A model generated the notes under the pieces. It was not told the origin of the DNA and ran no database searches. It worked only from the letters and a program-made list of their open reading frames with translations. A stretch of 64,000 nucleotides of DNA from Pedobacter nyackensis (GTDB lineage: Bacteria; Bacteroidota; Bacteroidia; Sphingobacteriales; Sphingobacteriaceae). Shown here one piece after another: positions 1 through 64,000 of the stretch (within the stretch, counting starts at the first letter, position 1; every line of letters starts with the position of its first letter). The position numbers and the translations under genes are program-made. The DNA lies in assembly GCF_900176505.1 (NCBI RefSeq), contig NZ_FWYB01000002.1, positions 25,237 to 89,236 on the forward strand, in the 5' to 3' direction.

Positions 1-90
1 GTTGTAGTTGATAAAGAAGGAAACATCATCGAGAAAAACCTTCGTGGAGAAACATTAGATAAAAAACTGAAAGAGATTTTTGGCAAGTAA
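1..90 (+). CDS. C-terminal end of a thioredoxin/TlpA-like protein (partial)
   Basis: Only the last 29 codons lie in the window; the reading frame is open from base 1 to a TAA at 88-90. The peptide begins VVDKEGNIIEKNLRG and ends KLKEIFGK. A 'D-G-x-I-x-x-x-x-R-G' strand-turn followed by a short lysine-rich helix is typical of the last beta hairpin and helix of TlpA/AhpC-type thiol-disulfide or peroxiredoxin proteins of Bacteroidota. The catalytic CxxC part would lie upstream, so the call rests on the tail alone. A hairpin with a T-run follows 7 bases after the stop. Confidence 0.55.
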   Translation, partial: VVVDKEGNIIEKNLRGETLDKKLKEIFGK

Positions 91-96
91 AATTAT

Positions 97-127
97 ATGG
101 GCTGCGTCAATTGGCGTAGCCCTTTTT
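97..127 (+). terminator. Rho-independent terminator after the thioredoxin-like gene
   Basis: GGGCTGCG at 99-106 pairs with CGTAGCCC at 115-122 (one G-T pair) and is followed directly by five T. It separates the upstream gene from the exported protein starting at 151. Confidence 0.75.
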
Positions 128-150
128 CAATTATTTAAATCTTATATCAA

Positions 151-687
151 ATGAAGAAGATCATATTATCATTATTGCTGCTAACTGGTTTATCAGCTAT
201 TAAAGCCAACGCACAAATGGGGGCAGCCACAAAAGTTAAATGGGACATAGAAAAAGACGTGGTCATCAATATGGAAATGGATAATGTATGGGAAATTTTC
301 AACAACAATGAGCTGCAGAAAAAAGCCTCAAATGGATATGTAAGTGCCATTGAGGTGATAGATGCAAATATGCCTGTATCCAGAAAAATTGTCTTTTCAA
401 ATAGCGGTAGCCGTGTGGAAAATATCACTCAGAATGAAGCGCACAATAAGCTGATCGCAATAAATTTTTCTGACACCAACCTACCTAAAGGAATTAAATC
501 AGCAGAATATGCCATATTTATCAAAGCCAAAGACAGCAAAACGGCTGTGATTTGGAGAGCCAAAATTAATGGTAACGAAGAAGCCAAAAAGGCTTTGATC
601 GAGCAGTTAACGGCAGAATTCGACAGCTATGCTGTGGGTTTGGATAAGATGACGAAAAAATCGGTTCCTGCGGCTCGTATGAACTAA
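151..687 (+). CDS. Exported SRPBCC-like (START/polyketide-cyclase fold) protein
   Basis: This 178-residue protein starts with a clear Sec signal peptide (MKKIILSLLLL...KANAQ, cleavage near residue 22), so it should be periplasmic. The mature part opens with a short strand and the helix-like stretch 'VWEIFNNNELQKKAS', then alternating strands and a long C-terminal amphipathic helix (about residues 143-170). This order fits the SRPBCC ligand-binding fold, whose members bind lipids or other hydrophobic ligands. No catalytic motif or Cys pair is visible. It has its own terminator upstream and faces the L,D-transpeptidase gene tail to tail, with only 5 bases between the stops. The fold assignment is an inference from pattern; the ligand is unknown. 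Confidence 0.6.
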   Translation: MKKIILSLLLLTGLSAIKANAQMGAATKVKWDIEKDVVINMEMDNVWEIFNNNELQKKASNGYVSAIEVIDANMPVSRKIVFSNSGSRVENITQNEAHNKLIAINFSDTNLPKGIKSAEYAIFIKAKDSKTAVIWRAKINGNEEAKKALIEQLTAEFDSYAVGLDKMTKKSVPAARMN

Positions 688-692
688 CAACT

Positions 693-2147
693 CTAAAGCT
701 GATCCCTCATTGCCATATATAAAATCTCATCAAGTTCGTAAATATCAGGGCTAAACAGAATCCCTCCTTTTCCATCCGCTCTTGCGGTATAATACGTAAT
801 ACTAATTGGAACCTGCGCTGGCAAACCGATATACTTAGCTCTTGGATATCCACTTTGCATACCGCTTTTGATTTGATCGTACTTAGGACCTTTATCAAAA
901 AGGGCAAATGCTAATTCCAGTGGCTTCTCTACACGGACGCATCCATGACTCACAGCACGAACTTTCTTTTTAAAAGCAGATTTCACTGGCGTATCATGTA
1001 AATAAACACTGCTTTCATTTTTAAATAAGAACTTTATTTTACCCAATGAATTTTGTTGACCTGGCCGTTGTTTAAATGAATAACTGCCAACATCCACTGT
1101 CGACCAATCTATTGATTCGGTATTATACACCCGCTTATCTTGCTTGTATACAATAATGTTATTATTGTCGAGATAATACCTATCATTCGCGACATATTTG
1201 CTGATTTCATTTCTTACAATACTTGCCGGTATATGCCAAATCGGGTTTACCTGCACACTGTAAATGTGACTATTCAGCTGGGGTGTTTGCTTATCGGCCT
1301 CTCCTACGCAAACCTTCATATTCAATATTGATTTCCCCTTATCCATCACGTCCAGACTATAATCCGCAATATTGATGACTACATACTTGGATTCAAGCGG
1401 CATATTTTTCCACCTAAGTCGTTCCAGGTTTACTTTTAAAATCTCATCTATTTCGGCAGTACTTTTTCCTGGCATCTCGATCTGTTTCTTTAAGGCCATT
1501 TGCAAAGCAACATACTGAGCGCTTTTGGGTTGGATACTATCGAGGTAGTTTTTAAGATTTTTCACTTCCAGCACCTGCAGCATGGAAACGCTATCCGCCT
1601 TTCCTGTTACAGAAAAATAATTTGAATCAATTTTAGATGGGTCGACAAGTCCAAACTGCAAAGTATTGCTGTATTTAAGCAAGGCACTGGCTACCGTTAA
1701 TTCCAGTTCAACAGTGTCCTTGTACTTATTTACAACCGATTTTTTACTGGAAAGCTCCTCCATTCTTTTTTTAACATCATCTGTAAAAAACAGTTTAGGG
1801 TCCAGTCCATGCATCCCTGCTGAATCAAGATAAGAGACCATTACTGCCAGTTCCCCATCCGGTAAAAACTTCGGAACCAATACAGGTTGAAATCCCTTGT
1901 TCACATAAAAATTCCTGATCACTTCAGGATAGCTCAAGTCGTTCAGGTTATTCTCCAGCACTTTCTTAAACACCGACTGGAAGTCGATTACCTTCTCCCT
2001 GGGAATGGCTTTTAAAGACACCTCATTTACAAATAAGGCACTCGCCTCATGTGCAGGCGGAGGCGAGACAACAGCACGCTTAACCCCACAGGATAAACAA
2101 ATTGATATCCCCCACAGTAAAAGCAATATGTTGATTTGTGCTTTCAT
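693..2147 (-). CDS. Lipoprotein L,D-transpeptidase (YcbB/LdtD-like)
   Basis: The protein probably crosslinks peptidoglycan stem peptides in the periplasm by L,D-transpeptidation. The YkuD signature S-H-G-C-V-R-V is present, with catalytic His and Cys near residues 401 and 403 of 484. Upstream of it lie a peptidoglycan-binding-like helical part (residues 50-230) and 'YVVINIADYSLDVMDKG', the usual opening strand of the YkuD domain. The length and layout match the large YcbB class and not the small Ldt class. The N-terminus has a lipobox-like L-S-C-G near residue 20, so it is probably lipid-anchored. The longest frame begins at a TTG (2150); the ATG at 2147 is chosen. It is divergent from the sensor kinase gene, with a 150-base intergenic region. 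Confidence 0.88.
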   Translation of the reverse strand: MKAQINILLLLWGISICLSCGVKRAVVSPPPAHEASALFVNEVSLKAIPREKVIDFQSVFKKVLENNLNDLSYPEVIRNFYVNKGFQPVLVPKFLPDGELAVMVSYLDSAGMHGLDPKLFFTDDVKKRMEELSSKKSVVNKYKDTVELELTVASALLKYSNTLQFGLVDPSKIDSNYFSVTGKADSVSMLQVLEVKNLKNYLDSIQPKSAQYVALQMALKKQIEMPGKSTAEIDEILKVNLERLRWKNMPLESKYVVINIADYSLDVMDKGKSILNMKVCVGEADKQTPQLNSHIYSVQVNPIWHIPASIVRNEISKYVANDRYYLDNNNIIVYKQDKRVYNTESIDWSTVDVGSYSFKQRPGQQNSLGKIKFLFKNESSVYLHDTPVKSAFKKKVRAVSHGCVRVEKPLELAFALFDKGPKYDQIKSGMQSGYPRAKYIGLPAQVPISITYYTARADGKGGILFSPDIYELDEILYMAMRDQL

Positions 2148-2297
2148 CAAACAACGCGACTATACAATTGTAACAAACTGATATTAAGAATGTTTCAAAG
2201 AAACCAAGCGTGCATAATTGTTTACATTCAGTTTATATGTTTTTAACTTGTTTAAAGAAAAAATTACCTTAATAGTTATTTTCTACATCTTTGCAGG

Positions 2298-3872
2298 ATG
2301 AAATCCCCCATCTTCAGCTCAAGATACTTCATCGTTATAGGCCTTTTTATATTACTGTGTTTCACAGCGATAGGGATTTTCATTTCGTTAAAATTCAGTA
2401 AGCGGGCGGAGCAGATCAGTATAGAATTGGCTACAAAAAGCTATCAGCTGAAATCAAACATCATGCACAATGAGTTTAAGGATCTGATAAAAGGGATCAG
2501 CAACTCAGAAGCTATCCTGCCCCAGATCAACAATAAAGATGATTTCAGAAATCATGAGGGTACTTTGGAGGCGATCTTACTTAACCATTCAAAAGTAGAT
2601 AAAGGGTGGTACGCTATTGCCGGTAAAAACGATACTGTTTATAGGGCTATTCAAAAAATCGGAAATACTTATCATCATACTCCTATTTTAAAACACCAAA
2701 AAAATTGGATCCAAAGCCAGCTTGCACTAAAAGATACAATAGTAAACAGAGGAAAACTTGTTTCTGTAGCAGATACCATGCATTGGCTGGTTGGCTCAAA
2801 ACATCAACTTGCAGATTCTACAATATTAATGTTCGGTCTGGACATCAACCTCAAACAACTTCAGTATTATTTAAGGGATGTAGATGCTTATGGTATGGCC
2901 TACCCTTTCATAGTAGACGAGGATGGCTATTATGTGACCAATCCTGAGGAAAAGTTGATTGGAACAAAAATACCTTCCCCAGTAAATCCCTTATCTGGGA
3001 AGATCTTCCTACGCGATAGCCTCAGCAGCTATGAAATGGTATTTTCTTCCTATCTCGAACTCCCCGTAATACGTTACTATACTCCCTTGAATATTTCCGG
3101 AATGAGATGGACTATGGTAATAGATACCCTGGTATTATCGGTAGATGAGGATGTAAAAGCAATTGAGAAATATTTGATGTTTATGTTCGCTACAACGGCC
3201 TTGGTGATCCTGTTGTTGATTGCCTGGGCACAGGCTAAATGGCAAAAGGAATTTGCTGAAAAACAAGCGTTGAGTCTTGTTGCTGAACGTCAGCAAAAAG
3301 ACAATGCGTTGCTTCAGCTCAATACGCTTAAGGAAAAGGTGAACCCACATTTCTTATTCAACTCGTTAAGCTCTTTAAATGCATTAATAGAGAAGGACCC
3401 GGAACTGGCACAATCATTTGTTGTAAAATTATCCCGGGTTTACCGATATGTGCTTGAGTCGTACCCCAATGGTCTGGCCACTGTGGCCGAAGAACTTCGC
3501 TTTGCAAATGAATACTTCTTCCTGTTGAGAATAAGATTTGGTGATGCGCTGGAGCCTTTAGACATACAGGTGTCTGAAGCACATTTACAGGCTTTTATTC
3601 CATTCATGAGTCTGCAAACACTAATTGAAAATGCAGTGAAACACAATGTGCTTTCCAAAATGATGCCGCTTAAAATCAGCATAAAAAGTGAAGATGACTA
3701 TATTGTAACCAGCAATAACCTCCAGTTACGCAATGATGTAAAGGATTCGGGAAAGCAAGGACTAAGCTACCTTCAAAGTACTTATGCATATTTTGGTTCG
3801 AAACAATTTAGCTATGGTGAAGAGGGAGATGTTTACAAAGTTTATCTACCTCTGTTAAAGGCTACTGAATAA
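2298..3872 (+). CDS. LytS-type sensor histidine kinase with periplasmic Cache-like domain
   Basis: This is a membrane-bound histidine kinase of the His_kinase/LytS family. There is a transmembrane segment at about 11-32, a periplasmic part of about 260 residues, a second transmembrane segment at about 292-312, a short coiled coil, and then the family box N-P-H-F-L-F-N-S-L with phospho-acceptor His351. The N box L-I-E-N-A-V-K-H-N follows, and the end of the ATPase domain is short, as is usual for LytS. Within the sensor part, 'FIVDEDGYYVTNPEEKLIG' looks like the membrane-proximal half of a Cache ligand-binding domain. Its natural partner, a LytTR regulator, is not adjacent but lies at 11445-12200, beyond a metalloprotease and a SusC/SusD pair. 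I infer that the kinase senses something that locus processes or imports. Confidence 0.9.
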   Translation: MKSPIFSSRYFIVIGLFILLCFTAIGIFISLKFSKRAEQISIELATKSYQLKSNIMHNEFKDLIKGISNSEAILPQINNKDDFRNHEGTLEAILLNHSKVDKGWYAIAGKNDTVYRAIQKIGNTYHHTPILKHQKNWIQSQLALKDTIVNRGKLVSVADTMHWLVGSKHQLADSTILMFGLDINLKQLQYYLRDVDAYGMAYPFIVDEDGYYVTNPEEKLIGTKIPSPVNPLSGKIFLRDSLSSYEMVFSSYLELPVIRYYTPLNISGMRWTMVIDTLVLSVDEDVKAIEKYLMFMFATTALVILLLIAWAQAKWQKEFAEKQALSLVAERQQKDNALLQLNTLKEKVNPHFLFNSLSSLNALIEKDPELAQSFVVKLSRVYRYVLESYPNGLATVAEELRFANEYFFLLRIRFGDALEPLDIQVSEAHLQAFIPFMSLQTLIENAVKHNVLSKMMPLKISIKSEDDYIVTSNNLQLRNDVKDSGKQGLSYLQSTYAYFGSKQFSYGEEGDVYKVYLPLLKATE

Positions 3873-3899
3873 GCGTAGTAAAAAACATTTAAGTTTAAC

Positions 3900-3913
3900 G
3901 ATGTTATAACATC
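3900..3913. promoter_or_regulatory. Perfect 14-bp palindrome upstream of the metalloprotease gene
   Basis: GATGTTATAACATC reads the same on both strands. It lies in the 147-base gap between the kinase stop and the metalloprotease start, 106 bases before the ATG. It could bind a dimeric regulator. No known site consensus is claimed; LytTR sites are normally direct repeats and not a palindrome of this form. Confidence 0.35.
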
Positions 3914-4019
3914 TAATTAACATTTTCTTCACTCCTTAAAACTGCGCCTTCACACTACTAAAGTGCCTGCTCACGCTGTATAGTTTCATAATACACAAAC
4001 ATTCAGGCATTTTAGAGTT

Positions 4020-6650
4020 ATGATTTTAAATAAGACTTCGCTTATAGCTTTATTTATTCTTATCTCAGCGATTAGTATAAATGCGCAAACTTCTAAAAAA
4101 CTTCCTAAAGTTGCAGCAAAAAAAGTCACTGTTAAAACGCCAAAGAAAGCAGAGCAGGATACGACTAAGAAAAACACTTTAAAGGATTATAAAAGCCTTT
4201 TAAAAAATGCAAAAACGCTTAATGGTGTTTTCAAAGTACATCAGGTAGAGACGGATTATTATTTTGAGATCCCCTTAAAACTGATGGATAAAGACTTTTT
4301 ATTAGTCAACAAAATATCTTCAGTGCCATTGGCCATTAACGAAGCCGGTGTAAACAAGGGAATGAATTACGAAAATAAAGTAATTCGTTTTCACCCTAAC
4401 AAACTAGCTAAAACGGTATGGGTAAAAACCATCGTTCCCCAGGTAGAATCGCCCGCAGGAGATGCAATTACCCAATCGGTAAAAGACAATTTCGTAGGTT
4501 CTGTAATTGAAACCTTTAAAATTGAAGCTTACTCACCTGACTCATCAGCTGTAGTCATCAAAGTAAATAAAGTATTTGATGGTACAGAGAAGAGCTTTAA
4601 CGATGTGTTTACCAACATTGGCTTAGGTACCAGTCCTAAAACCGCTTTATCTGGCATTGAGCACATGAAGAGCTTCCCTGGAAACGTAGTGGTACGCTCG
4701 TTATTAAGCACTTCGGTTACAGAGGGACAAAGTACAATCGCTATCAGCGTTGCGGTAACCACTAACCTATTGCTATTACCGGAAAAACCAATGAAGCCTC
4801 GCTTTTCAGATGCCAGAGTTGGCTATTTCACTACACCAAGATGGTATTTCTCAGATACACAGCAAAAACTGGAAACCAGAGAACTGATTACCAAATGGAA
4901 GCTGGAGCCAAAAGCAGCCGACAGAGCACGGTACCTGAAAGGTGAACTGGTAGAGCCGGAAAAACCAATCGTATATTATGTTGACCCATCTACCCCAAGA
5001 CAATGGGTACCTTATATTATTGAAGGGATAAAAGACTGGCAGGAAGCATTCGAAGCCGCAGGTTTTAAAAATGCTATTCAGGCGAAAGAGGTAACAGACA
5101 CTGCTGATTTTGACGGTGACGATGTTCGCTATTCGATGGTTACTTATGCTGCTTCTCCAAAATCAAACGCCATGGGGCCATCTGTTGTGGATCCACGTAC
5201 TGGAGAAATTCTGGAATCAGATGTAATCTGGTGGCACAATGTGATGACCTCTTTACAGTATTGGATGCGTGTACAAACAGGTGTTATTGATCCCGGAGCA
5301 AGAAAAAACAACTTTAGTGTAAAGCAAATGGGGCATGCTATCCGTTTTGTATCCTCACATGAAATAGGTCATACTTTAGGTCTCAAACACAATATGGGCG
5401 CTTCTGCAGCATACCCTGTAGATTCTCTACGTTCGAAGACTTATACAGCTAAAATGGGTGGCACAGCTCCTTCGATTATGGATTATGCCCGTTTTAACTA
5501 TGTGGCACAACCTGAAGATCAGGTAACCAACATCACCCCACAAATTGGCGTATACGATAAATATGCAATTGCATGGGGTTACAGATGGTTGGATACTGAA
5601 GATCCACGTAAAGAACTGGAAATCCAGAAAGAATGGATTAAAGCGCACCAACACGATCCTTTGTATCACTATGGTGAGCAGCAAAGCGGTTTAAATGTAG
5701 TAGATCCAAGATCACAATCAGAAGATCTGGGCGACAATTCGGTGAAAGCAAGTGAATATGGTTTAAAAAACCTGCAGCGTTTGGTTCCTCAGATTTTAGA
5801 CTGGGCAGCAGAACCGGGAGATTCTTACTATCAGGCAGGGAAACTTTATATGGCAACCGTATGGCAGTGGAACACCTATGCTGATCACGTGATGTCAAAC
5901 ATTGGTGGTTACTATCTGGAAAGCCCTGTAGCCGGAGATGGTAAAAAAACTTACACCCCGGTTCCTAAAGAAAAACAACAAGAAGCCTTGAACTACCTTA
6001 AAAGGGAATTGTTTAACCTTCCGCAATGGTTGTTTAATCCGGAGTTGTTATCAAGCACATTTGCGATTAAAGATACGCCGGTTGGTCCTTACGAATACGG
6101 TCCTTATAACTTAAAACGTGAGCAACAAGCATCCCTGATGTACAATTTAGTAAATGATGAGCGCTTATTAAGATTGCTGGAAATGGAATCGCTTCATGGG
6201 AAGGATAAAGTGTACACGGTTTCACAATTGTTGAAGGAGATTAGAGAAACGATATTTAAACAAACGGTAAGTGGCAAATCACTTACGTTGGATCAGCGCA
6301 TGACTCAACAGAACTATGTTGATGCATTATTGGTGAGTTCTGATAAACTGATGGAAAAAATAAACAAAAAAGCCATTAAGTCTTTAAATACTGTAAAAAA
6401 CAACTTACCTGAACTTTGTGATCTTACTCCTCGCGCTTTTCAAGAAAACGCTGCTGTTAGAGGCGATGAACTGAGAAATGTTTACGTAAATGCAATGACC
6501 AGGACTTCAGATGTAGCATCTGCTAAAAGAGGTGAACTATTGAAGATTCTAACCCTTTTAGAAAAAAATAAAACCCGTGCTGGTGAGGAAACTCAAAATC
6601 ATTACATGGATCTGATCTTAAGGATCCGCCAAAGCTTAAAAATCAATTAA
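4020..6650 (+). CDS. Secreted zinc metalloprotease (DUF5117/DUF4953 type, metzincin motif)
   Basis: This 876-residue exported protease is predicted to cleave proteins or peptides outside the cytoplasm. Residues 1-23 form a signal peptide ending in I-N-A-Q. A lysine-rich linker (25-55) leads to a DUF5118/DUF5117-like beta region, then the metzincin zinc site H-E-I-G-H-T-L-G-L-K-H with His447, Glu448, His451 and His457. The 'S-I-M-D-Y' stretch about 40 residues later supplies the methionine of a Met-turn. The C-terminal third is helical. Length and layout match the large Bacteroidota 'zinc-dependent metalloprotease' family. It is followed after 21 bases by susC and then susD on the same strand. 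I infer that it makes peptides for that transporter, or matures surface proteins; the substrate is not readable. Confidence 0.9.
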   Translation: MILNKTSLIALFILISAISINAQTSKKLPKVAAKKVTVKTPKKAEQDTTKKNTLKDYKSLLKNAKTLNGVFKVHQVETDYYFEIPLKLMDKDFLLVNKISSVPLAINEAGVNKGMNYENKVIRFHPNKLAKTVWVKTIVPQVESPAGDAITQSVKDNFVGSVIETFKIEAYSPDSSAVVIKVNKVFDGTEKSFNDVFTNIGLGTSPKTALSGIEHMKSFPGNVVVRSLLSTSVTEGQSTIAISVAVTTNLLLLPEKPMKPRFSDARVGYFTTPRWYFSDTQQKLETRELITKWKLEPKAADRARYLKGELVEPEKPIVYYVDPSTPRQWVPYIIEGIKDWQEAFEAAGFKNAIQAKEVTDTADFDGDDVRYSMVTYAASPKSNAMGPSVVDPRTGEILESDVIWWHNVMTSLQYWMRVQTGVIDPGARKNNFSVKQMGHAIRFVSSHEIGHTLGLKHNMGASAAYPVDSLRSKTYTAKMGGTAPSIMDYARFNYVAQPEDQVTNITPQIGVYDKYAIAWGYRWLDTEDPRKELEIQKEWIKAHQHDPLYHYGEQQSGLNVVDPRSQSEDLGDNSVKASEYGLKNLQRLVPQILDWAAEPGDSYYQAGKLYMATVWQWNTYADHVMSNIGGYYLESPVAGDGKKTYTPVPKEKQQEALNYLKRELFNLPQWLFNPELLSSTFAIKDTPVGPYEYGPYNLKREQQASLMYNLVNDERLLRLLEMESLHGKDKVYTVSQLLKEIRETIFKQTVSGKSLTLDQRMTQQNYVDALLVSSDKLMEKINKKAIKSLNTVKNNLPELCDLTPRAFQENAAVRGDELRNVYVNAMTRTSDVASAKRGELLKILTLLEKNKTRAGEETQNHYMDLILRIRQSLKIN

Positions 6651-6671
6651 ACTATCCATAATTTTGTAATA

Positions 6672-9600
6672 ATGAACAAATTACTACTTTTTCTTTTCCT
6701 GCTCTCGGTTGGCTTTAAAGGCTATACTCAGGAACAAACCACGGTTACCGGAACGGTGCTGTCGGCCGAAGACGGAAAACCCATTCCCGGAGCTTCGGTT
6801 TTCGTTGACAAATCTGGCATTGGCGAACAGTCGAGTCCAGGTGTAATACAAAATACCGTTATCGGAGCTATGACTGATGCTAACGGTCACTTTATCTTAA
6901 AAGTTCCTGCTAGAACTACTTATTTAAAAGTAAGTTATCTGGGGTATACTACCACAATGGTAGACATCACCAACAAAACCAAAATCACAGTTTCATTAAA
7001 AAACGACGATAAAGTATTAGGTGAGGTAATTGTAACTGGTTATGCAGACATTGCCAAGCGTAAAAACACGACTTCAGTAGCAAAATTAGATTACGAGAAG
7101 GTTCGCCAGAATGGTGTTGCTGGTGTTGATCAAATGCTGGAAGGGCAAATCGCAGGTGTATCTGTAGCTAACTTAAACGGTGGACCAGGTGCAGCTCCAA
7201 AAATCAAAATCCGTGGTACCGTTTCATTAAATGGAACACAAGATCCTCTATGGGTATTGGATGGTCTTCCTTTAGAAGGAACAAACTTGCCCAACAAACT
7301 TACTGATAAAGACAACATCGATCAGTTACGTAATTTGCCTATTGCCGGATTAAATCCTGATGATATTGCCGACATTACGATCCTTAAAGATGCGGCTGCA
7401 ACTGCCATTTATGGTGCGCGGGCAGCAAATGGTGTAATTGTAATTACAACCAAAAAAGGTAAAAAAGGTCCTATGGCAGTTAACTTTTCTGCAAATACTT
7501 TTATTTCAGATCGTCCGGACTTATCTAAGCTTAACCTGATGAACTCCAACCAAAAGGTAGATTTTGAATTAGGAATGGCTTCAAGACCAGATCTTATTTA
7601 CAGAGATAATCAAGGTTCTGTTGCCAGGATTTTGAATAAAAGCGGAGAACTGAGCAATTATAGAACTAATGGTTTTTCAGGCTTAACGGCAGGCACACAG
7701 GATGCAATCAATGCATTAAGAGGCAATAACACAAACTGGGCTAATGAATTATATCAAACCGCTCTAAACCAACAATACGGTTTAAGCTTATCTGGTGGTA
7801 GTGATCAGGCTAATTATTATTTTTCTTCAGGATATTATAACGAAAAAGGTACCACGATCGGAACCGGTATGGAACGTTATAACATTACCTTAAAAACAGA
7901 TTTCAACCTTAGTCAGAAGTTAAAAGCAGGTGTTGCAGTATTTGGGTCTAAAACAAATCGCAAGAATTACCTTACAGATCCCGATGGTTACACCAATGTA
8001 AGTACGTATTCAAGAAATGTAAACCCTTATCAAACGGTTAGAGATGCCAATGGCAATTATGCATATGACCTTGACATTTTGGGTACCGTAAATGGCGATG
8101 TTTACCTTCCGTACAATTTCCTGGAAGAACGTGCAAACACTCGTTATACGCTGGGTAATAAAAGTGTTAAAACTGTAATGGACCTAAATTATGAGATCAA
8201 TAGAGCCTTTAACATCCGTACAGAGTTAGGTTTACAGTTTGAAGATACCGGAGTTGAAAAATATGCAGGGCAGGAAAGTTACAATACCCGTAAACTGAGA
8301 CAAAGCAGTAGTTACTTTAATTCTGGGCTTGGTAAAACCGATTACTTCTTACCTCTTGGTGGTGTAATTACCAACCAGAACACTTCATTTTTCCAATACA
8401 ACTGGAAATCAATCCTGGAGTATAAAAAAGTATTTGCTGAAAACCATGAAGTTGAAGCCCTTGCAGGAACTGAGCTAAGAAGGACTTATAACGAAGACGT
8501 GCTGACCAGAGGTTTTGGTTTTAATGAACGTACTTTAACCAATCAGAACATTGTATTTCCAAATGCGGATTTTGCGAAGAATCCAAACTTCAATAGCTAT
8601 CAAAAAGGGAAACAGGAGAATGCCTATGCATCATTCTACGGTACTTTATCATACACTTACGACAGGAAATATACATTATATGGAAGTATCCGTTACGATG
8701 GATCAGATCTATTCGGTGTAGATCCTAAATACAGATATCTACCTATTTATTCCGTTTCGGGTGCATGGAATGCTAAGGAGGAAAAGTTTATCAAAGACAT
8801 CAACTGGATCTCTAACCTCCGTCTTCGTAGTTCTTACGGTATTCAAGGAAACATAGACAAAACTACTTCACCATTTGTGGTAGGTAATTATAGCAATGCA
8901 AATATTTTACCAGGAGGAAACCAACCTACCATTTCGGTAACCAGTCCTCCAAACAATAAACTTCGCTGGGAGAAAACATCAACTTTCAATGCAGGTTTAG
9001 ACCTAGGTTTATTTAACAATGTGGTACAGGTAACTTTTGACTATTACAACCGTTACAGTAAAGACCTAATCGGTACAGAGGCTTTACAATTGGAAAATGG
9101 ATTTGATTTTACCAATGCTAACTTTGCAAGGGTAAAAAACAAAGGCTTGGAATTAAGTATCTCTACCAGAAACATTCAAACAAACAATTTCCAGTGGTCA
9201 ACTGATTTCAACATTGCCCAGAATAAGAGTAAAGTCGTTCAGGAGAAAATTCGTCCGAATCAGCTGACTCCTTCAAGAGAAGGATTCCCTGTTGGGGCAA
9301 TATTTGTATTGAAAACTGCAGGATTAGATGCCAACGGTATTCCTCAATTTATGAAAGATGGTCAGGTAGTTTCTTTAGAGAATTTCTATAAGCTATATGA
9401 TCCATGGGCAGATTTCTTCCCTGGGGAATTAACCAGCACAGCATTATCTAATGAAGAATTTAGAAATCTATATACTTATGCAGGTGATATGGAACCTAAG
9501 TTTACTGGAGGTATTACCAACCGCTTACGTTATAACAACTTTGATTTCGCTGTAACAGCAACTTTTAACATCGGACAAACCGTATTGGCCAGACCACAAT

Positions 9601-10022
9601 ATAACCCTGCACAAGTGGATAGAGGAAGAAATTATTCTACTGATATTTTAAATGCATGGTCACCAACTAATGCTGGCAGCAACATGCCTGGTATTTTTGG
9701 GAAAGACAGCTTTGATGGTGAAAGATATATGGCTTACAACTGGCTAACAGGCTTTGATGCGAGTAATTCTTACAACAATCTGGATGTTTTCTCTAAAAAG
9801 ATAAGCTATATGCGTGTAAGCAGTATGCGTTTGGGATACTCACTTCCTGCAGCTATTGCTGGAAAAGTTAAAGCAAATACCTTAAGAGTAAGCATTGAAG
9901 CAAGAAATCCATTTGTAATCAGTACCGATTATAAAGGATATTTTGATCCTGAAACCTACGGTAATATTTATGCTCAACCGATATCAAGAAGTATTTCGAT
10001 TGGTTTAAATGCTACTTTTTAA
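6672..10022 (+). CDS. SusC/RagA-family TonB-linked outer membrane transporter
   Basis: This 1116-residue TonB-dependent barrel imports bulky nutrients with its SusD lid. A signal peptide (1-19) is followed by a carboxypeptidase-regulatory-like beta sandwich (about 24-112) with a small insertion near 'GIGEQSSPG', then a TonB-box-like E-V-I-V-T-G-Y near 118-124. The plug domain carries the family signatures 'DGLPLEG', 'ILKDAAATAIYGARAANGVI' (shared by SusC proteins) and 'ITTKKGKKG'. The rest is a barrel ending in aromatic 'LNATF'. It has no N-terminal STN domain, so it is probably not an ECF-sigma signalling receptor, unlike the SusC at 32218-35604. It sits between the metalloprotease (21 bases) and SusD (11 bases). 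The substrate is unknown; the protease next door suggests peptides. Confidence 0.95.
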   Translation: MNKLLLFLFLLSVGFKGYTQEQTTVTGTVLSAEDGKPIPGASVFVDKSGIGEQSSPGVIQNTVIGAMTDANGHFILKVPARTTYLKVSYLGYTTTMVDITNKTKITVSLKNDDKVLGEVIVTGYADIAKRKNTTSVAKLDYEKVRQNGVAGVDQMLEGQIAGVSVANLNGGPGAAPKIKIRGTVSLNGTQDPLWVLDGLPLEGTNLPNKLTDKDNIDQLRNLPIAGLNPDDIADITILKDAAATAIYGARAANGVIVITTKKGKKGPMAVNFSANTFISDRPDLSKLNLMNSNQKVDFELGMASRPDLIYRDNQGSVARILNKSGELSNYRTNGFSGLTAGTQDAINALRGNNTNWANELYQTALNQQYGLSLSGGSDQANYYFSSGYYNEKGTTIGTGMERYNITLKTDFNLSQKLKAGVAVFGSKTNRKNYLTDPDGYTNVSTYSRNVNPYQTVRDANGNYAYDLDILGTVNGDVYLPYNFLEERANTRYTLGNKSVKTVMDLNYEINRAFNIRTELGLQFEDTGVEKYAGQESYNTRKLRQSSSYFNSGLGKTDYFLPLGGVITNQNTSFFQYNWKSILEYKKVFAENHEVEALAGTELRRTYNEDVLTRGFGFNERTLTNQNIVFPNADFAKNPNFNSYQKGKQENAYASFYGTLSYTYDRKYTLYGSIRYDGSDLFGVDPKYRYLPIYSVSGAWNAKEEKFIKDINWISNLRLRSSYGIQGNIDKTTSPFVVGNYSNANILPGGNQPTISVTSPPNNKLRWEKTSTFNAGLDLGLFNNVVQVTFDYYNRYSKDLIGTEALQLENGFDFTNANFARVKNKGLELSISTRNIQTNNFQWSTDFNIAQNKSKVVQEKIRPNQLTPSREGFPVGAIFVLKTAGLDANGIPQFMKDGQVVSLENFYKLYDPWADFFPGELTSTALSNEEFRNLYTYAGDMEPKFTGGITNRLRYNNFDFAVTATFNIGQTVLARPQYNPAQVDRGRNYSTDILNAWSPTNAGSNMPGIFGKDSFDGERYMAYNWLTGFDASNSYNNLDVFSKKISYMRVSSMRLGYSLPAAIAGKVKANTLRVSIEARNPFVISTDYKGYFDPETYGNIYAQPISRSISIGLNATF

Positions 10023-10033
10023 TTAATAACGAG

Positions 10034-11356
10034 ATGAAGAAATTAATCATATTAAGCGCTGTACTACTTTCATTAAGTTTAAGCAGCTGTAAAAAATATT
10101 TAGATATAGAGCCTGTGGGAAGAGTAATTCCTACCACTGCAGAGGATTTCAGAGCATTATTGAATGCAGGGTATGCGGGCTTTGCCCAGCATAAATCTTT
10201 ATTAGCCGCACGTACTGACGAATTGGTTTTGAACGAATTCAATGATGATTTCCCATTGTATCGTGATATTTATAAATGGAATGACATCAATCCTGATGTC
10301 TTGTCTATTCAATTCCATTATATTGATTTTTACAGGACCATTTTCAACGCCAATACAGTAATCTCTGATGTTGAAGCAAGAGCAGGTGTAAATACTGAAA
10401 CTGCACAACTTAAGGGTGAAGCTTATTTGTTACGTGCCTACAGTCATTTCGAGTTGCTTAACTTATATGCGAAGCCTTATGATAAAAACACAGCAGCAAC
10501 AGATCGTGGTATTCCTCTTTCTTTAAAAGTAGATCTGGAACACATTTATACACCAGCAACAGTAGCTGTGGTATATGACCAGGTACTTGCTGATATTGCA
10601 GAAGGGCAAAAACTATTAAATGTTAAAACTTTTGAGGCTGGTAAAAACTACCGCTTTACTACACGTGCTGCTTTTGCTTTGTTGGCAAGGGTACGCGAAT
10701 TCAGAGGAGAGTATGCTGAAGCTTTAAAAGCAAGTAAGGATGCATTAGCTTTAGACAATCAATTGGAAGATTTAAATGCCGCTGGCGCCGTACTTCCGAA
10801 CAACTATTTAGCTAAAGAAAACATCATGTCGATGGAATCACCATTTAACAATGGTATCAACAGACTGGCCAGAATTTCAGCACACCTGATTGGCCTATAT
10901 AATCAGACCGACGATCTTCGCTTTGCGAAATACTTCAGCAAATCCGGCAGTAACTATGTTGCGCTAAAAGGAGCTTCAGATGCAAATAAGATTTCCTTCC
11001 GCAATGGAGAGTTATATCTGATACAGGCTGAGGCAGCTTTACAAACCAATGATCAGGCTTTGGCAGTTCAGAGTTTATTGGCTTTAAAAGCGAAACGATT
11101 AACTCCTGCGTACTATACAACTGAAGCAACCAGAATTTCAGCACTGGATAAAAACGCCCTTTTACAGGAAATCCTGGTAGAAAGAGAAAGAGAGTTGGCG
11201 CTGGAAGGTCAGCGTTGGTATGATTTAAGACGTTATGGTCAACCACAAATTACGCACACTGTAGGTGGAGAGGCTTTCATACTTCAAAAAAACGATCCAA
11301 GATATACGATTCGTTTCCCTAAAGATGCCATTGCAAATAACCCTAACTTGCAATAG
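10034..11356 (+). CDS. SusD/RagB-family outer membrane lipoprotein
   Basis: This is the surface lid and binding lipoprotein paired with the SusC upstream. The N-terminus is a lipoprotein signal with L-S-S-C, followed by 'KKYLDIEPVGR', the usual SusD opening. Tetratricopeptide-like helices carry 'AYLLRAYSHFELLNLYAKPY' (the recognisable SusD helix pair), and near the C-terminus come 'ERERELALEGQRWYDLRRYG' and a terminal 'FPKDAIANNPNLQ'. At 440 residues it is on the short side for SusD proteins, so the variable ligand-facing loops are probably small. The spacing of 11 bases after susC indicates one transcript. A strong terminator follows within about 25 bases, so the response-regulator gene downstream is likely a separate transcript. 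Confidence 0.94.
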   Translation: MKKLIILSAVLLSLSLSSCKKYLDIEPVGRVIPTTAEDFRALLNAGYAGFAQHKSLLAARTDELVLNEFNDDFPLYRDIYKWNDINPDVLSIQFHYIDFYRTIFNANTVISDVEARAGVNTETAQLKGEAYLLRAYSHFELLNLYAKPYDKNTAATDRGIPLSLKVDLEHIYTPATVAVVYDQVLADIAEGQKLLNVKTFEAGKNYRFTTRAAFALLARVREFRGEYAEALKASKDALALDNQLEDLNAAGAVLPNNYLAKENIMSMESPFNNGINRLARISAHLIGLYNQTDDLRFAKYFSKSGSNYVALKGASDANKISFRNGELYLIQAEAALQTNDQALAVQSLLALKAKRLTPAYYTTEATRISALDKNALLQEILVERERELALEGQRWYDLRRYGQPQITHTVGGEAFILQKNDPRYTIRFPKDAIANNPNLQ

Positions 11357-11378
11357 TCATTAACGAAAACAGGAATTT

Positions 11379-11418
11379 AAACTCCGGTCTGTATTTTCTC
11401 AGACCGGAGTTTTTTTTT
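11379..11418 (+). terminator. Strong terminator after susD
   Basis: AAACTCCGGTCTG at 11379-11391 pairs perfectly with CAGACCGGAGTTT at 11400-11412, and the stem runs into a long T tract. It ends the protease/susC/susD transcript 26 bases before the response regulator starts. Confidence 0.92.
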
Positions 11419-11444
11419 ACTTTTACGCTCAAGCATAAAAATTA

Positions 11445-12200
11445 ATGAGGGTATTAATTATTGAGGATGAAGAACTGGCAGCTGATACGCTGGAGAAAAT
11501 GCTCGTGCACATTAATCCCAACATACAGGTACTGGCCATTTTAGGCACAGTTGAGGTGGCTGTAAACTGGCTAAGTAAGAACACTGCTGATTTGTTGTTC
11601 ATGGACATCCATCTTGGTGACGGGGAGAGTTTTGAGATCTTTCAACAAGTGATTGTCGACAGCCCTGTTATTTTCACTACCGCTTACGATCAATACACCT
11701 TAAAGGCTTTTAAAAATCAGGGTATTGATTACCTGTTGAAACCCTTTGATGAGGATGATGTACGGACTGCACTTACCAAGCTTAACACCATTAGAAAAGC
11801 TTCAGAAATGCCCCTGCAACAAGTACTGCATAGGTCAGGAACGCCTGCCGGCAAATTACGTAACCGCTTCATGGTAAAAATGGGTCAGCTCATTAAAACC
11901 GTTCAGGCAGAAGACGTGGCTTATTTCATGGCAGAGGACAAATACCTTTTCCTGATTACCAAGGATAAGCAAAATTACATCATTGAAGAGACAATTAGCA
12001 GTCTTGAACCCCAGCTCGACCAGTTCGTTTTTTTTCGCATCAACCGCAAGTTTATCATCAACATCAGCGCCATCAAGGAGATGTATAAGCTCTCAAGAAA
12101 CAGGGTAAGGATTGTGCTTATCCCCGCTCCTGCCGATGGAATTGAAGTCATCGTTAGTGAAGAACGTGCCGAAGCATTTAAAAACTGGCTTGATCAATAG
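11445..12200 (+). CDS. LytTR-family response regulator
   Basis: This 251-residue regulator has a receiver domain (1-120) with acidic pocket E7-D8 and phospho-acceptor Asp54 in F-M-D-I-H-L-G-D. It also carries the 'FTTAYDQYTLKAF' switch region and the conserved Lys in 'DYLLKPF'. The LytTR DNA-binding domain (about 140-250) shows 'VAYFMAEDKYLFLITKDKQ' and 'FFRINRKFIINI', the standard R-x-N-R-x-x-x-I-N signature. These regulators pair with LytS-type kinases; the only one in the window is at 2298-3872, on the other side of the metalloprotease/SusCD block. It lies immediately after the susD terminator, so it may have its own promoter in 11413-11444. Target genes are not shown by sequence. Confidence 0.93.
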   Translation: MRVLIIEDEELAADTLEKMLVHINPNIQVLAILGTVEVAVNWLSKNTADLLFMDIHLGDGESFEIFQQVIVDSPVIFTTAYDQYTLKAFKNQGIDYLLKPFDEDDVRTALTKLNTIRKASEMPLQQVLHRSGTPAGKLRNRFMVKMGQLIKTVQAEDVAYFMAEDKYLFLITKDKQNYIIEETISSLEPQLDQFVFFRINRKFIINISAIKEMYKLSRNRVRIVLIPAPADGIEVIVSEERAEAFKNWLDQ

Positions 12201-12294
12201 GCACATACCATTAATTAACATCTGCTTATGTGAAAATGTGGATAAGTTGATAAAAACCCTCTTTAATGACTAAAGTTCTTAGTAGTTTTACAGG

Positions 12295-12522
12295 ATGAAG
12301 ACTGGATTTTATATAATTCTTACCTCCGTAATTTTTGCTGGACTATATTTTGCTGCTATTAACATGGAAAACCCAATACCTGTATATGCAGTAGGGTTAG
12401 CGATGTTAGTGCTGTTTATCTGGGGTTTATCCAGGCGTTCAAAGAAGGCTGCACAAAGAGCATACAGAGAACAGATGTTCCAGCAGCATATGCGAATGAC
12501 CCTCCGCAACCAGTGGCATTAA
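12295..12522 (+). CDS. Small two-segment membrane protein, unknown function
   Basis: This 75-residue protein has a hydrophobic segment at about 4-22, a short loop, and a second segment at about 29-46. A strongly basic tail follows (R-R-S-K-K-A-A-Q-R-A...), predicted cytoplasmic by the positive-inside rule. I do not recognise the family. It follows the response regulator after 94 bases and faces the ABC exporter gene, with 6 bases between stops. The ATG is the only reasonable start; 'ACAGG' just upstream is a weak ribosome site. It is more likely real than not because it fills the gap fully and has a coherent membrane topology. Confidence 0.7.
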   Translation: MKTGFYIILTSVIFAGLYFAAINMENPIPVYAVGLAMLVLFIWGLSRRSKKAAQRAYREQMFQQHMRMTLRNQWH

Positions 12523-12528
12523 TTCCGA

Positions 12529-14298
12529 TTATTTTTCAACACCGATAGAGTTAAACTGTAAATCATATAATCTTTTATAATAACCGTTTAATTTCAGCAA
12601 TTCCTGGTGGGTCCCCATTTCCATAATCTCCCCTTTATCTAATACGAGTATTTTATCGGCTTTTTGTATGGTCGACAAGCGGTGGGCGATTACAATTGAG
12701 GTACGGCCCTGCATCAAGTTCTCTATGGCCCTTTGAATCAACATCTCAGTTTCTGTATCCACTGAAGAAGTGGCCTCGTCCAACACTAAGATAGAAGGGT
12801 TGTATACCAGCGCCCGAATAAATGAAATCAACTGGGCCTGACCTGCCGACAGTGTTGCTCCTCTTTCCATCACGTTGTACTGATAGCCTCCAGGCAAGCG
12901 CATGATAAAATCATGTGCCCCAACTTTTCTGGCTGCATCAACTACCTCCCCCATACTGATATCAGGATTATTTAGCGTGATGTTGTTGAAAATTGTATCT
13001 GAAAACAGGAAGACATCCTGCAAAACAGTAGCAATGTTGCTACGCAGATGATTGAGTTCGTACTCCTGAATTTTTACTCCATCAATCTTAATTTCTCCTT
13101 TTTGGATTTCGTAGAACCTGTTCAGGATATTGATGGTAGAAGATTTTCCGGCTCCTGTAGCGCCTACAAGTGCAATGGTTTTACCAGCAGGTACCTGAAA
13201 TGAAATGTCCCTAAGCACATAATTATCCTCATTATAAGCAAACCAAACCTTATCGAAAGATATAGCCCCATGCATCCTTTCAGGCACGAACGAACCTTTA
13301 TTAGCCGTTATTTCATCTGTATCCAATACTTTAAAAACACGCTCTGCTCCTACCATCCCCATTTGCAGCGTATTGAACTTATCAGCAAGCTCCCGGATTG
13401 GCCTGAACAACATGTTGATGTATAAGATAAACTCGGCAATGGTACCAGGGGTTACCGCCAATGGCTTTGCCAGAATACTTCTGGAACCATACCAAACCAA
13501 TAAACCTAATGACATGGCAGAAATGATCTCTACAACCGGAAAGAAAATCGAGTAATACCAGTTGGAACGGATATTGGCATCGCGGTAGCGCGCATTGATC
13601 TTTACAAACTTCTTATACTCCTGCTCTTCCCTTGCAAAATACTGAATGATAGAAACCCCTGAAATGTGCTCCTGCAAATAAGTATTAAGGTTAGAAACCT
13701 CTGTACGGATTTCCTGGAAGGCAGATTTAATGGCTTTCTGGAAAATAGAAGTAGCTATAATAAGCAAAGGCATAGGTAATAACACCACGAGGGTAAGCGC
13801 CCAATCCCTGTAAACCATTACTCCAATGATTACAATCACCATTAGAATATCACCAATGATAACGATTAAGCCTTCAGAGAAAATCTCGGCAATGGTTTCC
13901 AGGTCAGATACCGTACGGGTGATCAACTGGCCGATCGGCGTATTATCGAAATACTTTAATCTCAGCTTGGTAATGTGATTAAACACATTGATCCTCAAAT
14001 CCCGGATTGCGGATTGTCCCAGCGTGTTTGTCAATAAGGTATGACTAAATTGTATACCTGCCTGCAGCACCAGCAGTACCAACATCAGGATGGTCATGGT
14101 TAATAAACCATTGTAATGACCGGTCATGATGTAATTATCCAGCGTATGCTGAATCAGATATGGTCTGGCCGGAGCAATTAGAGCCAGTAACACGGTTAGA
14201 ACGATAGACAGGATGAAAATTTTACGGTAAGGCCTTACATATTGAAAAACTCTTTTCAATAAACTTACATTAAATGCATCACCTGCTATTTTAGACAT
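12529..14298 (-). CDS. ABC exporter, fused permease and ATPase (MsbA/MdlB type)
   Basis: This 589-residue half-transporter works as a dimer in the inner membrane. Six transmembrane helices occupy about residues 25-300. The nucleotide-binding domain has Walker A G-A-T-G-A-G-K-S near 379-386, a signature loop 'LSAGQAQ' (Ser-Ala-Gly-Gln in place of the usual LSGGQ), Walker B 'ILVLDEATSSVD' and the H-loop 'VIAHRLSTI'. The best family match is the multidrug/lipid exporter group of Bacteroidota; no substrate can be read. It begins 2 bases after the truA stop, so both are on one transcript with truA first. The LSAGQ variant is common in this subgroup. Confidence 0.93.
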   Translation of the reverse strand: MSKIAGDAFNVSLLKRVFQYVRPYRKIFILSIVLTVLLALIAPARPYLIQHTLDNYIMTGHYNGLLTMTILMLVLLVLQAGIQFSHTLLTNTLGQSAIRDLRINVFNHITKLRLKYFDNTPIGQLITRTVSDLETIAEIFSEGLIVIIGDILMVIVIIGVMVYRDWALTLVVLLPMPLLIIATSIFQKAIKSAFQEIRTEVSNLNTYLQEHISGVSIIQYFAREEQEYKKFVKINARYRDANIRSNWYYSIFFPVVEIISAMSLGLLVWYGSRSILAKPLAVTPGTIAEFILYINMLFRPIRELADKFNTLQMGMVGAERVFKVLDTDEITANKGSFVPERMHGAISFDKVWFAYNEDNYVLRDISFQVPAGKTIALVGATGAGKSSTINILNRFYEIQKGEIKIDGVKIQEYELNHLRSNIATVLQDVFLFSDTIFNNITLNNPDISMGEVVDAARKVGAHDFIMRLPGGYQYNVMERGATLSAGQAQLISFIRALVYNPSILVLDEATSSVDTETEMLIQRAIENLMQGRTSIVIAHRLSTIQKADKILVLDKGEIMEMGTHQELLKLNGYYKRLYDLQFNSIGVEK

Positions 14299-14300
14299 AT

Positions 14301-15041
14301 CTATTTTACAAAAGGATAAATTACATTAACTAAATACAAACCACATGCAGGAACAGACTGCCCTGCATTGCATCTGTTTTTACTTTCGACGATTTCTTTA
14401 AACTGTGCAAGGCTTAATTCCTTTTTACCTACTCTGATGAGTGTACCCACAATTGCACGTACCATGTTTCTTAAAAACCTATCAGCCCTGATGGTAAACT
14501 TTAAACCTTCGTCCTCTTTTACGAAAAAGGCTTCCATAACATTACAGTTATTGGTAAAGGTCTGGGTGTTCGACTTACTGAAGCAGGAAAAATCGGTATA
14601 AGTTAAAAGCAACTTTGCAGCTTCGTTCATGGCCTCCATATCTAAATCGCCTTTATATAACCAGGAACGATCCAGTTTAAAGGGATCTTTGTGAAAATGA
14701 AGATGGTAATGATAAGCGCGTTCGGTAGCTCCGAAACGTGCATGAGCCTCATTATCTACTTCAAAAACACGCTTTACTGCGATCTGGTAGGGCAATAAAG
14801 AATTGATACCGGTAACAGATTTTAAAGGATCGATTGCTGTTTGCAAGTCAAAATGCGCATAAAACTGCGTGGCATGCACGCCACTATCTGTCCGCCCGCA
14901 GCCCAATGAGCTAATCGGCTGACGGAAATAAACAGATAAAGCTTTATCCAGGCATTCCTGCACAGTGGAGGCGTTGGGCTGTATTTGCCAGCCATGATAA
15001 GCGGTGCCGTTGTACGACAATTCGATAAAATACCGTTGCAT
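14301..15041 (-). CDS. truA: tRNA pseudouridine(38-40) synthase TruA
   Basis: TruA converts uridines 38-40 in the tRNA anticodon arm to pseudouridine. The catalytic aspartate lies in the family motif G-R-T-D-S-G-V-H-A, preceded by 'YNGTAYHGWQIQPNASTVQE', the standard TruA N-terminus. The C-terminal half has 'IRADRFLRNMVRAIVGTLIRVG', also diagnostic. The 246-residue length is normal. The longest frame begins at TTG (15047); the ATG at 15041 gives M-Q-R-Y-F and matches family N-termini. It heads a two-gene transcript with the ABC exporter. A minus-strand TAATTTTG box (15060-15053) lies just upstream. Confidence 0.96.
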   Translation of the reverse strand: MQRYFIELSYNGTAYHGWQIQPNASTVQECLDKALSVYFRQPISSLGCGRTDSGVHATQFYAHFDLQTAIDPLKSVTGINSLLPYQIAVKRVFEVDNEAHARFGATERAYHYHLHFHKDPFKLDRSWLYKGDLDMEAMNEAAKLLLTYTDFSCFSKSNTQTFTNNCNVMEAFFVKEDEGLKFTIRADRFLRNMVRAIVGTLIRVGKKELSLAQFKEIVESKNRCNAGQSVPACGLYLVNVIYPFVK

Positions 15042-15081
15042 GTTCAATGGTACAAAATTATCTTTTTAATCGGATATCGGA

Positions 15082-15111
15082 TTGGTTAGTATCGGCCTTT
15101 TGATATATTTG
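15082..15111 (+). promoter_or_regulatory. Bacteroidota promoter (TTG-N19-TATATTTG)
   Basis: TTG at 15082-15084, then 19 bases, then TATATTTG at 15104-15111, an exact match to the Bacteroidota -33/-7 form. The box ends 20 bases before the ATG of the DUF4293 gene, giving a leader of about 13 bases. Confidence 0.75.
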
Positions 15112-15130
15112 TTGAAATTATTGAACTGAT

Positions 15131-15595
15131 ATGATACAAAGAGTCCAATCTATCTGGCTGCTTTTGGCTGCATTAACACTGGTTAGTCTGTTTTTTTTCC
15201 CTTTAATGACTAAAAGCGTTAACAACACGGAATATTTATTATATATAGATGGGCATCATCAGTCGATTAAAGAGGCAAGTACCAATGTCATTAGTGTTAC
15301 ACCGATTGGTGCGATGATTTTAAATGGCGTAGCTATTTTATTGTGTCTGGTTTGTATTTTCCAATTTAAAAATCGTCCGATGCAAAAACGTCTGATCATG
15401 ATCAATATGGTATTAATCATTGCTACAGCTGTATTGACAGCTTTAAATGCATCTTTATTCCCTGGTGGAATCGGTGGAGCATCACTCCATATCGCCTCTT
15501 CTTTATTTGTTTTAGCGATCTTGTTTTGTGTGCTTGCTGTCCGCGGAATCCGCAAAGATGAGCAATTATTGAGGTCGGCCGACAGACTAAGATAA
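15131..15595 (+). CDS. DUF4293 four-helix membrane protein
   Basis: The 154-residue protein begins MIQRVQSIWLLLAALTLV, the typical opening of the Bacteroidota DUF4293 family. It has four hydrophobic segments at about 8-26, 55-75, 85-105 and 118-137, with a short extracytoplasmic loop after the first. The function of the family is unknown. An exact promoter lies just upstream and the helicase gene downstream has its own, so this looks like a single-gene transcript between divergent truA and deaD-like genes. No soluble domain or catalytic motif is present. Confidence 0.85.
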   Translation: MIQRVQSIWLLLAALTLVSLFFFPLMTKSVNNTEYLLYIDGHHQSIKEASTNVISVTPIGAMILNGVAILLCLVCIFQFKNRPMQKRLIMINMVLIIATAVLTALNASLFPGGIGGASLHIASSLFVLAILFCVLAVRGIRKDEQLLRSADRLR

Positions 15596-15628
15596 TTAAT
15601 TGCCTGATTTTTATTTAGTTACAAGGGA

Positions 15629-15658
15629 TTGAAATACCAATAATTAAACTTACCTTTG
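15629..15658 (+). promoter_or_regulatory. Bacteroidota promoter (TTG-N19-TACCTTTG) of the DEAD-box gene
   Basis: TTG at 15629-15631, 19 bases, then TACCTTTG at 15651-15658, exactly on consensus. The last TTG of the -7 box is also the upstream in-frame alternative start of the helicase frame; transcription would begin after it, which argues for the ATG at 15680. Confidence 0.8.
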
Positions 15659-15679
15659 CGGCTTAATAAATTATTATAC

Positions 15680-17569
15680 ATGATAAACCCATTTAGTAAA
15701 TTGGGGATAAGTGATGACGTTGTTAATGCCGTAAAGGATTTAGGTTTCGAAAACCCAACTCCTATTCAGGAACAAAGTATTCCTGTACTGTTAGAGGGCA
15801 ATAACGATTTTGTTGGTTTGGCCCAAACAGGAACAGGAAAGACAGCAGCATTTGGTTTGCCGCTGTTAGAATTGATAGACTTTAAGAGCAATAAGCCTCA
15901 GGCATTGATTTTATGCCCTACCAGAGAGCTTTGCTTGCAAATTACTAGCGACATCAAGAATTTCTCAAAAAACATCAGTGGTGCTAATGTCGTTGCCGTT
16001 TACGGTGGCGCAAACATTATGCAGCAGCTGCGTGAAATTAGAAACGGTGTACAAATTGTAGTGGCTACACCGGGCCGCATGTTGGACATTATCGGCCGTA
16101 AGGCTATCGATTTCAGTAACGTGAAATTTGTAGTGCTTGATGAAGCTGACGAAATGTTGAACATGGGTTTCCAGGAAGACATTAACGATATTTTGTCTAC
16201 TACACCTGACGATAAAAAAACATGGTTATTCTCTGCAACTATGCCTCCTGAGGTAAGAAGAATAGCTAAGAACTACATGGACTCACCTGTTGAGTTAACC
16301 ATGGGTACTAAAAACACAGGTAACGTAAATATTGAGCATGAGTACTATATTGTACGTGCCAGAGATAAATACGCTGCTTTAAAACGCATTGTGGATTTCA
16401 ATCCGGAGATTTTTGCAGTAGTATTCTGTAAAACTAAACTGGATACCCAGGATGTAGCTGAGCACTTGATTAAAGATGGTTACAATGCTGATGCTTTGCA
16501 CGGAGATTTATCTCAACAACAACGTGATAAAGTAATGCAACGTTTCCGCGATCGTAACATGCAGTTGTTAATTGCTACTGATGTTGCTGCGCGTGGTATC
16601 GATGTAAACAACGTTACTCACGTAATCAACTACTCTTTACCTGATGAAATTGAAAGTTACACACACCGTAGTGGTCGTACAGGCCGTGCTGGTAAGACAG
16701 GTATCTCTATCTGTATTGTAAACTCAAAAGAACTTGGTAAAATCCGTCAGATTGAAAGAATCATTGGAAAACAGTTTACTAAAGCTGAACTTCCTACAGG
16801 TTTTGATGTTTGCGAGAAACAATTGTTTGCTTTGGTTCACAAGGTTCACAATGTTGAAGTTAACGAAAGTCAGATCGAGCAGTACATGCCTCGTATCATG
16901 GATGAGTTTGCTGAACTGAGCAAAGATGAGGTGATCAAACGTTTTGCTTCTTTAGAATTTAACCGCTTTTTGGAGTATTACAAAAATGCACCTGATTTGA
17001 ACTCTTCTGCAGATGACAGAGGTGAACGTGGTGAGCGCGGAGAAAGAGGTCCAAGAAGCAGCGAAGGCTATACCCGTCTGTTCATTAACCTTGGTTCTGT
17101 TGATGACTTTACAAGAGGTGACTTGTTATCTTTTGTTTGTAACAACGGTAAAATCAGCGGAAAAGGCATTGGTAAAATTGATCTTAAAGGTGTTTATTCA
17201 TTCTTCGAGGTTGAAAATGCATCTGTTGAGTCGTTATTCAACAACTTTAAAGGAGTTGAATTTAACAACCGCGGTGTAAGAATCGAAAAAACAGCTGATG
17301 GCGAAGGTGGCGGCGGTGGTCGTAGTCGTGGTGGCTTTGGTGGCGGTGGCAGACGTGAAGGCGGAAGCTACGGTGGCGGAAGACGCGAAGGCGGCGAGCG
17401 CAAAAGCTACGGTGGTGGCGGCGGCGGTAGACGCGAAGGCGGAGACCGTGGCGGTAACAGCGGTGGTGGTTTCAGAGATTTCTCTGGAAGAAGCCGTGAA
17501 GACAAAGGTGGATCTGGTGCTGGCAGACGCGAAGGCGGAAACGGTGGCGACAGAAGACGCAGGTCTTAA
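15680..17569 (+). CDS. deaD: DEAD-box RNA helicase with DbpA-type domain and RGG tail
   Basis: This ATP-dependent RNA helicase probably remodels RNA in ribosome assembly or cold adaptation. From the ATG (629 residues): Q motif F-x-x-P-T-P-I-Q-E-Q, Walker A A-Q-T-G-T-G-K-T at 48-55, 'PTRELCLQI', 'VATPGRM', DEAD at 154-157, 'SATM', and the second RecA domain with 'ARGIDV' and 'HRSGRTGR'. A DbpA-like RNA-binding domain follows ('RLFINLGSVDDFTRGDLLSF'), then an Arg/Gly-rich tail of about 90 residues with repeated R-R-E-G-G. The start is set by the promoter at 15629-15658, which would exclude the TTG start at 15656. A perfect palindromic terminator follows. Similar RGG-tailed helicases are common in this order. 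Confidence 0.93.
   Translation: MINPFSKLGISDDVVNAVKDLGFENPTPIQEQSIPVLLEGNNDFVGLAQTGTGKTAAFGLPLLELIDFKSNKPQALILCPTRELCLQITSDIKNFSKNISGANVVAVYGGANIMQQLREIRNGVQIVVATPGRMLDIIGRKAIDFSNVKFVVLDEADEMLNMGFQEDINDILSTTPDDKKTWLFSATMPPEVRRIAKNYMDSPVELTMGTKNTGNVNIEHEYYIVRARDKYAALKRIVDFNPEIFAVVFCKTKLDTQDVAEHLIKDGYNADALHGDLSQQQRDKVMQRFRDRNMQLLIATDVAARGIDVNNVTHVINYSLPDEIESYTHRSGRTGRAGKTGISICIVNSKELGKIRQIERIIGKQFTKAELPTGFDVCEKQLFALVHKVHNVEVNESQIEQYMPRIMDEFAELSKDEVIKRFASLEFNRFLEYYKNAPDLNSSADDRGERGERGERGPRSSEGYTRLFINLGSVDDFTRGDLLSFVCNNGKISGKGIGKIDLKGVYSFFEVENASVESLFNNFKGVEFNNRGVRIEKTADGEGGGGGRSRGGFGGGGRREGGSYGGGRREGGERKSYGGGGGGRREGGDRGGNSGGGFRDFSGRSREDKGGSGAGRREGGNGGDRRRRS
17301..17569 (+). repeat. RGG/RREGG-encoding repeat region
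   Basis: Four near-identical copies of AGACGCGAAGGCGG (the first with T for C) lie within runs of GGTGGC/GGCGGT. They encode the R-R-E-G-G units of the helicase tail. Local G+C is far above the window average, and the repetition creates long open frames on other strands that are not genes. Confidence 0.85.
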
Positions 17570-17590
17570 TACCCAACCAATCATATACAA

Positions 17591-17624
17591 AAAAGGCCTC
17601 CGGAATTCCGGAGGCCTTTTCTAT
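17591..17624. terminator. Perfect palindromic bidirectional terminator
   Basis: AAAAGGCCTCCGG, loop AATT, CCGGAGGCCTTTT spans 17591-17620. T-runs occur on both strands (six T on the minus side). It serves the helicase gene and the convergent small gene at 17661-18011. Confidence 0.92.
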
Positions 17625-17660
17625 TTATCAGTAATCTGATCTGGCCAGCGCTATTTAATT

Positions 17661-18011
17661 TTAATTGCTTTTCTTTACCGGACGGGTTTTGATCTCTGAA
17701 GCTTTCAGATAAACCTTCCCACCTTTTTTATTAATATAGTATTTTCTGTTTTTACCATCGATATATACATTGCTCCCATCAGGGGCCATCTTACCTTTAT
17801 AAACCTGATCAGCAACTTTAGCTGTACCTTTTACTGCTACCTCCGCTGTTTTATTGCCAACCTTTGTAGCGGTTTTACCAATAGTTTTGCCTGTTTTGTC
17901 GATTGCCTTACCTACGCCCGTTTCTTTCTTTTTGTCCTGCGCACTAACACTAAAAATTGATGCACTGCACATGGCCAGGGTTAACATCCCCAACAAATAC
18001 TTTTTTTTCAT
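17661..18011 (-). CDS. Small basic exported protein with basic-adaptor-like repeat
   Basis: This 116-residue protein has a Sec signal peptide (MKKKYLLGMLTLAMC...SVSAQ). The middle is a degenerate repeat of short K/T/G/V/A units ('KAIDKTGKTIGKTATKVGNKTAEVAVKG'). The C-terminal part, 'SNVYIDGKNRKYYINKKGGKVYLK', resembles the PBCV-specific basic adaptor domain, which has a G-[RK]-x-Y-Y-I-x-x-x-G-x-K-V-Y pattern. The mature protein is very basic (pI likely near 10), so it may bind an acidic polymer such as peptidoglycan, LPS or DNA in the periplasm. This is inference. An 11-bp perfect hairpin lies in the leader, 6 bases before the ATG. Confidence 0.75.
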   Translation of the reverse strand: MKKKYLLGMLTLAMCSASIFSVSAQDKKKETGVGKAIDKTGKTIGKTATKVGNKTAEVAVKGTAKVADQVYKGKMAPDGSNVYIDGKNRKYYINKKGGKVYLKASEIKTRPVKKSN

Positions 18012-18017
18012 AGCTGT

Positions 18018-18042
18018 ATGGTTTTATACCATATAAAACCAT
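18018..18042 (-). promoter_or_regulatory. 11-bp perfect inverted repeat in the leader of the basic exported protein
   Basis: ATGGTTTTATA (18018-18028) and TATAAAACCAT (18032-18042) flank a 3-base loop. On the minus strand it lies immediately before the start codon at 18011, where a ribosome would bind. It may be an operator or a leader hairpin; there is no T-run, so it is not a terminator. Confidence 0.5.
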
Positions 18043-18066
18043 CAACAAAGTATTTTGTTTGCAGGA

Positions 18067-19065
18067 CTAATTCAACTGCTCTGTAAGCAAACGCATTTCA
18101 ATTTGCGGCGAATGCTTTTCATAAAGAATGGCATATACCGCACGACTGATCGGCATATCTACTTTATACTTCTTATTGATGTAATGCATACAACTAACAG
18201 CATAATAGCCTTCGGCCACCATATTCATCTCCAGTTGTGCGGACTTCACGGTATATCCCTTTCCGATCATATTACCGAAAGTGCGATTGCGGCTAAACTG
18301 CGAATAGGCGGTTACCAACAAATCGCCCAGATAGGCCGATTCCTTGATGTCCCTCGAAATTGGATGAACAGCATCAACAAAACGTTTGATCTCTCTGATT
18401 GCATTGGAAATCAATACCGCCTGGAAATTATCACCATAGCCGATACCATGACAGATGCCGCTGGCAACCGCATAAATATTTTTCAATACAGCAGCGTACT
18501 CTGTCCCGAAAATATCATCCGATACATTGGTTTTAATGTAACGTGTTTGCAGTAGCGACGCAAAAAAGGATGCTGCATCTGTATTTATAGAGGCAATAGT
18601 TAGATAAGATAGTTTTTCTAAAGCAACTTCTTCAGCATGACATGGTCCGCTGATGACTAAAATATCCGACAAAGGTACACCGTATTTTTCGTTCAGGAAT
18701 TCGCCGATGATTTGATTTTCGTCAGGAACAATCCCCTTGATGGCAGAAACGATCTTTTTGCCTTTTAGATGCTCAGCAGTAACCCCCTTAAGTGTTTCTT
18801 TTAAAAAGGCTGCAGGCACATTCAGGATAATATAATCGGCTTGTTTAATGACGCCCGCGATATCACCAGAGATATTATTTTCAGGAAGCCTAATTTCTAC
18901 TGAACTCAGGTAATTTGGGTTGTGCTTATACTTCTGTAAATGCGTTATAGCTTCGGTGTTTCGCATCCACCAATAGATCTCCTTCGTTGAAATATTATCA
19001 GAGAGCATTTTTATAATAGCAGTAGCCCAACTACCCCCACCAATCATTGCGACTTTAGGTATCAT
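18067..19065 (-). CDS. gpsA: NAD(P)-dependent glycerol-3-phosphate dehydrogenase
   Basis: GpsA reduces dihydroxyacetone phosphate to sn-glycerol 3-phosphate for phospholipid synthesis in the cytoplasm. The Rossmann nucleotide site is near the N-terminus as 'VAMIGGGSWATAI', followed by 'WWMRNTE'. The middle has 'VSAIKGIVPDENQIIGEFL' and 'VISGPCHAEEVA', which correspond to the conserved S-x-x-K-G and S-G-P-S/C-x-A-x-E motifs. Substrate-lysine region 'AAVLKNIYAVASGICHGIGYGDN' and 'LGDLLVTAYSQFSRNRTFG' are strongly diagnostic. Length (332) is normal. Cys replaces Ser in SGPS(H), a known variation. A terminator for the efflux operon sits just upstream, so gpsA probably has its own weak promoter or relies on read-through. 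Confidence 0.95.
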   Translation of the reverse strand: MIPKVAMIGGGSWATAIIKMLSDNISTKEIYWWMRNTEAITHLQKYKHNPNYLSSVEIRLPENNISGDIAGVIKQADYIILNVPAAFLKETLKGVTAEHLKGKKIVSAIKGIVPDENQIIGEFLNEKYGVPLSDILVISGPCHAEEVALEKLSYLTIASINTDAASFFASLLQTRYIKTNVSDDIFGTEYAAVLKNIYAVASGICHGIGYGDNFQAVLISNAIREIKRFVDAVHPISRDIKESAYLGDLLVTAYSQFSRNRTFGNMIGKGYTVKSAQLEMNMVAEGYYAVSCMHYINKKYKVDMPISRAVYAILYEKHSPQIEMRLLTEQLN

Positions 19066-19076
19066 ACATTATAAAT

Positions 19077-19108
19077 AAAAAATCCCGGTTTAATGTTTTA
19101 AACCGGGA
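19077..19108 (-). terminator. Terminator of the TolC/HlyD transcript
   Basis: TCCCGGTTTAA at 19083-19093 pairs with TTAAACCGGGA at 19098-19108. Reading the minus strand, the stem is followed by a run of T. It lies 33 bases past the HlyD-like stop and 12 bases before the gpsA start. Confidence 0.85.
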
Positions 19109-19140
19109 CAATTTACTTATTTAAAAAGGATTGATAAAGT

Positions 19141-20505
19141 TTACTTTTTACCAGGCTCAGCAAACAACTGATCCTTAGTAACTTTCTTTACCTTCATTCC
19201 GTCTTTCAATTTGTTTTGTATGGCCGAATATGGGGCAGTTACCACTTCCTGACCTGCTTTAAGTCCGGATTTAATAATGATAAACTGATCGTTCTGAATA
19301 CCGGTAGTCACCTCTACCTGCTTTACAGTCTCATCAGTACTGTACAGATAAACGTACTGTTTCACTTTCTTATCGGTGAGTTTAGACTTTTGCTTTTCAG
19401 CATCATTCTGGCTATTCTCTTCTGGCTTCTTGTCTTTATCTCCATCTTTCTTTTTATCTGCCGTAAAAACAGCTTGTATTGGCACAGACAAACCATTTAC
19501 AGTTTCACTTTCAATATCCACTGTGGCTGATAAACCCGGTCTGAATGGCGAAGGAAGATCTTTAGCCCCACCTTTGATGTTACTGTAAGACTCCGCAAGG
19601 ATACGCACCTTTACATTAAAGTTAGTCACCTGATCTACCGTACTGGTAGCCGAACCTACATCTTTGGATGAGCTGGCAATTTCCGTTACTACTCCCTTAA
19701 ATTTCTTATCCGCAAAGGCATCTACCTCAATGCTGGCCTGATCACCGACCTTAACTCTATTGATATCGTTCTCGTTTACATCTACATTCACCTCCATAGT
19801 AGAAAGATTAGAGATACGCATGATTTCCGTTCCTGCATTTTGAATGGTACCCAAAATACGGTCGCCAAGTTCTACAGACAGTTTTGAGATTACGCCATCA
19901 ACGGGTGCAAAAATAGTTGCCTTTGCCAGGTTAGCGCTAGCTTCCTGAACATTGGCACCTGATTGCTCCAGGTTAAACTTAGCACCTGTAAAATCTTCTT
20001 TAGCCCTGCCCAGATTTGTTTTTGCCGTTAAGTAAGCCGCTTTCGCTGCATCAAATTCTGAAGCAGAAATCACTTTTTTATTGAACAGCTCAACATTACG
20101 TTTGTAGGTTGCCTCTGCGTTCACGAAGTTTGCTTCGGCTTGTTTAAGTAATTGTGAAGAACCAGCCACACCAGCCTTTTGAGCGCTATAAGAAGCCACT
20201 GCACGGTCGTACCCCGACTTAAGTACATCCGGACGTACTTTCACCAACAGCTGACCTTTCTTTACGATATCGCCTTCCTTAACCAACAGTTCGGTAACCT
20301 CACCAGACACCTCTGCACTCAGTTTCACCTCTGTTTCAGGCTGAATTTTTCCACTCGCAGTAACGGTTTCTACAACCTTTCTTTCAGCGGCCTTTTCAGT
20401 GGTTACCTTTTCACTTTTATCACCACCGATCACACCTGCATATACACCAACTGCAATCAGGACGATGATAATTCCTACTATAATTAATATGGGTTTTAGT
20501 TTCAT
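19141..20505 (-). CDS. HlyD/MacA-type periplasmic adaptor of an efflux pump
   Basis: This 454-residue membrane-fusion protein links an inner membrane pump to a TolC channel. A single N-terminal membrane anchor (about 5-25) is followed by a biotinyl-lipoyl half ('SGEVTELLVKEGDIVKKGQLLVKVRPD'). A long helical hairpin (about 90-190) comes next, then the returning lipoyl half ('ATIFAPVDGVISKLSVELGDRI'), a beta barrel and a membrane-proximal domain. An unusual K/D/E-rich insertion of about 40 residues (near 347-385, 'KKKDGDKDKKPEE...') interrupts the membrane-proximal part. The TolC homolog is encoded 32 bases upstream on the same transcript. No MacB-like ABC or RND gene lies in the window, so the pump subunit must be elsewhere. 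Confidence 0.92.
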   Translation of the reverse strand: MKLKPILIIVGIIIVLIAVGVYAGVIGGDKSEKVTTEKAAERKVVETVTASGKIQPETEVKLSAEVSGEVTELLVKEGDIVKKGQLLVKVRPDVLKSGYDRAVASYSAQKAGVAGSSQLLKQAEANFVNAEATYKRNVELFNKKVISASEFDAAKAAYLTAKTNLGRAKEDFTGAKFNLEQSGANVQEASANLAKATIFAPVDGVISKLSVELGDRILGTIQNAGTEIMRISNLSTMEVNVDVNENDINRVKVGDQASIEVDAFADKKFKGVVTEIASSSKDVGSATSTVDQVTNFNVKVRILAESYSNIKGGAKDLPSPFRPGLSATVDIESETVNGLSVPIQAVFTADKKKDGDKDKKPEENSQNDAEKQKSKLTDKKVKQYVYLYSTDETVKQVEVTTGIQNDQFIIIKSGLKAGQEVVTAPYSAIQNKLKDGMKVKKVTKDQLFAEPGKK

Positions 20506-20537
20506 GCTTTTAATATATTATTTGGTTTCCCTGAACG

Positions 20538-21896
20538 TTAAAAAACTATTTGTTTGCCTAAGTAGTAATCAATCACCTTTGCCTTGAACAGCAAATCGTA
20601 TTTAGCTCTTATCATATCTATTTCAGCGGTATTTTTATTGGTTTGCGAGGTACTTAAATCCAGTGAATTCGCAAGACCTACATTGTAACGCTGCTCGATT
20701 ACTGAAAAAGCTTCTTTCTGTGCTTCAAAAGCTTTAATTGAGGAAGCATAAGTACTACCTGCAGCTCTAAAATCGGCCACGGCCTGGTATATAATTTTAT
20801 TCAGGCTATTTTTTATCAGCTGCTCATCAGCCTGGGTCTGCAGTAAATTGATCTGTGCTTTTTTAACCCCGGATCTGGCCTGTAAACCATTAAAGATAGG
20901 AATGCTCAGACTTAGCCCTACCCCTTTTGAAATGTTATTTTCTATTTGTGTGCTAAAGGATGGATTATTCGGAATGTTGTAGGAATAAAGATAAGAGGTA
21001 CCATAGTTCCCGCTGAAAGACAAACTGGGGTACAGACTCCCTTTTGCCACGTCAATTCCCTTTTTGGCAACTTCAGTTTGGATGCCGGCCAATTTAACAT
21101 CCGGGAACAATCTTAATGCTTCAGTATATACCTCTTCAGCATTGTACACTGAGGATGAAGCAGCTATACCCGAAGCATCGGGCATTTGAACCTCGTACTT
21201 AGTTGAAGAAGGAATATCCATCAATTGGGCCAGTGTAATCAATGAAATGGTTAGCGCATTATCGGCAGTGGTTACGGTCAACTCTGCTTTAGCTTCCTGA
21301 GATTTTGATTCGGCCAGGTCTGCCAGGGTTTTATTCCCCACATTAAAAAGCTCCTGCTGTTGCTTCAATTGTTTCTGAGCCACGGCTAACTGCTCTTTTG
21401 CAGCTTTTAAACGATCCTTATTGAACAAAATCTCCATATAGGAAGTAACCACCTGCAGCACCAGATCATTCTTAACCTTATCTGTATTTACTTTCCCTGC
21501 TTCGAGCAGCATCTTATTTTGTCTGACCTGGTTAACTTTAGCAAAGCCATTAAACAAATCAACCCCGAGCCCTATTCCCGGACTAAAACTATAAATCTGT
21601 GTATTTACAAAAACACCCGAACCAACGTTATTACGTCCCCAGTTCATACCTTGGCCAGCTGATCCATTTAAACGCGGATATTGTGCCAGCTTTGACTGCT
21701 TATAATTCTCTGTTGCCAGATCTTCGCTGAGTTTAGACTTGGTAACCTGCAGGTTATTTTGCAGCGTTACTTCAATTGCGCGTTGTACGGTAATCACTTC
21801 CTGGGCGAGCGCTTGCTGTGAAAAAGTACTAAAAAAAAACACAGATGAAGCCAGGGTAAGCTTAGTAAAAGTGGTATTGGAGATGATTGTCTTCAT
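20538..21896 (-). CDS. TolC-family outer membrane efflux channel
   Basis: This outer-membrane trimer-forming tunnel protein has a signal peptide ending in 'QQALAQ', two OEP repeats, each with 'A-x-x-x-x-L-x-x-N' helices, and typical phrases 'ITVQRAIEVTLQNNLQVTKSK', 'GVGLSLSIPIFNGLQARSGVKKA' and 'RYNVGLANSLDLSTSQ'. The longest frame starts at GTG (21908, giving M-K-K-S-M-K); the ATG at 21896 is preferred because it gives a standard signal peptide, and the resulting length is 452. It is the first gene of a two-gene transcript with the HlyD-like adaptor and is divergent from the deacetylase gene, with about 42 bases between the two ATGs. Confidence 0.93.
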   Translation of the reverse strand: MKTIISNTTFTKLTLASSVFFFSTFSQQALAQEVITVQRAIEVTLQNNLQVTKSKLSEDLATENYKQSKLAQYPRLNGSAGQGMNWGRNNVGSGVFVNTQIYSFSPGIGLGVDLFNGFAKVNQVRQNKMLLEAGKVNTDKVKNDLVLQVVTSYMEILFNKDRLKAAKEQLAVAQKQLKQQQELFNVGNKTLADLAESKSQEAKAELTVTTADNALTISLITLAQLMDIPSSTKYEVQMPDASGIAASSSVYNAEEVYTEALRLFPDVKLAGIQTEVAKKGIDVAKGSLYPSLSFSGNYGTSYLYSYNIPNNPSFSTQIENNISKGVGLSLSIPIFNGLQARSGVKKAQINLLQTQADEQLIKNSLNKIIYQAVADFRAAGSTYASSIKAFEAQKEAFSVIEQRYNVGLANSLDLSTSQTNKNTAEIDMIRAKYDLLFKAKVIDYYLGKQIVF

Positions 21897-21938
21897 AGAT
21901 TTTTTCACAATATTAGCATAAACAACTTACATTTGACT

Positions 21939-22556
21939 ATGTACCTGGTCAAATCCCCGCTATTGTTAAAATGGTATTATCCATCTCTAACCTGGAATAA
22001 GCCTCGCAATGAAAGTGTTATTTACTTAACCTTTGACGATGGACCTATACCCGATGTTACAGCCTTCGTTTTAAAAACTTTGAAAAGCTTCGATGCAAAG
22101 GCCACCTTCTTTTGCATCGGGGATAACATTGTTAAACATCCTGATGTTTTTGAGCAGATTAAAAAAGAAGGACATCGCATAGGCAACCATACTTTTAACC
22201 ATCTTAAAGGCTGGAAAACTGAAGATCAGGTATATCTGGGAAATTTCAAAAAATGTCAGGAATTAACCGGAACAAATTTGTTTCGTCCGCCTTATGGGCG
22301 CATAAAAAAATCTCAAATTTCGGCGATAAGGTCCGCAAACCCTGAAATGCAGATCATCATGTGGGATGTTTTAAGTGGCGATTTTGATAAGGAGCTATCT
22401 CCTGAAAAATGCTACGAAAACGTCATTAAACATACACAAAACGGCTCTGTTATCGTGTTCCACGACAGCTTAAAGGCTTTTGAAAGATTAGAATATGCAT
22501 TGCCTTTAGCTTTAAAATATTTTAAGGAGCAAGGGTATCAATTCGGACTGTTGTAG
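21939..22556 (+). CDS. Polysaccharide deacetylase (NodB domain)
   Basis: The predicted metal-dependent deacetylase acts on N-acetylated glycans such as peptidoglycan or chitin oligomers. Motif 1 T-F-D-D-G-P is near residue 30, motif 2 H-x-x-x-H occurs as 'RIGNHTFNH', motif 3 is 'RPPYG', then 'WDVLSGDFD', and the last motif is 'VIVFHDS'. All catalytic motifs are intact. There is no signal peptide and the N-terminus is short (205 residues), so it is a minimal NodB domain. The frame extends 6 bases upstream to a TTG that overlaps a TACATTTG promoter-like box (21928-21935). If that box is used, the message would start almost at the ATG. Divergent from tolC. Confidence 0.92.
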   Translation: MYLVKSPLLLKWYYPSLTWNKPRNESVIYLTFDDGPIPDVTAFVLKTLKSFDAKATFFCIGDNIVKHPDVFEQIKKEGHRIGNHTFNHLKGWKTEDQVYLGNFKKCQELTGTNLFRPPYGRIKKSQISAIRSANPEMQIIMWDVLSGDFDKELSPEKCYENVIKHTQNGSVIVFHDSLKAFERLEYALPLALKYFKEQGYQFGLL

Positions 22557-22582
22557 TCAGAATGCACTTCTCTGTTATTTAG

Positions 22583-22639
22583 AACAGGTATAAATAATAT
22601 AATGATCGGCATATGATCATTATCGCCTGTTTTTTTTTG
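22583..22639 (+). terminator. Probable terminator after the deacetylase gene
   Basis: ATAATGATC (22599-22607) pairs with GATCATTAT (22615-22623); an outer AACAGG/CCTGTT pair adds to the stem, and a run of nine T follows. The inner stem is AT-rich, so the strength is uncertain. Confidence 0.55.
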
Positions 22640-22691
22640 TAAATTCGCTACCAATTATCGTAATAACTTACCCTTTTAACACATATTATCA

Positions 22692-24968
22692 ATGGCTTTT
22701 GATATAGAAATGATCAAAAAGGTGTATGCAAACTTTGGCCCCCGTGTAGAGGCGGCCCGTAAATTAGTAGGCAGACCTTTAACACTTTCAGAAAAAATAC
22801 TTTATACCCACCTTTGGGAGGGAAACACGAATACTTCTTACAACAGGGGTGTTGATTATGTAGATTTTGCTCCTGACCGTGTGGCCATGCAAGATGCGAC
22901 TGCTCAAATGGCTTTATTGCAATTTATGCAGGCAGGCAGACCACAGGTGGCTGTTCCTTCTACAGTTCACTGTGATCACTTAATTACTGCTAAGTTTGGT
23001 GCTGAAATTGATTTACCAGCAGCAAACACAGAGAGTAAAGAGGTTTTCGACTTTTTAGCTTCAGTTTCAAACAAATACGGCATTGGTTTCTGGAAACCAG
23101 GTGCAGGTATCATTCACCAGGTAGTATTAGAAAACTATGCTTTCCCGGGTGGTATGATGATCGGTACTGACTCACACACTGTAAACGCAGGTGGTTTGGG
23201 TATGGTTGCTATTGGTGTTGGTGGGGCTGATGCCTGTGATGTAATGGCTGGTTTGCCATGGGAGCTTAAATTCCCTAAGCTGATTGGGGTTAAATTAACA
23301 GGAAAACTAAATGGATGGGCTTCTGCAAAAGATGTAATCCTTAAAGTTGCTGGTATCTTAACTGTAAAAGGTGGTACAGGTGCAATTGTTGAATATTTTG
23401 GCGAAGGTGCAGAAAACCTAAGCTGTACTGGTAAAGGTACCATTTGTAATATGGGTGCTGAAATTGGTGCAACTACTTCTACTTTCGGTTATGATGAGAG
23501 CATGGAGCGTTATTTACGTGCAACCAACAGAGCTGATATAGCTGATGCTGCAAATGCAATTAAAGAACACTTAACTGGTGATGCTGAAGTTTATGCTGAT
23601 CCTGAAAAATATTTTGACCAACTGATTGAGATCAACCTTTCTGAGCTTGAGCCTTACATAAACGGTCCTTTCACTCCAGATTTGGCTACGCCGATCTCTA
23701 AGATGAAAGAAGTAGCTACTGCAAACGGATGGCCTTTAAAAGTAGAATGGGGATTAATTGGTTCTTGTACCAACTCTTCATACGAAGATTTATCAAGAGC
23801 AGCATCTATTGCTAAACAAGCGATTGATAAAGGCTTAGTTACTAAAGCAGATTTTGGTATCAACCCAGGATCTGAGCAGGTACGTTACACTGCAAACCGC
23901 GATGGTTTATTAAAAACTTTCGAAGATTTGAATGCAACAATCTTTACGAATGCCTGCGGACCATGTATTGGTATGTGGGACAGGGTTGGTGCTGAGAAAC
24001 AAGAGAAAAACACGATCGTTCACTCGTTTAACAGAAACTTTGCTAAACGTGCCGATGGTAACCCTAATACTTATGCCTTTGTAACTTCTCCGGAAATTGT
24101 AGCTGCAATTGCTATTGCAGGTGATCTTAGCTTTAACCCATTAACTGATACTTTAACAAATGATAAAGGTGAGCAGGTTAAATTAGATGCACCAAAAGGT
24201 GACGAACTTCCTGTAAATGGTTATGCTGTTGAAGACGCAGGTTATCAGGAACCAGCTGCAGATGGTAGTGGTGTAAACGTAATTGTATCTCCTACTTCAC
24301 ACAGGCTACAATTGCTAGATCCATTTACACCTTGGGAAGGTACTGATCTTAAGGGATTAAAATTACTGATCAAAGCAAAAGGTAAATGTACTACAGATCA
24401 TATCTCTATGGCTGGTCCATGGTTGAAATTCCGTGGTCACTTAGATAACATTTCTAACAACATGCTAATCGGTGCGGTCAACTTCTTTAATGAGAAAACC
24501 GACAACGTTAAAAACGAACTGACTGGCGAATACGGTCCGGTACCTGCAACACAACGTGCTTACAAAGCAGCAGGAATTGGTTCTATTGTAGTTGGTGATG
24601 AAAACTACGGTGAAGGTTCAAGTCGTGAACATGCGGCGATGGAGCCACGTCACTTAGGGGTACGTGCGGTATTGGTAAAATCTTTTGCCCGTATCCATGA
24701 AACCAACCTTAAAAAACAAGGTATGCTTGGTTTAACTTTTGCCAACAAAGACGATTACGACAAGATTTTAGAAGATGATACAATCGATATCCTTGGCTTA
24801 ACGACTTTCAGCCCTGATGTTCCATTGACTTTGGTTTTAAACCATGCTGATGGATCTAAAGAAGAAATCGTTGTTAACCATAGCTATAATGCACAACAAA
24901 TCGAATGGTTTAAAGCAGGTGGTGCTTTAAATATCATCCGTAGAGAAGCTGCAGCTAAAAACGCTTAA
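22692..24968 (+). CDS. acn: Aconitate hydratase, mitochondrial-type
   Basis: Aconitase isomerises citrate to isocitrate in the TCA cycle using a [4Fe-4S] cluster. The 758-residue length and start ('[20 protein letters not shown]') match the mitochondrial-like branch common in Bacteroidota and differ from AcnA/IRP1 (about 890) and AcnB. Cluster cysteines appear in 'GSCTNSS' and '[10 protein letters not shown]'. The substrate-binding signatures '[11 protein letters not shown]', '[13 protein letters not shown]' and the swivel domain '[22 protein letters not shown]' are complete. It is alone on its transcript, with a hairpin terminator immediately downstream. Its codon use is strongly biased, as expected for a highly expressed gene. 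Confidence 0.97.
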
Positions 24969-24990
24969 TCAGCAATAGATTAAAAAAATT

Positions 24991-25025
24991 AAAGGGGTTG
25001 TGCCAATGGTACAGCCCCTTTTTTA
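24991..25025 (+). terminator. Terminator after aconitase
   Basis: AAGGGGTTGTGCC pairs with GGTACAGCCCCTT (two G-T pairs) around an AAT loop, followed by a T run at 25019-25025. It lies between convergent genes. Confidence 0.88.
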
Positions 25026-25044
25026 TAGCGAAGGCCGGTATCTT

Positions 25045-25458
25045 TTAAAACTCGTGTTCGCAGTTAAAACAGTGATAGGTCTTCTTTGCATGAAATGGAT
25101 ATACCATCAGCAGGAAAGAAACGATTATCGTAAATATGCCAAAGCGCTTTTTGGTAGCCTGCACATAACCTACATTAGAAGAGTCGCAGTTAGGACAAAT
25201 AGCCACAGTTGCTGTTTCGGCTTCTTCTGTTAACGGGATCGGAACATCCTGATCTTCCAGAATGCTTTTAGCCAGTTCTACATCTTTTTCAAATAAATGC
25301 AGCTTAACGCCCCCCAATGCCTGCGTATACAAGGGATTAATGGTGATCGTGTTTTCATCAGAAAGAAAACATTGCACACCACTATCCAGCAATCTTGATT
25401 TTACAATATTGGCTTCTATAGGATTATAAAAAGTTTCGAATACAATAATCTTATCCAT
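25045..25458 (-). CDS. DUF2007-type protein with C-terminal membrane segment and zinc-ribbon-like cysteines
   Basis: The 137-residue protein starts 'MDKIIVFETFYNPIEANIVKSRLLDSG', the typical beta-alpha-beta opening of the DUF2007 putative signal-transducing family. The C-terminal half adds a C-x-x-C pair ('ICPNCDSS'), a hydrophobic segment (about 112-126) and a second 'CFNC' pair near the end, so the four cysteines may form a zinc ribbon split by the hydrophobic stretch. The longer frame from 25521 overlaps the GH1 gene; the ATG at 25458 removes the overlap and matches the family start. It follows the GH1 gene after 35 bases and may share its transcript. No function is established. Confidence 0.8.
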   Translation of the reverse strand: MDKIIVFETFYNPIEANIVKSRLLDSGVQCFLSDENTITINPLYTQALGGVKLHLFEKDVELAKSILEDQDVPIPLTEEAETATVAICPNCDSSNVGYVQATKKRFGIFTIIVSFLLMVYPFHAKKTYHCFNCEHEF

Positions 25459-25493
25459 GAATTTGTGTGTTTCCCTTAATATAGTAAAAAAGA

Positions 25494-26831
25494 CTAATGA
25501 CTCAAAAAATCTTTGAACCAAAGGCCCGAATCTTTAACTGTACGTTGCTGTGTTTTAAAGTCGGTATGCACCAATCCGAAACGGGCAGTATAACCTTCAG
25601 CCCATTCAAAATTATCCATGAGTGTCCAGGCCATATACCCGGTAATGTTAAGTCCCTCCTGCTTTGCTTTTAGTAAGGCTGCCAAATACTGCTGGAAGTA
25701 ATGTATGCGATCCTGATCGTGAACTTTGTTATTCACCACCTTATCATGATAAGCTGCGCCATTTTCGGTGATCATTAAAGGCGGAATGTTTGGATAAGAT
25801 GCAATTTGCTTGATAATGTTGTAAAAACTGTCGGGATTAATTTCCCAGCCCATAGCGGTATGCGGCTTTCTACGACTTTTGGCTTTTACCTCCCAGGCTT
25901 GCACCACCGGAATAAAAGCATTGTACCTGATGGTTATAGGGAAATAATTTTGGATACCGATGAAATCAAAGTCGAAAGTAAGTCGCTCCGTATGTCGCCA
26001 TGTGGAATGCTGAATGGCAAATTTCTCCAACACATCCCAGTTGGCAGTAGGATAACCCATCCCCAGCAAGGGTTCTATAAACAGACGGTTCATCAGGCAA
26101 TCTACTCGCTTAGCAGCCAGCAGGTCTGATTCATTCTGGGTATACGGTATAATCTCCGAACAGGAAAAGCTAGTTCCGATATGCGCATTTTTAACTTCAG
26201 TCCGCAATATCCTTCCACCGTCGGCCTGGGCTATTGCCGTATGATGGACAGCAGAAAAGAAATTGGTTAAACCAGTTTTTCCCGGTGCATGAATACCCAG
26301 CATATAGCCAAGGGAAGTAAAGCCAAAGGGCTCATTCAACACGATCCAGTTCTTTACTTTATCCCCATATTCCTTTGCACATGTAATTACAAAATGATTA
26401 AAGCTATCATTCACTGAATAAGCCGTCCAGCCGCCCTCATCCTCCAGGGCATCGGGCATATCCCAATGGTATAAGGTAATGTATGGTATAATACCTTGTG
26501 CTAAACATTCGTCTATCACAGCATGATAAAAGCGAATCCCCTCCCTATTGATGCGACCTTTACCCTGGGGCAGAATGCGTGGCCATGAAATAGAAAAGCG
26601 AAAGCCACTAAAGCCCATTAATTTAATCAGCGCAATATCTTCCTTATATCGGTGATAGAAATCGCAGGCAATAGCAGGATCATGTCCCTTTTTAATCTTT
26701 CCTGATCGTTTAGAGAAGGTATCCCAGATAGACTTCCCCTTTCCATATCCTTGCGCAGCCCCTTCAATCTGTGCAGCAGCCGTCGCTATGCCCCATAAAA
26801 AATCCTTTCCAAAATCAGAAGCCTTGATCAT
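25494..26831 (-). CDS. Glycoside hydrolase family 1 beta-glycosidase
   Basis: This cytoplasmic retaining beta-glucosidase/galactosidase has 445 residues, the normal GH1 length. The acid/base is Glu167 in 'VLNEPF', and the nucleophile is Glu356 in 'ITENGAAY'. The GH1 N-terminal signature 'FLWGIATAAAQIEGA' and the sugar-binding 'WTLMDNFEWAEGYTARFGL' are both present. There is no signal peptide. It lies between the MutS-like gene (35 bases upstream) and a DUF2007 gene. It is not next to either SusC/SusD pair, so a direct link to those systems is unsupported. Substrate preference cannot be read. Confidence 0.95.
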   Translation of the reverse strand: MIKASDFGKDFLWGIATAAAQIEGAAQGYGKGKSIWDTFSKRSGKIKKGHDPAIACDFYHRYKEDIALIKLMGFSGFRFSISWPRILPQGKGRINREGIRFYHAVIDECLAQGIIPYITLYHWDMPDALEDEGGWTAYSVNDSFNHFVITCAKEYGDKVKNWIVLNEPFGFTSLGYMLGIHAPGKTGLTNFFSAVHHTAIAQADGGRILRTEVKNAHIGTSFSCSEIIPYTQNESDLLAAKRVDCLMNRLFIEPLLGMGYPTANWDVLEKFAIQHSTWRHTERLTFDFDFIGIQNYFPITIRYNAFIPVVQAWEVKAKSRRKPHTAMGWEINPDSFYNIIKQIASYPNIPPLMITENGAAYHDKVVNNKVHDQDRIHYFQQYLAALLKAKQEGLNITGYMAWTLMDNFEWAEGYTARFGLVHTDFKTQQRTVKDSGLWFKDFLSH

Positions 26832-26866
26832 ATTGTTTTAGTATAAAAAGGCAAGATGGTAATCTC

Positions 26867-28684
26867 TTATGAAGTTAATGTTAAGCCAATCTCTTTCAAC
26901 AGTAATGCTGCATTAAATGTTTTGCAAGGGCCATGTTTCAACTTATAATCGAATTTCATTTCACCTTCGGCAATCTGAATATCAAAATGATAATTCCTCA
27001 CCTGATGCGTATGGTTGGCTTCCATCTCAGATAACTGCAGATCGTGTGTAGCAAACAATGCGGGAGTTTGCTGTTCTATCAGCTTCTCAATAAACACTTT
27101 TGAACCGAGGTATTTATCCCTGCTATTAGTCCCCCTTAACATCTCATCAATCAATACGAAAGAATTTTTATCAGCCTGTATGGCATCAAGGATCATTTTA
27201 AGGCGATTAAGCTCGGCCTTAAAAGTTGAAGTATGGTCATTTAAAGAATCCTTAATCCGCATGTAGGAAAGGATTTTAAAGATAGAAACCGACATTTGGG
27301 TGGCACATACTGGCGCACCGGCAAAAGCTAGCGACATATTGATACCTACTGTACGCAGGAAAGTACTTTTTCCGGCCATATTAGAGCCTGTAACAATATC
27401 GACCGTAGGATGTGCTTCCAAATTAAAACTATTCATTACGCGCTCGCTTTCATGGATCAATGGATGACCCAAATCGGTAGCGCTCAAATGGAAATCACTT
27501 TCAATGACAGGAAAATTCCAATCAGGCTGGTTATAGCTTAAGGTTGCGAAAGCTATGAGCTCTTCGAAACGACTGATCCGCGCCATCCCGCTTACTACCT
27601 GTTCTGCGGATTGGTCGTGCCAATTGCCTAAGGCAATAGAACATTTGAGGTCCCACAATAAAAAGAAGTTCAGAAAGGCCCCTACGAGCTGATTCAATCG
27701 GGCATCAAAATCGACAATAATAGACGACAGTTGTTTGATCTGGGCGCTTAATGGCTTAGTGGATGTATTGTTATCAAAAAATCCCTTAATGTATTCACTC
27801 TTCCAGGTTACCTCTTCTGTCCATTTGACGGTTCCGGCAAAAGCATTTAACATGGCTGATCCCTTGCCAAAGCCATTATACACCAGATTGATTTTAGAAA
27901 GGTTGAAAAAGGTAAGTCCCGAATTAAAGAGTAATACCAATGCAAAGGCGTGCCAAAGCAATTCACCAAATGCTATACCCAAGGCCAGCATTCCAAAGGT
28001 AACAAAAGGAACGAGTTTAACATATAATCGCAATGCAGCATTACGGGTAAACTTCAGCTGTTCCGGTAACTCATGCTGCAACTTATCTTTAATTACCCGC
28101 AGCTGTCCCGGTTTATGGTTCTGCAGTTCAGCCCTGAAATGGCAAGTCTGTTCAATATGGTTCTTTAATTCAGTAATAGCCTCCTGCCGTTGCAGGATGG
28201 TTACTTTATCATTGGGTCTCCTCAGATTAGCAGCCAGAAGATCCAAACCTGCCTGGGTGTTGCAACGATTAATAAAAGCGTAAAGGGAACCCTGACCAAA
28301 AATATCAAGGTCGGAAGCATATGGATGGTATTCATCAGCATAGACAGTCCCATCGTCGTAGCCATTTTTACCCGTCCTCATGTGATTTACTTCATTCTGG
28401 TAAACCCATAGCAATTGTCCGGCATAAACCAGTTCATTTTGTACGGCAGCCTGCTTTTTAACCAGAAACAGAAACAACACAAAAGGTAGGGCTAACAATA
28501 CCCCGAATGGCCATGCAAAGCCTAAGTTAATGATGAGTGCAATAATCAGAATCTCTGCGAGGAAAAGGCCTAAACGTGAAAAGGAGATGGTGTTTAGTTT
28601 GCGTTTGAGATCGTTAATCTGTTTTTGTTGCTGGTCTGCTTTATTTTGATAGTCTGTAAGGATGCTATGTTTTGTTTTTACCAT
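26867..28684 (-). CDS. Membrane-anchored MutS-family ATPase
   Basis: The 605-residue protein carries only the lever/clamp and ATPase parts of MutS. The P-loop G-S-N-M-A-G-K-S-T starts near Gly433, Walker B is 'SFVLIDEMLRGTNSRD' and the trans-acting His lies in 'LFATHDLQL'. There is no mismatch-recognition domain and no Smr nuclease domain. An N-terminal coiled coil precedes two hydrophobic segments (about 50-85), and another hydrophobic stretch is near 220-250, so the protein looks membrane-bound. Such membrane-anchored MutS relatives occur in Bacteroidota; their role is not the classical mismatch repair. Probably first gene of a run with GH1 and the DUF2007 gene, spaced 35 bases each. Confidence 0.85.
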   Translation of the reverse strand: MVKTKHSILTDYQNKADQQQKQINDLKRKLNTISFSRLGLFLAEILIIALIINLGFAWPFGVLLALPFVLFLFLVKKQAAVQNELVYAGQLLWVYQNEVNHMRTGKNGYDDGTVYADEYHPYASDLDIFGQGSLYAFINRCNTQAGLDLLAANLRRPNDKVTILQRQEAITELKNHIEQTCHFRAELQNHKPGQLRVIKDKLQHELPEQLKFTRNAALRLYVKLVPFVTFGMLALGIAFGELLWHAFALVLLFNSGLTFFNLSKINLVYNGFGKGSAMLNAFAGTVKWTEEVTWKSEYIKGFFDNNTSTKPLSAQIKQLSSIIVDFDARLNQLVGAFLNFFLLWDLKCSIALGNWHDQSAEQVVSGMARISRFEELIAFATLSYNQPDWNFPVIESDFHLSATDLGHPLIHESERVMNSFNLEAHPTVDIVTGSNMAGKSTFLRTVGINMSLAFAGAPVCATQMSVSIFKILSYMRIKDSLNDHTSTFKAELNRLKMILDAIQADKNSFVLIDEMLRGTNSRDKYLGSKVFIEKLIEQQTPALFATHDLQLSEMEANHTHQVRNYHFDIQIAEGEMKFDYKLKHGPCKTFNAALLLKEIGLTLTS

Positions 28685-28790
28685 TATCTTTGAAATTCCT
28701 GAATAATTTATTGCTTTTAACCTTTGACCTCGGTCAAGATAAGTTGTTACGATAATATTTAGGTAATAAAGTTAAACAATAGATCAATAA

Positions 28791-29264
28791 ATGAAGATAA
28801 CACTACTGGTTGTAGGAAAAACAGAAGATAAGTATCTGATTGAGGGTATTGAGAAATATCTGAACAGGCTAAAGCATTATATCGGTTTTAACCTGCTGGT
28901 CATTCCGGATGTAAAAAATACCAAGAACCTGACTGAGGCGCAACAAAAATCGAAGGAAGCGGAATTGATCCTGAAGCAGATCAGTAACCTTGACACGGTA
29001 ATTTTAATGGATGAAAAAGGTAAAAAATATACGTCTGTAGCCTTTTCAAATTATCTAAACAAACAGATGATTGGGAGTGTTCAGCATTTAGTATTTGTTA
29101 TTGGCGGTCCGTATGGGTTTGACGAGAGCATTTACAAACGGGCCAATGGTAGCATGTCACTCTCTGATATGACTTTCTCACATCAAATGGTTCGCTTGTT
29201 CTTTGTAGAGCAGCTTTACAGAGCATTCAGTATATTAAAAGGTGAGCCCTATCACCACGAATAA
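28791..29264 (+). CDS. rlmH: 23S rRNA (pseudouridine-1915-N3)-methyltransferase RlmH
   Basis: RlmH methylates pseudouridine 1915 in helix 69 of 23S rRNA in assembled ribosomes. The 157-residue SPOUT enzyme shows the family start 'MKITLLVVGKTEDKYL', the SAM knot 'FVIGGPYGFDESIYKRA' and the C-terminal 'MTFSHQMVRLFFVEQLYRAF'. All are diagnostic, and length is normal. A 41-residue membrane peptide gene lies 61 bases downstream on the same strand. The upstream region is divergent from the MutS-like gene. Confidence 0.97.
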   Translation: MKITLLVVGKTEDKYLIEGIEKYLNRLKHYIGFNLLVIPDVKNTKNLTEAQQKSKEAELILKQISNLDTVILMDEKGKKYTSVAFSNYLNKQMIGSVQHLVFVIGGPYGFDESIYKRANGSMSLSDMTFSHQMVRLFFVEQLYRAFSILKGEPYHHE

Positions 29265-29325
29265 ATTTAAAAAACAGCTTGTGGAAATTAAAGCTACAAA
29301 GCATCATTATTAAAAGGAGGTTATT

Positions 29326-29451
29326 ATGGTACCCGGCGATTTTAAGAGAAATTACAGGTTTAAAAGTGATAAAAATAAAGACAAACTGAGTTATATTATT
29401 GCCATCATTATATCAGTGATTGCATTTTTGCTGATCTGGTATTTGTTTTAA
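29326..29451 (+). CDS. 41-residue single-pass membrane peptide with strong Shine-Dalgarno
   Basis: ATG at 29326 to TAA at 29449-29451 encodes a peptide with a hydrophilic, basic N-terminus (MVPGDFKRNYRFKSDKNKDK) and a hydrophobic C-terminal helix (about residues 23-41, rich in Ile, Leu and Phe). A near-perfect AAAAGGAGG (29312-29320) lies 5 bases before the ATG. That is striking because Bacteroidota genes seldom rely on Shine-Dalgarno pairing. The frame starts in good context, has a complete membrane segment and ends at a natural stop before the minus-strand terminator. It could be cotranscribed with rlmH. The topology suggests N-in, C-out. I do not recognise a family. Confidence 0.72.
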   Translation: MVPGDFKRNYRFKSDKNKDKLSYIIAIIISVIAFLLIWYLF

Positions 29452-29483
29452 AAAACAAAAGGGCACCCTTGTGGGGTACCCTT
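29450..29483 (-). terminator. Terminator of the cyclophilin/DUF5606 transcript
   Basis: AAGGGCACCC pairs with GGGTACCCTT (one mismatch); on the minus strand the stem is followed by TTTTGTTTTTT. It may also help end the plus-strand rlmH/peptide transcript, though no T-run follows on that side. Confidence 0.75.
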
Positions 29484-29512
29484 CCGATAATAGGTATATT
29501 ACTTAAGGCTAA

Positions 29513-30052
29513 CTAAACGCCTTTTTTACTTGTCATATTTGCTTTTTTAGCTGGTTGATTAGCTTTGCTTGGTGCCTTAGCGTTTGACGGCTTTGGTGCA
29601 GCTTTAGGCTTTTTCTCCAACTTCTCTTCAGCTTTCAATGCTTCGTGTTCCTCACTTAATGCAGGAGCTTCCTCGCTAAATAAAGGCAGATCTTTAAGGA
29701 TATGGAACCAGCTTACAATTTTCTTCATATCTGAAGCGTAAACTTTCTCTTCGTCATGACCTGGAGCAACTTCTTTAAAAAATGCTTTTAACACAGTTGA
29801 CTCAGCTTTTGCATCAGGAACATTTCCGTTTGCGCTAACCATATTTGCTAAAACATCAGTTAATTTCAAATCATCATCCTCACCATATACTGTAATATCC
29901 TCTAATGATGCCAGTTTAGTTGAAGTCATATTGGCTACAATTTTAACTTTCTGTGCATCCAGACTTTCAAGAACATATCCTGCTTTATTCTGACCAACAA
30001 GCTTAAATAAACCTGGTCTTCCAGATACTGCTACAATTCCTCTTAAATTCAT
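29513..30052 (-). CDS. DUF5606 domain protein
   Basis: The 179-residue protein begins 'MNLRGIVAVSGRPGLFKLVGQNKAG', the hallmark of the Bacteroidota DUF5606 family. The first 50 residues form a small beta domain ('LESLDAQKVKIVAN'), a helical part follows to about 130, and the C-terminus is a low-complexity K/A/P tail ('KPKAAPKPSNAKAPSKANQ'). No catalytic residues are evident. It follows a cyclophilin gene by 26 bases on the same strand and ends at a terminator, so the two are probably one transcript. A fold-helper or RNA-associated role is possible, but nothing in the sequence establishes it. Confidence 0.88.
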   Translation of the reverse strand: MNLRGIVAVSGRPGLFKLVGQNKAGYVLESLDAQKVKIVANMTSTKLASLEDITVYGEDDDLKLTDVLANMVSANGNVPDAKAESTVLKAFFKEVAPGHDEEKVYASDMKKIVSWFHILKDLPLFSEEAPALSEEHEALKAEEKLEKKPKAAPKPSNAKAPSKANQPAKKANMTSKKGV

Positions 30053-30078
30053 ATCGTTTGTTTTTGAGAAGTTAAGAA

Positions 30079-30540
30079 TTAATCTTCAATAACTTCAATG
30101 CTTAAAATCTTGTCTCCTTGTTTAATACTGTCCACAAGATCAACATTTTCAACCACTTTACCGAAGCAAGTGTGATTTCTGTCAAGGTGTGCAGTATTAT
30201 CTCTGCTGTGGCAAATAAAGAACTGAGAACCACCTGTATTTCTTCCGGCGTGAGCCATAGATAACACACCACGCTCATGGTGTTGGTTTTCGCCAGTCAA
30301 TTCGCAATCAATTTTATAACCCGGGCCACCTGTACCTGCTAAATGTGCTGTAGCAGCATCTTTAGAGTTAGGGCATCCTGCCTGAACAACAAAATTAGGG
30401 ATCACCCTGTGAAATGTTACTCCGTTATAAAAACCTTCGTTAGCTAATTTTTTAAAGTTAGCAACAGTATTTGGTGCATCCTGATCGTAGAATTGAACGG
30501 TCAACTCGCCTTTCTCTGTTTTAATTATTGCTTTGCTCAT
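30079..30540 (-). CDS. Cyclophilin-type peptidyl-prolyl isomerase
   Basis: A 153-residue cytoplasmic cyclophilin with no signal peptide. Catalytic arginine lies in '[15 protein letters not shown]', followed by '[21 protein letters not shown]' and '[22 protein letters not shown]', which complete the active site. Here His replaces Trp in the cyclosporin-contact position ('LDRNHTCFG'), as in most bacterial short cyclophilins. It probably heads a two-gene transcript with DUF5606. A minus-strand TATTTTTG box (30566-30559) lies 18 bases before the ATG. Confidence 0.95.
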
Positions 30541-30558
30541 GATATTTTATGTAAAAAG

Positions 30559-30566
30559 CAAAAATA
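30559..30566 (-). promoter_or_regulatory. Promoter -7 box (TATTTTTG) of the cyclophilin gene
   Basis: CAAAAATA on the plus strand reads TATTTTTG on the minus strand and fits TAnnTTTG. It ends 18 bases before the ATG, the same spacing as at other genes here. A clear -33 TTG is missing (GAA at the expected place). Confidence 0.45.
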
Positions 30567-30617
30567 GTAAAATGAAATGATTACCGAAGACAATGAATGT
30601 TAAAAAGAACAAACGAC

Positions 30618-32177
30618 CTAATTTCTTAAAATCCACATAGTTTGATTGGTATCATCGCTACCTCCATATTGACTTTGAACTGCAGCATCCATATTTACCG
30701 AATTATAGCTCAGCTCATTTGATGGGTAAAGCCAACGCAATGGTAATTTAGAAGATGGGGTATTTAAATTGGTTGAGGCATTTAAGGTAAATACCGGATA
30801 GCCAGTTCTACGATTTTCAAACCATGATCCATATTTAACACCTTGTAAAAAGTTTGCCAGATATTTTTGTGTGATGATCTGTGCAATCTGCTGTTCATTT
30901 GTTCCAGCCAACACTACCGGAGCTGTGCCAGGGAATGCGTTAATATAAGTTGCATCCATCTTCATATTGTGATGGTAATCTGCCAGATCCGGCGTATAAG
31001 CTGCCACAAAATTCATGGAATTGACGATCCCCGCAGCATAATAAGTCTGCGCCGGAACACCTGTAATCCAACCCCTGACAGCTGCTTCTGCCAGGATAAA
31101 CTGCTGATCCCAGTAACTGAATACACTAACTGGCTCGGCATTTACCAATTGTACATAACGGTTGTTCAAATCTGCATAATCCTTACCTACCCGCCTGGTT
31201 TGTAAAGCAGAAAAAGCATCTGAGGGCTCAACACCAGGATAGGCATTAAAATCAGATTCAGACACGCCCGCAGTTATTTTTACCGAAGATGGCTTGGCAT
31301 AATAAAACAAACGTCTGTCATTCATAGCTTTTAGCGGTCCCAGCAAAGTGTTGCTCAGCATGGTATAGTTCGACTTTACGAATGAATTACTTGAACCGGC
31401 CGGAACATCAGACCATGGGTAATTCTGACCGGCCGTATTGTTGTAAACTAATGCAAAATTATCCTTATAATCACGCATCAGAGGACGATTAGTCACAATA
31501 TCTTTAAACCGCTCAACAACTTTCAGGTCTGCATCAGCTGTTTTCTTATACAGATTGATCAGCACATGAAGCTGAAAACTATTGGTTAACCTCCTCCAGT
31601 TGTCGGTCTTTCCACCATAGATCGGATCACCTTCAAAGTTTACTCCTTCAGCAAACAACTGATTGGCTTGATCCAGTTCATTCAAAACACCTAAAAACAC
31701 GGCTTTCTGTGTATCATATTTAGGCTTCAGCACACTACTTTCTCCTTTCACCGCATCAGAATAAGGGATGTCCCCAACCTGCATGGTAGTCATAAAAAAC
31801 TGCCAGGCCCGCATAAAGTGCCCCAATGCCTGGTAGGATTTCCTTAAGCCTTCACTTGTAGCATTAGCTTCCATAGGAGTAATATTCCTGAGCAAGGTAA
31901 TGCGGTTAAAATCTGTACGGCCTAATCTATTGTATTGGAAACCTTCCTGTCCCTCGCCCCAGGTAATATACTTTCCTAATAAAAACGGTTGCATAAAACC
32001 TTTGGTTGAGCTGATATCCGAACGTGTAATATTTAAGATCATACCACTGGCCAGCATAGCCGAGCTGACCTGCGTCGCATCATTAGGATTAGTGTTGATC
32101 TCTTCAAACTTATTACAGCCGCTGCTCATTACCACCACCGTCAGCAACATATATTTTAAAAAATTATTTTTCATCAT
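30618..32177 (-). CDS. SusD-like lipoprotein (SusD_RagB family 2)
   Basis: This surface binding lipoprotein (519 residues from the ATG) has a signal with the lipobox S-S-G-C near residue 20, followed by 'NKFEEINTNPNDATQV', the recognisable opening of SusD-like_2 proteins. Later blocks such as 'QALGHFMRAWQFFMTTMQVGDIPYSDA' and the C-terminal 'YPSNELSYNSVN' match the same family. The longest frame starts at 32228 and would place 17 extra residues before the lipoprotein signal; the tandem ATG at 32177/32174 is chosen. It pairs with the SusC gene 40 bases upstream. No glycosidase or protease is encoded beside it, so the ligand is not suggested by neighbours. Confidence 0.92.
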   Translation of the reverse strand: MMKNNFLKYMLLTVVVMSSGCNKFEEINTNPNDATQVSSAMLASGMILNITRSDISSTKGFMQPFLLGKYITWGEGQEGFQYNRLGRTDFNRITLLRNITPMEANATSEGLRKSYQALGHFMRAWQFFMTTMQVGDIPYSDAVKGESSVLKPKYDTQKAVFLGVLNELDQANQLFAEGVNFEGDPIYGGKTDNWRRLTNSFQLHVLINLYKKTADADLKVVERFKDIVTNRPLMRDYKDNFALVYNNTAGQNYPWSDVPAGSSNSFVKSNYTMLSNTLLGPLKAMNDRRLFYYAKPSSVKITAGVSESDFNAYPGVEPSDAFSALQTRRVGKDYADLNNRYVQLVNAEPVSVFSYWDQQFILAEAAVRGWITGVPAQTYYAAGIVNSMNFVAAYTPDLADYHHNMKMDATYINAFPGTAPVVLAGTNEQQIAQIITQKYLANFLQGVKYGSWFENRRTGYPVFTLNASTNLNTPSSKLPLRWLYPSNELSYNSVNMDAAVQSQYGGSDDTNQTMWILRN

Positions 32178-32217
32178 CTTACGATTTACTTGTGAAATGT
32201 CTATAACCATATCATTA

Positions 32218-35200
32218 TTAAAAACCAATTCTGAAGTTAAAACCTACCATACGCGAAGACGGCGAATTCAGATCTTCATTATCCTCATCAGGATCTGAAA
32301 ACTTAAAATTGGTGAGCAATAAAAGGTTTTGTCCGGTAACAGTGAAAGAAGCAGTTTTTGCCCCCAACTTTTTGGCCAGATTAGCAGGTATATTATACCC
32401 CAAAGAAACCTCACGCAGCTTAACAAAAGTTTCATTCTGTATGCCCATATCGCCACCTCTGAAGGTCTGAGCGAAATCCTGGTAGCCCACCTGTACATCA
32501 TTTGCAGCATATTGACGGGTATCGCTGGTGATGTTACCATACTTATCGTACTTAGCTTCACCGGAAATCACTTTCACCCCTTTTCCTACATAATTGTTCA
32601 ATCCATTTACAACCTGGTCATAACGATATTGGTTATCCGATTCAGGGTTGGTTCCGGTATCCCACATTTTATCGTACATATAATTGTACATTAAACCACC
32701 TATTCGACCATCTATATTGATACCCAGGTTCCAGTTTTTATACCTGAAATTATTGATAAAACCAAAGCTGAAATCAGGTTCTCCATATCCATACTTTTTG
32801 CTGTAATCGCTTTCCACGGGAGAGCCATTATTGTAGATGACGTTCCCGTTAGGATCGGTAAGCCAATATGAACTGGTGTAAGTATCCAATCGTTCTCCTT
32901 TCCTTACCCAAAGATTGTCTGGCGAATAAATAGGATCCAGCTCATTATAATACCGGTGCTGGTTTGACCAATTCACAATGGCATTCCATTCGAAATCTTT
33001 GTTCCTGATTATAGGACCGTCCAATGTAATTTCCAACCCTTTCCTGTTATAGGTTTCTAAAGTATTGACCAGTATGGTTGAAAAACCTGATGATCCCGGA
33101 ATAACCGGGTTTACCTGCCTGTTATAATAGTATTTATCGAAATAAGCTACATCAAAGTGCAAACGCCTTCCAAACAAATAGCCCGCAGCACCTAATTCCC
33201 ATGTGCGTTGTGTACTTGGAAGTAACCCCTCAGCAATTAGTTTTGAAGGATAACTGGCAGCATTCAGAGTATTCCATGCGGCAGTGGTAGTACCATAATA
33301 TTTATTGATTGCAAATGGATCAAAAGCATTTTTAAATAGGGTCCAGGAACCTCTCAATTTAAACATATCCACCATTGAAGGTAGTTTAACCAATTCAGAC
33401 ACAACAATACTGGATCCCAGTGAAGGATAGAAGAAAGATCTTGAAGCTTTAGGCTGACTGGAATTCCAATCGTTTCTTCCTGTTGCATCAAAGAATACAG
33501 CGTCATTCCAGCCTATGGATGCACGACCATAAAGACTATTAATTTGTTGCGCCCAATTATCCCTGGCATCTGAAAACGTATCATAAATAATGTTGACCGG
33601 TTCAACAGAACCTTTTAAAGAAAAGTACCTTGGTGAGATCAGTCCGCCTTTAGTTGTAGCGATAACATTATCCTTATTATAATAAAACAAAGTCCCACCG
33701 GCAAGTCCGCTTACCGACCATTTGCTTATTTTTTTGTTATAGGTCAGGATCAGATCATTATTTGTAGACAAACCCGTTCGATCAATCGCCTGGTACATAC
33801 CTCTTGCATCCCATCCTCCTCTTGTAGAAAAAATATTGGCTCTAGGATTCTGTTTGGTAATCCGGTCGTTAAAATTGTCGTAGCCCAAACGCAGCATCAG
33901 GTTAAAGTCGCTGTTGAATTTATAATTAGCTGTTACGCTGGCATTCAACTTGTTCTTGGTCTCACCGTTCAACTTTTCGTTTGCAATTAAGTATGGGTTA
34001 TCATACCAATTGGTATACATCCAATTCTGCGTTTTATCAGGTACCACCCAGTAATCTTTATAATCCCGGATATCATATTCTGTACCGGTCCACATGATCA
34101 ACTGGTATAAATAACCCTGATCACCGTATCCACTACCCCACATTTGAGGGGTAGAGCCCCTACTGATTCCAAAGCGACCTTCTACTTTAAACTGATCGTT
34201 GATCTTTATTTCCCCACCAGAAGTGAAGTTCAAAATATTCAACTTCTGATTTGGAAACTGACCTTTCTGGAAAATATGGTTTAAGCCTACTCTGAAACTT
34301 CCATTTTCACTGCTTTGTGCCAGCGCGACATTATTATTGGTAACGATACCTGTGTTCATAAAATTCTTCAGGTTATCCTTTCCTACAGATACCAATGGTC
34401 TGCCTTCTTCAAATTGCTTGGTTTCAGGATTCCAATCCCTGGCTGTATTTCCGGCATTTAACCTTGGGCCCCAAACATAATCGTTATCAATTTGTCCATT
34501 CTGACCACGTCCATACGAACTTTGCACTTCTGGAATAGCCAGATAGCCCAATTGAAACATGGTATTACTGTTCACGTCTACAGAGAAGCCATTGCTGGCA
34601 GCTCCTTTTTTTGTGGTGATCATTAACACCCCACCTTTTGCACGTGAACCATACAATGAAGAAGCTGTTGACCCTTTCAATAAATCCATGCTTTCAATGT
34701 CATCCGTTGGCACATCCCGCAAAGTCATATTTTCATAAGGAACACCATCAATCACGAGCAGCGCACTTTCTCCCCGAAGCTCAATAGCTGGGCGGGCATT
34801 AAATTCTGTTGAATTTTTGATTACCAATCCTGCAACCCTTCCTGTTAATGAAGTACCCAAATCTACACCTTTAACCGTTTGTAATTCTTTTCCTGCAACT
34901 TTTTGCACTGCATAGCCCAGGGCCTTTTCAGATCTCTTGACGCCCAATGCAGTTACCACGACTTCAGAAAGATCCTGTAATTCTGCTTCAAGCACAATAT
35001 TCAAAGTACTGGTAGCAGCAGTTACGCTTACTTCCTTCGATACATAGCCTAAAAATTTTACCACCAATACATCCCCAGCTTTTGCATCAATAGCAAACTC
35101 GCCAGATGGGCCGGAAGAAGTACCTTTACCCGAACCTTTAACCAGGATAGATGCACCTGGCAGGGGGTTGCCCTCTTTATCCACCACTTTCCCCTTAATA

Positions 35201-35604
35201 TTTATAAAAGAGGAGATATTTATAAATTCAATTAACCCCGGGGTTTTCTTTTTAATCACCACCATTTTATTCATAATGGCATAAGAAAAAGGTCTGTTCT
35301 TAAAAATCAGGTTAAGTGCATCTTCAATGCTTCCATCTTTTATCGATACACTTATTCTTCCTTCCTGTTTGATGAGTTTATTATTGTAAAAAAAAGTATA
35401 ACCACTTTGTTTTTTGATACTTCCAAATAGGTTATTGAAAGTTGCGTTCTTTTCGTTGAGCGTAATCTTCTGGGAATAGCCTTCAGCTGATACCTGGAGG
35501 CAGCCAATGATAAGTAAGATTACTATAAGTTTCATTTTCAATAAATTCTTGGGTGAGAACAGCCACCTTAAGGCAGGGGCTTTCCTACATAAATTAAAAT
35601 TCAT
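32218..35604 (-). CDS. SusC-family TonB-linked transporter with STN signalling domain
   Basis: This 1128-residue outer membrane receptor has a long leader (signal helix about 24-42), then an STN (secretin/TonB short N-terminal) domain at about 48-110 ('ITLNEKNATFNNLFGSIKKQ', 'VSIKDGSIEDALNLIFKNR'). A carboxypeptidase-regulatory-like domain (about 133-212) and a plug follow, with 'LLVIDGVPYENM', 'DLLKGSTASSLYGSRAKGGVLMITTKKG' and a barrel. The STN domain is the part that contacts FecR-type anti-sigma factors, and a FecR gene and an ECF sigma gene lie immediately upstream. So ligand binding is expected to switch on its own expression. SusD follows after 40 bases. Confidence 0.95.
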   Translation of the reverse strand: MNFNLCRKAPALRWLFSPKNLLKMKLIVILLIIGCLQVSAEGYSQKITLNEKNATFNNLFGSIKKQSGYTFFYNNKLIKQEGRISVSIKDGSIEDALNLIFKNRPFSYAIMNKMVVIKKKTPGLIEFINISSFINIKGKVVDKEGNPLPGASILVKGSGKGTSSGPSGEFAIDAKAGDVLVVKFLGYVSKEVSVTAATSTLNIVLEAELQDLSEVVVTALGVKRSEKALGYAVQKVAGKELQTVKGVDLGTSLTGRVAGLVIKNSTEFNARPAIELRGESALLVIDGVPYENMTLRDVPTDDIESMDLLKGSTASSLYGSRAKGGVLMITTKKGAASNGFSVDVNSNTMFQLGYLAIPEVQSSYGRGQNGQIDNDYVWGPRLNAGNTARDWNPETKQFEEGRPLVSVGKDNLKNFMNTGIVTNNNVALAQSSENGSFRVGLNHIFQKGQFPNQKLNILNFTSGGEIKINDQFKVEGRFGISRGSTPQMWGSGYGDQGYLYQLIMWTGTEYDIRDYKDYWVVPDKTQNWMYTNWYDNPYLIANEKLNGETKNKLNASVTANYKFNSDFNLMLRLGYDNFNDRITKQNPRANIFSTRGGWDARGMYQAIDRTGLSTNNDLILTYNKKISKWSVSGLAGGTLFYYNKDNVIATTKGGLISPRYFSLKGSVEPVNIIYDTFSDARDNWAQQINSLYGRASIGWNDAVFFDATGRNDWNSSQPKASRSFFYPSLGSSIVVSELVKLPSMVDMFKLRGSWTLFKNAFDPFAINKYYGTTTAAWNTLNAASYPSKLIAEGLLPSTQRTWELGAAGYLFGRRLHFDVAYFDKYYYNRQVNPVIPGSSGFSTILVNTLETYNRKGLEITLDGPIIRNKDFEWNAIVNWSNQHRYYNELDPIYSPDNLWVRKGERLDTYTSSYWLTDPNGNVIYNNGSPVESDYSKKYGYGEPDFSFGFINNFRYKNWNLGINIDGRIGGLMYNYMYDKMWDTGTNPESDNQYRYDQVVNGLNNYVGKGVKVISGEAKYDKYGNITSDTRQYAANDVQVGYQDFAQTFRGGDMGIQNETFVKLREVSLGYNIPANLAKKLGAKTASFTVTGQNLLLLTNFKFSDPDEDNEDLNSPSSRMVGFNFRIGF

Positions 35605-35664
35605 ATTTTTGAATGTTTTGGTTTATCCATTAATTATTTAACAAGGTATTTTCTGCGATCGACC

Positions 35665-35726
35665 GGAACTATGTTCCATTCTAATTTGGATGGACAAACC
35701 GGCCCCTGTGTCACCAGGGTCCGGTT
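35665..35726. other. Two inverted repeats in the FecR-SusC intergenic region
   Basis: In the 217-base gap, GGAAC-TAT-GTTCC (35665-35677) is a perfect short inverted repeat. AACCGG/CCGGTT enclosing CCCTG/CAGGG (35697-35726) forms a second, GC-rich hairpin. On the minus strand only a short T stretch follows, so this may be a weak terminator for fecR or an attenuator before susC. A near-match TACCTTG promoter box lies at 35649-35643. Confidence 0.5.
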
Positions 35727-35821
35727 CTTTCCTTCAAAAAGATCTGTACGGGTTTGTATTTATCTTTTCATATGCCGTTTGGTTTAAGTTTATATTTGGG
35801 TTGTTTGGTAATACTGCTCTT

Positions 35822-36964
35822 TTATTTTGTTACGATCAATTTTCTGTTTTCAATTTTAAAATGTACTCCACTGCCATATTCAAGTACCTTTAGCACTTCC
35901 GAAAGCTTTACATTTCGCGGAATATCCCCGATAAACTCATCATCCATCCTGTCGACCTGATAAACAATTTCTATGTCGTACCAACGCGATAGCTGGCGCA
36001 TAACCGTAGGCAGGTTATCATTCTCAAAGTGAAAGTATCCATTCTTCCAGGCCATTACCTGTTCTATATTAGCTGGTTCAATAATCATTTTCCCTGGTAG
36101 GCTATTATTTATCCTTGATTGCTGACCCGGCTTAAGCTTATTAATGGCCTTAACCATATTTTTACCAATAGCACTAACCTTTACACTCCCCTCCAATAAG
36201 GTGGTTTTAGTAACCTCTTCATCAGCATAACTATTCACGTTAAAATGCGTGCCCAAGACCTCAACTTCCTGTTTATCCGTAACCACTACAAAAGGCATTC
36301 GTTCCATCTTAGCCACTTCAAAATAAGCCTCTCCACTTAACTCCACCCTCCGCGTGCTATGACCTTTAAAAGATGGCGGAAATTTAAGTGATGAAGCCGA
36401 ATTTAACCATACTTTAGTATCATCTGGTAAAGTAATCTGATAGGTACCTCCACGTGGGGTACTTGCTTTCAACAGCGCTTTATCTAGGATTGAAGATTCC
36501 GCAGAAGCGGATGAAATTTTACTGCCATCATTATAGGTCAGAGCATCGGCATCAATAACAACTCCGGTTTTTGCATCACTTAAGCGAATTGTTTTACCAT
36601 TTGCCAGGGTAAGCACTGCAATATTTTTACCCGGAGCTACATCATTTCTTTTTAAACTCAGACTGGCTTCTTTACCACTTTCATTTTCATATCTTGCCTT
36701 AAAAAACCAGCCTCCCGCAGCCAGTAACAACAATACTGCCGCCGCAGCTGTCAGCCTTTTAAAATTAAATTGCTTCTCTCTTTGTAAGGGAAGTGATTTA
36801 CTCAGTCTGGAGAAAGCCTTTTCAAAATCAGGAGCATCCAGGTCATCATCATTTGCTTCAAGTGCTAAATTCAAATACCAGCTTTCTACAATAGCCTTTT
36901 CCTCCGCAGTGCAGGTACCATTTACATATTTTTCAATTAAACCTTTAGCAATTTCATTTTCCAT
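35822..36964 (-). CDS. FecR-family anti-sigma factor
   Basis: This inner-membrane anti-sigma protein (380 residues from the ATG) has a cytoplasmic N-terminal part with 'GTCTAEEKAIVESWY', one transmembrane segment at about 70-88 ('LTAAAAVLLLLAAGGWFF'), and a periplasmic FecR domain. That domain carries 'TPRGGTYQITLPDDTKVWLNSASSL' and 'GEAYFEVAK', both diagnostic. The C-terminal DUF4974 domain ends 'GVHFKIENRKLIVTK'. It transmits receptor occupancy from the STN domain of the SusC downstream to the sigma factor encoded 70 bases upstream. The longest frame starts at TTG (36973); the ATG at 36964 is better. Confidence 0.94.
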   Translation of the reverse strand: MENEIAKGLIEKYVNGTCTAEEKAIVESWYLNLALEANDDDLDAPDFEKAFSRLSKSLPLQREKQFNFKRLTAAAAVLLLLAAGGWFFKARYENESGKEASLSLKRNDVAPGKNIAVLTLANGKTIRLSDAKTGVVIDADALTYNDGSKISSASAESSILDKALLKASTPRGGTYQITLPDDTKVWLNSASSLKFPPSFKGHSTRRVELSGEAYFEVAKMERMPFVVVTDKQEVEVLGTHFNVNSYADEEVTKTTLLEGSVKVSAIGKNMVKAINKLKPGQQSRINNSLPGKMIIEPANIEQVMAWKNGYFHFENDNLPTVMRQLSRWYDIEIVYQVDRMDDEFIGDIPRNVKLSEVLKVLEYGSGVHFKIENRKLIVTK

Positions 36965-37034
36965 ACGCAACAAGATGCTATTACATCCATCTAAGGTTAT
37001 GACGAATAGCTTAAATCAAAGTGGTAGATTTATT

Positions 37035-37637
37035 TTAAGAAAATATTCTGTTGATCAACATGAGCATTTGAGTGATGCCCAATAGTACCGTCAGGTGTAA
37101 TTTTAAGCGGAGTATTTTTATAGCGTTATGTACCTGCTTTTTAACCGTACCTTCTGAAATGCTTGTCACATCCGAAATCTCTTTATATGACAAATGATGT
37201 TTACGGCTCAGTTCAAACACTTTTCGCATCTTTTTGGGAAGCTTTGCCACTTCCAGTTCAATTCTGTTAATCAGTTCACGTTCCCTAACACTATTTTCTG
37301 TAACAAACTCTCCTTTATCATAAAACTCCTGCAGATTAGCGAGGTAGTTTACTTTTACTTTATTTCTGTTGATCAGATCGATCACCTTATTGCGGGTAGC
37401 GGCATAAAGAAACGAGCGGATTGAGGTGGTAAAAACCATTTCAGATGCTTTGGCCCAAAGTAAGGTAAAAATATCCTGTACAACATCAGTAGCCTCTTCA
37501 TCATCTCTTAACATTTTTCGGGAGTGTCTGAACATAATTGGCCAATACCGATCATAGATTTCAGTATACGCCAAACGATCCCCTTCCTTTAATAAGACGG
37601 TTAATTCCTGATCCGTGTATGCGCCATAAGCAGCCAT
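37035..37637 (-). CDS. ECF RNA polymerase sigma factor
   Basis: This extracytoplasmic-function sigma factor (200 residues from the ATG) has region 2 at about 20-90 ('YTEIYDRYWPIMFRHSRKMLRDDEEATDVVQDIFTLLW') and a region 4 helix-turn-helix at about 135-185 ('HHLSYKEISDVTSISEGTVKKQVHNAI'). It belongs to the Bacteroidota FecI-like group controlled by FecR. A hydrophobic C-terminal tail ('LTVLLGITQMLMLINRIFS') follows region 4 and is typical of this group. The longest frame starts at a TTG (37667); the ATG at 37637 with an upstream GGGGAAA is preferred. Order sigma, fecR, susC, susD on one strand marks a complete cell-surface signalling module. Confidence 0.95.
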   Translation of the reverse strand: MAAYGAYTDQELTVLLKEGDRLAYTEIYDRYWPIMFRHSRKMLRDDEEATDVVQDIFTLLWAKASEMVFTTSIRSFLYAATRNKVIDLINRNKVKVNYLANLQEFYDKGEFVTENSVRERELINRIELEVAKLPKKMRKVFELSRKHHLSYKEISDVTSISEGTVKKQVHNAIKILRLKLHLTVLLGITQMLMLINRIFS

Positions 37638-37806
37638 AATAATTATTTCCCCATTAAAGTTAAGCAAACATCCCTAACTAAAGTTAATTAAAATTCAACT
37701 CAATGTTAACTAATTATTCGATCATCCCCTATGCCTAAAATAAAAAACCAAACTTAATGAAGATCATTTCTTCTTTTTACAGCGTTATATAATTAGATTC
37801 GTATCT

Positions 37807-39081
37807 ATGCGTGGCTTTATCACATCAAAACGTTTAAGTCTTTTATTGGCCTTGTTATGCTTCAGTATAGGGCTTAAGGCCTCCTCTATTCTGATTTATA
37901 TGGATGAGGATCAGAAAAACCATTTGAAGGCTTATGGCATAGCCTATTGGGGCATTAAACAGCAAGCAGATGTAAGCTGGCTTTTAAATTACAGAGGGGG
38001 AAGCTTTTTAATTAAGTACAATAAAGCTGTTGAAGATGAATGCAAAGCACGGGGCGTATCGTACCAGGTACTGGCCGACGGGAAAGTCACTGCCATATTA
38101 AACGAGATTAGCGATCCTCAGGTAAACATGGAAATGGTTAAGCTCGAAAAAGCGCCTAAAATAGCCGTGTATTCACCAAAAAGCAAACTACCCTGGGATG
38201 ATGCCGTAACACTGGTGCTTACCTATGCAGAGATTCCTTACGACGTCCTATACGACGATGAAGTATTAAAAGATAAACTATCGGGCTACGACTGGCTACA
38301 CATGCACCATGAAGATTTTACAGGTCAGTATGGCCGTTTCTGGAGTGCTTTCAGAAATGCGACCTGGTACCGTGAAGATGTAAAAAACCAGGAGGCCGCA
38401 GCGAAAAGAAACGGTTTTAAAAAGGTTTCTGAAATGAAATTGGCTGTAGCCAAAAGGATAAAAGAATTTTGTTCCGGAGGCGGATTTTTATTTGCCATGT
38501 GCTCGGGAACGGACAGTTATGACATTGCCTTGAGTGCCGAAGGATTAGACATTTGTGAAAGCATGTTTGATGGCGATCCTGCTGATGCGCAGGCACAGGC
38601 AAAACTCAACTTCAACAGGACCTTTGCTTTTAAAGATTTTCAGCTGGACCTGAACCCTGCCAATTATGAATTTTCTGATATTGATGTAACCCAGACCAGA
38701 ACGTTGGTTCAAAGCAATGATTTCTTTACCCTATTTGATTTTTCAGCCAAATGGGACCTGGTGCCAACCATGCTGACTCAAAACCATGATAAGGTAATCA
38801 AAGGATTTATGGGGCAGACCACCGCTTTTAGAAAGAGCCTGGTAAAACCGAACATAACCGTATTGGGTGAAAATAAAGGTGCAGAGGAAGTACGCTACCT
38901 AAATGGAGAAATCGGTAAGGGACAATTTACTTTTTATGGCGGCCATGATCCCGAGGATTATCAGCATGCTGTAGGCGATCCGCCTACAGACTTAAACTTA
39001 CATCCAAACTCACCGGGATACCGACTCATATTGAACAATGTGTTGTTCCCTGCGGCTAAAAAGAAACCGCAGAAAACTTAA
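37807..39081 (+). CDS. Exported GATase1-like protein (often mislabelled asparagine synthetase B)
   Basis: The 424-residue protein starts with a signal peptide (about 1-25, ending L-K-A-S), so it acts outside the cytoplasm. The middle contains 'CSGGGFLFAMCSGTDSYDIAL', which looks like the nucleophile elbow of a class I glutamine amidotransferase-like (ThuA/GATase1) fold. The C-terminus carries 'FYGGHDPEDYQHAVGDPP' and 'SPGYRLILNNVLFPA', shared by Bacteroidota relatives. I see neither the N-terminal catalytic Cys nor the ATP-pyrophosphatase loop of true AsnB, so that name, which such proteins often carry, is misleading. It is convergent with the porin operon; stop codons overlap by 4 bases. Function unknown. 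Confidence 0.8.
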   Translation: MRGFITSKRLSLLLALLCFSIGLKASSILIYMDEDQKNHLKAYGIAYWGIKQQADVSWLLNYRGGSFLIKYNKAVEDECKARGVSYQVLADGKVTAILNEISDPQVNMEMVKLEKAPKIAVYSPKSKLPWDDAVTLVLTYAEIPYDVLYDDEVLKDKLSGYDWLHMHHEDFTGQYGRFWSAFRNATWYREDVKNQEAAAKRNGFKKVSEMKLAVAKRIKEFCSGGGFLFAMCSGTDSYDIALSAEGLDICESMFDGDPADAQAQAKLNFNRTFAFKDFQLDLNPANYEFSDIDVTQTRTLVQSNDFFTLFDFSAKWDLVPTMLTQNHDKVIKGFMGQTTAFRKSLVKPNITVLGENKGAEEVRYLNGEIGKGQFTFYGGHDPEDYQHAVGDPPTDLNLHPNSPGYRLILNNVLFPAAKKKPQKT

Positions 39082-41090
39082 TCATAAAAATTCCACTGCA
39101 CCCCGAACTTAAACAGCAAACGATCCTGCATTGGATATTGGTTAATGGTATAATAACCTTTAGAAGGGAAACCCTGGTTAACATAATCGCATTTAACAAA
39201 CAGATTGGCCTTTCTTAGACTAGCCCTTACCCAGACATCCAGAATAGGTGTGCTATCAAATATCCTGCCTTCACCTACGAAAAACTGACCGGCAGCAGGT
39301 GAATAGGAATAGTTTTGATAAGGCGAATTGTAACGGATATCAAAACCAATATTAGTTTTGAGTGCCTTAAAGAAGGTTTGATCCAGATAAAAACTGTTAA
39401 AAGTATAAAACTCGGGCGTACGGAGCACGCTTGTATTATCCGTTTTCTGATAAACGATGTAACTATCTAAATGAAATTTACCGAATTTGAATTTCTTGCC
39501 AACTTCAATTTTCAATAAGTTAATATTTCCACTTAGCTGATCAGGGGAAATGGTAACACTATCAGCAATAGTTGAACCTTCAGGAATATTATTTTTAAAA
39601 AACAGGTAATTCGTAATCAGATAGTATTTGGCAGAAGCGTCCAACTTTAATTTATCATTCATGTATTTAAAAGATAAATTGACTGTTTTGGTACGATCGA
39701 AATTCCTAATCCAGTTGTAATGATTACCAAAGTATCTGTTATAGATTTCCTCAGGAGATTTATTTTCAAAATATCCTCCTAGTACTACCCTACCTACTTT
39801 ATTACTCAATAACACATTACTTGTCGCTTCATAAAGGAAATCACCGGCATTTCTGCCTTGAAAAATCTGCTGTACATCTACATTCAGGTCAATGCGGTTA
39901 CTAAACCTATATCCCGCAGCCCCCAATAGAGTAACATTTTGAAAAGTTGCGTTATAGTTGTAAAAATCAGTATTGTCGCTGTACCTGCTTAGCTGTGTAT
40001 AATTATAATATTCGTGTCTGATACCAGCATCCAGTTTCAGCTCATTTTTAATAAAGCTGCTCGACTTCCCTCTTAGAAAAAAGCTATAGACAAACTCATT
40101 CTGTATACGGCTGTAACTGGTACTGTCGTTGGTAAATACCTCGTCGGCAGATCCTTTTGGAAGCACGGTGAAGTCATCTGCCTCATTCTTTTGGAAAGCG
40201 TAGTTTTTTCTATCGTAACTGAAAGTATAGGCAATTTTATTGGTAGGCAGTATTTTATCCGATATTTCCTGAGCAGTACTGTCTATGCGACCAACAAAAT
40301 AAGATTGTTTAATGAGGAATGAACCCTGACGCCATATTTGCCTGGATTCATTTAATCTTGTTCGTTCGGCAATCCTGTCGATAGATGGCCTTGTAAAAAC
40401 CTCTGTATTATAAATCGAACCATTTTCTGCAGCCTTTAAAGTATTGAATACGCCGCTAGCCCAAAGGTTATAGCGTTTATTGGGCGTCTGATACCAGGTA
40501 AAAAGTGCTCCATTTAGATCATCTCCCCTTTGTCGGGAATAGATACCATTAGCACCAAGCCTGTTAAAGTTTGCCCCAAAATTCCAGTTCTTACTGATAT
40601 TTTGCGAGTGGATCACTTTAAAAACTTGTTCCGCATCACCTGCAGTAGCATAGTAAAGACTGGTAAATGGGGTTCTGGCCTGATAATATTTCACATCATC
40701 ATGCGTCATGGCATAATAATCAAGTACATGAAACCCCGGGTCAAAACCGATACTTTTTCTCGGTTCAAATAACATGGGCATTGCTGCGAGTCCCATATTA
40801 CCCGTACCAACGGTTGGTCGGCGAGGCTGAACAAGCACGCTAAAATTCTGGAAACCATTTAAGCTTGTATCCAAGGCCATGGTTTGTATACTATCCTTAG
40901 ATAATTTAAGCGTGGTATACCTAACGTATTTTGAAGTAAAAATTACGGAGTCCAGCCCCCCCTCTTCCTTCTTCCTCAAGGAATCAAGCTCCTTATTGTC
41001 TCTCACTGTAGTTTTTAAATCCTGGGCATACAATTGCCCTGCACTGATGCAAAACAGCAATAAAACAAATAAAACAATGCGTTTATACAT
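39078..41090 (-). CDS. Porin_10-type outer membrane beta-barrel
   Basis: This 670-residue outer membrane barrel has a signal peptide (1-22, 'AGQLYAQD'). A short plug-like N-terminal segment is followed by many alternating strands and a final 'LFKFGVQWNFYD' with a C-terminal aromatic-rich strand. The layout, with 'ALDTSLNGFQNFSVLVQPRRPTVGTGNMGLAAMPM', corresponds to the Bacteroidota putative porin family (Porin_10/DUF4289). There is no TonB box or carboxypeptidase-like domain, so it is probably a diffusion pore or specific channel. Its ATG overlaps the PNP stop by one base (TAATG), which indicates translational coupling. It is the last gene of lpxK / PNP / porin. Confidence 0.88.
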   Translation of the reverse strand: MYKRIVLFVLLLFCISAGQLYAQDLKTTVRDNKELDSLRKKEEGGLDSVIFTSKYVRYTTLKLSKDSIQTMALDTSLNGFQNFSVLVQPRRPTVGTGNMGLAAMPMLFEPRKSIGFDPGFHVLDYYAMTHDDVKYYQARTPFTSLYYATAGDAEQVFKVIHSQNISKNWNFGANFNRLGANGIYSRQRGDDLNGALFTWYQTPNKRYNLWASGVFNTLKAAENGSIYNTEVFTRPSIDRIAERTRLNESRQIWRQGSFLIKQSYFVGRIDSTAQEISDKILPTNKIAYTFSYDRKNYAFQKNEADDFTVLPKGSADEVFTNDSTSYSRIQNEFVYSFFLRGKSSSFIKNELKLDAGIRHEYYNYTQLSRYSDNTDFYNYNATFQNVTLLGAAGYRFSNRIDLNVDVQQIFQGRNAGDFLYEATSNVLLSNKVGRVVLGGYFENKSPEEIYNRYFGNHYNWIRNFDRTKTVNLSFKYMNDKLKLDASAKYYLITNYLFFKNNIPEGSTIADSVTISPDQLSGNINLLKIEVGKKFKFGKFHLDSYIVYQKTDNTSVLRTPEFYTFNSFYLDQTFFKALKTNIGFDIRYNSPYQNYSYSPAAGQFFVGEGRIFDSTPILDVWVRASLRKANLFVKCDYVNQGFPSKGYYTINQYPMQDRLLFKFGVQWNFYD

Positions 41091-41905
41091 TACAGCGTTG
41101 AAATTAACTGGCTCAATATTTTTGTCATCTTAGGTTCGGCAGCACTTGCTGTCGCCAATATTTCTTCCAGACTAACCGGCATCAGGATTTCCGGGAAACC
41201 TTCATCAGTTAATACCGAAATGGCAAAAACAGGGATACTCATGTGGTTGGCTACAATAACTTCCGGCACGGTACTCATACCAACGGCATCACCACCAATT
41301 ATTCTAAGATACTTATATTCTGCTTTAGTTTCGAGGTTGGGACCTGTTACCGAAACGTAAACGCCCTGATGGCAATTGATGCCTTCTTTTTTAGCAATTG
41401 CCATTGCGTTCTTAATCAGTTTTCGGCTGTATGGCTGACTCATATCCGGGAACCTTGGTCCCATATCTGCATCATTATGTCCTCTTAACGGGCTTTCAGG
41501 TTGCAGGTTGATGTGATCATTGATGACCATCAAATCACCTTTTTTAAACGCTGGATTTAAAGAACCTGCAGCATTGGAAACAAATAAACAGTGTATTCCC
41601 AGCGCCTTCATTACCCTGATTGGAAAAGTAATTTGCTGCATGCTATACCCTTCATAATAATGTAATCGGCCTTGCATCGCAATTACCTTTTTACCGTTCA
41701 GCGTTCCAAAGATTAATTTCCCTGAATGAAACTCCAGTGTAGAAATGGGAAAATTAGGGATATTGGAATACATTAACTTGTATTCGACCTTTATTTCACT
41801 AACCAGGCCACCAAGACCTGTGCCTAAAACAATTCCAATTTCAGGTTGAAAATTATCGGTTTTGCGTTTTATATATTCAACTGTTTCGTGTAGCGCTTGA
41901 TACAT
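41090..41905 (-). CDS. Purine nucleoside phosphorylase (trimeric type)
   Basis: PNP splits purine nucleosides with phosphate to base and ribose 1-phosphate in the cytoplasm. The phosphate-binding 'VLGTGLGGLV' opens the protein, 'QGRLHYYEGYSMQQITFPIRVM' and 'VSNAAGSLNPAFKKGDLMVINDHINL' follow, and the purine/ribose site is in 'TGPNLETKAEYKYLRIIGGDAVGMSTVPE', with Glu and Met in place. Length (271) is normal. The start overlaps lpxK by 29 bases and the stop overlaps the porin start by one, so three unrelated functions are tightly coupled in one transcript. The 'SLEEI...' tail is standard. Confidence 0.96.
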   Translation of the reverse strand: MYQALHETVEYIKRKTDNFQPEIGIVLGTGLGGLVSEIKVEYKLMYSNIPNFPISTLEFHSGKLIFGTLNGKKVIAMQGRLHYYEGYSMQQITFPIRVMKALGIHCLFVSNAAGSLNPAFKKGDLMVINDHINLQPESPLRGHNDADMGPRFPDMSQPYSRKLIKNAMAIAKKEGINCHQGVYVSVTGPNLETKAEYKYLRIIGGDAVGMSTVPEVIVANHMSIPVFAISVLTDEGFPEILMPVSLEEILATASAAEPKMTKILSQLISTL

Positions 41906-42938
41906 AGTCTAAAATCTTTTGATCAAATGTAGTTTTATCTTCTTTTTGCAACTCTATTTTAATTGGCAAATAAAAGACTGGTAAATTTACAAGTAATTCT
42001 TTGAAAGTAACATCTAATAAACGTTGTGCATCCTTTTCTGTTGTGACAATGATTTTTTCTTTAATTGATCCACTTTGGAAAGCATTTACCAGCTGTTGAA
42101 TATTCTGCTTGCTAAACCGGTGATGGTCTGGATAATCATGATGATAAATATTTCTAGTAAAGCGATTTAGGTGCTCGCATAAAGGTGTTGGATTCGCAAT
42201 TCCGGTTAATAAGAAAACCGATGATTCGGCTAAAATGGTATTGCAGTCCCGCTCTTCAGCGGAATATAGGTGCTTTAAACTCCCATAGGTGATGAAAGAA
42301 AAAGCCACTTCTGTTTCAGCTTTGTCGTCAAACTTCCCGGTACATTTTAGTCTTTCGGCAGCATTGATAACCGTAGGCGCTTTAGTAACGAGCAGTGTTT
42401 GTGCCCTTTTATATCCACTAAATGGTTCCCTTAAATTTCCCGCGGGTAGCAGGAACTGGGGGCTTAATAATTTATGGTATTCAAAAAGCAAGATGCTAAA
42501 CCCCGGTTTTACCTTGCGATGCTGAAAAGCATCATCCATCAGGATGAGATCGTGATGATCCTTTAACCGATTAATCCCGGTTATGCGGTCTTCACAAACG
42601 GCTACTGTTACCTGAGGGAATTTGTTATAAAACTGCATAGGCTCATCGCCAATAGTTGCTGCAGTTGCCATATAATCTGCCAGTACAAACCCCTTGGTTT
42701 GTCGGCCATACCCCCTGCTTAAAATCGCTATTTTACGATCGCCAAGCAAATGCACCAGGTATTCGGTTACCGGACTTTTCCCCGATCCGCCAACAACCAG
42801 ATTACCGACACTAATGATAGGGATATCAAAGCTAGTGGATTTAAATACCCCTAAATCATACAGTTTATTTCTGCATATAACTACCATCCCGTACAGGATA
42901 GAAAAGGGGAACAACAGTAATCTCAGGTATTTAATCAT
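41877..42938 (-). CDS. lpxK: Tetraacyldisaccharide 4'-kinase LpxK
   Basis: LpxK phosphorylates the 4' position of the lipid A disaccharide precursor at the inner membrane. An N-terminal membrane helix (about 3-22) precedes the P-loop 'GNLVVGGSGKSP'. Then come 'AILSRGYGRQTKGFVLAD', 'GDEPMQFYNKF' and 'LMDDAFQHRKVKPG', all diagnostic. The 353-residue length is usual. It is the first gene of the lpxK / PNP / porin transcript; a minus-strand TATTTTTG box (42956-42949) lies 10 bases before the ATG but lacks a matching -33. Confidence 0.96.
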   Translation of the reverse strand: MIKYLRLLLFPFSILYGMVVICRNKLYDLGVFKSTSFDIPIISVGNLVVGGSGKSPVTEYLVHLLGDRKIAILSRGYGRQTKGFVLADYMATAATIGDEPMQFYNKFPQVTVAVCEDRITGINRLKDHHDLILMDDAFQHRKVKPGFSILLFEYHKLLSPQFLLPAGNLREPFSGYKRAQTLLVTKAPTVINAAERLKCTGKFDDKAETEVAFSFITYGSLKHLYSAEERDCNTILAESSVFLLTGIANPTPLCEHLNRFTRNIYHHDYPDHHRFSKQNIQQLVNAFQSGSIKEKIIVTTEKDAQRLLDVTFKELLVNLPVFYLPIKIELQKEDKTTFDQKILDYVSSATRNS

Positions 42939-43025
42939 GCTTGGGATTCAAAAATAAGAATTATTACAGCGTATTCTATGAAGATTATGCAGAATGAGCG
43001 TTACCTCTCTAATAAAATAAAAAAC

Positions 43026-43033
43026 TACCTTTG
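43026..43033 (+). promoter_or_regulatory. Promoter -7 box (TACCTTTG) of pruA
   Basis: TACCTTTG matches TAnnTTTG exactly and ends 20 bases before the pruA ATG. At the -33 position only GTT is found, so the upstream element is weak. Confidence 0.6.
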
Positions 43034-43053
43034 TAAAAACAATTTATAATATC

Positions 43054-44691
43054 ATGCTTAAAGGATTTTTTAACGTACCAATTCCTGTAAACGAGCCCAT
43101 TTTGGGTTATGCTCCGGGAAGCAAAGAACGTGAACTTTTAAAAGCGGCTATTGCAGACGCCCGCTCTAAACAGATTGAAATACCAATGCATATTGCAGGT
43201 AAGGAAGTACATACTGACAATAAAGGAAAAGTTACACCTCCACACGATCACCAGCATATTCTTGGACAATATAGCAAGGGCGAGAAAGCTCATGTAACAC
43301 AAGCAATTGAAGCTGCTTTGGCAGCTAAAGCCAACTGGGAAAACCTGGCTTGGGAGCACCGTGCAGCAATATTTTTAAAGGCAGCAGATTTAATTGCTGG
43401 TCCTTATCGTTATAAATTAAATGCAGCAACCATGCTTGGGCAGAGTAAAAATGCTTACCAGGCGGAAATTGATGCAGCATGTGAGTTGATTGACTTCTTA
43501 CGTTTCAACGTGAGTTATATGTCGGATATTTACAAGCAACAACCTCCGGTTTCTCCTAAAGGATCATGGAACAGAGTTGAGCAACGTCCGCTTGAAGGTT
43601 TCGTATTTGCTTTAACACCATTCAACTTTACTGCTATTGCAGGTAACTTACCTACTTCGGCTGCAATGATGGGTAACGTGGTAGTATGGAAGCCAGCAAA
43701 CACGCAAATTTATGCAGCAAACGTATTGATGCAGATCTTTAAAGAAGCTGGTTTACCTGATGGCGTAATCAACCTGGTATATGTATCTGGTCCTGATGCA
43801 GGTGATGTGATTTTTAGTCACCCTGATTTTGCAGGTATCCACTTTACTGGTTCTACCGGCGTATTCCAAAACATCTGGAAAACTATTGGTAACAACATTC
43901 ATAAATTTAAAACTTATCCACGTATTGTTGGTGAAACAGGTGGTAAGGATTTCATTTTAATCCATGGTTCTGCTGAAGCGGAATCATCAAGTACTGCAAT
44001 TATCCGTGGTGCATTTGAATACCAGGGACAAAAATGTTCTGCGGCTTCACGTGTGTACGTAGCTAAGAGCATCTGGCCAAAGGTTAAAGAATATATGTTG
44101 CGCGACCTGGCTACCTTTAAAATGGGCGGTACAGAAGATTTCGGTAACTTCATCAATGCGGTAATCGACGAGAACTCTTTTGACAAGTTGACTAAATATA
44201 TCGACGAAGCGAAAAAAGATAAAGGCGTAGAAATTATGGCAGGTGGTGGTTACGACAAATCTAAAGGTTACTTTATTGAGCCTACAGTTTTAGTGGTTGA
44301 CGATCCGAAATACACAACGATGTGCGAAGAGTTATTTGGTCCTGTTTTAACGCTTTACGTTTATGAGGACAAAGACTTTGATCAGGTATTGGAAATTATT
44401 GACTCTACTTCTATCTATGCGTTAACAGGTGCTGTAATTGCTCAGGATCGTTATGCGATTGAGAAAGCATCACACGCTTTAAGAAATGCAGCAGGTAACT
44501 TCTACATCAATGATAAGTGTACAGGTGCAGTTGTTGGTCAGCAACCATTTGGTGGTGCCAGAGGATCTGGTACAAATGATAAAGCAGGATCGATGATCAA
44601 TCTTTTACGTTGGGTTTCTCCACGTGCGATTAAAGAGACTTTTGATCCACCAAAGGATTACAGATATCCGTTTTTGTCGTCTAATGATTAA
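43054..44691 (+). CDS. pruA: L-glutamate gamma-semialdehyde dehydrogenase
   Basis: This aldehyde dehydrogenase oxidises glutamate 5-semialdehyde to glutamate in proline catabolism. The 545-residue length and start ('FFNVPIPVNEPILGYAPGS') match the stand-alone P5C dehydrogenase of Bacteroidota and eukaryotes. Cofactor-loop 'FTGSTGV', catalytic Glu in 'RIVGETGGKDF' and catalytic Cys328 in 'GQKCSAASRVYV' are all in place, and 'PFGGARGSGTNDKAG' is the C-terminal substrate-binding signature. It is not fused to proline dehydrogenase (PutA), and no putA/prodh gene lies in the window. It has its own promoter box. A peculiar long hairpin follows the stop. Confidence 0.96.
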   Translation: MLKGFFNVPIPVNEPILGYAPGSKERELLKAAIADARSKQIEIPMHIAGKEVHTDNKGKVTPPHDHQHILGQYSKGEKAHVTQAIEAALAAKANWENLAWEHRAAIFLKAADLIAGPYRYKLNAATMLGQSKNAYQAEIDAACELIDFLRFNVSYMSDIYKQQPPVSPKGSWNRVEQRPLEGFVFALTPFNFTAIAGNLPTSAAMMGNVVVWKPANTQIYAANVLMQIFKEAGLPDGVINLVYVSGPDAGDVIFSHPDFAGIHFTGSTGVFQNIWKTIGNNIHKFKTYPRIVGETGGKDFILIHGSAEAESSSTAIIRGAFEYQGQKCSAASRVYVAKSIWPKVKEYMLRDLATFKMGGTEDFGNFINAVIDENSFDKLTKYIDEAKKDKGVEIMAGGGYDKSKGYFIEPTVLVVDDPKYTTMCEELFGPVLTLYVYEDKDFDQVLEIIDSTSIYALTGAVIAQDRYAIEKASHALRNAAGNFYINDKCTGAVVGQQPFGGARGSGTNDKAGSMINLLRWVSPRAIKETFDPPKDYRYPFLSSND

Positions 44692-44698
44692 AAAAATA

Positions 44699-44776
44699 AC
44701 CGTTCTCTTCGGAGTCTGGCATCTGTTGCGAAAGGGCAACAGCGCCTAAGGCCTCCTCGGAGAAGGTAATTTTTTT
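44699..44776 (+). other. Long imperfect hairpin with T-run after pruA
   Basis: ACC-G-TTCTCT-TC-GGAG at the left (44699-44714) can pair with CTCC-TC-GGAGAA-GGT at the right (44753-44767). The centre holds a second stem, GGC-at-CTGTTGC / GCAACAG-c-GCC, around GAAAGG. Seven T follow at 44770-44776. The whole is an imperfect stem of about 70 bases with internal loops, far larger than the other terminators here. It may be a terminator, a small RNA, or a degenerate repeat element. A second, normal terminator lies 38 bases further on. Confidence 0.5.
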
Positions 44777-44813
44777 GGTTACAATACGGCGACGAAACTT
44801 TTGATGACAAAAT

Positions 44814-44849
44814 AAAAGCCCTTCTGGTGATCCGGAAGGGCTTTTATTT
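44814..44849 (+). terminator. Rho-independent terminator
   Basis: AAAAGCCCTTCTGG (44814-44827) pairs with CCGGAAGGGCTTTT (44832-44845, one G-T) around a TGAT loop, then ATTTT. It lies in the 288-base gap between pruA and the methyltransferase; apart from this, the long hairpin and a promoter box I see nothing else there. Confidence 0.85.
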
Positions 44850-44944
44850 TACGGCATAGGATGTGATCATCTTATGAAGAACATGATGTTGCTTAAGCGT
44901 CTTTGTAATCTCTTAAACTCCCAAGACCGGTGAAAATGAAGTAC

Positions 44945-44952
44945 TATATTTG
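44945..44952 (+). promoter_or_regulatory. Promoter -7 box (TATATTTG) of the methyltransferase gene
   Basis: TATATTTG matches TAnnTTTG and its final TTG is also the in-frame upstream TTG of the methyltransferase frame. It ends 27 bases before the ATG at 44980. No -33 TTG at the expected distance. Confidence 0.5.
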
Positions 44953-44979
44953 TACTTCGACATTTATACTTCCGCCTAT

Positions 44980-45714
44980 ATGAAACAAAACAAATACGAC
45001 GACCCTGATTTTTTTGAACGTTATGGGGATATGCCTCGTTCTGTTACCGGACTAAATGCTGCAGGAGAATGGCACATATTACAAAAAATGTTGCCTGATT
45101 TTAAAGGGAAAAACGTACTTGACCTGGGTTGCGGACTCGGCTGGCACTGTATTTATGCCAAGCAGATGGGTGCACAAAAAGTGATTGGAATTGATCTTTC
45201 TGCCAAAATGCTTGAAAGTGCGAAAAAGAAATCCGAAGATCTTGACATTGAATATCTCCAGATAGCAATTGAAGAGATTGACTTTGCAGCTCAGGAATTC
45301 GACATTATCATCAGCTCCCTCGCATTTCACTATGTAAAAGATTTTAACCTGGTTTGCAAAAAAATCAGCAAGTACCTTAAACCAGGGGGCAGCTTAATAT
45401 TTTCGCAAGAGCATCCAATTTTCACATGCCGTTCAGAACAAGATTGGTATACTGATCAATCAGGAAACAGGTTGCACTGGCCCGTAGATGATTACCAAAT
45501 CGAAGGTATAAGGGAAACGAACTTTTTAGGACATACGGTTATTAAATATCACCGAACTATGGAAACCATAGTTAACACCTTAATTGATTCAAATCTCCGT
45601 ATTGTACAAATCTCAGAGCCTCAACCTTCGCAAAACACGTTGGACGAATACCCTGAGATGAAAGACGAATGCCGGAGACCAATCTTTATCATGATATCGG
45701 CTGTTTTGCAGTGA
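44980..45714 (+). CDS. Class I SAM-dependent methyltransferase
   Basis: This 244-residue (from the ATG) cytoplasmic methyltransferase has motif I 'VLDLGCGLGWHCIYA', the acidic end of strand 2 'VIGIDLSAKML', and 'FDIIISSLAFHYVKDF' as motif post-I/II, followed by 'LKPGGSLIFSQEHPIF'. It belongs to the Methyltransf_11/25 group; 'EHPIFTC' is shared with small-molecule methyltransferases, but the acceptor cannot be named. The upstream TTG start at 44950 lies inside a promoter-like box, so the ATG at 44980 ('MKQNKYDDPDFFERYG') is taken. A terminator shared with the convergent carbonic anhydrase gene follows. Confidence 0.9.
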   Translation: MKQNKYDDPDFFERYGDMPRSVTGLNAAGEWHILQKMLPDFKGKNVLDLGCGLGWHCIYAKQMGAQKVIGIDLSAKMLESAKKKSEDLDIEYLQIAIEEIDFAAQEFDIIISSLAFHYVKDFNLVCKKISKYLKPGGSLIFSQEHPIFTCRSEQDWYTDQSGNRLHWPVDDYQIEGIRETNFLGHTVIKYHRTMETIVNTLIDSNLRIVQISEPQPSQNTLDEYPEMKDECRRPIFIMISAVLQ

Positions 45715-45729
45715 GATTAAACGACTAAT

Positions 45730-45778
45730 AAAAAAGGCTTTTGACATTAAATTTATGCCAAAAGCCTTTAGCTTTTTA
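45730..45778. terminator. Bidirectional terminator between methyltransferase and carbonic anhydrase
   Basis: AAAGGCTTTTG (45732-45742) pairs with CAAAAGCCTTT (45758-45768) around a 15-base loop. T-runs lie on both sides: TTTTT at 45772-45776 and, on the minus strand, TTTTTT beyond 45732. Confidence 0.8.
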
Positions 45779-45798
45779 AATGTTAAAATTATGCTCTG

Positions 45799-46470
45799 CT
45801 ATTTTTGGGCTTGCATTTTAAACACCGGAGAAATATCTTCTGGCCCCGATGCGCTTACCTGCAAATCCTTGATCAATCCGGTTTCCAGACTATATGCCCA
45901 GGCATGTACACTTAGTTCCTGCCCTGAAGCCCATGCATTCTGTACGATAGATGTGCTCATAACGTTGGCAGCACCTTCTATTGCGTTCAATTCAACCAAA
46001 CGGTTCGATTTTTTTTGCGGATCCTTAATCGTTTGCATCTCACGTTCGTGCATTCGGATAACGTCTTTGATATTCCTTAGCCAGTTGTCAATCAAACCAA
46101 CCTGCTTATCGCCCAAAGCAGCATTTACGCCGCCGCAACCATAATGGCCGCACACGATAACGTGTTTTACTTTTAATACATTAACAGAATAATCCAACAC
46201 ACTCAGCATATTCATATCTGTATGTGCTACTACATTTGCAATGTTACGGTGTACGAAGATATCACCAGGCATTGTATTCGTAATTTGATTCGCCGGCACA
46301 CGGCTGTCAGAACATCCAATCCAAAGAACCGGAGGGGCCTGACCTGCAGAAAGTCTTTCGAAAAATGTTGGATCCTCTTTAAGCGTCTCCGCTACCCAAT
46401 CCTTATTTCCCTGTAATAAACCTTCGTATGTTATTTTGTCTGTATCTGGTTTTTCTAATTTAGCGCACAT
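45799..46470 (-). CDS. can: Beta-class carbonic anhydrase
   Basis: It interconverts CO2 and bicarbonate in the cytoplasm. Zinc ligands are Cys53 (in 'GCSDSRVP', with Asp55 and Arg57 as the catalytic dyad), His109 and Cys112 (in 'GHYGCGGV'). The C-terminal 'VHAWAYSLETGLIKDLQV' is standard. Length (223) is normal. It begins 6 bases after the SulP stop, so the two are cotranscribed; such SulP/carbonic anhydrase pairs are expected to work in bicarbonate handling. Confidence 0.96.
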   Translation of the reverse strand: MCAKLEKPDTDKITYEGLLQGNKDWVAETLKEDPTFFERLSAGQAPPVLWIGCSDSRVPANQITNTMPGDIFVHRNIANVVAHTDMNMLSVLDYSVNVLKVKHVIVCGHYGCGGVNAALGDKQVGLIDNWLRNIKDVIRMHEREMQTIKDPQKKSNRLVELNAIEGAANVMSTSIVQNAWASGQELSVHAWAYSLETGLIKDLQVSASGPEDISPVFKMQAQK

Positions 46471-46476
46471 AATATT

Positions 46477-48081
46477 TTAATTAGTAATTTCTTCAATGAC
46501 TTTATTATTCAATTTTGGAACGATGTATTGCTGTTTAACATTTTCTAAGACAACAATAATCCCCTTCGTGTAAGCATTATGCTTATAATTAAAAATGGTT
46601 TCTAACACATCCGGGTCAATATACCTCGAATTAGTTCCATCAATAATCACATTAGTTTCTTTCGGAATTTTATTCAACACGATTTGTATGGCAGCTTTAT
46701 TCAAGAAAGATACTTCTTCTGCCAGCTTAATTCTGATATTCTTTTTATTTCCTTCTTCCTGAATTTTGTAGAAGAACGGATTACGCATGTTAGTACGTAG
46801 CAGGTAAAACACCGAGAATAACATCCCTATGGCTACACCTTTCAAAAGATCGGTAAGCAATACAGCTACAATAGTAATCACAAACGGGATAAACTGATCC
46901 CATCCTTTATGGAACATATGCTTAAATAAAGCCACTCTTGTAAGTTTATAACCTGTTACCAATAGTATTGCAGCTAAACATGCCAAAGGTATCATATTTA
47001 TCAGACCCGGAATAAAAAGTAAAGATAAAAGTAACCATACCCCATGAAAAATAGCTGACATCTTGGTTCTTCCGCCAGCATTAACGTTTGCCGAACTACG
47101 TACAATAACCGAAGTCAAAGGTAAACCACCCAGTAAACCACTAAACATATTTCCGGCACCTTGCGCCATTAATTCTCTGTTGGTTGGTGATACTCGTTTA
47201 ATCGGGTCAATTTTGTCTACCGCCTCTATACTTAAAAGGGTTTCTAAACTAGCAACAACTGCGATAGTAGCGGCTACAATCCATACTTTACCATTCAGGA
47301 TCTCAGAAAAATTCGGTGCTACAAACAGGTCTTTAAATTCTCCCCATCCATTTACTACCGGAATCTCTACCATCTGCTGTGCACTCAAAGCATAACCTGT
47401 CCCCTGAAAGGCAATACTTAAGCCTACACCTAAAATTACCACTACTAACGGAGCTGGAATAGCACTAAGCTTTTTAAACTTAGGCCAAAAAATAAGCACC
47501 AGGATAGACAAACTACTAATTACTATAGCCGCTAGCGTAAAATGATTTAAGGCACTTCCGATAGCAGAAAAAGTATTCTCACTATCTTTTTGTAAAAAAC
47601 TCTCGTCGCCAAAAAAATCTGAATCTACACCTAAGGCATGAGGTAATTGTTTAAGAATTAAGGTCAGTCCAATTGCAGCCAACATCCCCTCAATAACACT
47701 GGAGGGGAAATAATTACCAATTGTACCACCTTTTAATAATCCCAGAACAAGTTGCATTGCTCCCGCCAGAACTACGGCAAGTAAAAAGGTTTGATACCCT
47801 CCCAATTGACCTATAGCTCCCAAAACAATTGCGGTTAATCCGGCAGCCGGACCACTCACACTTAACTGCGAACCACTAAAGCTCGCAACGACGATCCCCC
47901 CAACGATACCTGTAATTAAACCCGCAAATAACGGGGCACCAGAGGCTAACGCAATACCCAAACATAAGGGTAATGCTACTAAAAATACGACGATACTGGA
48001 AGGCAGATCGCGTTTTAAATTCTTTTTTAAGATATACTTCTTCACTTCCAGTCTAGAAAAGACTGAGTTTCCACTTTGCAT
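46477..48081 (-). CDS. SulP-family anion transporter (probable bicarbonate transporter)
   Basis: This inner membrane transporter (534 residues) has about 10-12 hydrophobic helices from residue 28 on, starting 'LPSSIVVFLVALPLCLGIALASGAP', which is the sulfate-transporter family entry. A short C-terminal STAS-like domain ('VSFLNKAAIQIVLNKIPKETNVIIDGTNSRYIDPDV') follows. SulP proteins carry sulfate, bicarbonate or dicarboxylates. The cotranscribed carbonic anhydrase (6 bases downstream) argues for bicarbonate, but this is inference. An upstream small exported protein gene (81 bases) may belong to the same transcript. Confidence 0.92.
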   Translation of the reverse strand: MQSGNSVFSRLEVKKYILKKNLKRDLPSSIVVFLVALPLCLGIALASGAPLFAGLITGIVGGIVVASFSGSQLSVSGPAAGLTAIVLGAIGQLGGYQTFLLAVVLAGAMQLVLGLLKGGTIGNYFPSSVIEGMLAAIGLTLILKQLPHALGVDSDFFGDESFLQKDSENTFSAIGSALNHFTLAAIVISSLSILVLIFWPKFKKLSAIPAPLVVVILGVGLSIAFQGTGYALSAQQMVEIPVVNGWGEFKDLFVAPNFSEILNGKVWIVAATIAVVASLETLLSIEAVDKIDPIKRVSPTNRELMAQGAGNMFSGLLGGLPLTSVIVRSSANVNAGGRTKMSAIFHGVWLLLSLLFIPGLINMIPLACLAAILLVTGYKLTRVALFKHMFHKGWDQFIPFVITIVAVLLTDLLKGVAIGMLFSVFYLLRTNMRNPFFYKIQEEGNKKNIRIKLAEEVSFLNKAAIQIVLNKIPKETNVIIDGTNSRYIDPDVLETIFNYKHNAYTKGIIVVLENVKQQYIVPKLNNKVIEEITN

Positions 48082-48162
48082 AAAACTAAGTTTAATGATT
48101 TAACTAATTTTTAAAAAAAATTGCATAGTTATCCCTACAAGAGGAATTTATGCCCATAAAAA

Positions 48163-48501
48163 TTAGCAGTGGTTAGGAGGAGGAGTAGGAACTAAAGGGT
48201 GGAATGGGTCGACGTAGCGCTTAAAGTGCTCAATAAAACTATTGCTAACGACACCATAACTAAGTACAGCCAGGAAGCTATAATCGTTGTATAGCTCCGT
48301 TTTGAAATCACAAAGCTTCACCTTTGCTTTCCCACTATCGCCATCAGCACTATGCTCTACTTCAATTTGCATAATCACTGAATTCATGATCTCTTTGTCG
48401 ATGTGGTTAAAAAACACAGGCGCACCAGATATCATCATCTTTGCTGAAAAGATGCCCAAAAAGGTGATGATAATAAATAAACGATATTTCCTTAGGAACA
48501 T
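48163..48501 (-). CDS. Small exported or membrane-anchored protein upstream of sulP
   Basis: The 112-residue protein begins with a hydrophobic segment (about 8-26, 'LFIIITFLGIFSAKMMISG') that is a signal peptide or anchor. The remainder is soluble: 'FFNHIDKEIMNSVIMQIEVEHSADGDSGKAKVKLCDFKTE' and an unusual C-terminus 'FHPLVPTPPPNHC' with a terminal His-Cys. I do not recognise a domain. Position directly upstream of SulP and carbonic anhydrase on the same strand suggests an accessory role in that system. The terminal His-Cys could bind a metal; inference only. A promoter-like pair lies upstream. Confidence 0.7.
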   Translation of the reverse strand: MFLRKYRLFIIITFLGIFSAKMMISGAPVFFNHIDKEIMNSVIMQIEVEHSADGDSGKAKVKLCDFKTELYNDYSFLAVLSYGVVSNSFIEHFKRYVDPFHPLVPTPPPNHC

Positions 48502-48530
48502 TTATCTCTGTTTTGTTTTTTAGAACTTCT

Positions 48531-48563
48531 CAAAAATAACTCCAAAATAACTTAACTAGCAAA
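48531..48563 (-). promoter_or_regulatory. Probable promoter of the small protein/sulP/can transcript
   Basis: On the minus strand TTTG (48563-48560) is followed after 21 bases by TATTTTTG (48538-48531), which ends 29 bases before the ATG at 48501. The spacing is 2 more than the exact matches in this window. Confidence 0.45.
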
Positions 48564-48701
48564 TGAAGTTGTAATAAAAATGTAATTTCGTTAATAATAA
48601 CTGCCAAAATTAAATTAGAAAGTTTAAAATCAGCTTAATAATTATATATAAAATGAAGCATTAAGCGTAATTTTGGCGCCTTACTCACTTTCACCATTTT
48701 T

Positions 48702-49937
48702 ATGAAACTATTTATATTTAGTTTATTGCTTTTGTTCCCGTTTTTAATATTTGCACAAAGCAATAATGCTCCCTCAACCAATATTCCACACGAAATAACT
48801 ATTACAGGTTATTTACAAACACAATATCAAAGAGCTCAATCGGCTGGGATTTCTTCTTTCTCTGGTGGTGACTTTGCAGAGAACTCCAAAGATCGCTTTA
48901 TGATTAGAAGAGGAAGACTAAAAATTGACCGTGCGGATAATTATTCAAATATTGTTTTTCAAATTGATGCTACGCAAAATGGTGTTCAGCTGATGGACGC
49001 ATTCATACAATTACATAAACCAGGTTTAGAATCATTAGAATTTACAGCAGGTTTATTTAACCGTCCTTTTGGTCACTCCATCGTATATTCATCCGGTTAC
49101 AGGGATTTCCCGGAAAGAGCCAGGGTCTTCCAAACCTTAATGCCACGTGAAAGGGATTTGGGAGCTATGATAACTTTTAACCCTGAGAAAAAATTCCATT
49201 TTTTAACTGCCGAACTGGCCGTAATTAATGGAAGTGGACACTCATCAAGAGATTACGATTCGAAAAAAGATCTGGTAGGGAACCTTGGCTTTAAATTCGA
49301 CAGTCTTGCAAACAAAAAGATGCATATAGGTTTTGGCGGTTCCTTTTATAAAGGTACTGTGAGAAACAATACCGAAAGCTATTACACGAATGGTGATAAT
49401 GGTTTTGTAAAGAACACCAGTCCTACTAATGTTGGTTTAAACGCAAAACGTAATTATTTAGGGGCAAATCTACAGGTACAATACGACAATACATTTGGCT
49501 CTACCTTATTTAAAGCTGAGTTTGTTGGCGGAACACAACCTGGAGTTGCAAGCTCAGGAAGCATAAAAGGTCCTTATGCAAGCCAAAGCTTCTCGGCTCA
49601 GCCGGCTACCGATCTTTATCTACGCTCGTTTTCTGGATATTACCTTTGGTTAACTCAACAAATAGCAAAAAGCAGATTTACGGCATTAGTTTCTTACGAT
49701 TCTTATGATCCAAATACAAAAGTTAAAGATATAGAGATTGGTGCAAACAATAACAATACAACGGCTGGCGATATTAAATTTAATACACTTGGTTATGGTA
49801 TAACCGCACAGGTTAGCTCTAGAATAAAATTAACGGTTTATAACGAGCATGTTGTTAATGCCCCGACTCAATTACCTAGCTATTTAAGCGATCTTAAAGA
49901 CGATGTGTTTACTATGAGGTTGCAATATCGCTGGTAA
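48702..49937 (+). CDS. Phosphate-selective porin O/P-type outer membrane protein
   Basis: A 411-residue beta-barrel with a signal peptide (1-18, 'FLIFAQ'). Family features of OprO/OprP-like porins are visible: 'ITGYLQTQYQRAQ', 'RFMIRRGRLKIDRADNYSNIVFQIDATQNGVQLMDAF', 'EFTAGLFNRPFGHSIVYSSGYRDFPERARVFQTLMPRERDLGAMI' and a terminal strand 'VFTMRLQYRW'. It probably forms an anion-preferring channel. It is divergent from the SulP operon (200-base intergenic region, AT-rich, one promoter-like pair for the other strand) and is followed by the carboxyltransferase gene after 37 bases. Ion specificity is not readable. Confidence 0.9.
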   Translation: MKLFIFSLLLLFPFLIFAQSNNAPSTNIPHEITITGYLQTQYQRAQSAGISSFSGGDFAENSKDRFMIRRGRLKIDRADNYSNIVFQIDATQNGVQLMDAFIQLHKPGLESLEFTAGLFNRPFGHSIVYSSGYRDFPERARVFQTLMPRERDLGAMITFNPEKKFHFLTAELAVINGSGHSSRDYDSKKDLVGNLGFKFDSLANKKMHIGFGGSFYKGTVRNNTESYYTNGDNGFVKNTSPTNVGLNAKRNYLGANLQVQYDNTFGSTLFKAEFVGGTQPGVASSGSIKGPYASQSFSAQPATDLYLRSFSGYYLWLTQQIAKSRFTALVSYDSYDPNTKVKDIEIGANNNNTTAGDIKFNTLGYGITAQVSSRIKLTVYNEHVVNAPTQLPSYLSDLKDDVFTMRLQYRW

Positions 49938-49974
49938 CGCATATATTTATGGCATTTGATAAAATCATTTTTTG

Positions 49975-51516
49975 ATGAAGAATAAGATAGAATTACTACA
50001 AGATAAAATTAAAAAGGCTTATGCCGGTGGTGGTGAAGCTAGAATTGCAAGTCAACATAAAAAAGGTAAACTTACAGCCAGAGAAAGAATCCATTTCCTG
50101 ATGGATGAAAATTCTTTTGAAGAAATCGGAATGATGGTTACCCATCGCAGCACCGATTTCGGAATGGAGCGCGAAAAATATTTAGGCGACGGTGTAGTGA
50201 CCGGGTACGGCAATATCAATGGTAAATTAGTTTATATATTCTCACAGGATTTCACTGTATTTGGAGGTTCATTATCTGAAACTCATGCCGAAAAAATCTG
50301 TAAAATAATGGATATGGCCATGAAAAATGGCGCTCCGCTTATCGGTTTAAACGATAGCGGTGGTGCACGTATCCAGGAAGGTGTGGTTTCATTAGGTGGT
50401 TATGCTGATATTTTTTACAGAAACGTACAGGCCTCAGGACTTATACCTCAGCTATCGGCCATTATGGGCCCTTGTGCTGGTGGTGCAGTGTACTCTCCGG
50501 CAATTACCGATTTTACATTAATGGTTGAAAACACTTCTTACATGTTTGTTACCGGCCCAAATGTGGTAAAAACAGTAACACATGAAGAAGTAAGCTCGGA
50601 AGAACTAGGAGGAGCATCAACCCACGCTACTAAGTCGGGGGTAACACATTTTGCATGTAGCAATGAGCTCGATGCCATCAACCATGTAAAAAGATTATTG
50701 AGCTATATGCCACAAAATTGTGAAGAAATACCAGCTCAGCTACCTTATGAAATGACCGATGAAAATCGTCCGGAGCTGAATGATATTATGCCTCAAAATG
50801 CCAATCAGCCTTATGATGTGCGTAGTATTATTGAATCAACCACAGACAGCGATAGCTTTTTAGAAGTGCATAAAGATTATGCAGAAAACATTGTAATAGG
50901 ATTTGCACGTTTGGCTGGAAGAAGCATAGGTATTGTGGCCAATCAGCCTGCATACCTGGCGGGAGTATTAGACAACAATGCTTCTACCAAAGCAGCAAGG
51001 TTTGTTCGTTTTTGCGATTGCTTTAATATCCCCTTGCTTGTTCTTGAAGATGTACCGGGCTTCTTACCGGGTACTGACCAGGAATGGAATGGTATCATCA
51101 CCAATGGAGCAAAACTACTTTATGCTTTTAGTGAAGCAACCGTCCCACGCATCACAGTAATCACCAGAAAAGCATACGGTGGTGCCTATGATGTGATGAA
51201 TTCCAAACACATTGGCGCCGACCTAAATTACGCCTGGCCTACTGCAGAAATCGCCGTAATGGGAGCCAAAGGTGCTGCAGAAATCATCTTCAAAAAAGAA
51301 ATTACTACGGCCGAAAAACCTGAAGAAAAGTGGTTGGAAAAAGAAAAACTCTATTCAGATACTTTTGCGAACCCTTACAGGGCTGCAGAACGTGGTTTTG
51401 TAGACGAAGTAATTGAGCCCGCTCAAACCCGTAACAAATTAATTAAAGCATTTAAAATGCTGGAAAATAAAGTGGTAAACAACCCACGTAAAAAACACGG
51501 AAATATACCTTTGTAA
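49975..51516 (+). CDS. Acyl-CoA (propionyl-CoA-type) carboxylase beta subunit
   Basis: The carboxyltransferase subunit moves carboxyl from biotin to an acyl-CoA such as propionyl-CoA. The 513-residue length and two crotonase-like halves are normal. N-terminal motifs '[22 protein letters not shown]', '[24 protein letters not shown]' and '[13 protein letters not shown]' precede the C-terminal '[49 protein letters not shown]'. The biotin carboxylase and carrier subunits are not in the window, so they are elsewhere. The frame reaches a TTG at 49972, but ATG at 49975 is better. Its stop TAA is followed directly by the MFS ATG. Confidence 0.95.
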
Positions 51517-52680
51517 ATGCAACTTAGCCGGACGGATGTATTATTAATGGCCTTTTGTACAGGACTAATAGTAGCAAACATTTACTACTGTCAGCCATTA
51601 GTGATATTAGTCGCCCGCGAATTTAACCTGACTGAAAGTCACGCCGGAAAAATCACGTACTTAACACAGGCAGGATATGCACTAGGTTTATTTCTAATTG
51701 TACCGCTCGGTGATATGTTTGAGCGACGCAAACAAATATTAATGATAACCGGCCTGGCAGTAGCATCCCTACTGCTAGCCGCCTTTTCACACTCTTTTTT
51801 ACTACTGCAGATTGCCTGTGTATTGATTGGAGCAAGCTCTATCGTTCCACAACTCATCTTGCCAATGGCAGCTAACCTGACTTCTGATGAAAAACGGGGG
51901 CCAACCATCGGCATCATCATGAGCGGATTGCTCATTGGCATCCTAGCATCAAGAGCAGTAAGTGGTAGTATCGGGTTTTTATGGGGATGGAGGACCATGT
52001 ACTTCATCGCAGCAGGCATTTGTTCCCTTCTCCTATTATTAATGGCTAAACGCTTTCCTCTAAGCAGACCTTCATTTGAAGGTTCATATAGAGAACTCAT
52101 GCTGTCTATGTGGCATTATATAAAAACACAACCAATCCTGCGCGAAGCATCAGTCATTAACTTTTTAGCCTTTTCCGTTCTTAGTGCATTCTGGACAACC
52201 ATGGTGTTGTTTCTGGCCAATCCACCCTTTAGTTTTCAAACTTTACAGATTGGCCTGTTTGGCATCGCTGGAGCCGCAGGTGCACTCGCCGCCCCATTGG
52301 TTGGCAAGCTAAGCAGCGGCAAAAACCCTCGAAAGAATTTACTGATCGGATTGGTTTTACAACTCATAAGTATCGCTACCTTTTATTTCACCAAAAGTCA
52401 CCTTTATCTATTCGTAGCCGGAATAATTTTGATTGATATCGGACAACAAGCTATACACGTAACCAACCAGACAAGAATTTATACCCTAATACCCGAAGCA
52501 CGAAACCGATTGAATACCATATTTATGTCGGTTAGCTTTGTGGGGGCCTCCGTTGGCTCGGCATTTGGTTTATGGCTTTGGGATAAAGGTCAATGGCCAT
52601 TATTCTGCCTCGGAACTGCCCTGGTTGTCCTTTTAAACATCTTCATTTACAATTTTTACAGTCATAAAATAAAAGCTTAA
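51517..52680 (+). CDS. MFS transporter
   Basis: A major facilitator of 387 residues with twelve hydrophobic segments. The first-loop MFS signature appears as 'VPLGDMFERRKQILMITG', and N-terminal 'FCTGLIVANIYYCQPLVILVAREF' matches the group often annotated as drug or arabinose efflux permeases. It begins with zero bases after the carboxylase stop (TAA-ATG) and is followed by the GNAT gene after one base. The three genes are clearly one transcript. The substrate is unknown; it may be an exporter for a metabolite of either neighbour. Confidence 0.93.
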   Translation: MQLSRTDVLLMAFCTGLIVANIYYCQPLVILVAREFNLTESHAGKITYLTQAGYALGLFLIVPLGDMFERRKQILMITGLAVASLLLAAFSHSFLLLQIACVLIGASSIVPQLILPMAANLTSDEKRGPTIGIIMSGLLIGILASRAVSGSIGFLWGWRTMYFIAAGICSLLLLLMAKRFPLSRPSFEGSYRELMLSMWHYIKTQPILREASVINFLAFSVLSAFWTTMVLFLANPPFSFQTLQIGLFGIAGAAGALAAPLVGKLSSGKNPRKNLLIGLVLQLISIATFYFTKSHLYLFVAGIILIDIGQQAIHVTNQTRIYTLIPEARNRLNTIFMSVSFVGASVGSAFGLWLWDKGQWPLFCLGTALVVLLNIFIYNFYSHKIKA

Positions 52681-52681
52681 C

Positions 52682-53101
52682 ATGGAGGAAGTTCAGATTG
52701 AGCAGATCAGAGTTGATTTAGCCTGGCGCATCAGACATGAGGTCATGTATCCAACCCTACCCTATGATGCCATTAAACTCGATAACGATAAAGAAGGAAT
52801 ACACTTTGGACTCTTCACCCGTAATCGGTTAACAGCTGTTGTTTCCGTATTTAATAAAGGTAAAGTATATCAGTTCAGAAAATTCGCGACGATCGAAAGC
52901 GCACAAGGCAAAGGCTATGGCTCACTATTACTAAACCATATCATAAACTACATGAAGGATATGGGAGCAGAAAAAATATGGTGCAACGCCCGTGTCTCCG
53001 CTGCAGGATTTTATGAAAAATTTGGCCTCACCCAGACAGATCAACGCACAGTAAGTAATGGCATCGATTTTGTCATTATGGAGTTACAACTTAATAATTA
53101 A
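52682..53101 (+). CDS. GNAT-family N-acetyltransferase
   Basis: A 139-residue acetyltransferase of the GNAT fold. The acetyl-CoA pyrophosphate loop is present as 'ATIESAQGKGYGSLLLNHI' (Q/R-x-x-G-x-G/A type). The C-terminal strand-helix contains 'AEKIWCNARVSAAGFYEKFGLTQTD'. The opening 'RVDLAWRIRHEVMYPTLPYDAIKLDNDKEGIHFGLF' is usual for small ElaA/GNAT proteins. Acceptor unknown. It starts one base after the MFS stop, and an exact promoter for the next gene lies immediately behind its stop (53103-53132). Confidence 0.92.
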   Translation: MEEVQIEQIRVDLAWRIRHEVMYPTLPYDAIKLDNDKEGIHFGLFTRNRLTAVVSVFNKGKVYQFRKFATIESAQGKGYGSLLLNHIINYMKDMGAEKIWCNARVSAAGFYEKFGLTQTDQRTVSNGIDFVIMELQLNN

Positions 53102-53102
53102 C

Positions 53103-53132
53103 TTGAGGCTTACGGCCTGATTTATATATTTG
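53103..53132 (+). promoter_or_regulatory. Bacteroidota promoter (TTG-N19-TATATTTG)
   Basis: TTG at 53103-53105, 19 bases, TATATTTG at 53125-53132. It ends 20 bases before the M42 peptidase ATG and starts 2 bases after the preceding stop. Confidence 0.8.
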
Positions 53133-53152
53133 CTTACAATAAAAAAACGATA

Positions 53153-54268
53153 ATGGCTAAAAAGAAAGACGACAAGAAAAATCACGTGGCTGTGGTTAAT
53201 AAAAAATCACTTATTTTTTTTGAAAAATACATCAATAATCCCTCTCCAACTGGTTTTGAGTACCCTGGTCAGAAATTATGGCTGGATTATTTAAAACCTT
53301 ATATTGATGAAAGTTTTATTGACAATTATGGCACTGCCGTAGGTGTAATAAACCCTAAAGCTGAATTTAAAGTAGTTATTGAAGCACATGCTGATGAAAT
53401 TTCCTGGTTTGTAAATTACATCACCCCTGAAGGCCTCATTTATGTGATCCGTAATGGTGGCTCTGATCATCAGATCGCTCCTTCTAAACGCGTAAACATA
53501 CATACCGATAAAGGGATGGTGAAAGCCGTATTTGGCTGGCCAGCTATTCACACTCGTAGTGGTGGAGAAAAAGAAGAAGCTCCGGCACTAAAGAATATAT
53601 TCCTGGATTGCGGCTGTACATCAAAAGATGAAGTTGAAAAACTTGGCATTCATGTAGGTTGCGTAATTACCTATGAAGATGAATTCATGGTTTTAAACGA
53701 CCGTTACTATGTAGGCAGAGCCCTGGACAACAGAGCGGGTGGCTTCATGATCGCTGAAGTAGCTCGTTTGCTTCATGAAAATAAAAAGAAATTGCCTTTT
53801 GGTCTATATATCGTAAACTCTGTACAAGAAGAGATCGGTCTTCGTGGTGCAGAAATGATTGCCGATAGGATTAAACCTCATGTAGCTATCGTTACCGACG
53901 TAACACACGATACAACGACACCAATGATTAATAAAATCACGCAAGGAGATCTTGCATGTGGCCTGGGACCAGTAGTTTCCTATGCACCGGCAGTTCAAAC
54001 TAACTTGAACAAATTATTGATCGAAACTGCAGAAAAGAACGACATCCCATTCCAACGTCAAGCATCTTCACGTTCAACTGGTACCGATACTGATGCATTT
54101 GCGTATTCTAACGGAGGAGTTCCTTCTGCCTTGATATCTCTGCCGTTGCGCTATATGCATACCACGGTTGAAATGATCCATAAAGAAGATGTTGACAACG
54201 TAATTAGCCTGATCTATCATTCTTTATTAAATATCAAGAAAGATCACGATTTCAAATACAATAGATAG
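53153..54268 (+). CDS. M42-family metallo-aminopeptidase
   Basis: This two-zinc cytoplasmic aminopeptidase (371 residues, normal for FrvX/glutamyl aminopeptidase relatives) probably trims peptides. Metal ligand and catalytic stretches are visible: 'VIEAHADEISWFV' (first His and Asp), 'GRALDNRAGGFM' (bridging Asp), 'VQEEIGLRGAE' (catalytic Glu pair), 'VTDVTHDTTTP', and the last His in 'RYMHTTVEM'. An N-terminal lysine-rich stretch ('MAKKKDDKKN') is not part of the fold. It has an exact promoter just upstream and a very strong terminator just downstream, so it is a single-gene unit. Confidence 0.95.
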   Translation: MAKKKDDKKNHVAVVNKKSLIFFEKYINNPSPTGFEYPGQKLWLDYLKPYIDESFIDNYGTAVGVINPKAEFKVVIEAHADEISWFVNYITPEGLIYVIRNGGSDHQIAPSKRVNIHTDKGMVKAVFGWPAIHTRSGGEKEEAPALKNIFLDCGCTSKDEVEKLGIHVGCVITYEDEFMVLNDRYYVGRALDNRAGGFMIAEVARLLHENKKKLPFGLYIVNSVQEEIGLRGAEMIADRIKPHVAIVTDVTHDTTTPMINKITQGDLACGLGPVVSYAPAVQTNLNKLLIETAEKNDIPFQRQASSRSTGTDTDAFAYSNGGVPSALISLPLRYMHTTVEMIHKEDVDNVISLIYHSLLNIKKDHDFKYNR

Positions 54269-54281
54269 TCTTTAAAATTTC

Positions 54282-54328
54282 AAAAGGAAAGGCGTGTCTG
54301 AATAATTCAGGCACGCCTTTCCTTTTTT
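54282..54328 (+). terminator. Very strong terminator after the M42 peptidase gene
   Basis: A 21-bp stem (54282-54302 with 54306-54326, one G-T pair) and a 3-base loop, running into TTTTTT. It also lies just before the HerA-like gene. Confidence 0.93.
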
Positions 54329-54358
54329 ACTTAAGTCACTTTTATTACATTTATAAAA

Positions 54359-55921
54359 ATGACTTTACCTATGAGCAATCAATCAGCAAACTTTACAGAA
54401 AAGATTAAAGCCTCCTATAAACCAAGTGGTTCGTACATTTATTTAGGAGCAGGTATATTGGATGGCGAAGTTTTAGCCGAGGCTGAAGTGAATCTCCCGC
54501 TGCATATGATGAACAGACATGGCCTCGTAGCCGGAGCCACGGGCACTGGTAAAACCCGTACGCTGCAATTGCTTGCCGAACAGCTGTCCGATGCTGGTGT
54601 ACCTGTATTCATGCTCGATGTAAAAGGCGACTTATCCGGCTTAAATCAGCCTGGCCTAAGTAACCCTAAACTTGAAGAAAGAGCAACACAACTGAGCAAA
54701 CCGTTCAACCCAGCCGGCTTCCCTGTCGAACTTTATTCTTTATCAGGTAAGCTCGGGGCACAAATGCGTGCCACAGTATTAGAATTCGGACCGACCTTAT
54801 TAGCCAAAATCCTTGATCTAAATGATACGCAAACCGGTGTTCTTGCAGTTATCTTTAAATATGCAGATGATAACAAGATGCCTGTCATCGATCTCAACGA
54901 TCTAAAAAAGCTAGTTTCCTATCTATCTGAGGATGATGGTGCAGAGGAAATTAAAAGTAGCTACGGAAAAATATCAACAGCCACCACCGGAACCATTCTA
55001 AGAAAGATCGTTACTATAGAACAACAAGGCTTAGGCGCAATGTTTGGCGAACGTTCATTTGATATCCAGGACCTTTTCGAACGAACTGATGGCAAAGGAA
55101 CCATCAGCCTGCTAAACATTTCCGATGTCCAGGCCCAACCCGTTTTGTATTCCACCTATCTGCTAAGCCTGCTTACCGAAATATTCTACAATATGCCTGA
55201 GGCAGGTGACCTTGACAAGCCCAAATTGGTATTCTTTTTTGATGAGGCCCATTTACTCTTTAAAGACTCCTCTAAAGCATTCTTAGAACAAATCGAAACC
55301 ATCATCAGGCTAATTAGATCTAAAGGCATAGGCGTCTTCTTTTGCACGCAATCACCTACAGATATACCTGAAAGCGTATTGTCGCAATTAGGCAATCGCA
55401 TACAGCACGCTTTAAGAGTATTTACACCTAACGATGCTGACGCCTTAAAGAAAACTGTCAATACCTATCCTCGCTCAGATTTCTATAAAATAGACCAGGT
55501 ATTAACTTCCTTAGGGACCGGACAGGCACTGATAACTGTACTAAACGAAAAAGGAATCCCTACGGAGGTAGCGGCCACTATGCTTACCCCTCCCAAAGCT
55601 ATTATGGGCCCTTTAGCAATAGCTGATTATAATGCACTTGTTCAAGCCAGCCCTATGACAGCGAAATATCAGGAAACCATTGATCCGGAAAGTGCTTATG
55701 ACATATTAACCAAAAGGATTAATGATAAACAAATAGAACAGGAAGGCGAACAACAGACTGAAGACCCCACTCCTAAAAAAGGAGAAAAAAGTATTGTTGA
55801 ACAAGTAATGGGTGCTACAATAACCAGACAGATAGGCAAAGAAATTGTGCGTGGACTGTTTGGCATGTTAACCGGTAAAAAGCCAAGAAGTAGCGGAAGC
55901 AAGGGTATATTTGGATTTTAA
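54359..55921 (+). CDS. HerA-like ATPase (DUF853 family)
   Basis: A 520-residue P-loop ATPase of the HerA/FtsK superfamily. Walker A G-A-T-G-T-G-K-T is at about 59-66, followed by 'VFMLDVKGDLSGLNQPG' and Walker B 'LVFFFDEAHLLF'. The sensor region is 'IGVFFCTQSPTDIPESVLSQLGNRIQHALRVFTPNDADALK'. The C-terminus is a charged linker ending in a Gly/Ser/Lys tail ('KKPRSSGSKGIFGF'). The YjgR/DUF853 group is widespread but its role in vivo is unclear. Archaeal HerA works with the NurA nuclease, and no nuclease gene is adjacent here. A second ATG at 54371 is possible. Confidence 0.92.
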   Translation: MTLPMSNQSANFTEKIKASYKPSGSYIYLGAGILDGEVLAEAEVNLPLHMMNRHGLVAGATGTGKTRTLQLLAEQLSDAGVPVFMLDVKGDLSGLNQPGLSNPKLEERATQLSKPFNPAGFPVELYSLSGKLGAQMRATVLEFGPTLLAKILDLNDTQTGVLAVIFKYADDNKMPVIDLNDLKKLVSYLSEDDGAEEIKSSYGKISTATTGTILRKIVTIEQQGLGAMFGERSFDIQDLFERTDGKGTISLLNISDVQAQPVLYSTYLLSLLTEIFYNMPEAGDLDKPKLVFFFDEAHLLFKDSSKAFLEQIETIIRLIRSKGIGVFFCTQSPTDIPESVLSQLGNRIQHALRVFTPNDADALKKTVNTYPRSDFYKIDQVLTSLGTGQALITVLNEKGIPTEVAATMLTPPKAIMGPLAIADYNALVQASPMTAKYQETIDPESAYDILTKRINDKQIEQEGEQQTEDPTPKKGEKSIVEQVMGATITRQIGKEIVRGLFGMLTGKKPRSSGSKGIFGF

Positions 55922-56020
55922 GTTAAAAAACTGCCGCTACATAAATCAAAAAATGTATTTTAGCTTCATAAAATATTTACACTCTACATTGATTATTAAC
56001 CTTTTCATTATTTTAATTGA

Positions 56021-56920
56021 ATGAAACCCACTTTACTCATATTAGCAGCCGGGATGGCAAGCCGTTATGGCAGCATGAAACAAATTGATGGCTTCGGTCC
56101 GAACGATGAAACCATCATCGATTATTCCATATACGATGCGATAAAAGCAGGCTTTGGCAAAGTAGTCTTCATCATTAAAGAAGAATTTGTCGATAACTTT
56201 AAAGCTATTTTCGAGCCTAAATTAGAAGGCAAAATTGAAACAGATTACGTGTTTCAAAATTTCGATCTAAAACAATTCGGTATCGAAGAAGAAATATACC
56301 GTGAAAAACCATGGGGAACAGCACACGCAATTCTTGCAGCCAGAAAAGCAATAAAAGAACCATTTTGTGTAATAAATGCCGACGACTATTATGGTTTTGA
56401 CGCCTTTAAGAAAATGGTAGACTTTTTAAATGAGGAAGCTACTGATAGCAATTATTCGATTGTTGGTTATAAGATTGGAAAAACCTTGTCAGACTTTGGT
56501 TCTGTTTCACGCGGAGTATGTAAAACGAATTCAGCAGGTTACCTGGAAGAAATTACAGAACGTACGCAGGTTTATAAAAAAGATGGTGCCATTGTTTTTG
56601 AAGAAAATGGTGTTGAATATCCTTTAGAGTATGACACCCCTGTTTCTATGAACTTCTGGGGCTTCACACCAGCTGTTTTTAAATTAACTGAAGATATGTT
56701 TAAAGCGTTTGCATTAGCAAACAAAGACAAACCTAAAGCTGAATTCTTTATTCCTCTAATCGGTGAGAACCTGGTTAAAACCAATACAGCATCATTCAAA
56801 GTTATCCCAACCGACAGTCAGTGGTTTGGCGTAACCTATAAAGAAGACAAACCTTTTGTACAAAGCTGTATAGATGAGCTTGTGAAAAATGGAACTTATC
56901 CTCAAAATCTTTGGAACTAA
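56021..56920 (+). CDS. Sugar-phosphate nucleotidyltransferase
   Basis: A 299-residue nucleotidyltransferase. The nucleotide-binding loop is near the N-terminus as 'LAAGMASRYGSMKQIDGFGPNDETIIDYSIYDA'. 'KPWGTAHAILAARKAI' precedes the metal-binding 'VINADDYYGFDAF'. It lacks the C-terminal left-handed beta helix of GlmU. Similar Bacteroidota proteins are annotated as NDP-sugar pyrophosphorylases or MurNAc-1-P uridylyltransferase-like enzymes; the exact sugar is not readable. There is a 99-base AT-rich gap upstream with no exact promoter match, and a strong shared terminator behind it. Confidence 0.88.
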   Translation: MKPTLLILAAGMASRYGSMKQIDGFGPNDETIIDYSIYDAIKAGFGKVVFIIKEEFVDNFKAIFEPKLEGKIETDYVFQNFDLKQFGIEEEIYREKPWGTAHAILAARKAIKEPFCVINADDYYGFDAFKKMVDFLNEEATDSNYSIVGYKIGKTLSDFGSVSRGVCKTNSAGYLEEITERTQVYKKDGAIVFEENGVEYPLEYDTPVSMNFWGFTPAVFKLTEDMFKAFALANKDKPKAEFFIPLIGENLVKTNTASFKVIPTDSQWFGVTYKEDKPFVQSCIDELVKNGTYPQNLWN

Positions 56921-56935
56921 TCCGTTTTAAATTCT

Positions 56936-56980
56936 AAAAAGAATGGCCCCTGATGAATTTCATCAGGGGCCATTCTTTTT
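56936..56980. terminator. Strong bidirectional terminator between nucleotidyltransferase and dnaK
   Basis: AAAAAGAATGGCCCCTGATGAA (56936-56957) pairs with TTCATCAGGGGCCATTCTTTTT (56959-56980). The A and T ends give T-runs for both converging genes. Confidence 0.93.
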
Positions 56981-56994
56981 ATGGAGATTAACGA

Positions 56995-58911
56995 TTACTT
57001 TTTGTCGTCTTTTACTTCTTCGAAGTCTACATCAGTAACATTATCATTGCTATCAGCAGCTTGTCCGCCAGCCTGAGCATCAGCACCAGCTTCTGGCTGT
57101 GCGCCTTCCTGACCACCTTTGTACATCTCTTCAGAAGCGACATTCCATGCATTTTGCAATTCTGCCTGAGCTGCGTCGATATCAGCAAAGTTTCTTGCAG
57201 CATGTGCATCTTTCAGTTTATTCAAACTCTCTTCAATAGGAGCTTTTTTATCCGCAGAAAGTTTATCGCCAAACTCTTTCAATTGTTTCTCAGTAGAGAA
57301 GATTAAAGCATCAGCGCTGTTGATTTTTTCAGCTTCTTCTCTAGCTGCTTTATCAGCATCAGCATTTTGTTCTGCTTCTTCTTTCATTCTTTTGATCTCT
57401 TCATCAGTTAAACCTGAAGAAGCTTCAATACGGATTTTTTGCTCTTTACCAGTAGCTTTATCTTTAGCACTTACGTGTAAGATACCATTCGCATCAATAT
57501 CAAATGCAACTTCTACCTGAGGAACACCACGTGGAGCTGGTGGAATACCATCTAAGATGAAACGACCAATCGTACGGTTTTGAGCAGCCATAGGACGCTC
57601 TCCTTGTAGGATATGGATTTCTACTGAAGGCTGGTTATCAGCAGCAGTAGAGAAAGTTTCTGCTTTCTTAGAAGGAATAGTTGTATTTGCTTCAATTAAT
57701 TTAGTCATTACACCACCCATTGTCTCAATACCTAAAGATAGAGGAGTAACATCTAGTAACAATACATCTTTAACCTCACCAGTTAATACACCACCTTGGA
57801 TTGCAGCACCAATAGCTACTACCTCATCAGGGTTTACACCTTTAGAAGGCTCTTTACCAAAGAAAGCTTTAACTGCTTCCTGAATAGCAGGCATACGAGT
57901 AGAACCACCAACTAAGATGATCTCATCGATATCGCTAGTTTTTAAACCTGCATTTTTCAACGCTGATTTACAAGGATCGATAGTACGTTTAATCAAATCA
58001 GCGGCCAATTGCTCAAATTTAGCACGGCTTAAAGTTCTAACTAAGTGTTTAGGTCCTGTTGCATCAGCTGTGATGTAAGGAAGGTTGATCTCTGTAGAAG
58101 TAGTGCTTGAAAGTTCAATTTTAGCTTTCTCAGCAGCTTCTTTCAAACGTTGCAAAGCCATTGGATCTTGATGTAAGTCCATGCCGTTCTCGTTCTTAAA
58201 TTCAACAGCTAACCACTCAATAATGATATGGTCAAAGTCATCTCCACCAAGGTGAGTATCGCCATCAGTAGATTTCACTTCAAATACACCATCACCTAAT
58301 TCTAATACAGATACATCATGAGTACCACCACCACAGTCAAACACAACAATTTTCATGTCTTTATGTGCTTTATCCAAACCGTAAGCTAATGCAGCAGCAG
58401 TTGGCTCGTTGATGATACGTTTAACTGTTAAACCAGCAATTTCACCAGCTTCTTTAGTCGCTTGACGTTGAGCATCATTAAAGTACGCAGGAACCGTAAT
58501 AACGGCTTCAGTCACTTCATGACCCAAAAAGTCTTCAGCAGTTTTCTTCATTTTCTGCAATATCATCGCAGAAAGCTCCTGAGGAGTATATTTACGGTCG
58601 TCAATTTCTACACGTGGTGTATTGTTGTCACCTTTAACTACCTTATAAGGTACACGACCAGCTTCTTTAGTAACCTCAGCAAAGCTGCTGCCCATAAAGC
58701 GCTTAATCGAATAAATTGTTTTTGTTGGGTTAGTTATGGCCTGACGTTTCGCCGGCTCACCAACTTTACGCTCACCATTCTCTGCAAATGCAACAATGGA
58801 TGGTGTAGTACGTTTACCCTCACTGTTGGCTATAACTACAGGTTCGTTACCTTCCATTACGGCTACGCAAGAGTTTGTTGTTCCTAAGTCTATACCAATA
58901 ATTTTTGACAT
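56995..58911 (-). CDS. dnaK: Molecular chaperone DnaK (Hsp70)
   Basis: This 638-residue Hsp70 is the ATP-driven chaperone of the cytoplasm. ATPase signatures are complete: '[14 protein letters not shown]' at the N-terminus, '[16 protein letters not shown]' and '[16 protein letters not shown]'. His in 'GGGTHDVS' replaces the usual Phe, a Bacteroidota feature. The substrate-binding domain ('[30 protein letters not shown]') and helical lid follow, ending in a Gly/Ala/Gln-rich tail with '[12 protein letters not shown]'. There is no grpE or dnaJ beside it. The 169-base region upstream contains an inverted repeat and a direct repeat (58973-58991; 59051-59066). Confidence 0.98.
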
Positions 58912-58972
58912 GTTATTTATCTCTGTTTATGTTATGAAATCTTTACTATTAATATCTGTTTAACAAGCAATG

Positions 58973-58991
58973 TGCCAATCGGTATTTGGCA
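58973..58991. promoter_or_regulatory. Inverted repeat TGCCAA-N7-TTGGCA upstream of dnaK
   Basis: TGCCAA (58973-58978) and TTGGCA (58986-58991) flank a 7-base spacer 62-80 bases before the dnaK start. Further out, TATGACAC TATGACAG (59051-59066) is an 8-base direct repeat. Neither matches CIRCE. They are candidate control sites for heat-shock expression. Confidence 0.35.
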
Positions 58992-59080
58992 GAAAATCTT
59001 TCCTATTTCTTATAATTGCAGAAAATTATGGCCGAAAGCCATGATGAAAATATGACACTATGACAGAATTGCCAGCTATT

Positions 59081-60292
59081 CTACTTGTCAAGGTCCAATA
59101 ATCGTTCTAAATGATGATAACCAATGCCAAAATAGGCCTTAGTCTCAGCAATTTTTTCTTTAATCTCCAAACGCTTTAATTCTTGTGCCTTGGTTAAAGC
59201 ACCGCCTGTTGAAGTTTTAATACCTACAACCAGCACATTCTTTGGTGTATGTGCATCTGAGATAAATTCAAACACTTTTGTTTTATAACCATAGTATTCC
59301 AAAATCAAAGCCCTGATTCCATCAGTTACCATCTCCGCCTGACGTTCCAGAAAAATCCCGTACTTAGTTAAGAAGGTAAGTTCGTTCTTCACTTTACTCT
59401 TCTCGATCTCTCTTCTGATTTGTTTATGGCAACAAGGGGCCACAACAATCAATCCAGCGTTAGCTTTTATTCCCTTATAAATGGCATCATCTGTAGCCGT
59501 ATCACACGCATGAAGCGCAATCAACAAATCAATATGATCAACTGTGTATGCTTCAATAGTTCCTTCAACAAAATCAAGTTTTTTAAAGCTCGAACTGCTG
59601 GCAATGCCATTGCATAGCTTTACGAGATCTTCTCTGAACTCTACACCGGTTACTTTGGTATCCAGTTTTAATACATTATGCAAATAATCATATAGCGCGA
59701 AAGTCAGATAGCCTTTACCCGAGCCCATATCAACTACGCTCTTTATCCGCGCCTCCGGTAACTCCTTAATTAGCGAGCTAAGTATCTCTACATATTGATT
59801 AATCTGACGGTATTTATCTTGTGCGTTTTTAAACACCTGTCCATCCTGATCTGTAATTCTTAACTCCTGTAAATAAGATTTACCTACAGGCTGAATTAAC
59901 CGTTTCTTCTCCTTATTATGAGCAAGTGTAGGTTGCACAACAGTACTCACCAATTTCTCTCTTAAAGAGATCTGTTCCTTCTTCCCATGCTCCAATATGG
60001 TTTCCTTCTCTGTGGTAAACAGTGTGCATATTTTAAAGTCATTACTCACAAAGTGACAAATGAGCGCTATACCCTCAGCTATTGGAAAATTCTTAAAGAT
60101 GTCCCTTGTTTTATAACGATAAGTAAAAGAAAGCATATCTGCACGCTTAATCTTCACCTTACGTACATAAATATTCTTTAGTTCCTTTTCATTACCCTGG
60201 TAATTACCAAGTGAAACTTTTAAAAATACATTAGAAGAAATGCTATCAGCTAACTGATTTTGAAATTGCTGAAAAAGAAGTTGATTGGACAT
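59081..60292 (-). CDS. Methyltransferase of the METTL25/GSTCD type (Methyltransf_32)
   Basis: The 403-residue protein has an N-terminal domain of about 170 residues without clear catalytic motifs. A SAM-binding domain follows: motif I 'VVDMGSGKGYLTFALYDYL', strand-2 acidic 'VTGVEFREDL', and 'HIDLLIALHACDTATDDAIY', then 'VAPCCHKQIRRE'. The H-A-C-D-T-A-T-D and A-P-C-C-H-K motifs are characteristic of the Methyltransf_32 group, which includes GSTCD and METTL25; cysteines in these motifs suggest metal binding or a special acceptor. The substrate is unknown; RNA or protein has been suggested for eukaryotic relatives. It lies between dnaK (upstream region shared) and the 2H phosphoesterase gene, which is divergent. 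Confidence 0.85.
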   Translation of the reverse strand: MSNQLLFQQFQNQLADSISSNVFLKVSLGNYQGNEKELKNIYVRKVKIKRADMLSFTYRYKTRDIFKNFPIAEGIALICHFVSNDFKICTLFTTEKETILEHGKKEQISLREKLVSTVVQPTLAHNKEKKRLIQPVGKSYLQELRITDQDGQVFKNAQDKYRQINQYVEILSSLIKELPEARIKSVVDMGSGKGYLTFALYDYLHNVLKLDTKVTGVEFREDLVKLCNGIASSSSFKKLDFVEGTIEAYTVDHIDLLIALHACDTATDDAIYKGIKANAGLIVVAPCCHKQIRREIEKSKVKNELTFLTKYGIFLERQAEMVTDGIRALILEYYGYKTKVFEFISDAHTPKNVLVVGIKTSTGGALTKAQELKRLEIKEKIAETKAYFGIGYHHLERLLDLDK

Positions 60293-60347
60293 GAAATTAA
60301 ATTACTCAACAAAGATAACCTTTTGAAATTAATAGTAAATTGACTTT

Positions 60348-60902
60348 ATGAAGCACAACTACTTAATTGCCATCTTACCCCCCCCGGAATTAAGTCAACA
60401 AATTGATGAAATTAGAAAAGCTTGCTCAGAAAAATATAAAATCTATAAAGCGTTACGACCACCGGTTCACATTACCCTGCTATTCCTTAAAAATTTGGAT
60501 GATACTTTCGAGCCACAATTAATCAACAGCCTAGAGGCCGCGAGAAATTTCAGCCCATTTACTCAGGAACTAGAAAACTACGACGCATTCGTTCGCAATG
60601 AGGTAGTATTTATCAAAGCCATTATTAACAAGGAGATCACAACACTATACAGGAATATTAAAAAGATACTTGGCGATGCAGCAAAAGAACCCAGAAGCCA
60701 GATCACTCCACATATCACCATTGCCTACAGAGATCTTAAAGATCAGTTTCCTCAAATTTATACGGAATATAAAAACAAAAGCTTTGAAGCCAGCTTTCCG
60801 GTAGATCATTTTACCTTACTAAAGCACGACCGCATCCGCTGGAATATACTCAGAGATTACGTGGCCAAACCAGGTGACCAGCAATCGGAATTGAATATAT
60901 AA
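60348..60902 (+). CDS. 2H phosphoesterase (2'-5' RNA ligase family)
   Basis: A 184-residue protein with the two H-x-T-x motifs of the 2H family: 'PVHITLLFL' (His41) and 'TPHITIAYRD' (His122). The family cleaves or joins 2',3'-cyclic or 2'-5' phosphate ends in RNA. Length matches LigT/ThpR relatives. It is divergent from the methyltransferase gene (55 bases between starts) and convergent with rplQ across a terminator. Because both flanking genes are RNA-related, a role in RNA processing is plausible but not shown. Confidence 0.9.
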   Translation: MKHNYLIAILPPPELSQQIDEIRKACSEKYKIYKALRPPVHITLLFLKNLDDTFEPQLINSLEAARNFSPFTQELENYDAFVRNEVVFIKAIINKEITTLYRNIKKILGDAAKEPRSQITPHITIAYRDLKDQFPQIYTEYKNKSFEASFPVDHFTLLKHDRIRWNILRDYVAKPGDQQSELNI

Positions 60903-60907
60903 ACAAG

Positions 60908-60940
60908 AAGCCCTGTCCGAATGTCGGACAGGGCTTCCTA
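60908..60940. terminator. Terminator between 2H phosphoesterase and rplQ
   Basis: AAGCCCTGTCCGA (60908-60920) pairs perfectly with TCGGACAGGGCTT (60924-60936) around ATG. T-runs are short on both sides. It ends the ribosomal alpha operon on the minus strand. Confidence 0.82.
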
Positions 60941-60961
60941 TTATTTTGAATCAGGGAATAA

Positions 60962-61483
60962 TTATTCTCCTTTATCTTCTTTTTTTTCTTCAGTTGCAGG
61001 AGCTTCAGTAGCTTCTTCAACAGCAACCTCTGCTTTCGCAGCTGGAGCATCAGCAGCTTTAGCTTTGCTTCTACCACGACGAGTAGTTTTCTTCTCAGCA
61101 GCTTCTGATTCTTTACCATAAACCTCATTGTAATCAACTAGTTCGATTAATGCCATTTCAGCATTATCACCTAAACGATTATTCAATTTAATGATTCTGG
61201 TATAACCACCCGGACGGTTAGCAACTTTCGCTGCGATATCACGGAATAATTCAGTAACAGTTTCTTTATCTTGCAAATAGCTAAATACAATACGACGTGA
61301 GTGTGTAGTATCAGTTTTAGATTTTGTAATGATAGGCTCAACATACATACGTAAAGCTTTTGCTTTAGCTAAAGTAGTTGAGATCCTTTTGTGTTTAATT
61401 AACGATGAAGCCATGTTAGCCAACATCGCTTTACGATGTGAATCTGTTCTTCCTAAGTGGTTGTTCTTTTTACCGTGTCTCAT
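60962..61483 (-). CDS. rplQ: Ribosomal protein L17
   Basis: Large-subunit protein L17 with the standard start '[29 protein letters not shown]' and '[22 protein letters not shown]'. The conserved core ends near residue 125. A long A/E/K-rich C-terminal extension ('[23 protein letters not shown]...') brings it to 173 residues; such tails are typical of Bacteroidota L17. It is the last gene of the alpha operon, 92 bases after rpoA, with a terminator behind it. Confidence 0.97.
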
Positions 61484-61575
61484 TTTTGATTTTATTCAGT
61501 GTATACCGTCTCTATGAAATTATTCTGAGGGAATTATACACTATTAACAATATTGTTATTTATATTTTATACTCG

Positions 61576-62568
61576 TTATTCTTCGTCAAGTTTGAACTTA
61601 GACAAGTTCATGCCGAATGATAAACTTTTAGACTTAACAAGTTCTTGTATCTCTGTTAAAGATTTTTTACCGAAGTTTCTGAATTTTAACATATCAGCTA
61701 CATCATAAGAAACCAGATCAGCTAAAGTGCGTATATCAGCTGCTTTTAAGCAGTTTAATGCACGAACTGAAAGATCTAAATCAACTAATTCAGTTTTTAA
61801 GATCTTACGCATATGCAAGATTTCCTCATCAACTTCTTTAGTTTCTTCTTTCGCTTGAGACTCTAATACTAAATTCTCATCAGAGAACAACATAAAGTGC
61901 TGGATTAAAATTTTCGCAGCTTCTTTAAGTGCTTCTTCAGGATGGATTGAACCATCTGTAGAGATATCTAATATTAATTTTTCATAATCTGTCTTTTGCT
62001 CAACACGATAGTTTTCAATCGTGTATTTTACATTTTTCATCGGAGTAAAGATCGAATCGATCGCGATCACGCCAACAACAGCATCATTGATTTTATTCTC
62101 TTCAGCAGGTACATAACCACGTCCTTTATTAATGGTCAATTCCACTTCTAAAGTAACAGATTTCTCCATGTTACAAATAACGAAATCAGGGTTAAGCACC
62201 TCAAAGTTATTAGAGAATTTAGTGATGTCACCAGCAAGGAATTGCTCTTGACCATTAACTAAAATAAAAACTTTCTCTGAATCGCCAGCATCTCCTGATT
62301 TTTTAAAACGTACTTGTTTTAAATTAAGAATAATTTCTGTTAAATCTTCTACAACACCTTTCATTGTAGAGAACTCATGAGATACGCCTGAAAAACGAAT
62401 ACTTGTAATGGCATAACCTTCTAAAGAAGAAAGCAATATTCTTCTTAAGGCATTACCAATTGTTACACCGAAACCGGGCTCTAAAGGGCGGAACTCAAAT
62501 GTACCATCGAAATCAGTTGATTTCTGCATGATTACTTTATCGGGCTTCTGAAATGCTAAAATTGCCAT
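61576..62568 (-). CDS. rpoA: RNA polymerase alpha subunit
   Basis: A 330-residue alpha subunit with an N-terminal assembly domain ('[33 protein letters not shown]', the classic rpoA signature with small substitutions) and a C-terminal domain ('[42 protein letters not shown]'). The C-terminal domain contacts activators and upstream promoter DNA. It lies between rpsD (77 bases) and rplQ (92 bases). The AT-rich 'GCCCGTAGGCAATTAATTAA' between rpsD and rpoA shows no terminator. Confidence 0.98.
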
Positions 62569-62645
62569 TTATAATGTTTTTAGATCGTTATTAAATTTAT
62601 GTAACGTAAAAAAATTAATTGCCCGTAGGCAATTAATTAAATATA

Positions 62646-63254
62646 TTACTTAGAGTATAACTCTACTATAAGGTTTTCTTTGATATTTTCTGGTATCTCG
62701 TCGCGATTAGGATAAGTTAAGAACTTTCCTGATAATTCGCTTGCGTTCCAGTCTAACCAATTGAATTTATTGATCATTCTTCCAGCTACTGAATTGGTAA
62801 TAGCTTCTAAAGTTTTAGACTTTTCGCGCACTGCGATAACATCACCAGCTTTCAATTGATATGAAGGAATATTAACTACTTCACCGTTAACTGTTACGTG
62901 TTTATGGCTAACTAACTGACGAGCAGCTGAACGTGTTGTAGCAATACCTAATCTGTAAACTGTGTTATCTAAACGAGCTTCTAATAATTGTAATAAGTTA
63001 TCACCTGTAATACCACCACGTGCAGACGCTTTAGTAAATAAGTTACGGAATTGACGCTCTAATACACCATAAGTATATTTAACTTTTTGTTTTTCCATTA
63101 ACTGTACCGCGTACTCAGACTGCTTACCTCTTCTTTTTGAAGCACCATGTTGCCCAGGAGGGTAGTTTTTTCTGTCTAGTACTTTATCAGGACCAAAAAT
63201 TGGTTCTCTGAACTTACGGGCGATTTTGGACTTTGGTCCTGTATATCTTGCCAT
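62646..63254 (-). CDS. rpsD: Ribosomal protein S4
   Basis: Small-subunit primary binding protein S4, 202 residues from the ATG at 63254, giving the standard '[18 protein letters not shown]'. The longer frame (to 63281) adds nine residues that are not part of the family. The S4 RNA-binding domain is '[34 protein letters not shown]'. It is preceded by rpsK and followed by rpoA in usual alpha-operon order. S4 is the translational repressor of this operon in some bacteria; no pseudoknot leader was identified here. Confidence 0.98.
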
Positions 63255-63319
63255 TGCTTTTCGTTTTAAAGTATCATGCAACCTTACGCTGCAGACTCTT
63301 AGCTTTAAAAATTAATAAA

Positions 63320-63709
63320 TTAAACTCTTCTCTTCTTAGGAGGACGACATCCATTGTGTGGAAGCGGTGTAATATCTTTGATTGAGGTTACTTCGATACC
63401 TGATACCTGCAATGTTCTAATTGCAGATTCACGACCAGAACCTGGACCTTTAACAAATACATCTACCTTACGTAACCCCAAATCAAACGCTACCTTACCG
63501 CAATCTGATGCAGCTTGACCAGCTGCATATGGAGTGTTCTTTTTAGAACCTTTAAAGCCCATTTTACCTGCAGAAGACCACGAAATAGTTTGACCATTGT
63601 TGTTTGTTAGGGTAACAATGATATTGTTAAAAGTAGCATTGATGTGCGCCTGACCAACAGGCTCAATAACAACAATACGCTTTTTGGTAACTTTTTTACT
63701 CTTAGCCAT
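63320..63709 (-). CDS. rpsK: Ribosomal protein S11
   Basis: Small-subunit protein S11 (129 residues), with '[49 protein letters not shown]' and the usual C-terminal '[18 protein letters not shown]'. It lies between rpsM and rpsD, 65 bases before the rpsD start. An N-terminal lysine cluster ('[11 protein letters not shown]') is normal. Confidence 0.98.
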
Positions 63710-63730
63710 AATTATTATTCAGTACTAATT

Positions 63731-64000
63731 TTATTTAGTAGCTTTTTTCTTGTTTGCAACTGTTTTTCTCTTGCCTTTACGTGTACGAGAGTTGTTCTTA
63801 GTACGTTGACCACGCACTGGCAAACCTTTTCTGTGACGTAAACCACGGTAACAACCGATATCCATTAAACGTTTGATGTTTAACTGAACCTCTGAACGTA
63901 AAGCACCTTCTACTTTAACGCCGTCGTTGATAATTGTACGAATTGCTGATAACTCATCATCAGACCAGTCCTGTACTTTCTTATTTAAATCGATACCTGC
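63731..64000 (-). CDS. rpsM: Ribosomal protein S13 (partial, N-terminus beyond window)
   Basis: The frame is open from the window end at 64000 to TAA at 63733-63731 and gives 89 residues. They include '[38 protein letters not shown]', the S13 signature, and end 'VANKKKATK'. It is 21 bases upstream of rpsK. About 35 residues of the N-terminus would lie beyond 64000. Confidence 0.97.

Follow-up and report, generated by a model that had tools for sequence, protein, structure and literature searches.

Five genes of Pedobacter nyackensis (Bacteroidota; Sphingobacteriales; Sphingobacteriaceae) look like a dedicated, sensor-controlled system for the scavenging of protein fragments, because the same gene order is found in many Bacteroidota and a repeated sequence element precedes the protease gene. 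It is quite likely that a sensor histidine kinase (K) and a LytTR response regulator (R) act as a dedicated pair that switches on the three genes between them, which encode an exported metzincin (M), a SusC/RagA TonB-dependent importer (C) and a SusD/RagB surface lipoprotein (D), so that the layout would be K - operator - M-C-D - terminator - R. The window, that is, the whole 64,000-nt stretch of DNA analysed (GCF_900176505.1, NZ_FWYB01000002.1, 25,237-89,236, forward strand), contains all five open reading frames on its plus strand at 2298-12200, where the original prediction had placed them, and the residues His351 of K and Asp54 of R that it had named were confirmed.

The order K-M-C-D was present in all 66 loci from the same family, with R as the next gene in 65 of them and cut off by the contig end in one. 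Among the 80 named Bacteroidota loci that were kept, 67 have the order K-M-C-D-R; in 6, R directly precedes K, in 4 both K and R are missing from their places, and 3 are cut or lack R. Given this recurrence (66/66 and 67/80), the gene order is not due to chance, and the view that K and R belong with the genes they enclose is borne out: loci with neither gene in place are few, and the regulator that stands beside K in six loci is of the same R lineage, not another LytTR gene. The taxa range from Pedobacter and Flavobacterium to Odoribacter and Alistipes, and the order is kept over several orders at an M identity of 51-59%. With ortholog cut-offs of E<=1e-50 for K, E<=1e-60 for R and E<=1e-180 for M, 399 genomes of the family, including the home genome, yielded M orthologs in 66, R orthologs in 62 and K orthologs in 38, and the orthologs of K and R were confined to M-bearing genomes. 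The split order, with M-C-D between K and R, is probably ancestral. In one locus (L079), which has its own R as well, an extra kinase/LytTR pair encoded on the opposite strand immediately precedes K. As to the flanks, K is preceded by truA and an ABC-transporter gene in 10 of the 80 named loci, all from Flavobacterium; in 67 family loci with short flanks, including the window, truA was seen in 2 and an ABC-transporter match of at least 55% was present beyond the 3' end of R in 4. A leaderless start is apparent for some of the M and R genes.

The description of K (2298-3872) as a LytS-type kinase is correct for the kinase domain and does not hold for the sensor. K matches Pfam His_kinase (PF06580, E 2e-22), and P350, H351 and F352 as well as E444, N445 and K448, which represent the phospho-acceptor histidine and the ATP-binding N box, are invariant in 47 K proteins. 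LytS proper has a 5TM-5TMR_LYT membrane sensor; no match to this domain was found in K (Pfam, E<=0.01), and the model of the sensor part (about residues 35-285) shows a double-Cache-like fold that resembles PctA (sequence E 0.002; Foldseek 5e-8). In PctA-type double-Cache amino-acid sensors, the residues of the distal Cache that bind the amino acid are conserved. The membrane-distal Cache of K varies among relatives, few of its residues are conserved, and no conserved amino-acid-binding motif was seen there among the K proteins compared; in spite of the likeness to PctA, a firm assignment of K as an amino-acid sensor was therefore dropped, and amino-acid sensing is left as a possibility. In the loci of the Sphingobacterium group, the N-terminal part of K fails to align with that of the window's K, and thus the sensor may be a different one there. 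The earlier statement that kinase and regulator of this class are usually adjacent is true of the home genome, where the domain-to-domain distance from a PF06580 kinase to a LytTR domain is 618-809 bp for six of the nine kinases, 1.9 and 2.4 kb for two, and 8.3 kb for K.

M (4020-6650) matches DUF5118, DUF5117 and the DUF4953 met-zincin family, has a signal peptide recognised by eye, and carries the motif HEIGHTLGLKH beginning at residue 447. The residues H447, E448, H451, G454 and H457 of the metzincin pattern HExxHxxGxxH are invariant in 13 M proteins, as is M487, and we read M487 as the Met-turn of the metzincin. C (6672-10022) scores 660 bits against TIGR04056 (cut-off 368) and, as predicted, shows no STN domain match at E<=0.01; D (10034-11356) adjoins it, matches two SusD families and has a lipobox recognised by eye. 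RagA is among the relatives of C with a solved structure (E 2.5e-72), and by far the closest solved pair is 8ypt/8ypu (E about 1e-273 for C and 2e-92 for D), entries that are named in no paper of the open-access literature searched. A structure of D predicted with no alignment reached a pLDDT of 34. No Pfam match to a carbohydrate-active enzyme, the criterion for a polysaccharide utilisation locus, was found in the five genes or in the two open reading frames upstream, and the locus is thus not assigned to that class. Of the five genes, it is the protease that suggests import of peptides by this SusCD pair, and the signal for K may, as proposed in the original prediction, be a peptide or a protein.

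The spacer between K and M (3873-4019), which the original prediction had put forward as a place where the regulator might bind, holds a conserved array of 8-nt direct repeats, TTCACTCC, with a period of 21 bp. This array is likely to be an operator. In the window, the candidate repeats on the plus strand are TTCACTCC (3928-3935), TTCACACT (3949-3956, 21 bp past the first) and a degenerate CTCACGCT (3970-3977, 21 bp past the second, read from the sequence). They are followed on the same strand by a -7-like element, CATTTTAG (4008-4015), which is a weak match (4/6) to TANNTTTG and stands 38 nt from the third repeat, an offset that is kept in relatives: in 44 of the 66 loci with a tight pair of repeats, the offset between the last repeat and the start of the -7 box is exactly 38 nt. 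The end of the last repeat precedes the box by about 30 nt, a fixed distance, and lies outside the core promoter. According to the available excerpt of PMC4847170, the repeats to which LytTR regulators bind are 9-11 nt long and 11-13 nt apart; the array has this spacing, with a conserved 13 nt between repeats whose core, at 8 nt, is shorter than 9-11 nt.

A loose TTCACTCC pair was found in 101 of 130 distinct loci, compared to 1.2 after shuffling. The tight pair occurred 66 times in 2.88 Mb of locus DNA, every time in the K-M spacer and never outside it, and the reversed pattern did not occur in this DNA. Lag 21 was top or joint top among 36 lags in every tested group of K-bearing loci, and the lag-21 repeat was present in 22/30 and 31/37 family loci (shuffle 2.5 in both), in 18/19 loci of Flavobacterium, 15/15 of Chryseobacterium and 9/10 of Bacteroidales, and in all 6 loci with the order R-K-M-C-D. 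In 10 of 11 additional genomes of the phylum that have an M ortholog, the exact site lies just upstream of M; of 284 phylum genomes without M, 12 contain it, and 8 of these 12 also match the reversed control.

R (11445-12200) consists of a receiver (Response_reg, PF00072) and a LytTR DNA-binding domain (PF04397). The strong terminator that had been proposed between D and R was recovered as a stem-loop of 13 pairs followed by T (11379-11412, plus strand), and a hairpin of this kind is conserved in D-R gaps. R is apparently transcribed as a unit of its own, probably with its own promoter behind the terminator, for which a -7-like element, TACTTTTA (11418-11425, plus strand, 5/6 to TANNTTTG), is modestly suggestive.

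The conserved array also allows other readings of how the locus is controlled. The repeats might be an operator at which R acts as a repressor or dual regulator, so that M-C-D would be on when K is inactive; the sign of regulation is not fixed by the sequence, and such kinase-regulator pairs can work either way. Nevertheless, this reading is unlikely, since a classical repressor site would more often overlap the promoter, and in relatives the last repeat keeps its distance from the -7 box. That the repeats are the site of another DNA-binding protein, or a structural element of the promoter, is distinctly improbable in view of their spacing, which is that of LytTR sites in the excerpt of PMC4847170, and of the fact that they accompany K and R in the loci sampled and are missing in the few without them. 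In favour of another protein, the loose pair is absent from 29 of the 130 distinct loci (23 of the Sphingobacterium group plus L001, L017, L030, L072, L122 and L142), and one genome (G629; L153 and L166) has M and the repeat, with K absent from the locus DNA examined. However, many of the 23 Sphingobacterium-group loci carry a changed repeat in which the 21-bp period is kept, and R has diverged in the same group.

It would also be conceivable that K and R serve another regulon or an envelope stress response, and that M-C-D are bystanders kept by vertical inheritance. The apparent independence of R behind its terminator would fit this, as would one of the remaining M-less genomes with the exact site, in which it lies upstream of a different gene that is followed by another K-R pair. 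This reading is very improbable all the same, given the persistence of the order at the M divergence stated above and the position of the repeats directly before M. In addition, the four loci without either K or R in position have no lag-21 repeat near M (0/4) and no tight pair in their DNA examined, and the 6.08-Mb home genome has just two matches to the loose pair, one of which is the K-M spacer, but the reversed control has three.

The preferred reading of K and R as dedicated activators of M-C-D can be put as a sequence of events. The double Cache of K would sense a small periplasmic ligand and K would phosphorylate R at Asp54; R would then bind the direct repeats of 21-bp period in the K-M spacer, an array defined by its conservation, and would recruit RNA polymerase to the promoter whose -7 box has a fixed offset of 38 nt in relatives, so that M-C-D is switched on. 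The exported metzincin would cut protein and SusCD would import the fragments, functions proposed from the families of the proteins, and some of the fragments may serve as the ligand that K senses. Because of the terminator, R would stay outside the induced operon and is probably transcribed from its own promoter. More tentatively, the system might form a closed proteolysis-sensing loop, in which a defined peptide or amino-acid product of the metzincin passes through SusCD into the periplasm, is recognised by K and acts via R to amplify protease and importer. If so, it would constitute a widespread LytTR class of SusCD control in Bacteroidota, distinct both from sigma/FecR control and from that by hybrid two-component systems, in which the protease generates the signal.

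Three published studies were considered and set aside. The LytTR and kinase genes mutated in the F. johnsoniae coevolution study have neighbouring locus tags (PMC10197871, available part), the main SUS complex in the F. johnsoniae BAM study has SusE and the main text lacks the stem "metallo" (PMC12611786), and PMC7440613, as far as its available part goes, deals with a different locus. No description of the K-M-C-D-R locus was found in the open-access literature searched, which is weak evidence for novelty because most subscription papers lie outside this search. The usual view of SusCD loci is that of glycan systems controlled by sigma/FecR, SusR or hybrid two-component systems. Here, a LytTR pair wraps a protease-SusCD operon with a conserved candidate operator, across Bacteroidota. 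Regulator, binding site and targets are thereby predicted and can be tested directly in a tractable genus; the locus also gives an entry point to the regulation of protein scavenging in Bacteroidota, and the repeat can serve as a search key for more members.

In the E. coli pair YpdA/YpdB, which belongs to the same two protein classes as K and R (a LytS/LytTR-type pair), the two genes stand side by side and the gene they control, yhjX, is found at another place, whereas here the target operon stands between K and R and the modelled sensor fold is a double Cache. The yhjX promoter contains a direct repeat of GGCATTTCAT to which YpdB binds, and the oligonucleotide of this site has a 21-bp period, as have the repeats of the K-M spacer (PMC4847170, excerpt). 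The LytTR Regulatory Systems (LRS) of Streptococcus and the LRS-like operons of Bacteroides share the LytTR domain and direct repeats upstream of a promoter, one Bacteroides example having a repeat, 11 bp and then TGTA-19 bp-TATCTTTG; an LRS consists of a LytTR regulator and an inhibitory membrane protein (PMC6193735, available part), unlike the present pair, in which K is a histidine kinase and R carries a receiver, and which is thus not counted as an LRS. C and D resemble other SusCD/RagAB systems in their TIGR04056 and SusD family matches, and differ in having a protease gene in place of glycan enzymes and LytTR two-component genes around them. A further contrast, rightly drawn in the original prediction, is with the second SusCD locus of the window (30618-37667), which likewise keeps SusC, SusD and a signalling pair together; its SusC has an STN domain and adjoins FecR and an ECF sigma factor, C has neither, and it is plausible that two-component control replaces sigma/FecR control here.

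The five-gene layout is genuine and old and has been maintained by selection, and its kinase and response regulator are most likely a dedicated switch of the three genes that lie between them. In the window, which belongs to contig C19 of a 6.08-Mb genome, five plus-strand open reading frames agree exactly with the layout of the original prediction: a kinase with a PF06580 domain (K, 2298-3872), an exported DUF5118/DUF5117/DUF4953 met-zincin with the motif HEIGHTLGLKH (M, 4020-6650), a SusC/RagA protein that exceeds its curated cut-off (C, 6672-10022), a SusD-like protein (D, 10034-11356) and a receiver-LytTR response regulator (R, 11445-12200). The two residues that had been named, His351 of K and Asp54 of R, are present, and the strong terminator expected between D and R is a 13-pair hairpin with a T tail at 11379-11412. 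As had also been stated, C differs from the SusC of the second SusCD locus: no STN domain was found in it at E ≤ 0.01, whereas the second locus (30618-37667, minus strand) contains a sigma factor, FecR, an STN-bearing SusC and SusD, including the sigma/FecR pair that had been described there.

The assumption that kinases and regulators of this class are usually adjacent holds for the home genome, which encodes nine PF06580 kinases and 12 LytTR domains: six of the nine kinases have a LytTR domain at a distance of 618-809 bp, and two further ones at 1.9 and 2.4 kb (all distances domain to domain). The distance is at most 2.4 kb for the other eight kinases and 8.3 kb for K and R, which are thus an outlier in their genome. 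On contig C14 (locus L164, 217-4730), a paralog of M with 36% identity is faced by a kinase/LytTR pair, distinct from K-R, that is encoded on the other strand. An ABC-transporter gene and truA adjoin R in the window (12529-15047), and the same two genes are found in 10 Flavobacterium loci, there at the opposite end of the cluster, upstream of K.

Seven of 35 congeners have strong matches to K (43-63% identity), M (69-84%) and R (65-80%), and among the matches listed the other 28 have only far weaker ones, with K partial, M reaching no more than about 46% and R no more than 42%. A search of 399 family genomes, the home genome included, retrieved orthologs of M in 66 (E ≤ 1e-180), of R in 62 (E ≤ 1e-60) and of K in 38 (E ≤ 1e-50), and M is also present in every one of these genomes in which K or R passes its threshold. 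With M in 66/399 family genomes and in 12/296 phylum genomes (E ≤ 1e-180), the cluster is far from universal.

The gene-order comparison that had been suggested was performed with 66 fetched family loci, i.e. all 65 non-self genomes with M and one extra congener, and with the best 80 of at least 585 confirmed relatives of an M alignment in a collection of named genomes. K-M-C-D were found on the same strand and in the same order in 66/66 family loci, and R followed D in 65, the exception being L043, where the contig ends. In the Sphingobacterium group, K can be aligned with K of the window only from about residue 130-220 onward; SusC of three loci of this group (L044, L051, L057) is matched piecewise or shortened, and these genes are possible pseudogenes. 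Among the best 80 named loci, 67 have the split order K-M-C-D-R, six have R just upstream of K (R-K-M-C-D), four have M-C-D but lack both K and R at these positions, one (L110) has K-M-C-D without R, and two (L083, L146) are incomplete. The two sets probably overlap and should not be summed, since 12 family loci have the same spacers as named ones and likely represent identical records. The named loci with the split order include Pedobacter, Desertivirga, Sphingobacterium, Chitinophaga and Niastella, Flavobacterium, Myroides, Chryseobacterium and Sinomicrobium, as well as Labilibaculum, Marinifilum, Odoribacter, Butyricimonas, Rikenellaceae and Alistipes. In Chitinophaga hostae (L143, 8692-18333), M-C-D without K and R in place have, as judged by eye, an apparent sigma factor upstream and FecR downstream, a possible regulator swap. 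In genome G629 (L166, 3505-11772), an 8-kb open reading frame takes the place of K, M and its repeat site are kept, and C-D are inverted downstream.

In a midpoint-rooted tree of 80 R rows, in which the program flagged several long branches and one row labelled K-M-C-D-R through a score cut-off (L090_19994) is actually a second R of its locus, the R proteins of the six R-K-M-C-D loci cluster together with support (100/99), beside Flavobacteriia that have the split order; Bacteroidales and Sphingobacteriales have the split order, too. In the simplest reading of this tree, the split order would be ancestral and R would have moved beside K once. R of two Chitinophagaceae (L068 Chitinophaga tropicalis, L081 Niastella), whose M is 71% identical to that of the window, is nested among those of Pedobacter. 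This points to transfer, and the two loci are therefore not independent evidence; the cluster may move between families.

The spacer between K and M (3873-4019), proposed as the binding site of R, holds a predicted operator of conserved repeats with a 21-bp period, which in the window are TTCACTCC (starting at 3928), TTCACACT (3949) and CTCACGCT (3970). After these had been seen, a motif-free lag test was run, in which an 8-nt stretch repeated at 7 or more of 8 letters was searched for at 36 lags in the 200 nt beginning 30 nt before the K stop codon. The counts, which are descriptions and not probabilities because related sequences are not independent, were highest at lag 21, with 22/30 loci in clade A (the window and L001-L029) and 31/37 in clade B (L030-L066), versus 2.5 after shuffling in each; the runner-up lags reached 11/30 (lags 13 and 42) and 16/37 (lag 42, twice the period). 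In the named loci, a run that left out 16 loci, mostly Sphingobacteriaceae represented in clades A and B, lag 21 was found in 18/19 Flavobacterium (lag 11 ties), 15/15 Chryseobacterium, 6/6 Myroides plus one MAG (lag 11 ties), 2/2 Chitinophagaceae with K and R (lag 13 ties), 2/2 Sinomicrobium (lags 11 and 33 tie), 9/10 Bacteroidales and 6/6 R-K-M-C-D loci, and in 0/4 loci with neither K nor R, where the 200 nt examined surround the beginning of the M frame. For seven of the Flavobacterium loci, lag 21 scored best in A-rich sequence, next to which the repeat pair can be seen. Many Sphingobacterium-group loci have the repeat altered to forms like CGTGTTCA and retain the 21-bp period; R of these loci is 43-48% identical to R of the window.

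A scan of 2.88 Mb of locus DNA gave 66 matches to the tight repeat pair, each of them in the K-M spacer, and no match to the reversed pattern. Of the distinct loci that have K, 130 in all, 66 contain the tight pair and 101 a loose pair with spacing 21-22 and 6/8 or more letters per repeat (1.2 in mononucleotide shuffles); the remaining 29 lack the loose pair. A loose IUPAC pair has two matches in the home genome, one of them the window site, and the reversed control has three; the site is therefore rare, yet the pattern by itself is no proof. The strict exact pattern fails in the home genome because its second repeat is TTCACACT. Exact pairs match in 22/296 phylum genomes, 12 of them without an M ortholog, and in eight of these 12 the reversed control matches too, since the matches are 7-bp microsatellites. 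M orthologs were detected in 11 phylum genomes in addition to the home genome. In 10 of them the exact site directly precedes M, and K was seen ahead of the site in nine; in the 11th, G656, where M is 48% identical, the 16.5 kb that were fetched contain neither the site nor K nor R. Sites were counted in 10/11 genomes with M versus 3/284 without (Fisher p 2.6e-15), the latter after removal by eye of microsatellites and one degenerate one (G663) from an unsorted 12/284. In one of these three M-less genomes (L149, 113-3529), a TTCACTCC-N13-CTCACTCC site precedes a gene read by eye as fasciclin-domain, which is followed by a related K-R pair with a kinase seemingly without periplasmic sensor; the operator type of the K-M spacer may here have a second use, and the arrangement hints that the repeat follows the same branch of LytTR regulators. 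Genome G621 has three identical TTCACTCC-N13-TTCACTCC sites away from M (L148, 3501 and 13157; L147, 3501), which resemble copies of a repeated element.

In 44/66 tight-pair loci, a -7 box (5/6 or better to TANNTTTG) begins 38 nt after the first base of the last repeat, and in six it begins at 39 nt, the best other offset being 66 nt (7/66); the window's own match at the conserved offset is weak. In a Bacteroides example, the -33 element and -7 are spaced by 19 bp (PMC6193735). If this spacing is assumed, the repeats would lie just upstream of -33, the position of an activator.

A hairpin with a T-run between D and R was detected in 62/66 loci (the window and 65 fetched loci; controls after C 1/67, after M 0/67, after K 11/67) and in 52/67 named loci (controls after M 4/80, after C 2/78), or in 99/117 after pooling without duplicates, very short gaps and gaps above 320 nt being omitted. 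Downstream of the hairpin, 52/99 loci have a -7-like box, versus 30 in shuffled tails, which suggests that R may have its own promoter behind the terminator. Such an arrangement would keep the level of R steady while M-C-D is switched.

In an AlphaFold2 model of K from 47 K proteins (pLDDT 84.8), two long helices, taken to cross the membrane, enclose two Cache-like modules. Foldseek matched the sensor to chemoreceptors with a double-Cache fold and to sensors of histidine kinases; these matches include PctA with amino acids, and PctA is also matched by the K sequence (E 0.002). Conserved residues are found in the membrane-proximal module (Y202, G210, P216, G222, S250, L253), whereas the distal module is mostly not conserved, and thus the ligand may differ between lineages. 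The zinc-binding motif of M is kept in 13/13 aligned orthologs, and no solved structure is related to M by sequence at E ≤ 0.01; the signal peptide of M and the lipobox of D were read from the sequence, without a prediction program. As a protease is present, we infer that the SusCD pair imports peptides.

The nearest solved SusCD pair to C and D is 8ypt/8ypu, which is far closer than RagA. The parts and protein families of the system are already known; their combination with this operator and the split order is, as far as our searches go, undescribed in the literature searched.
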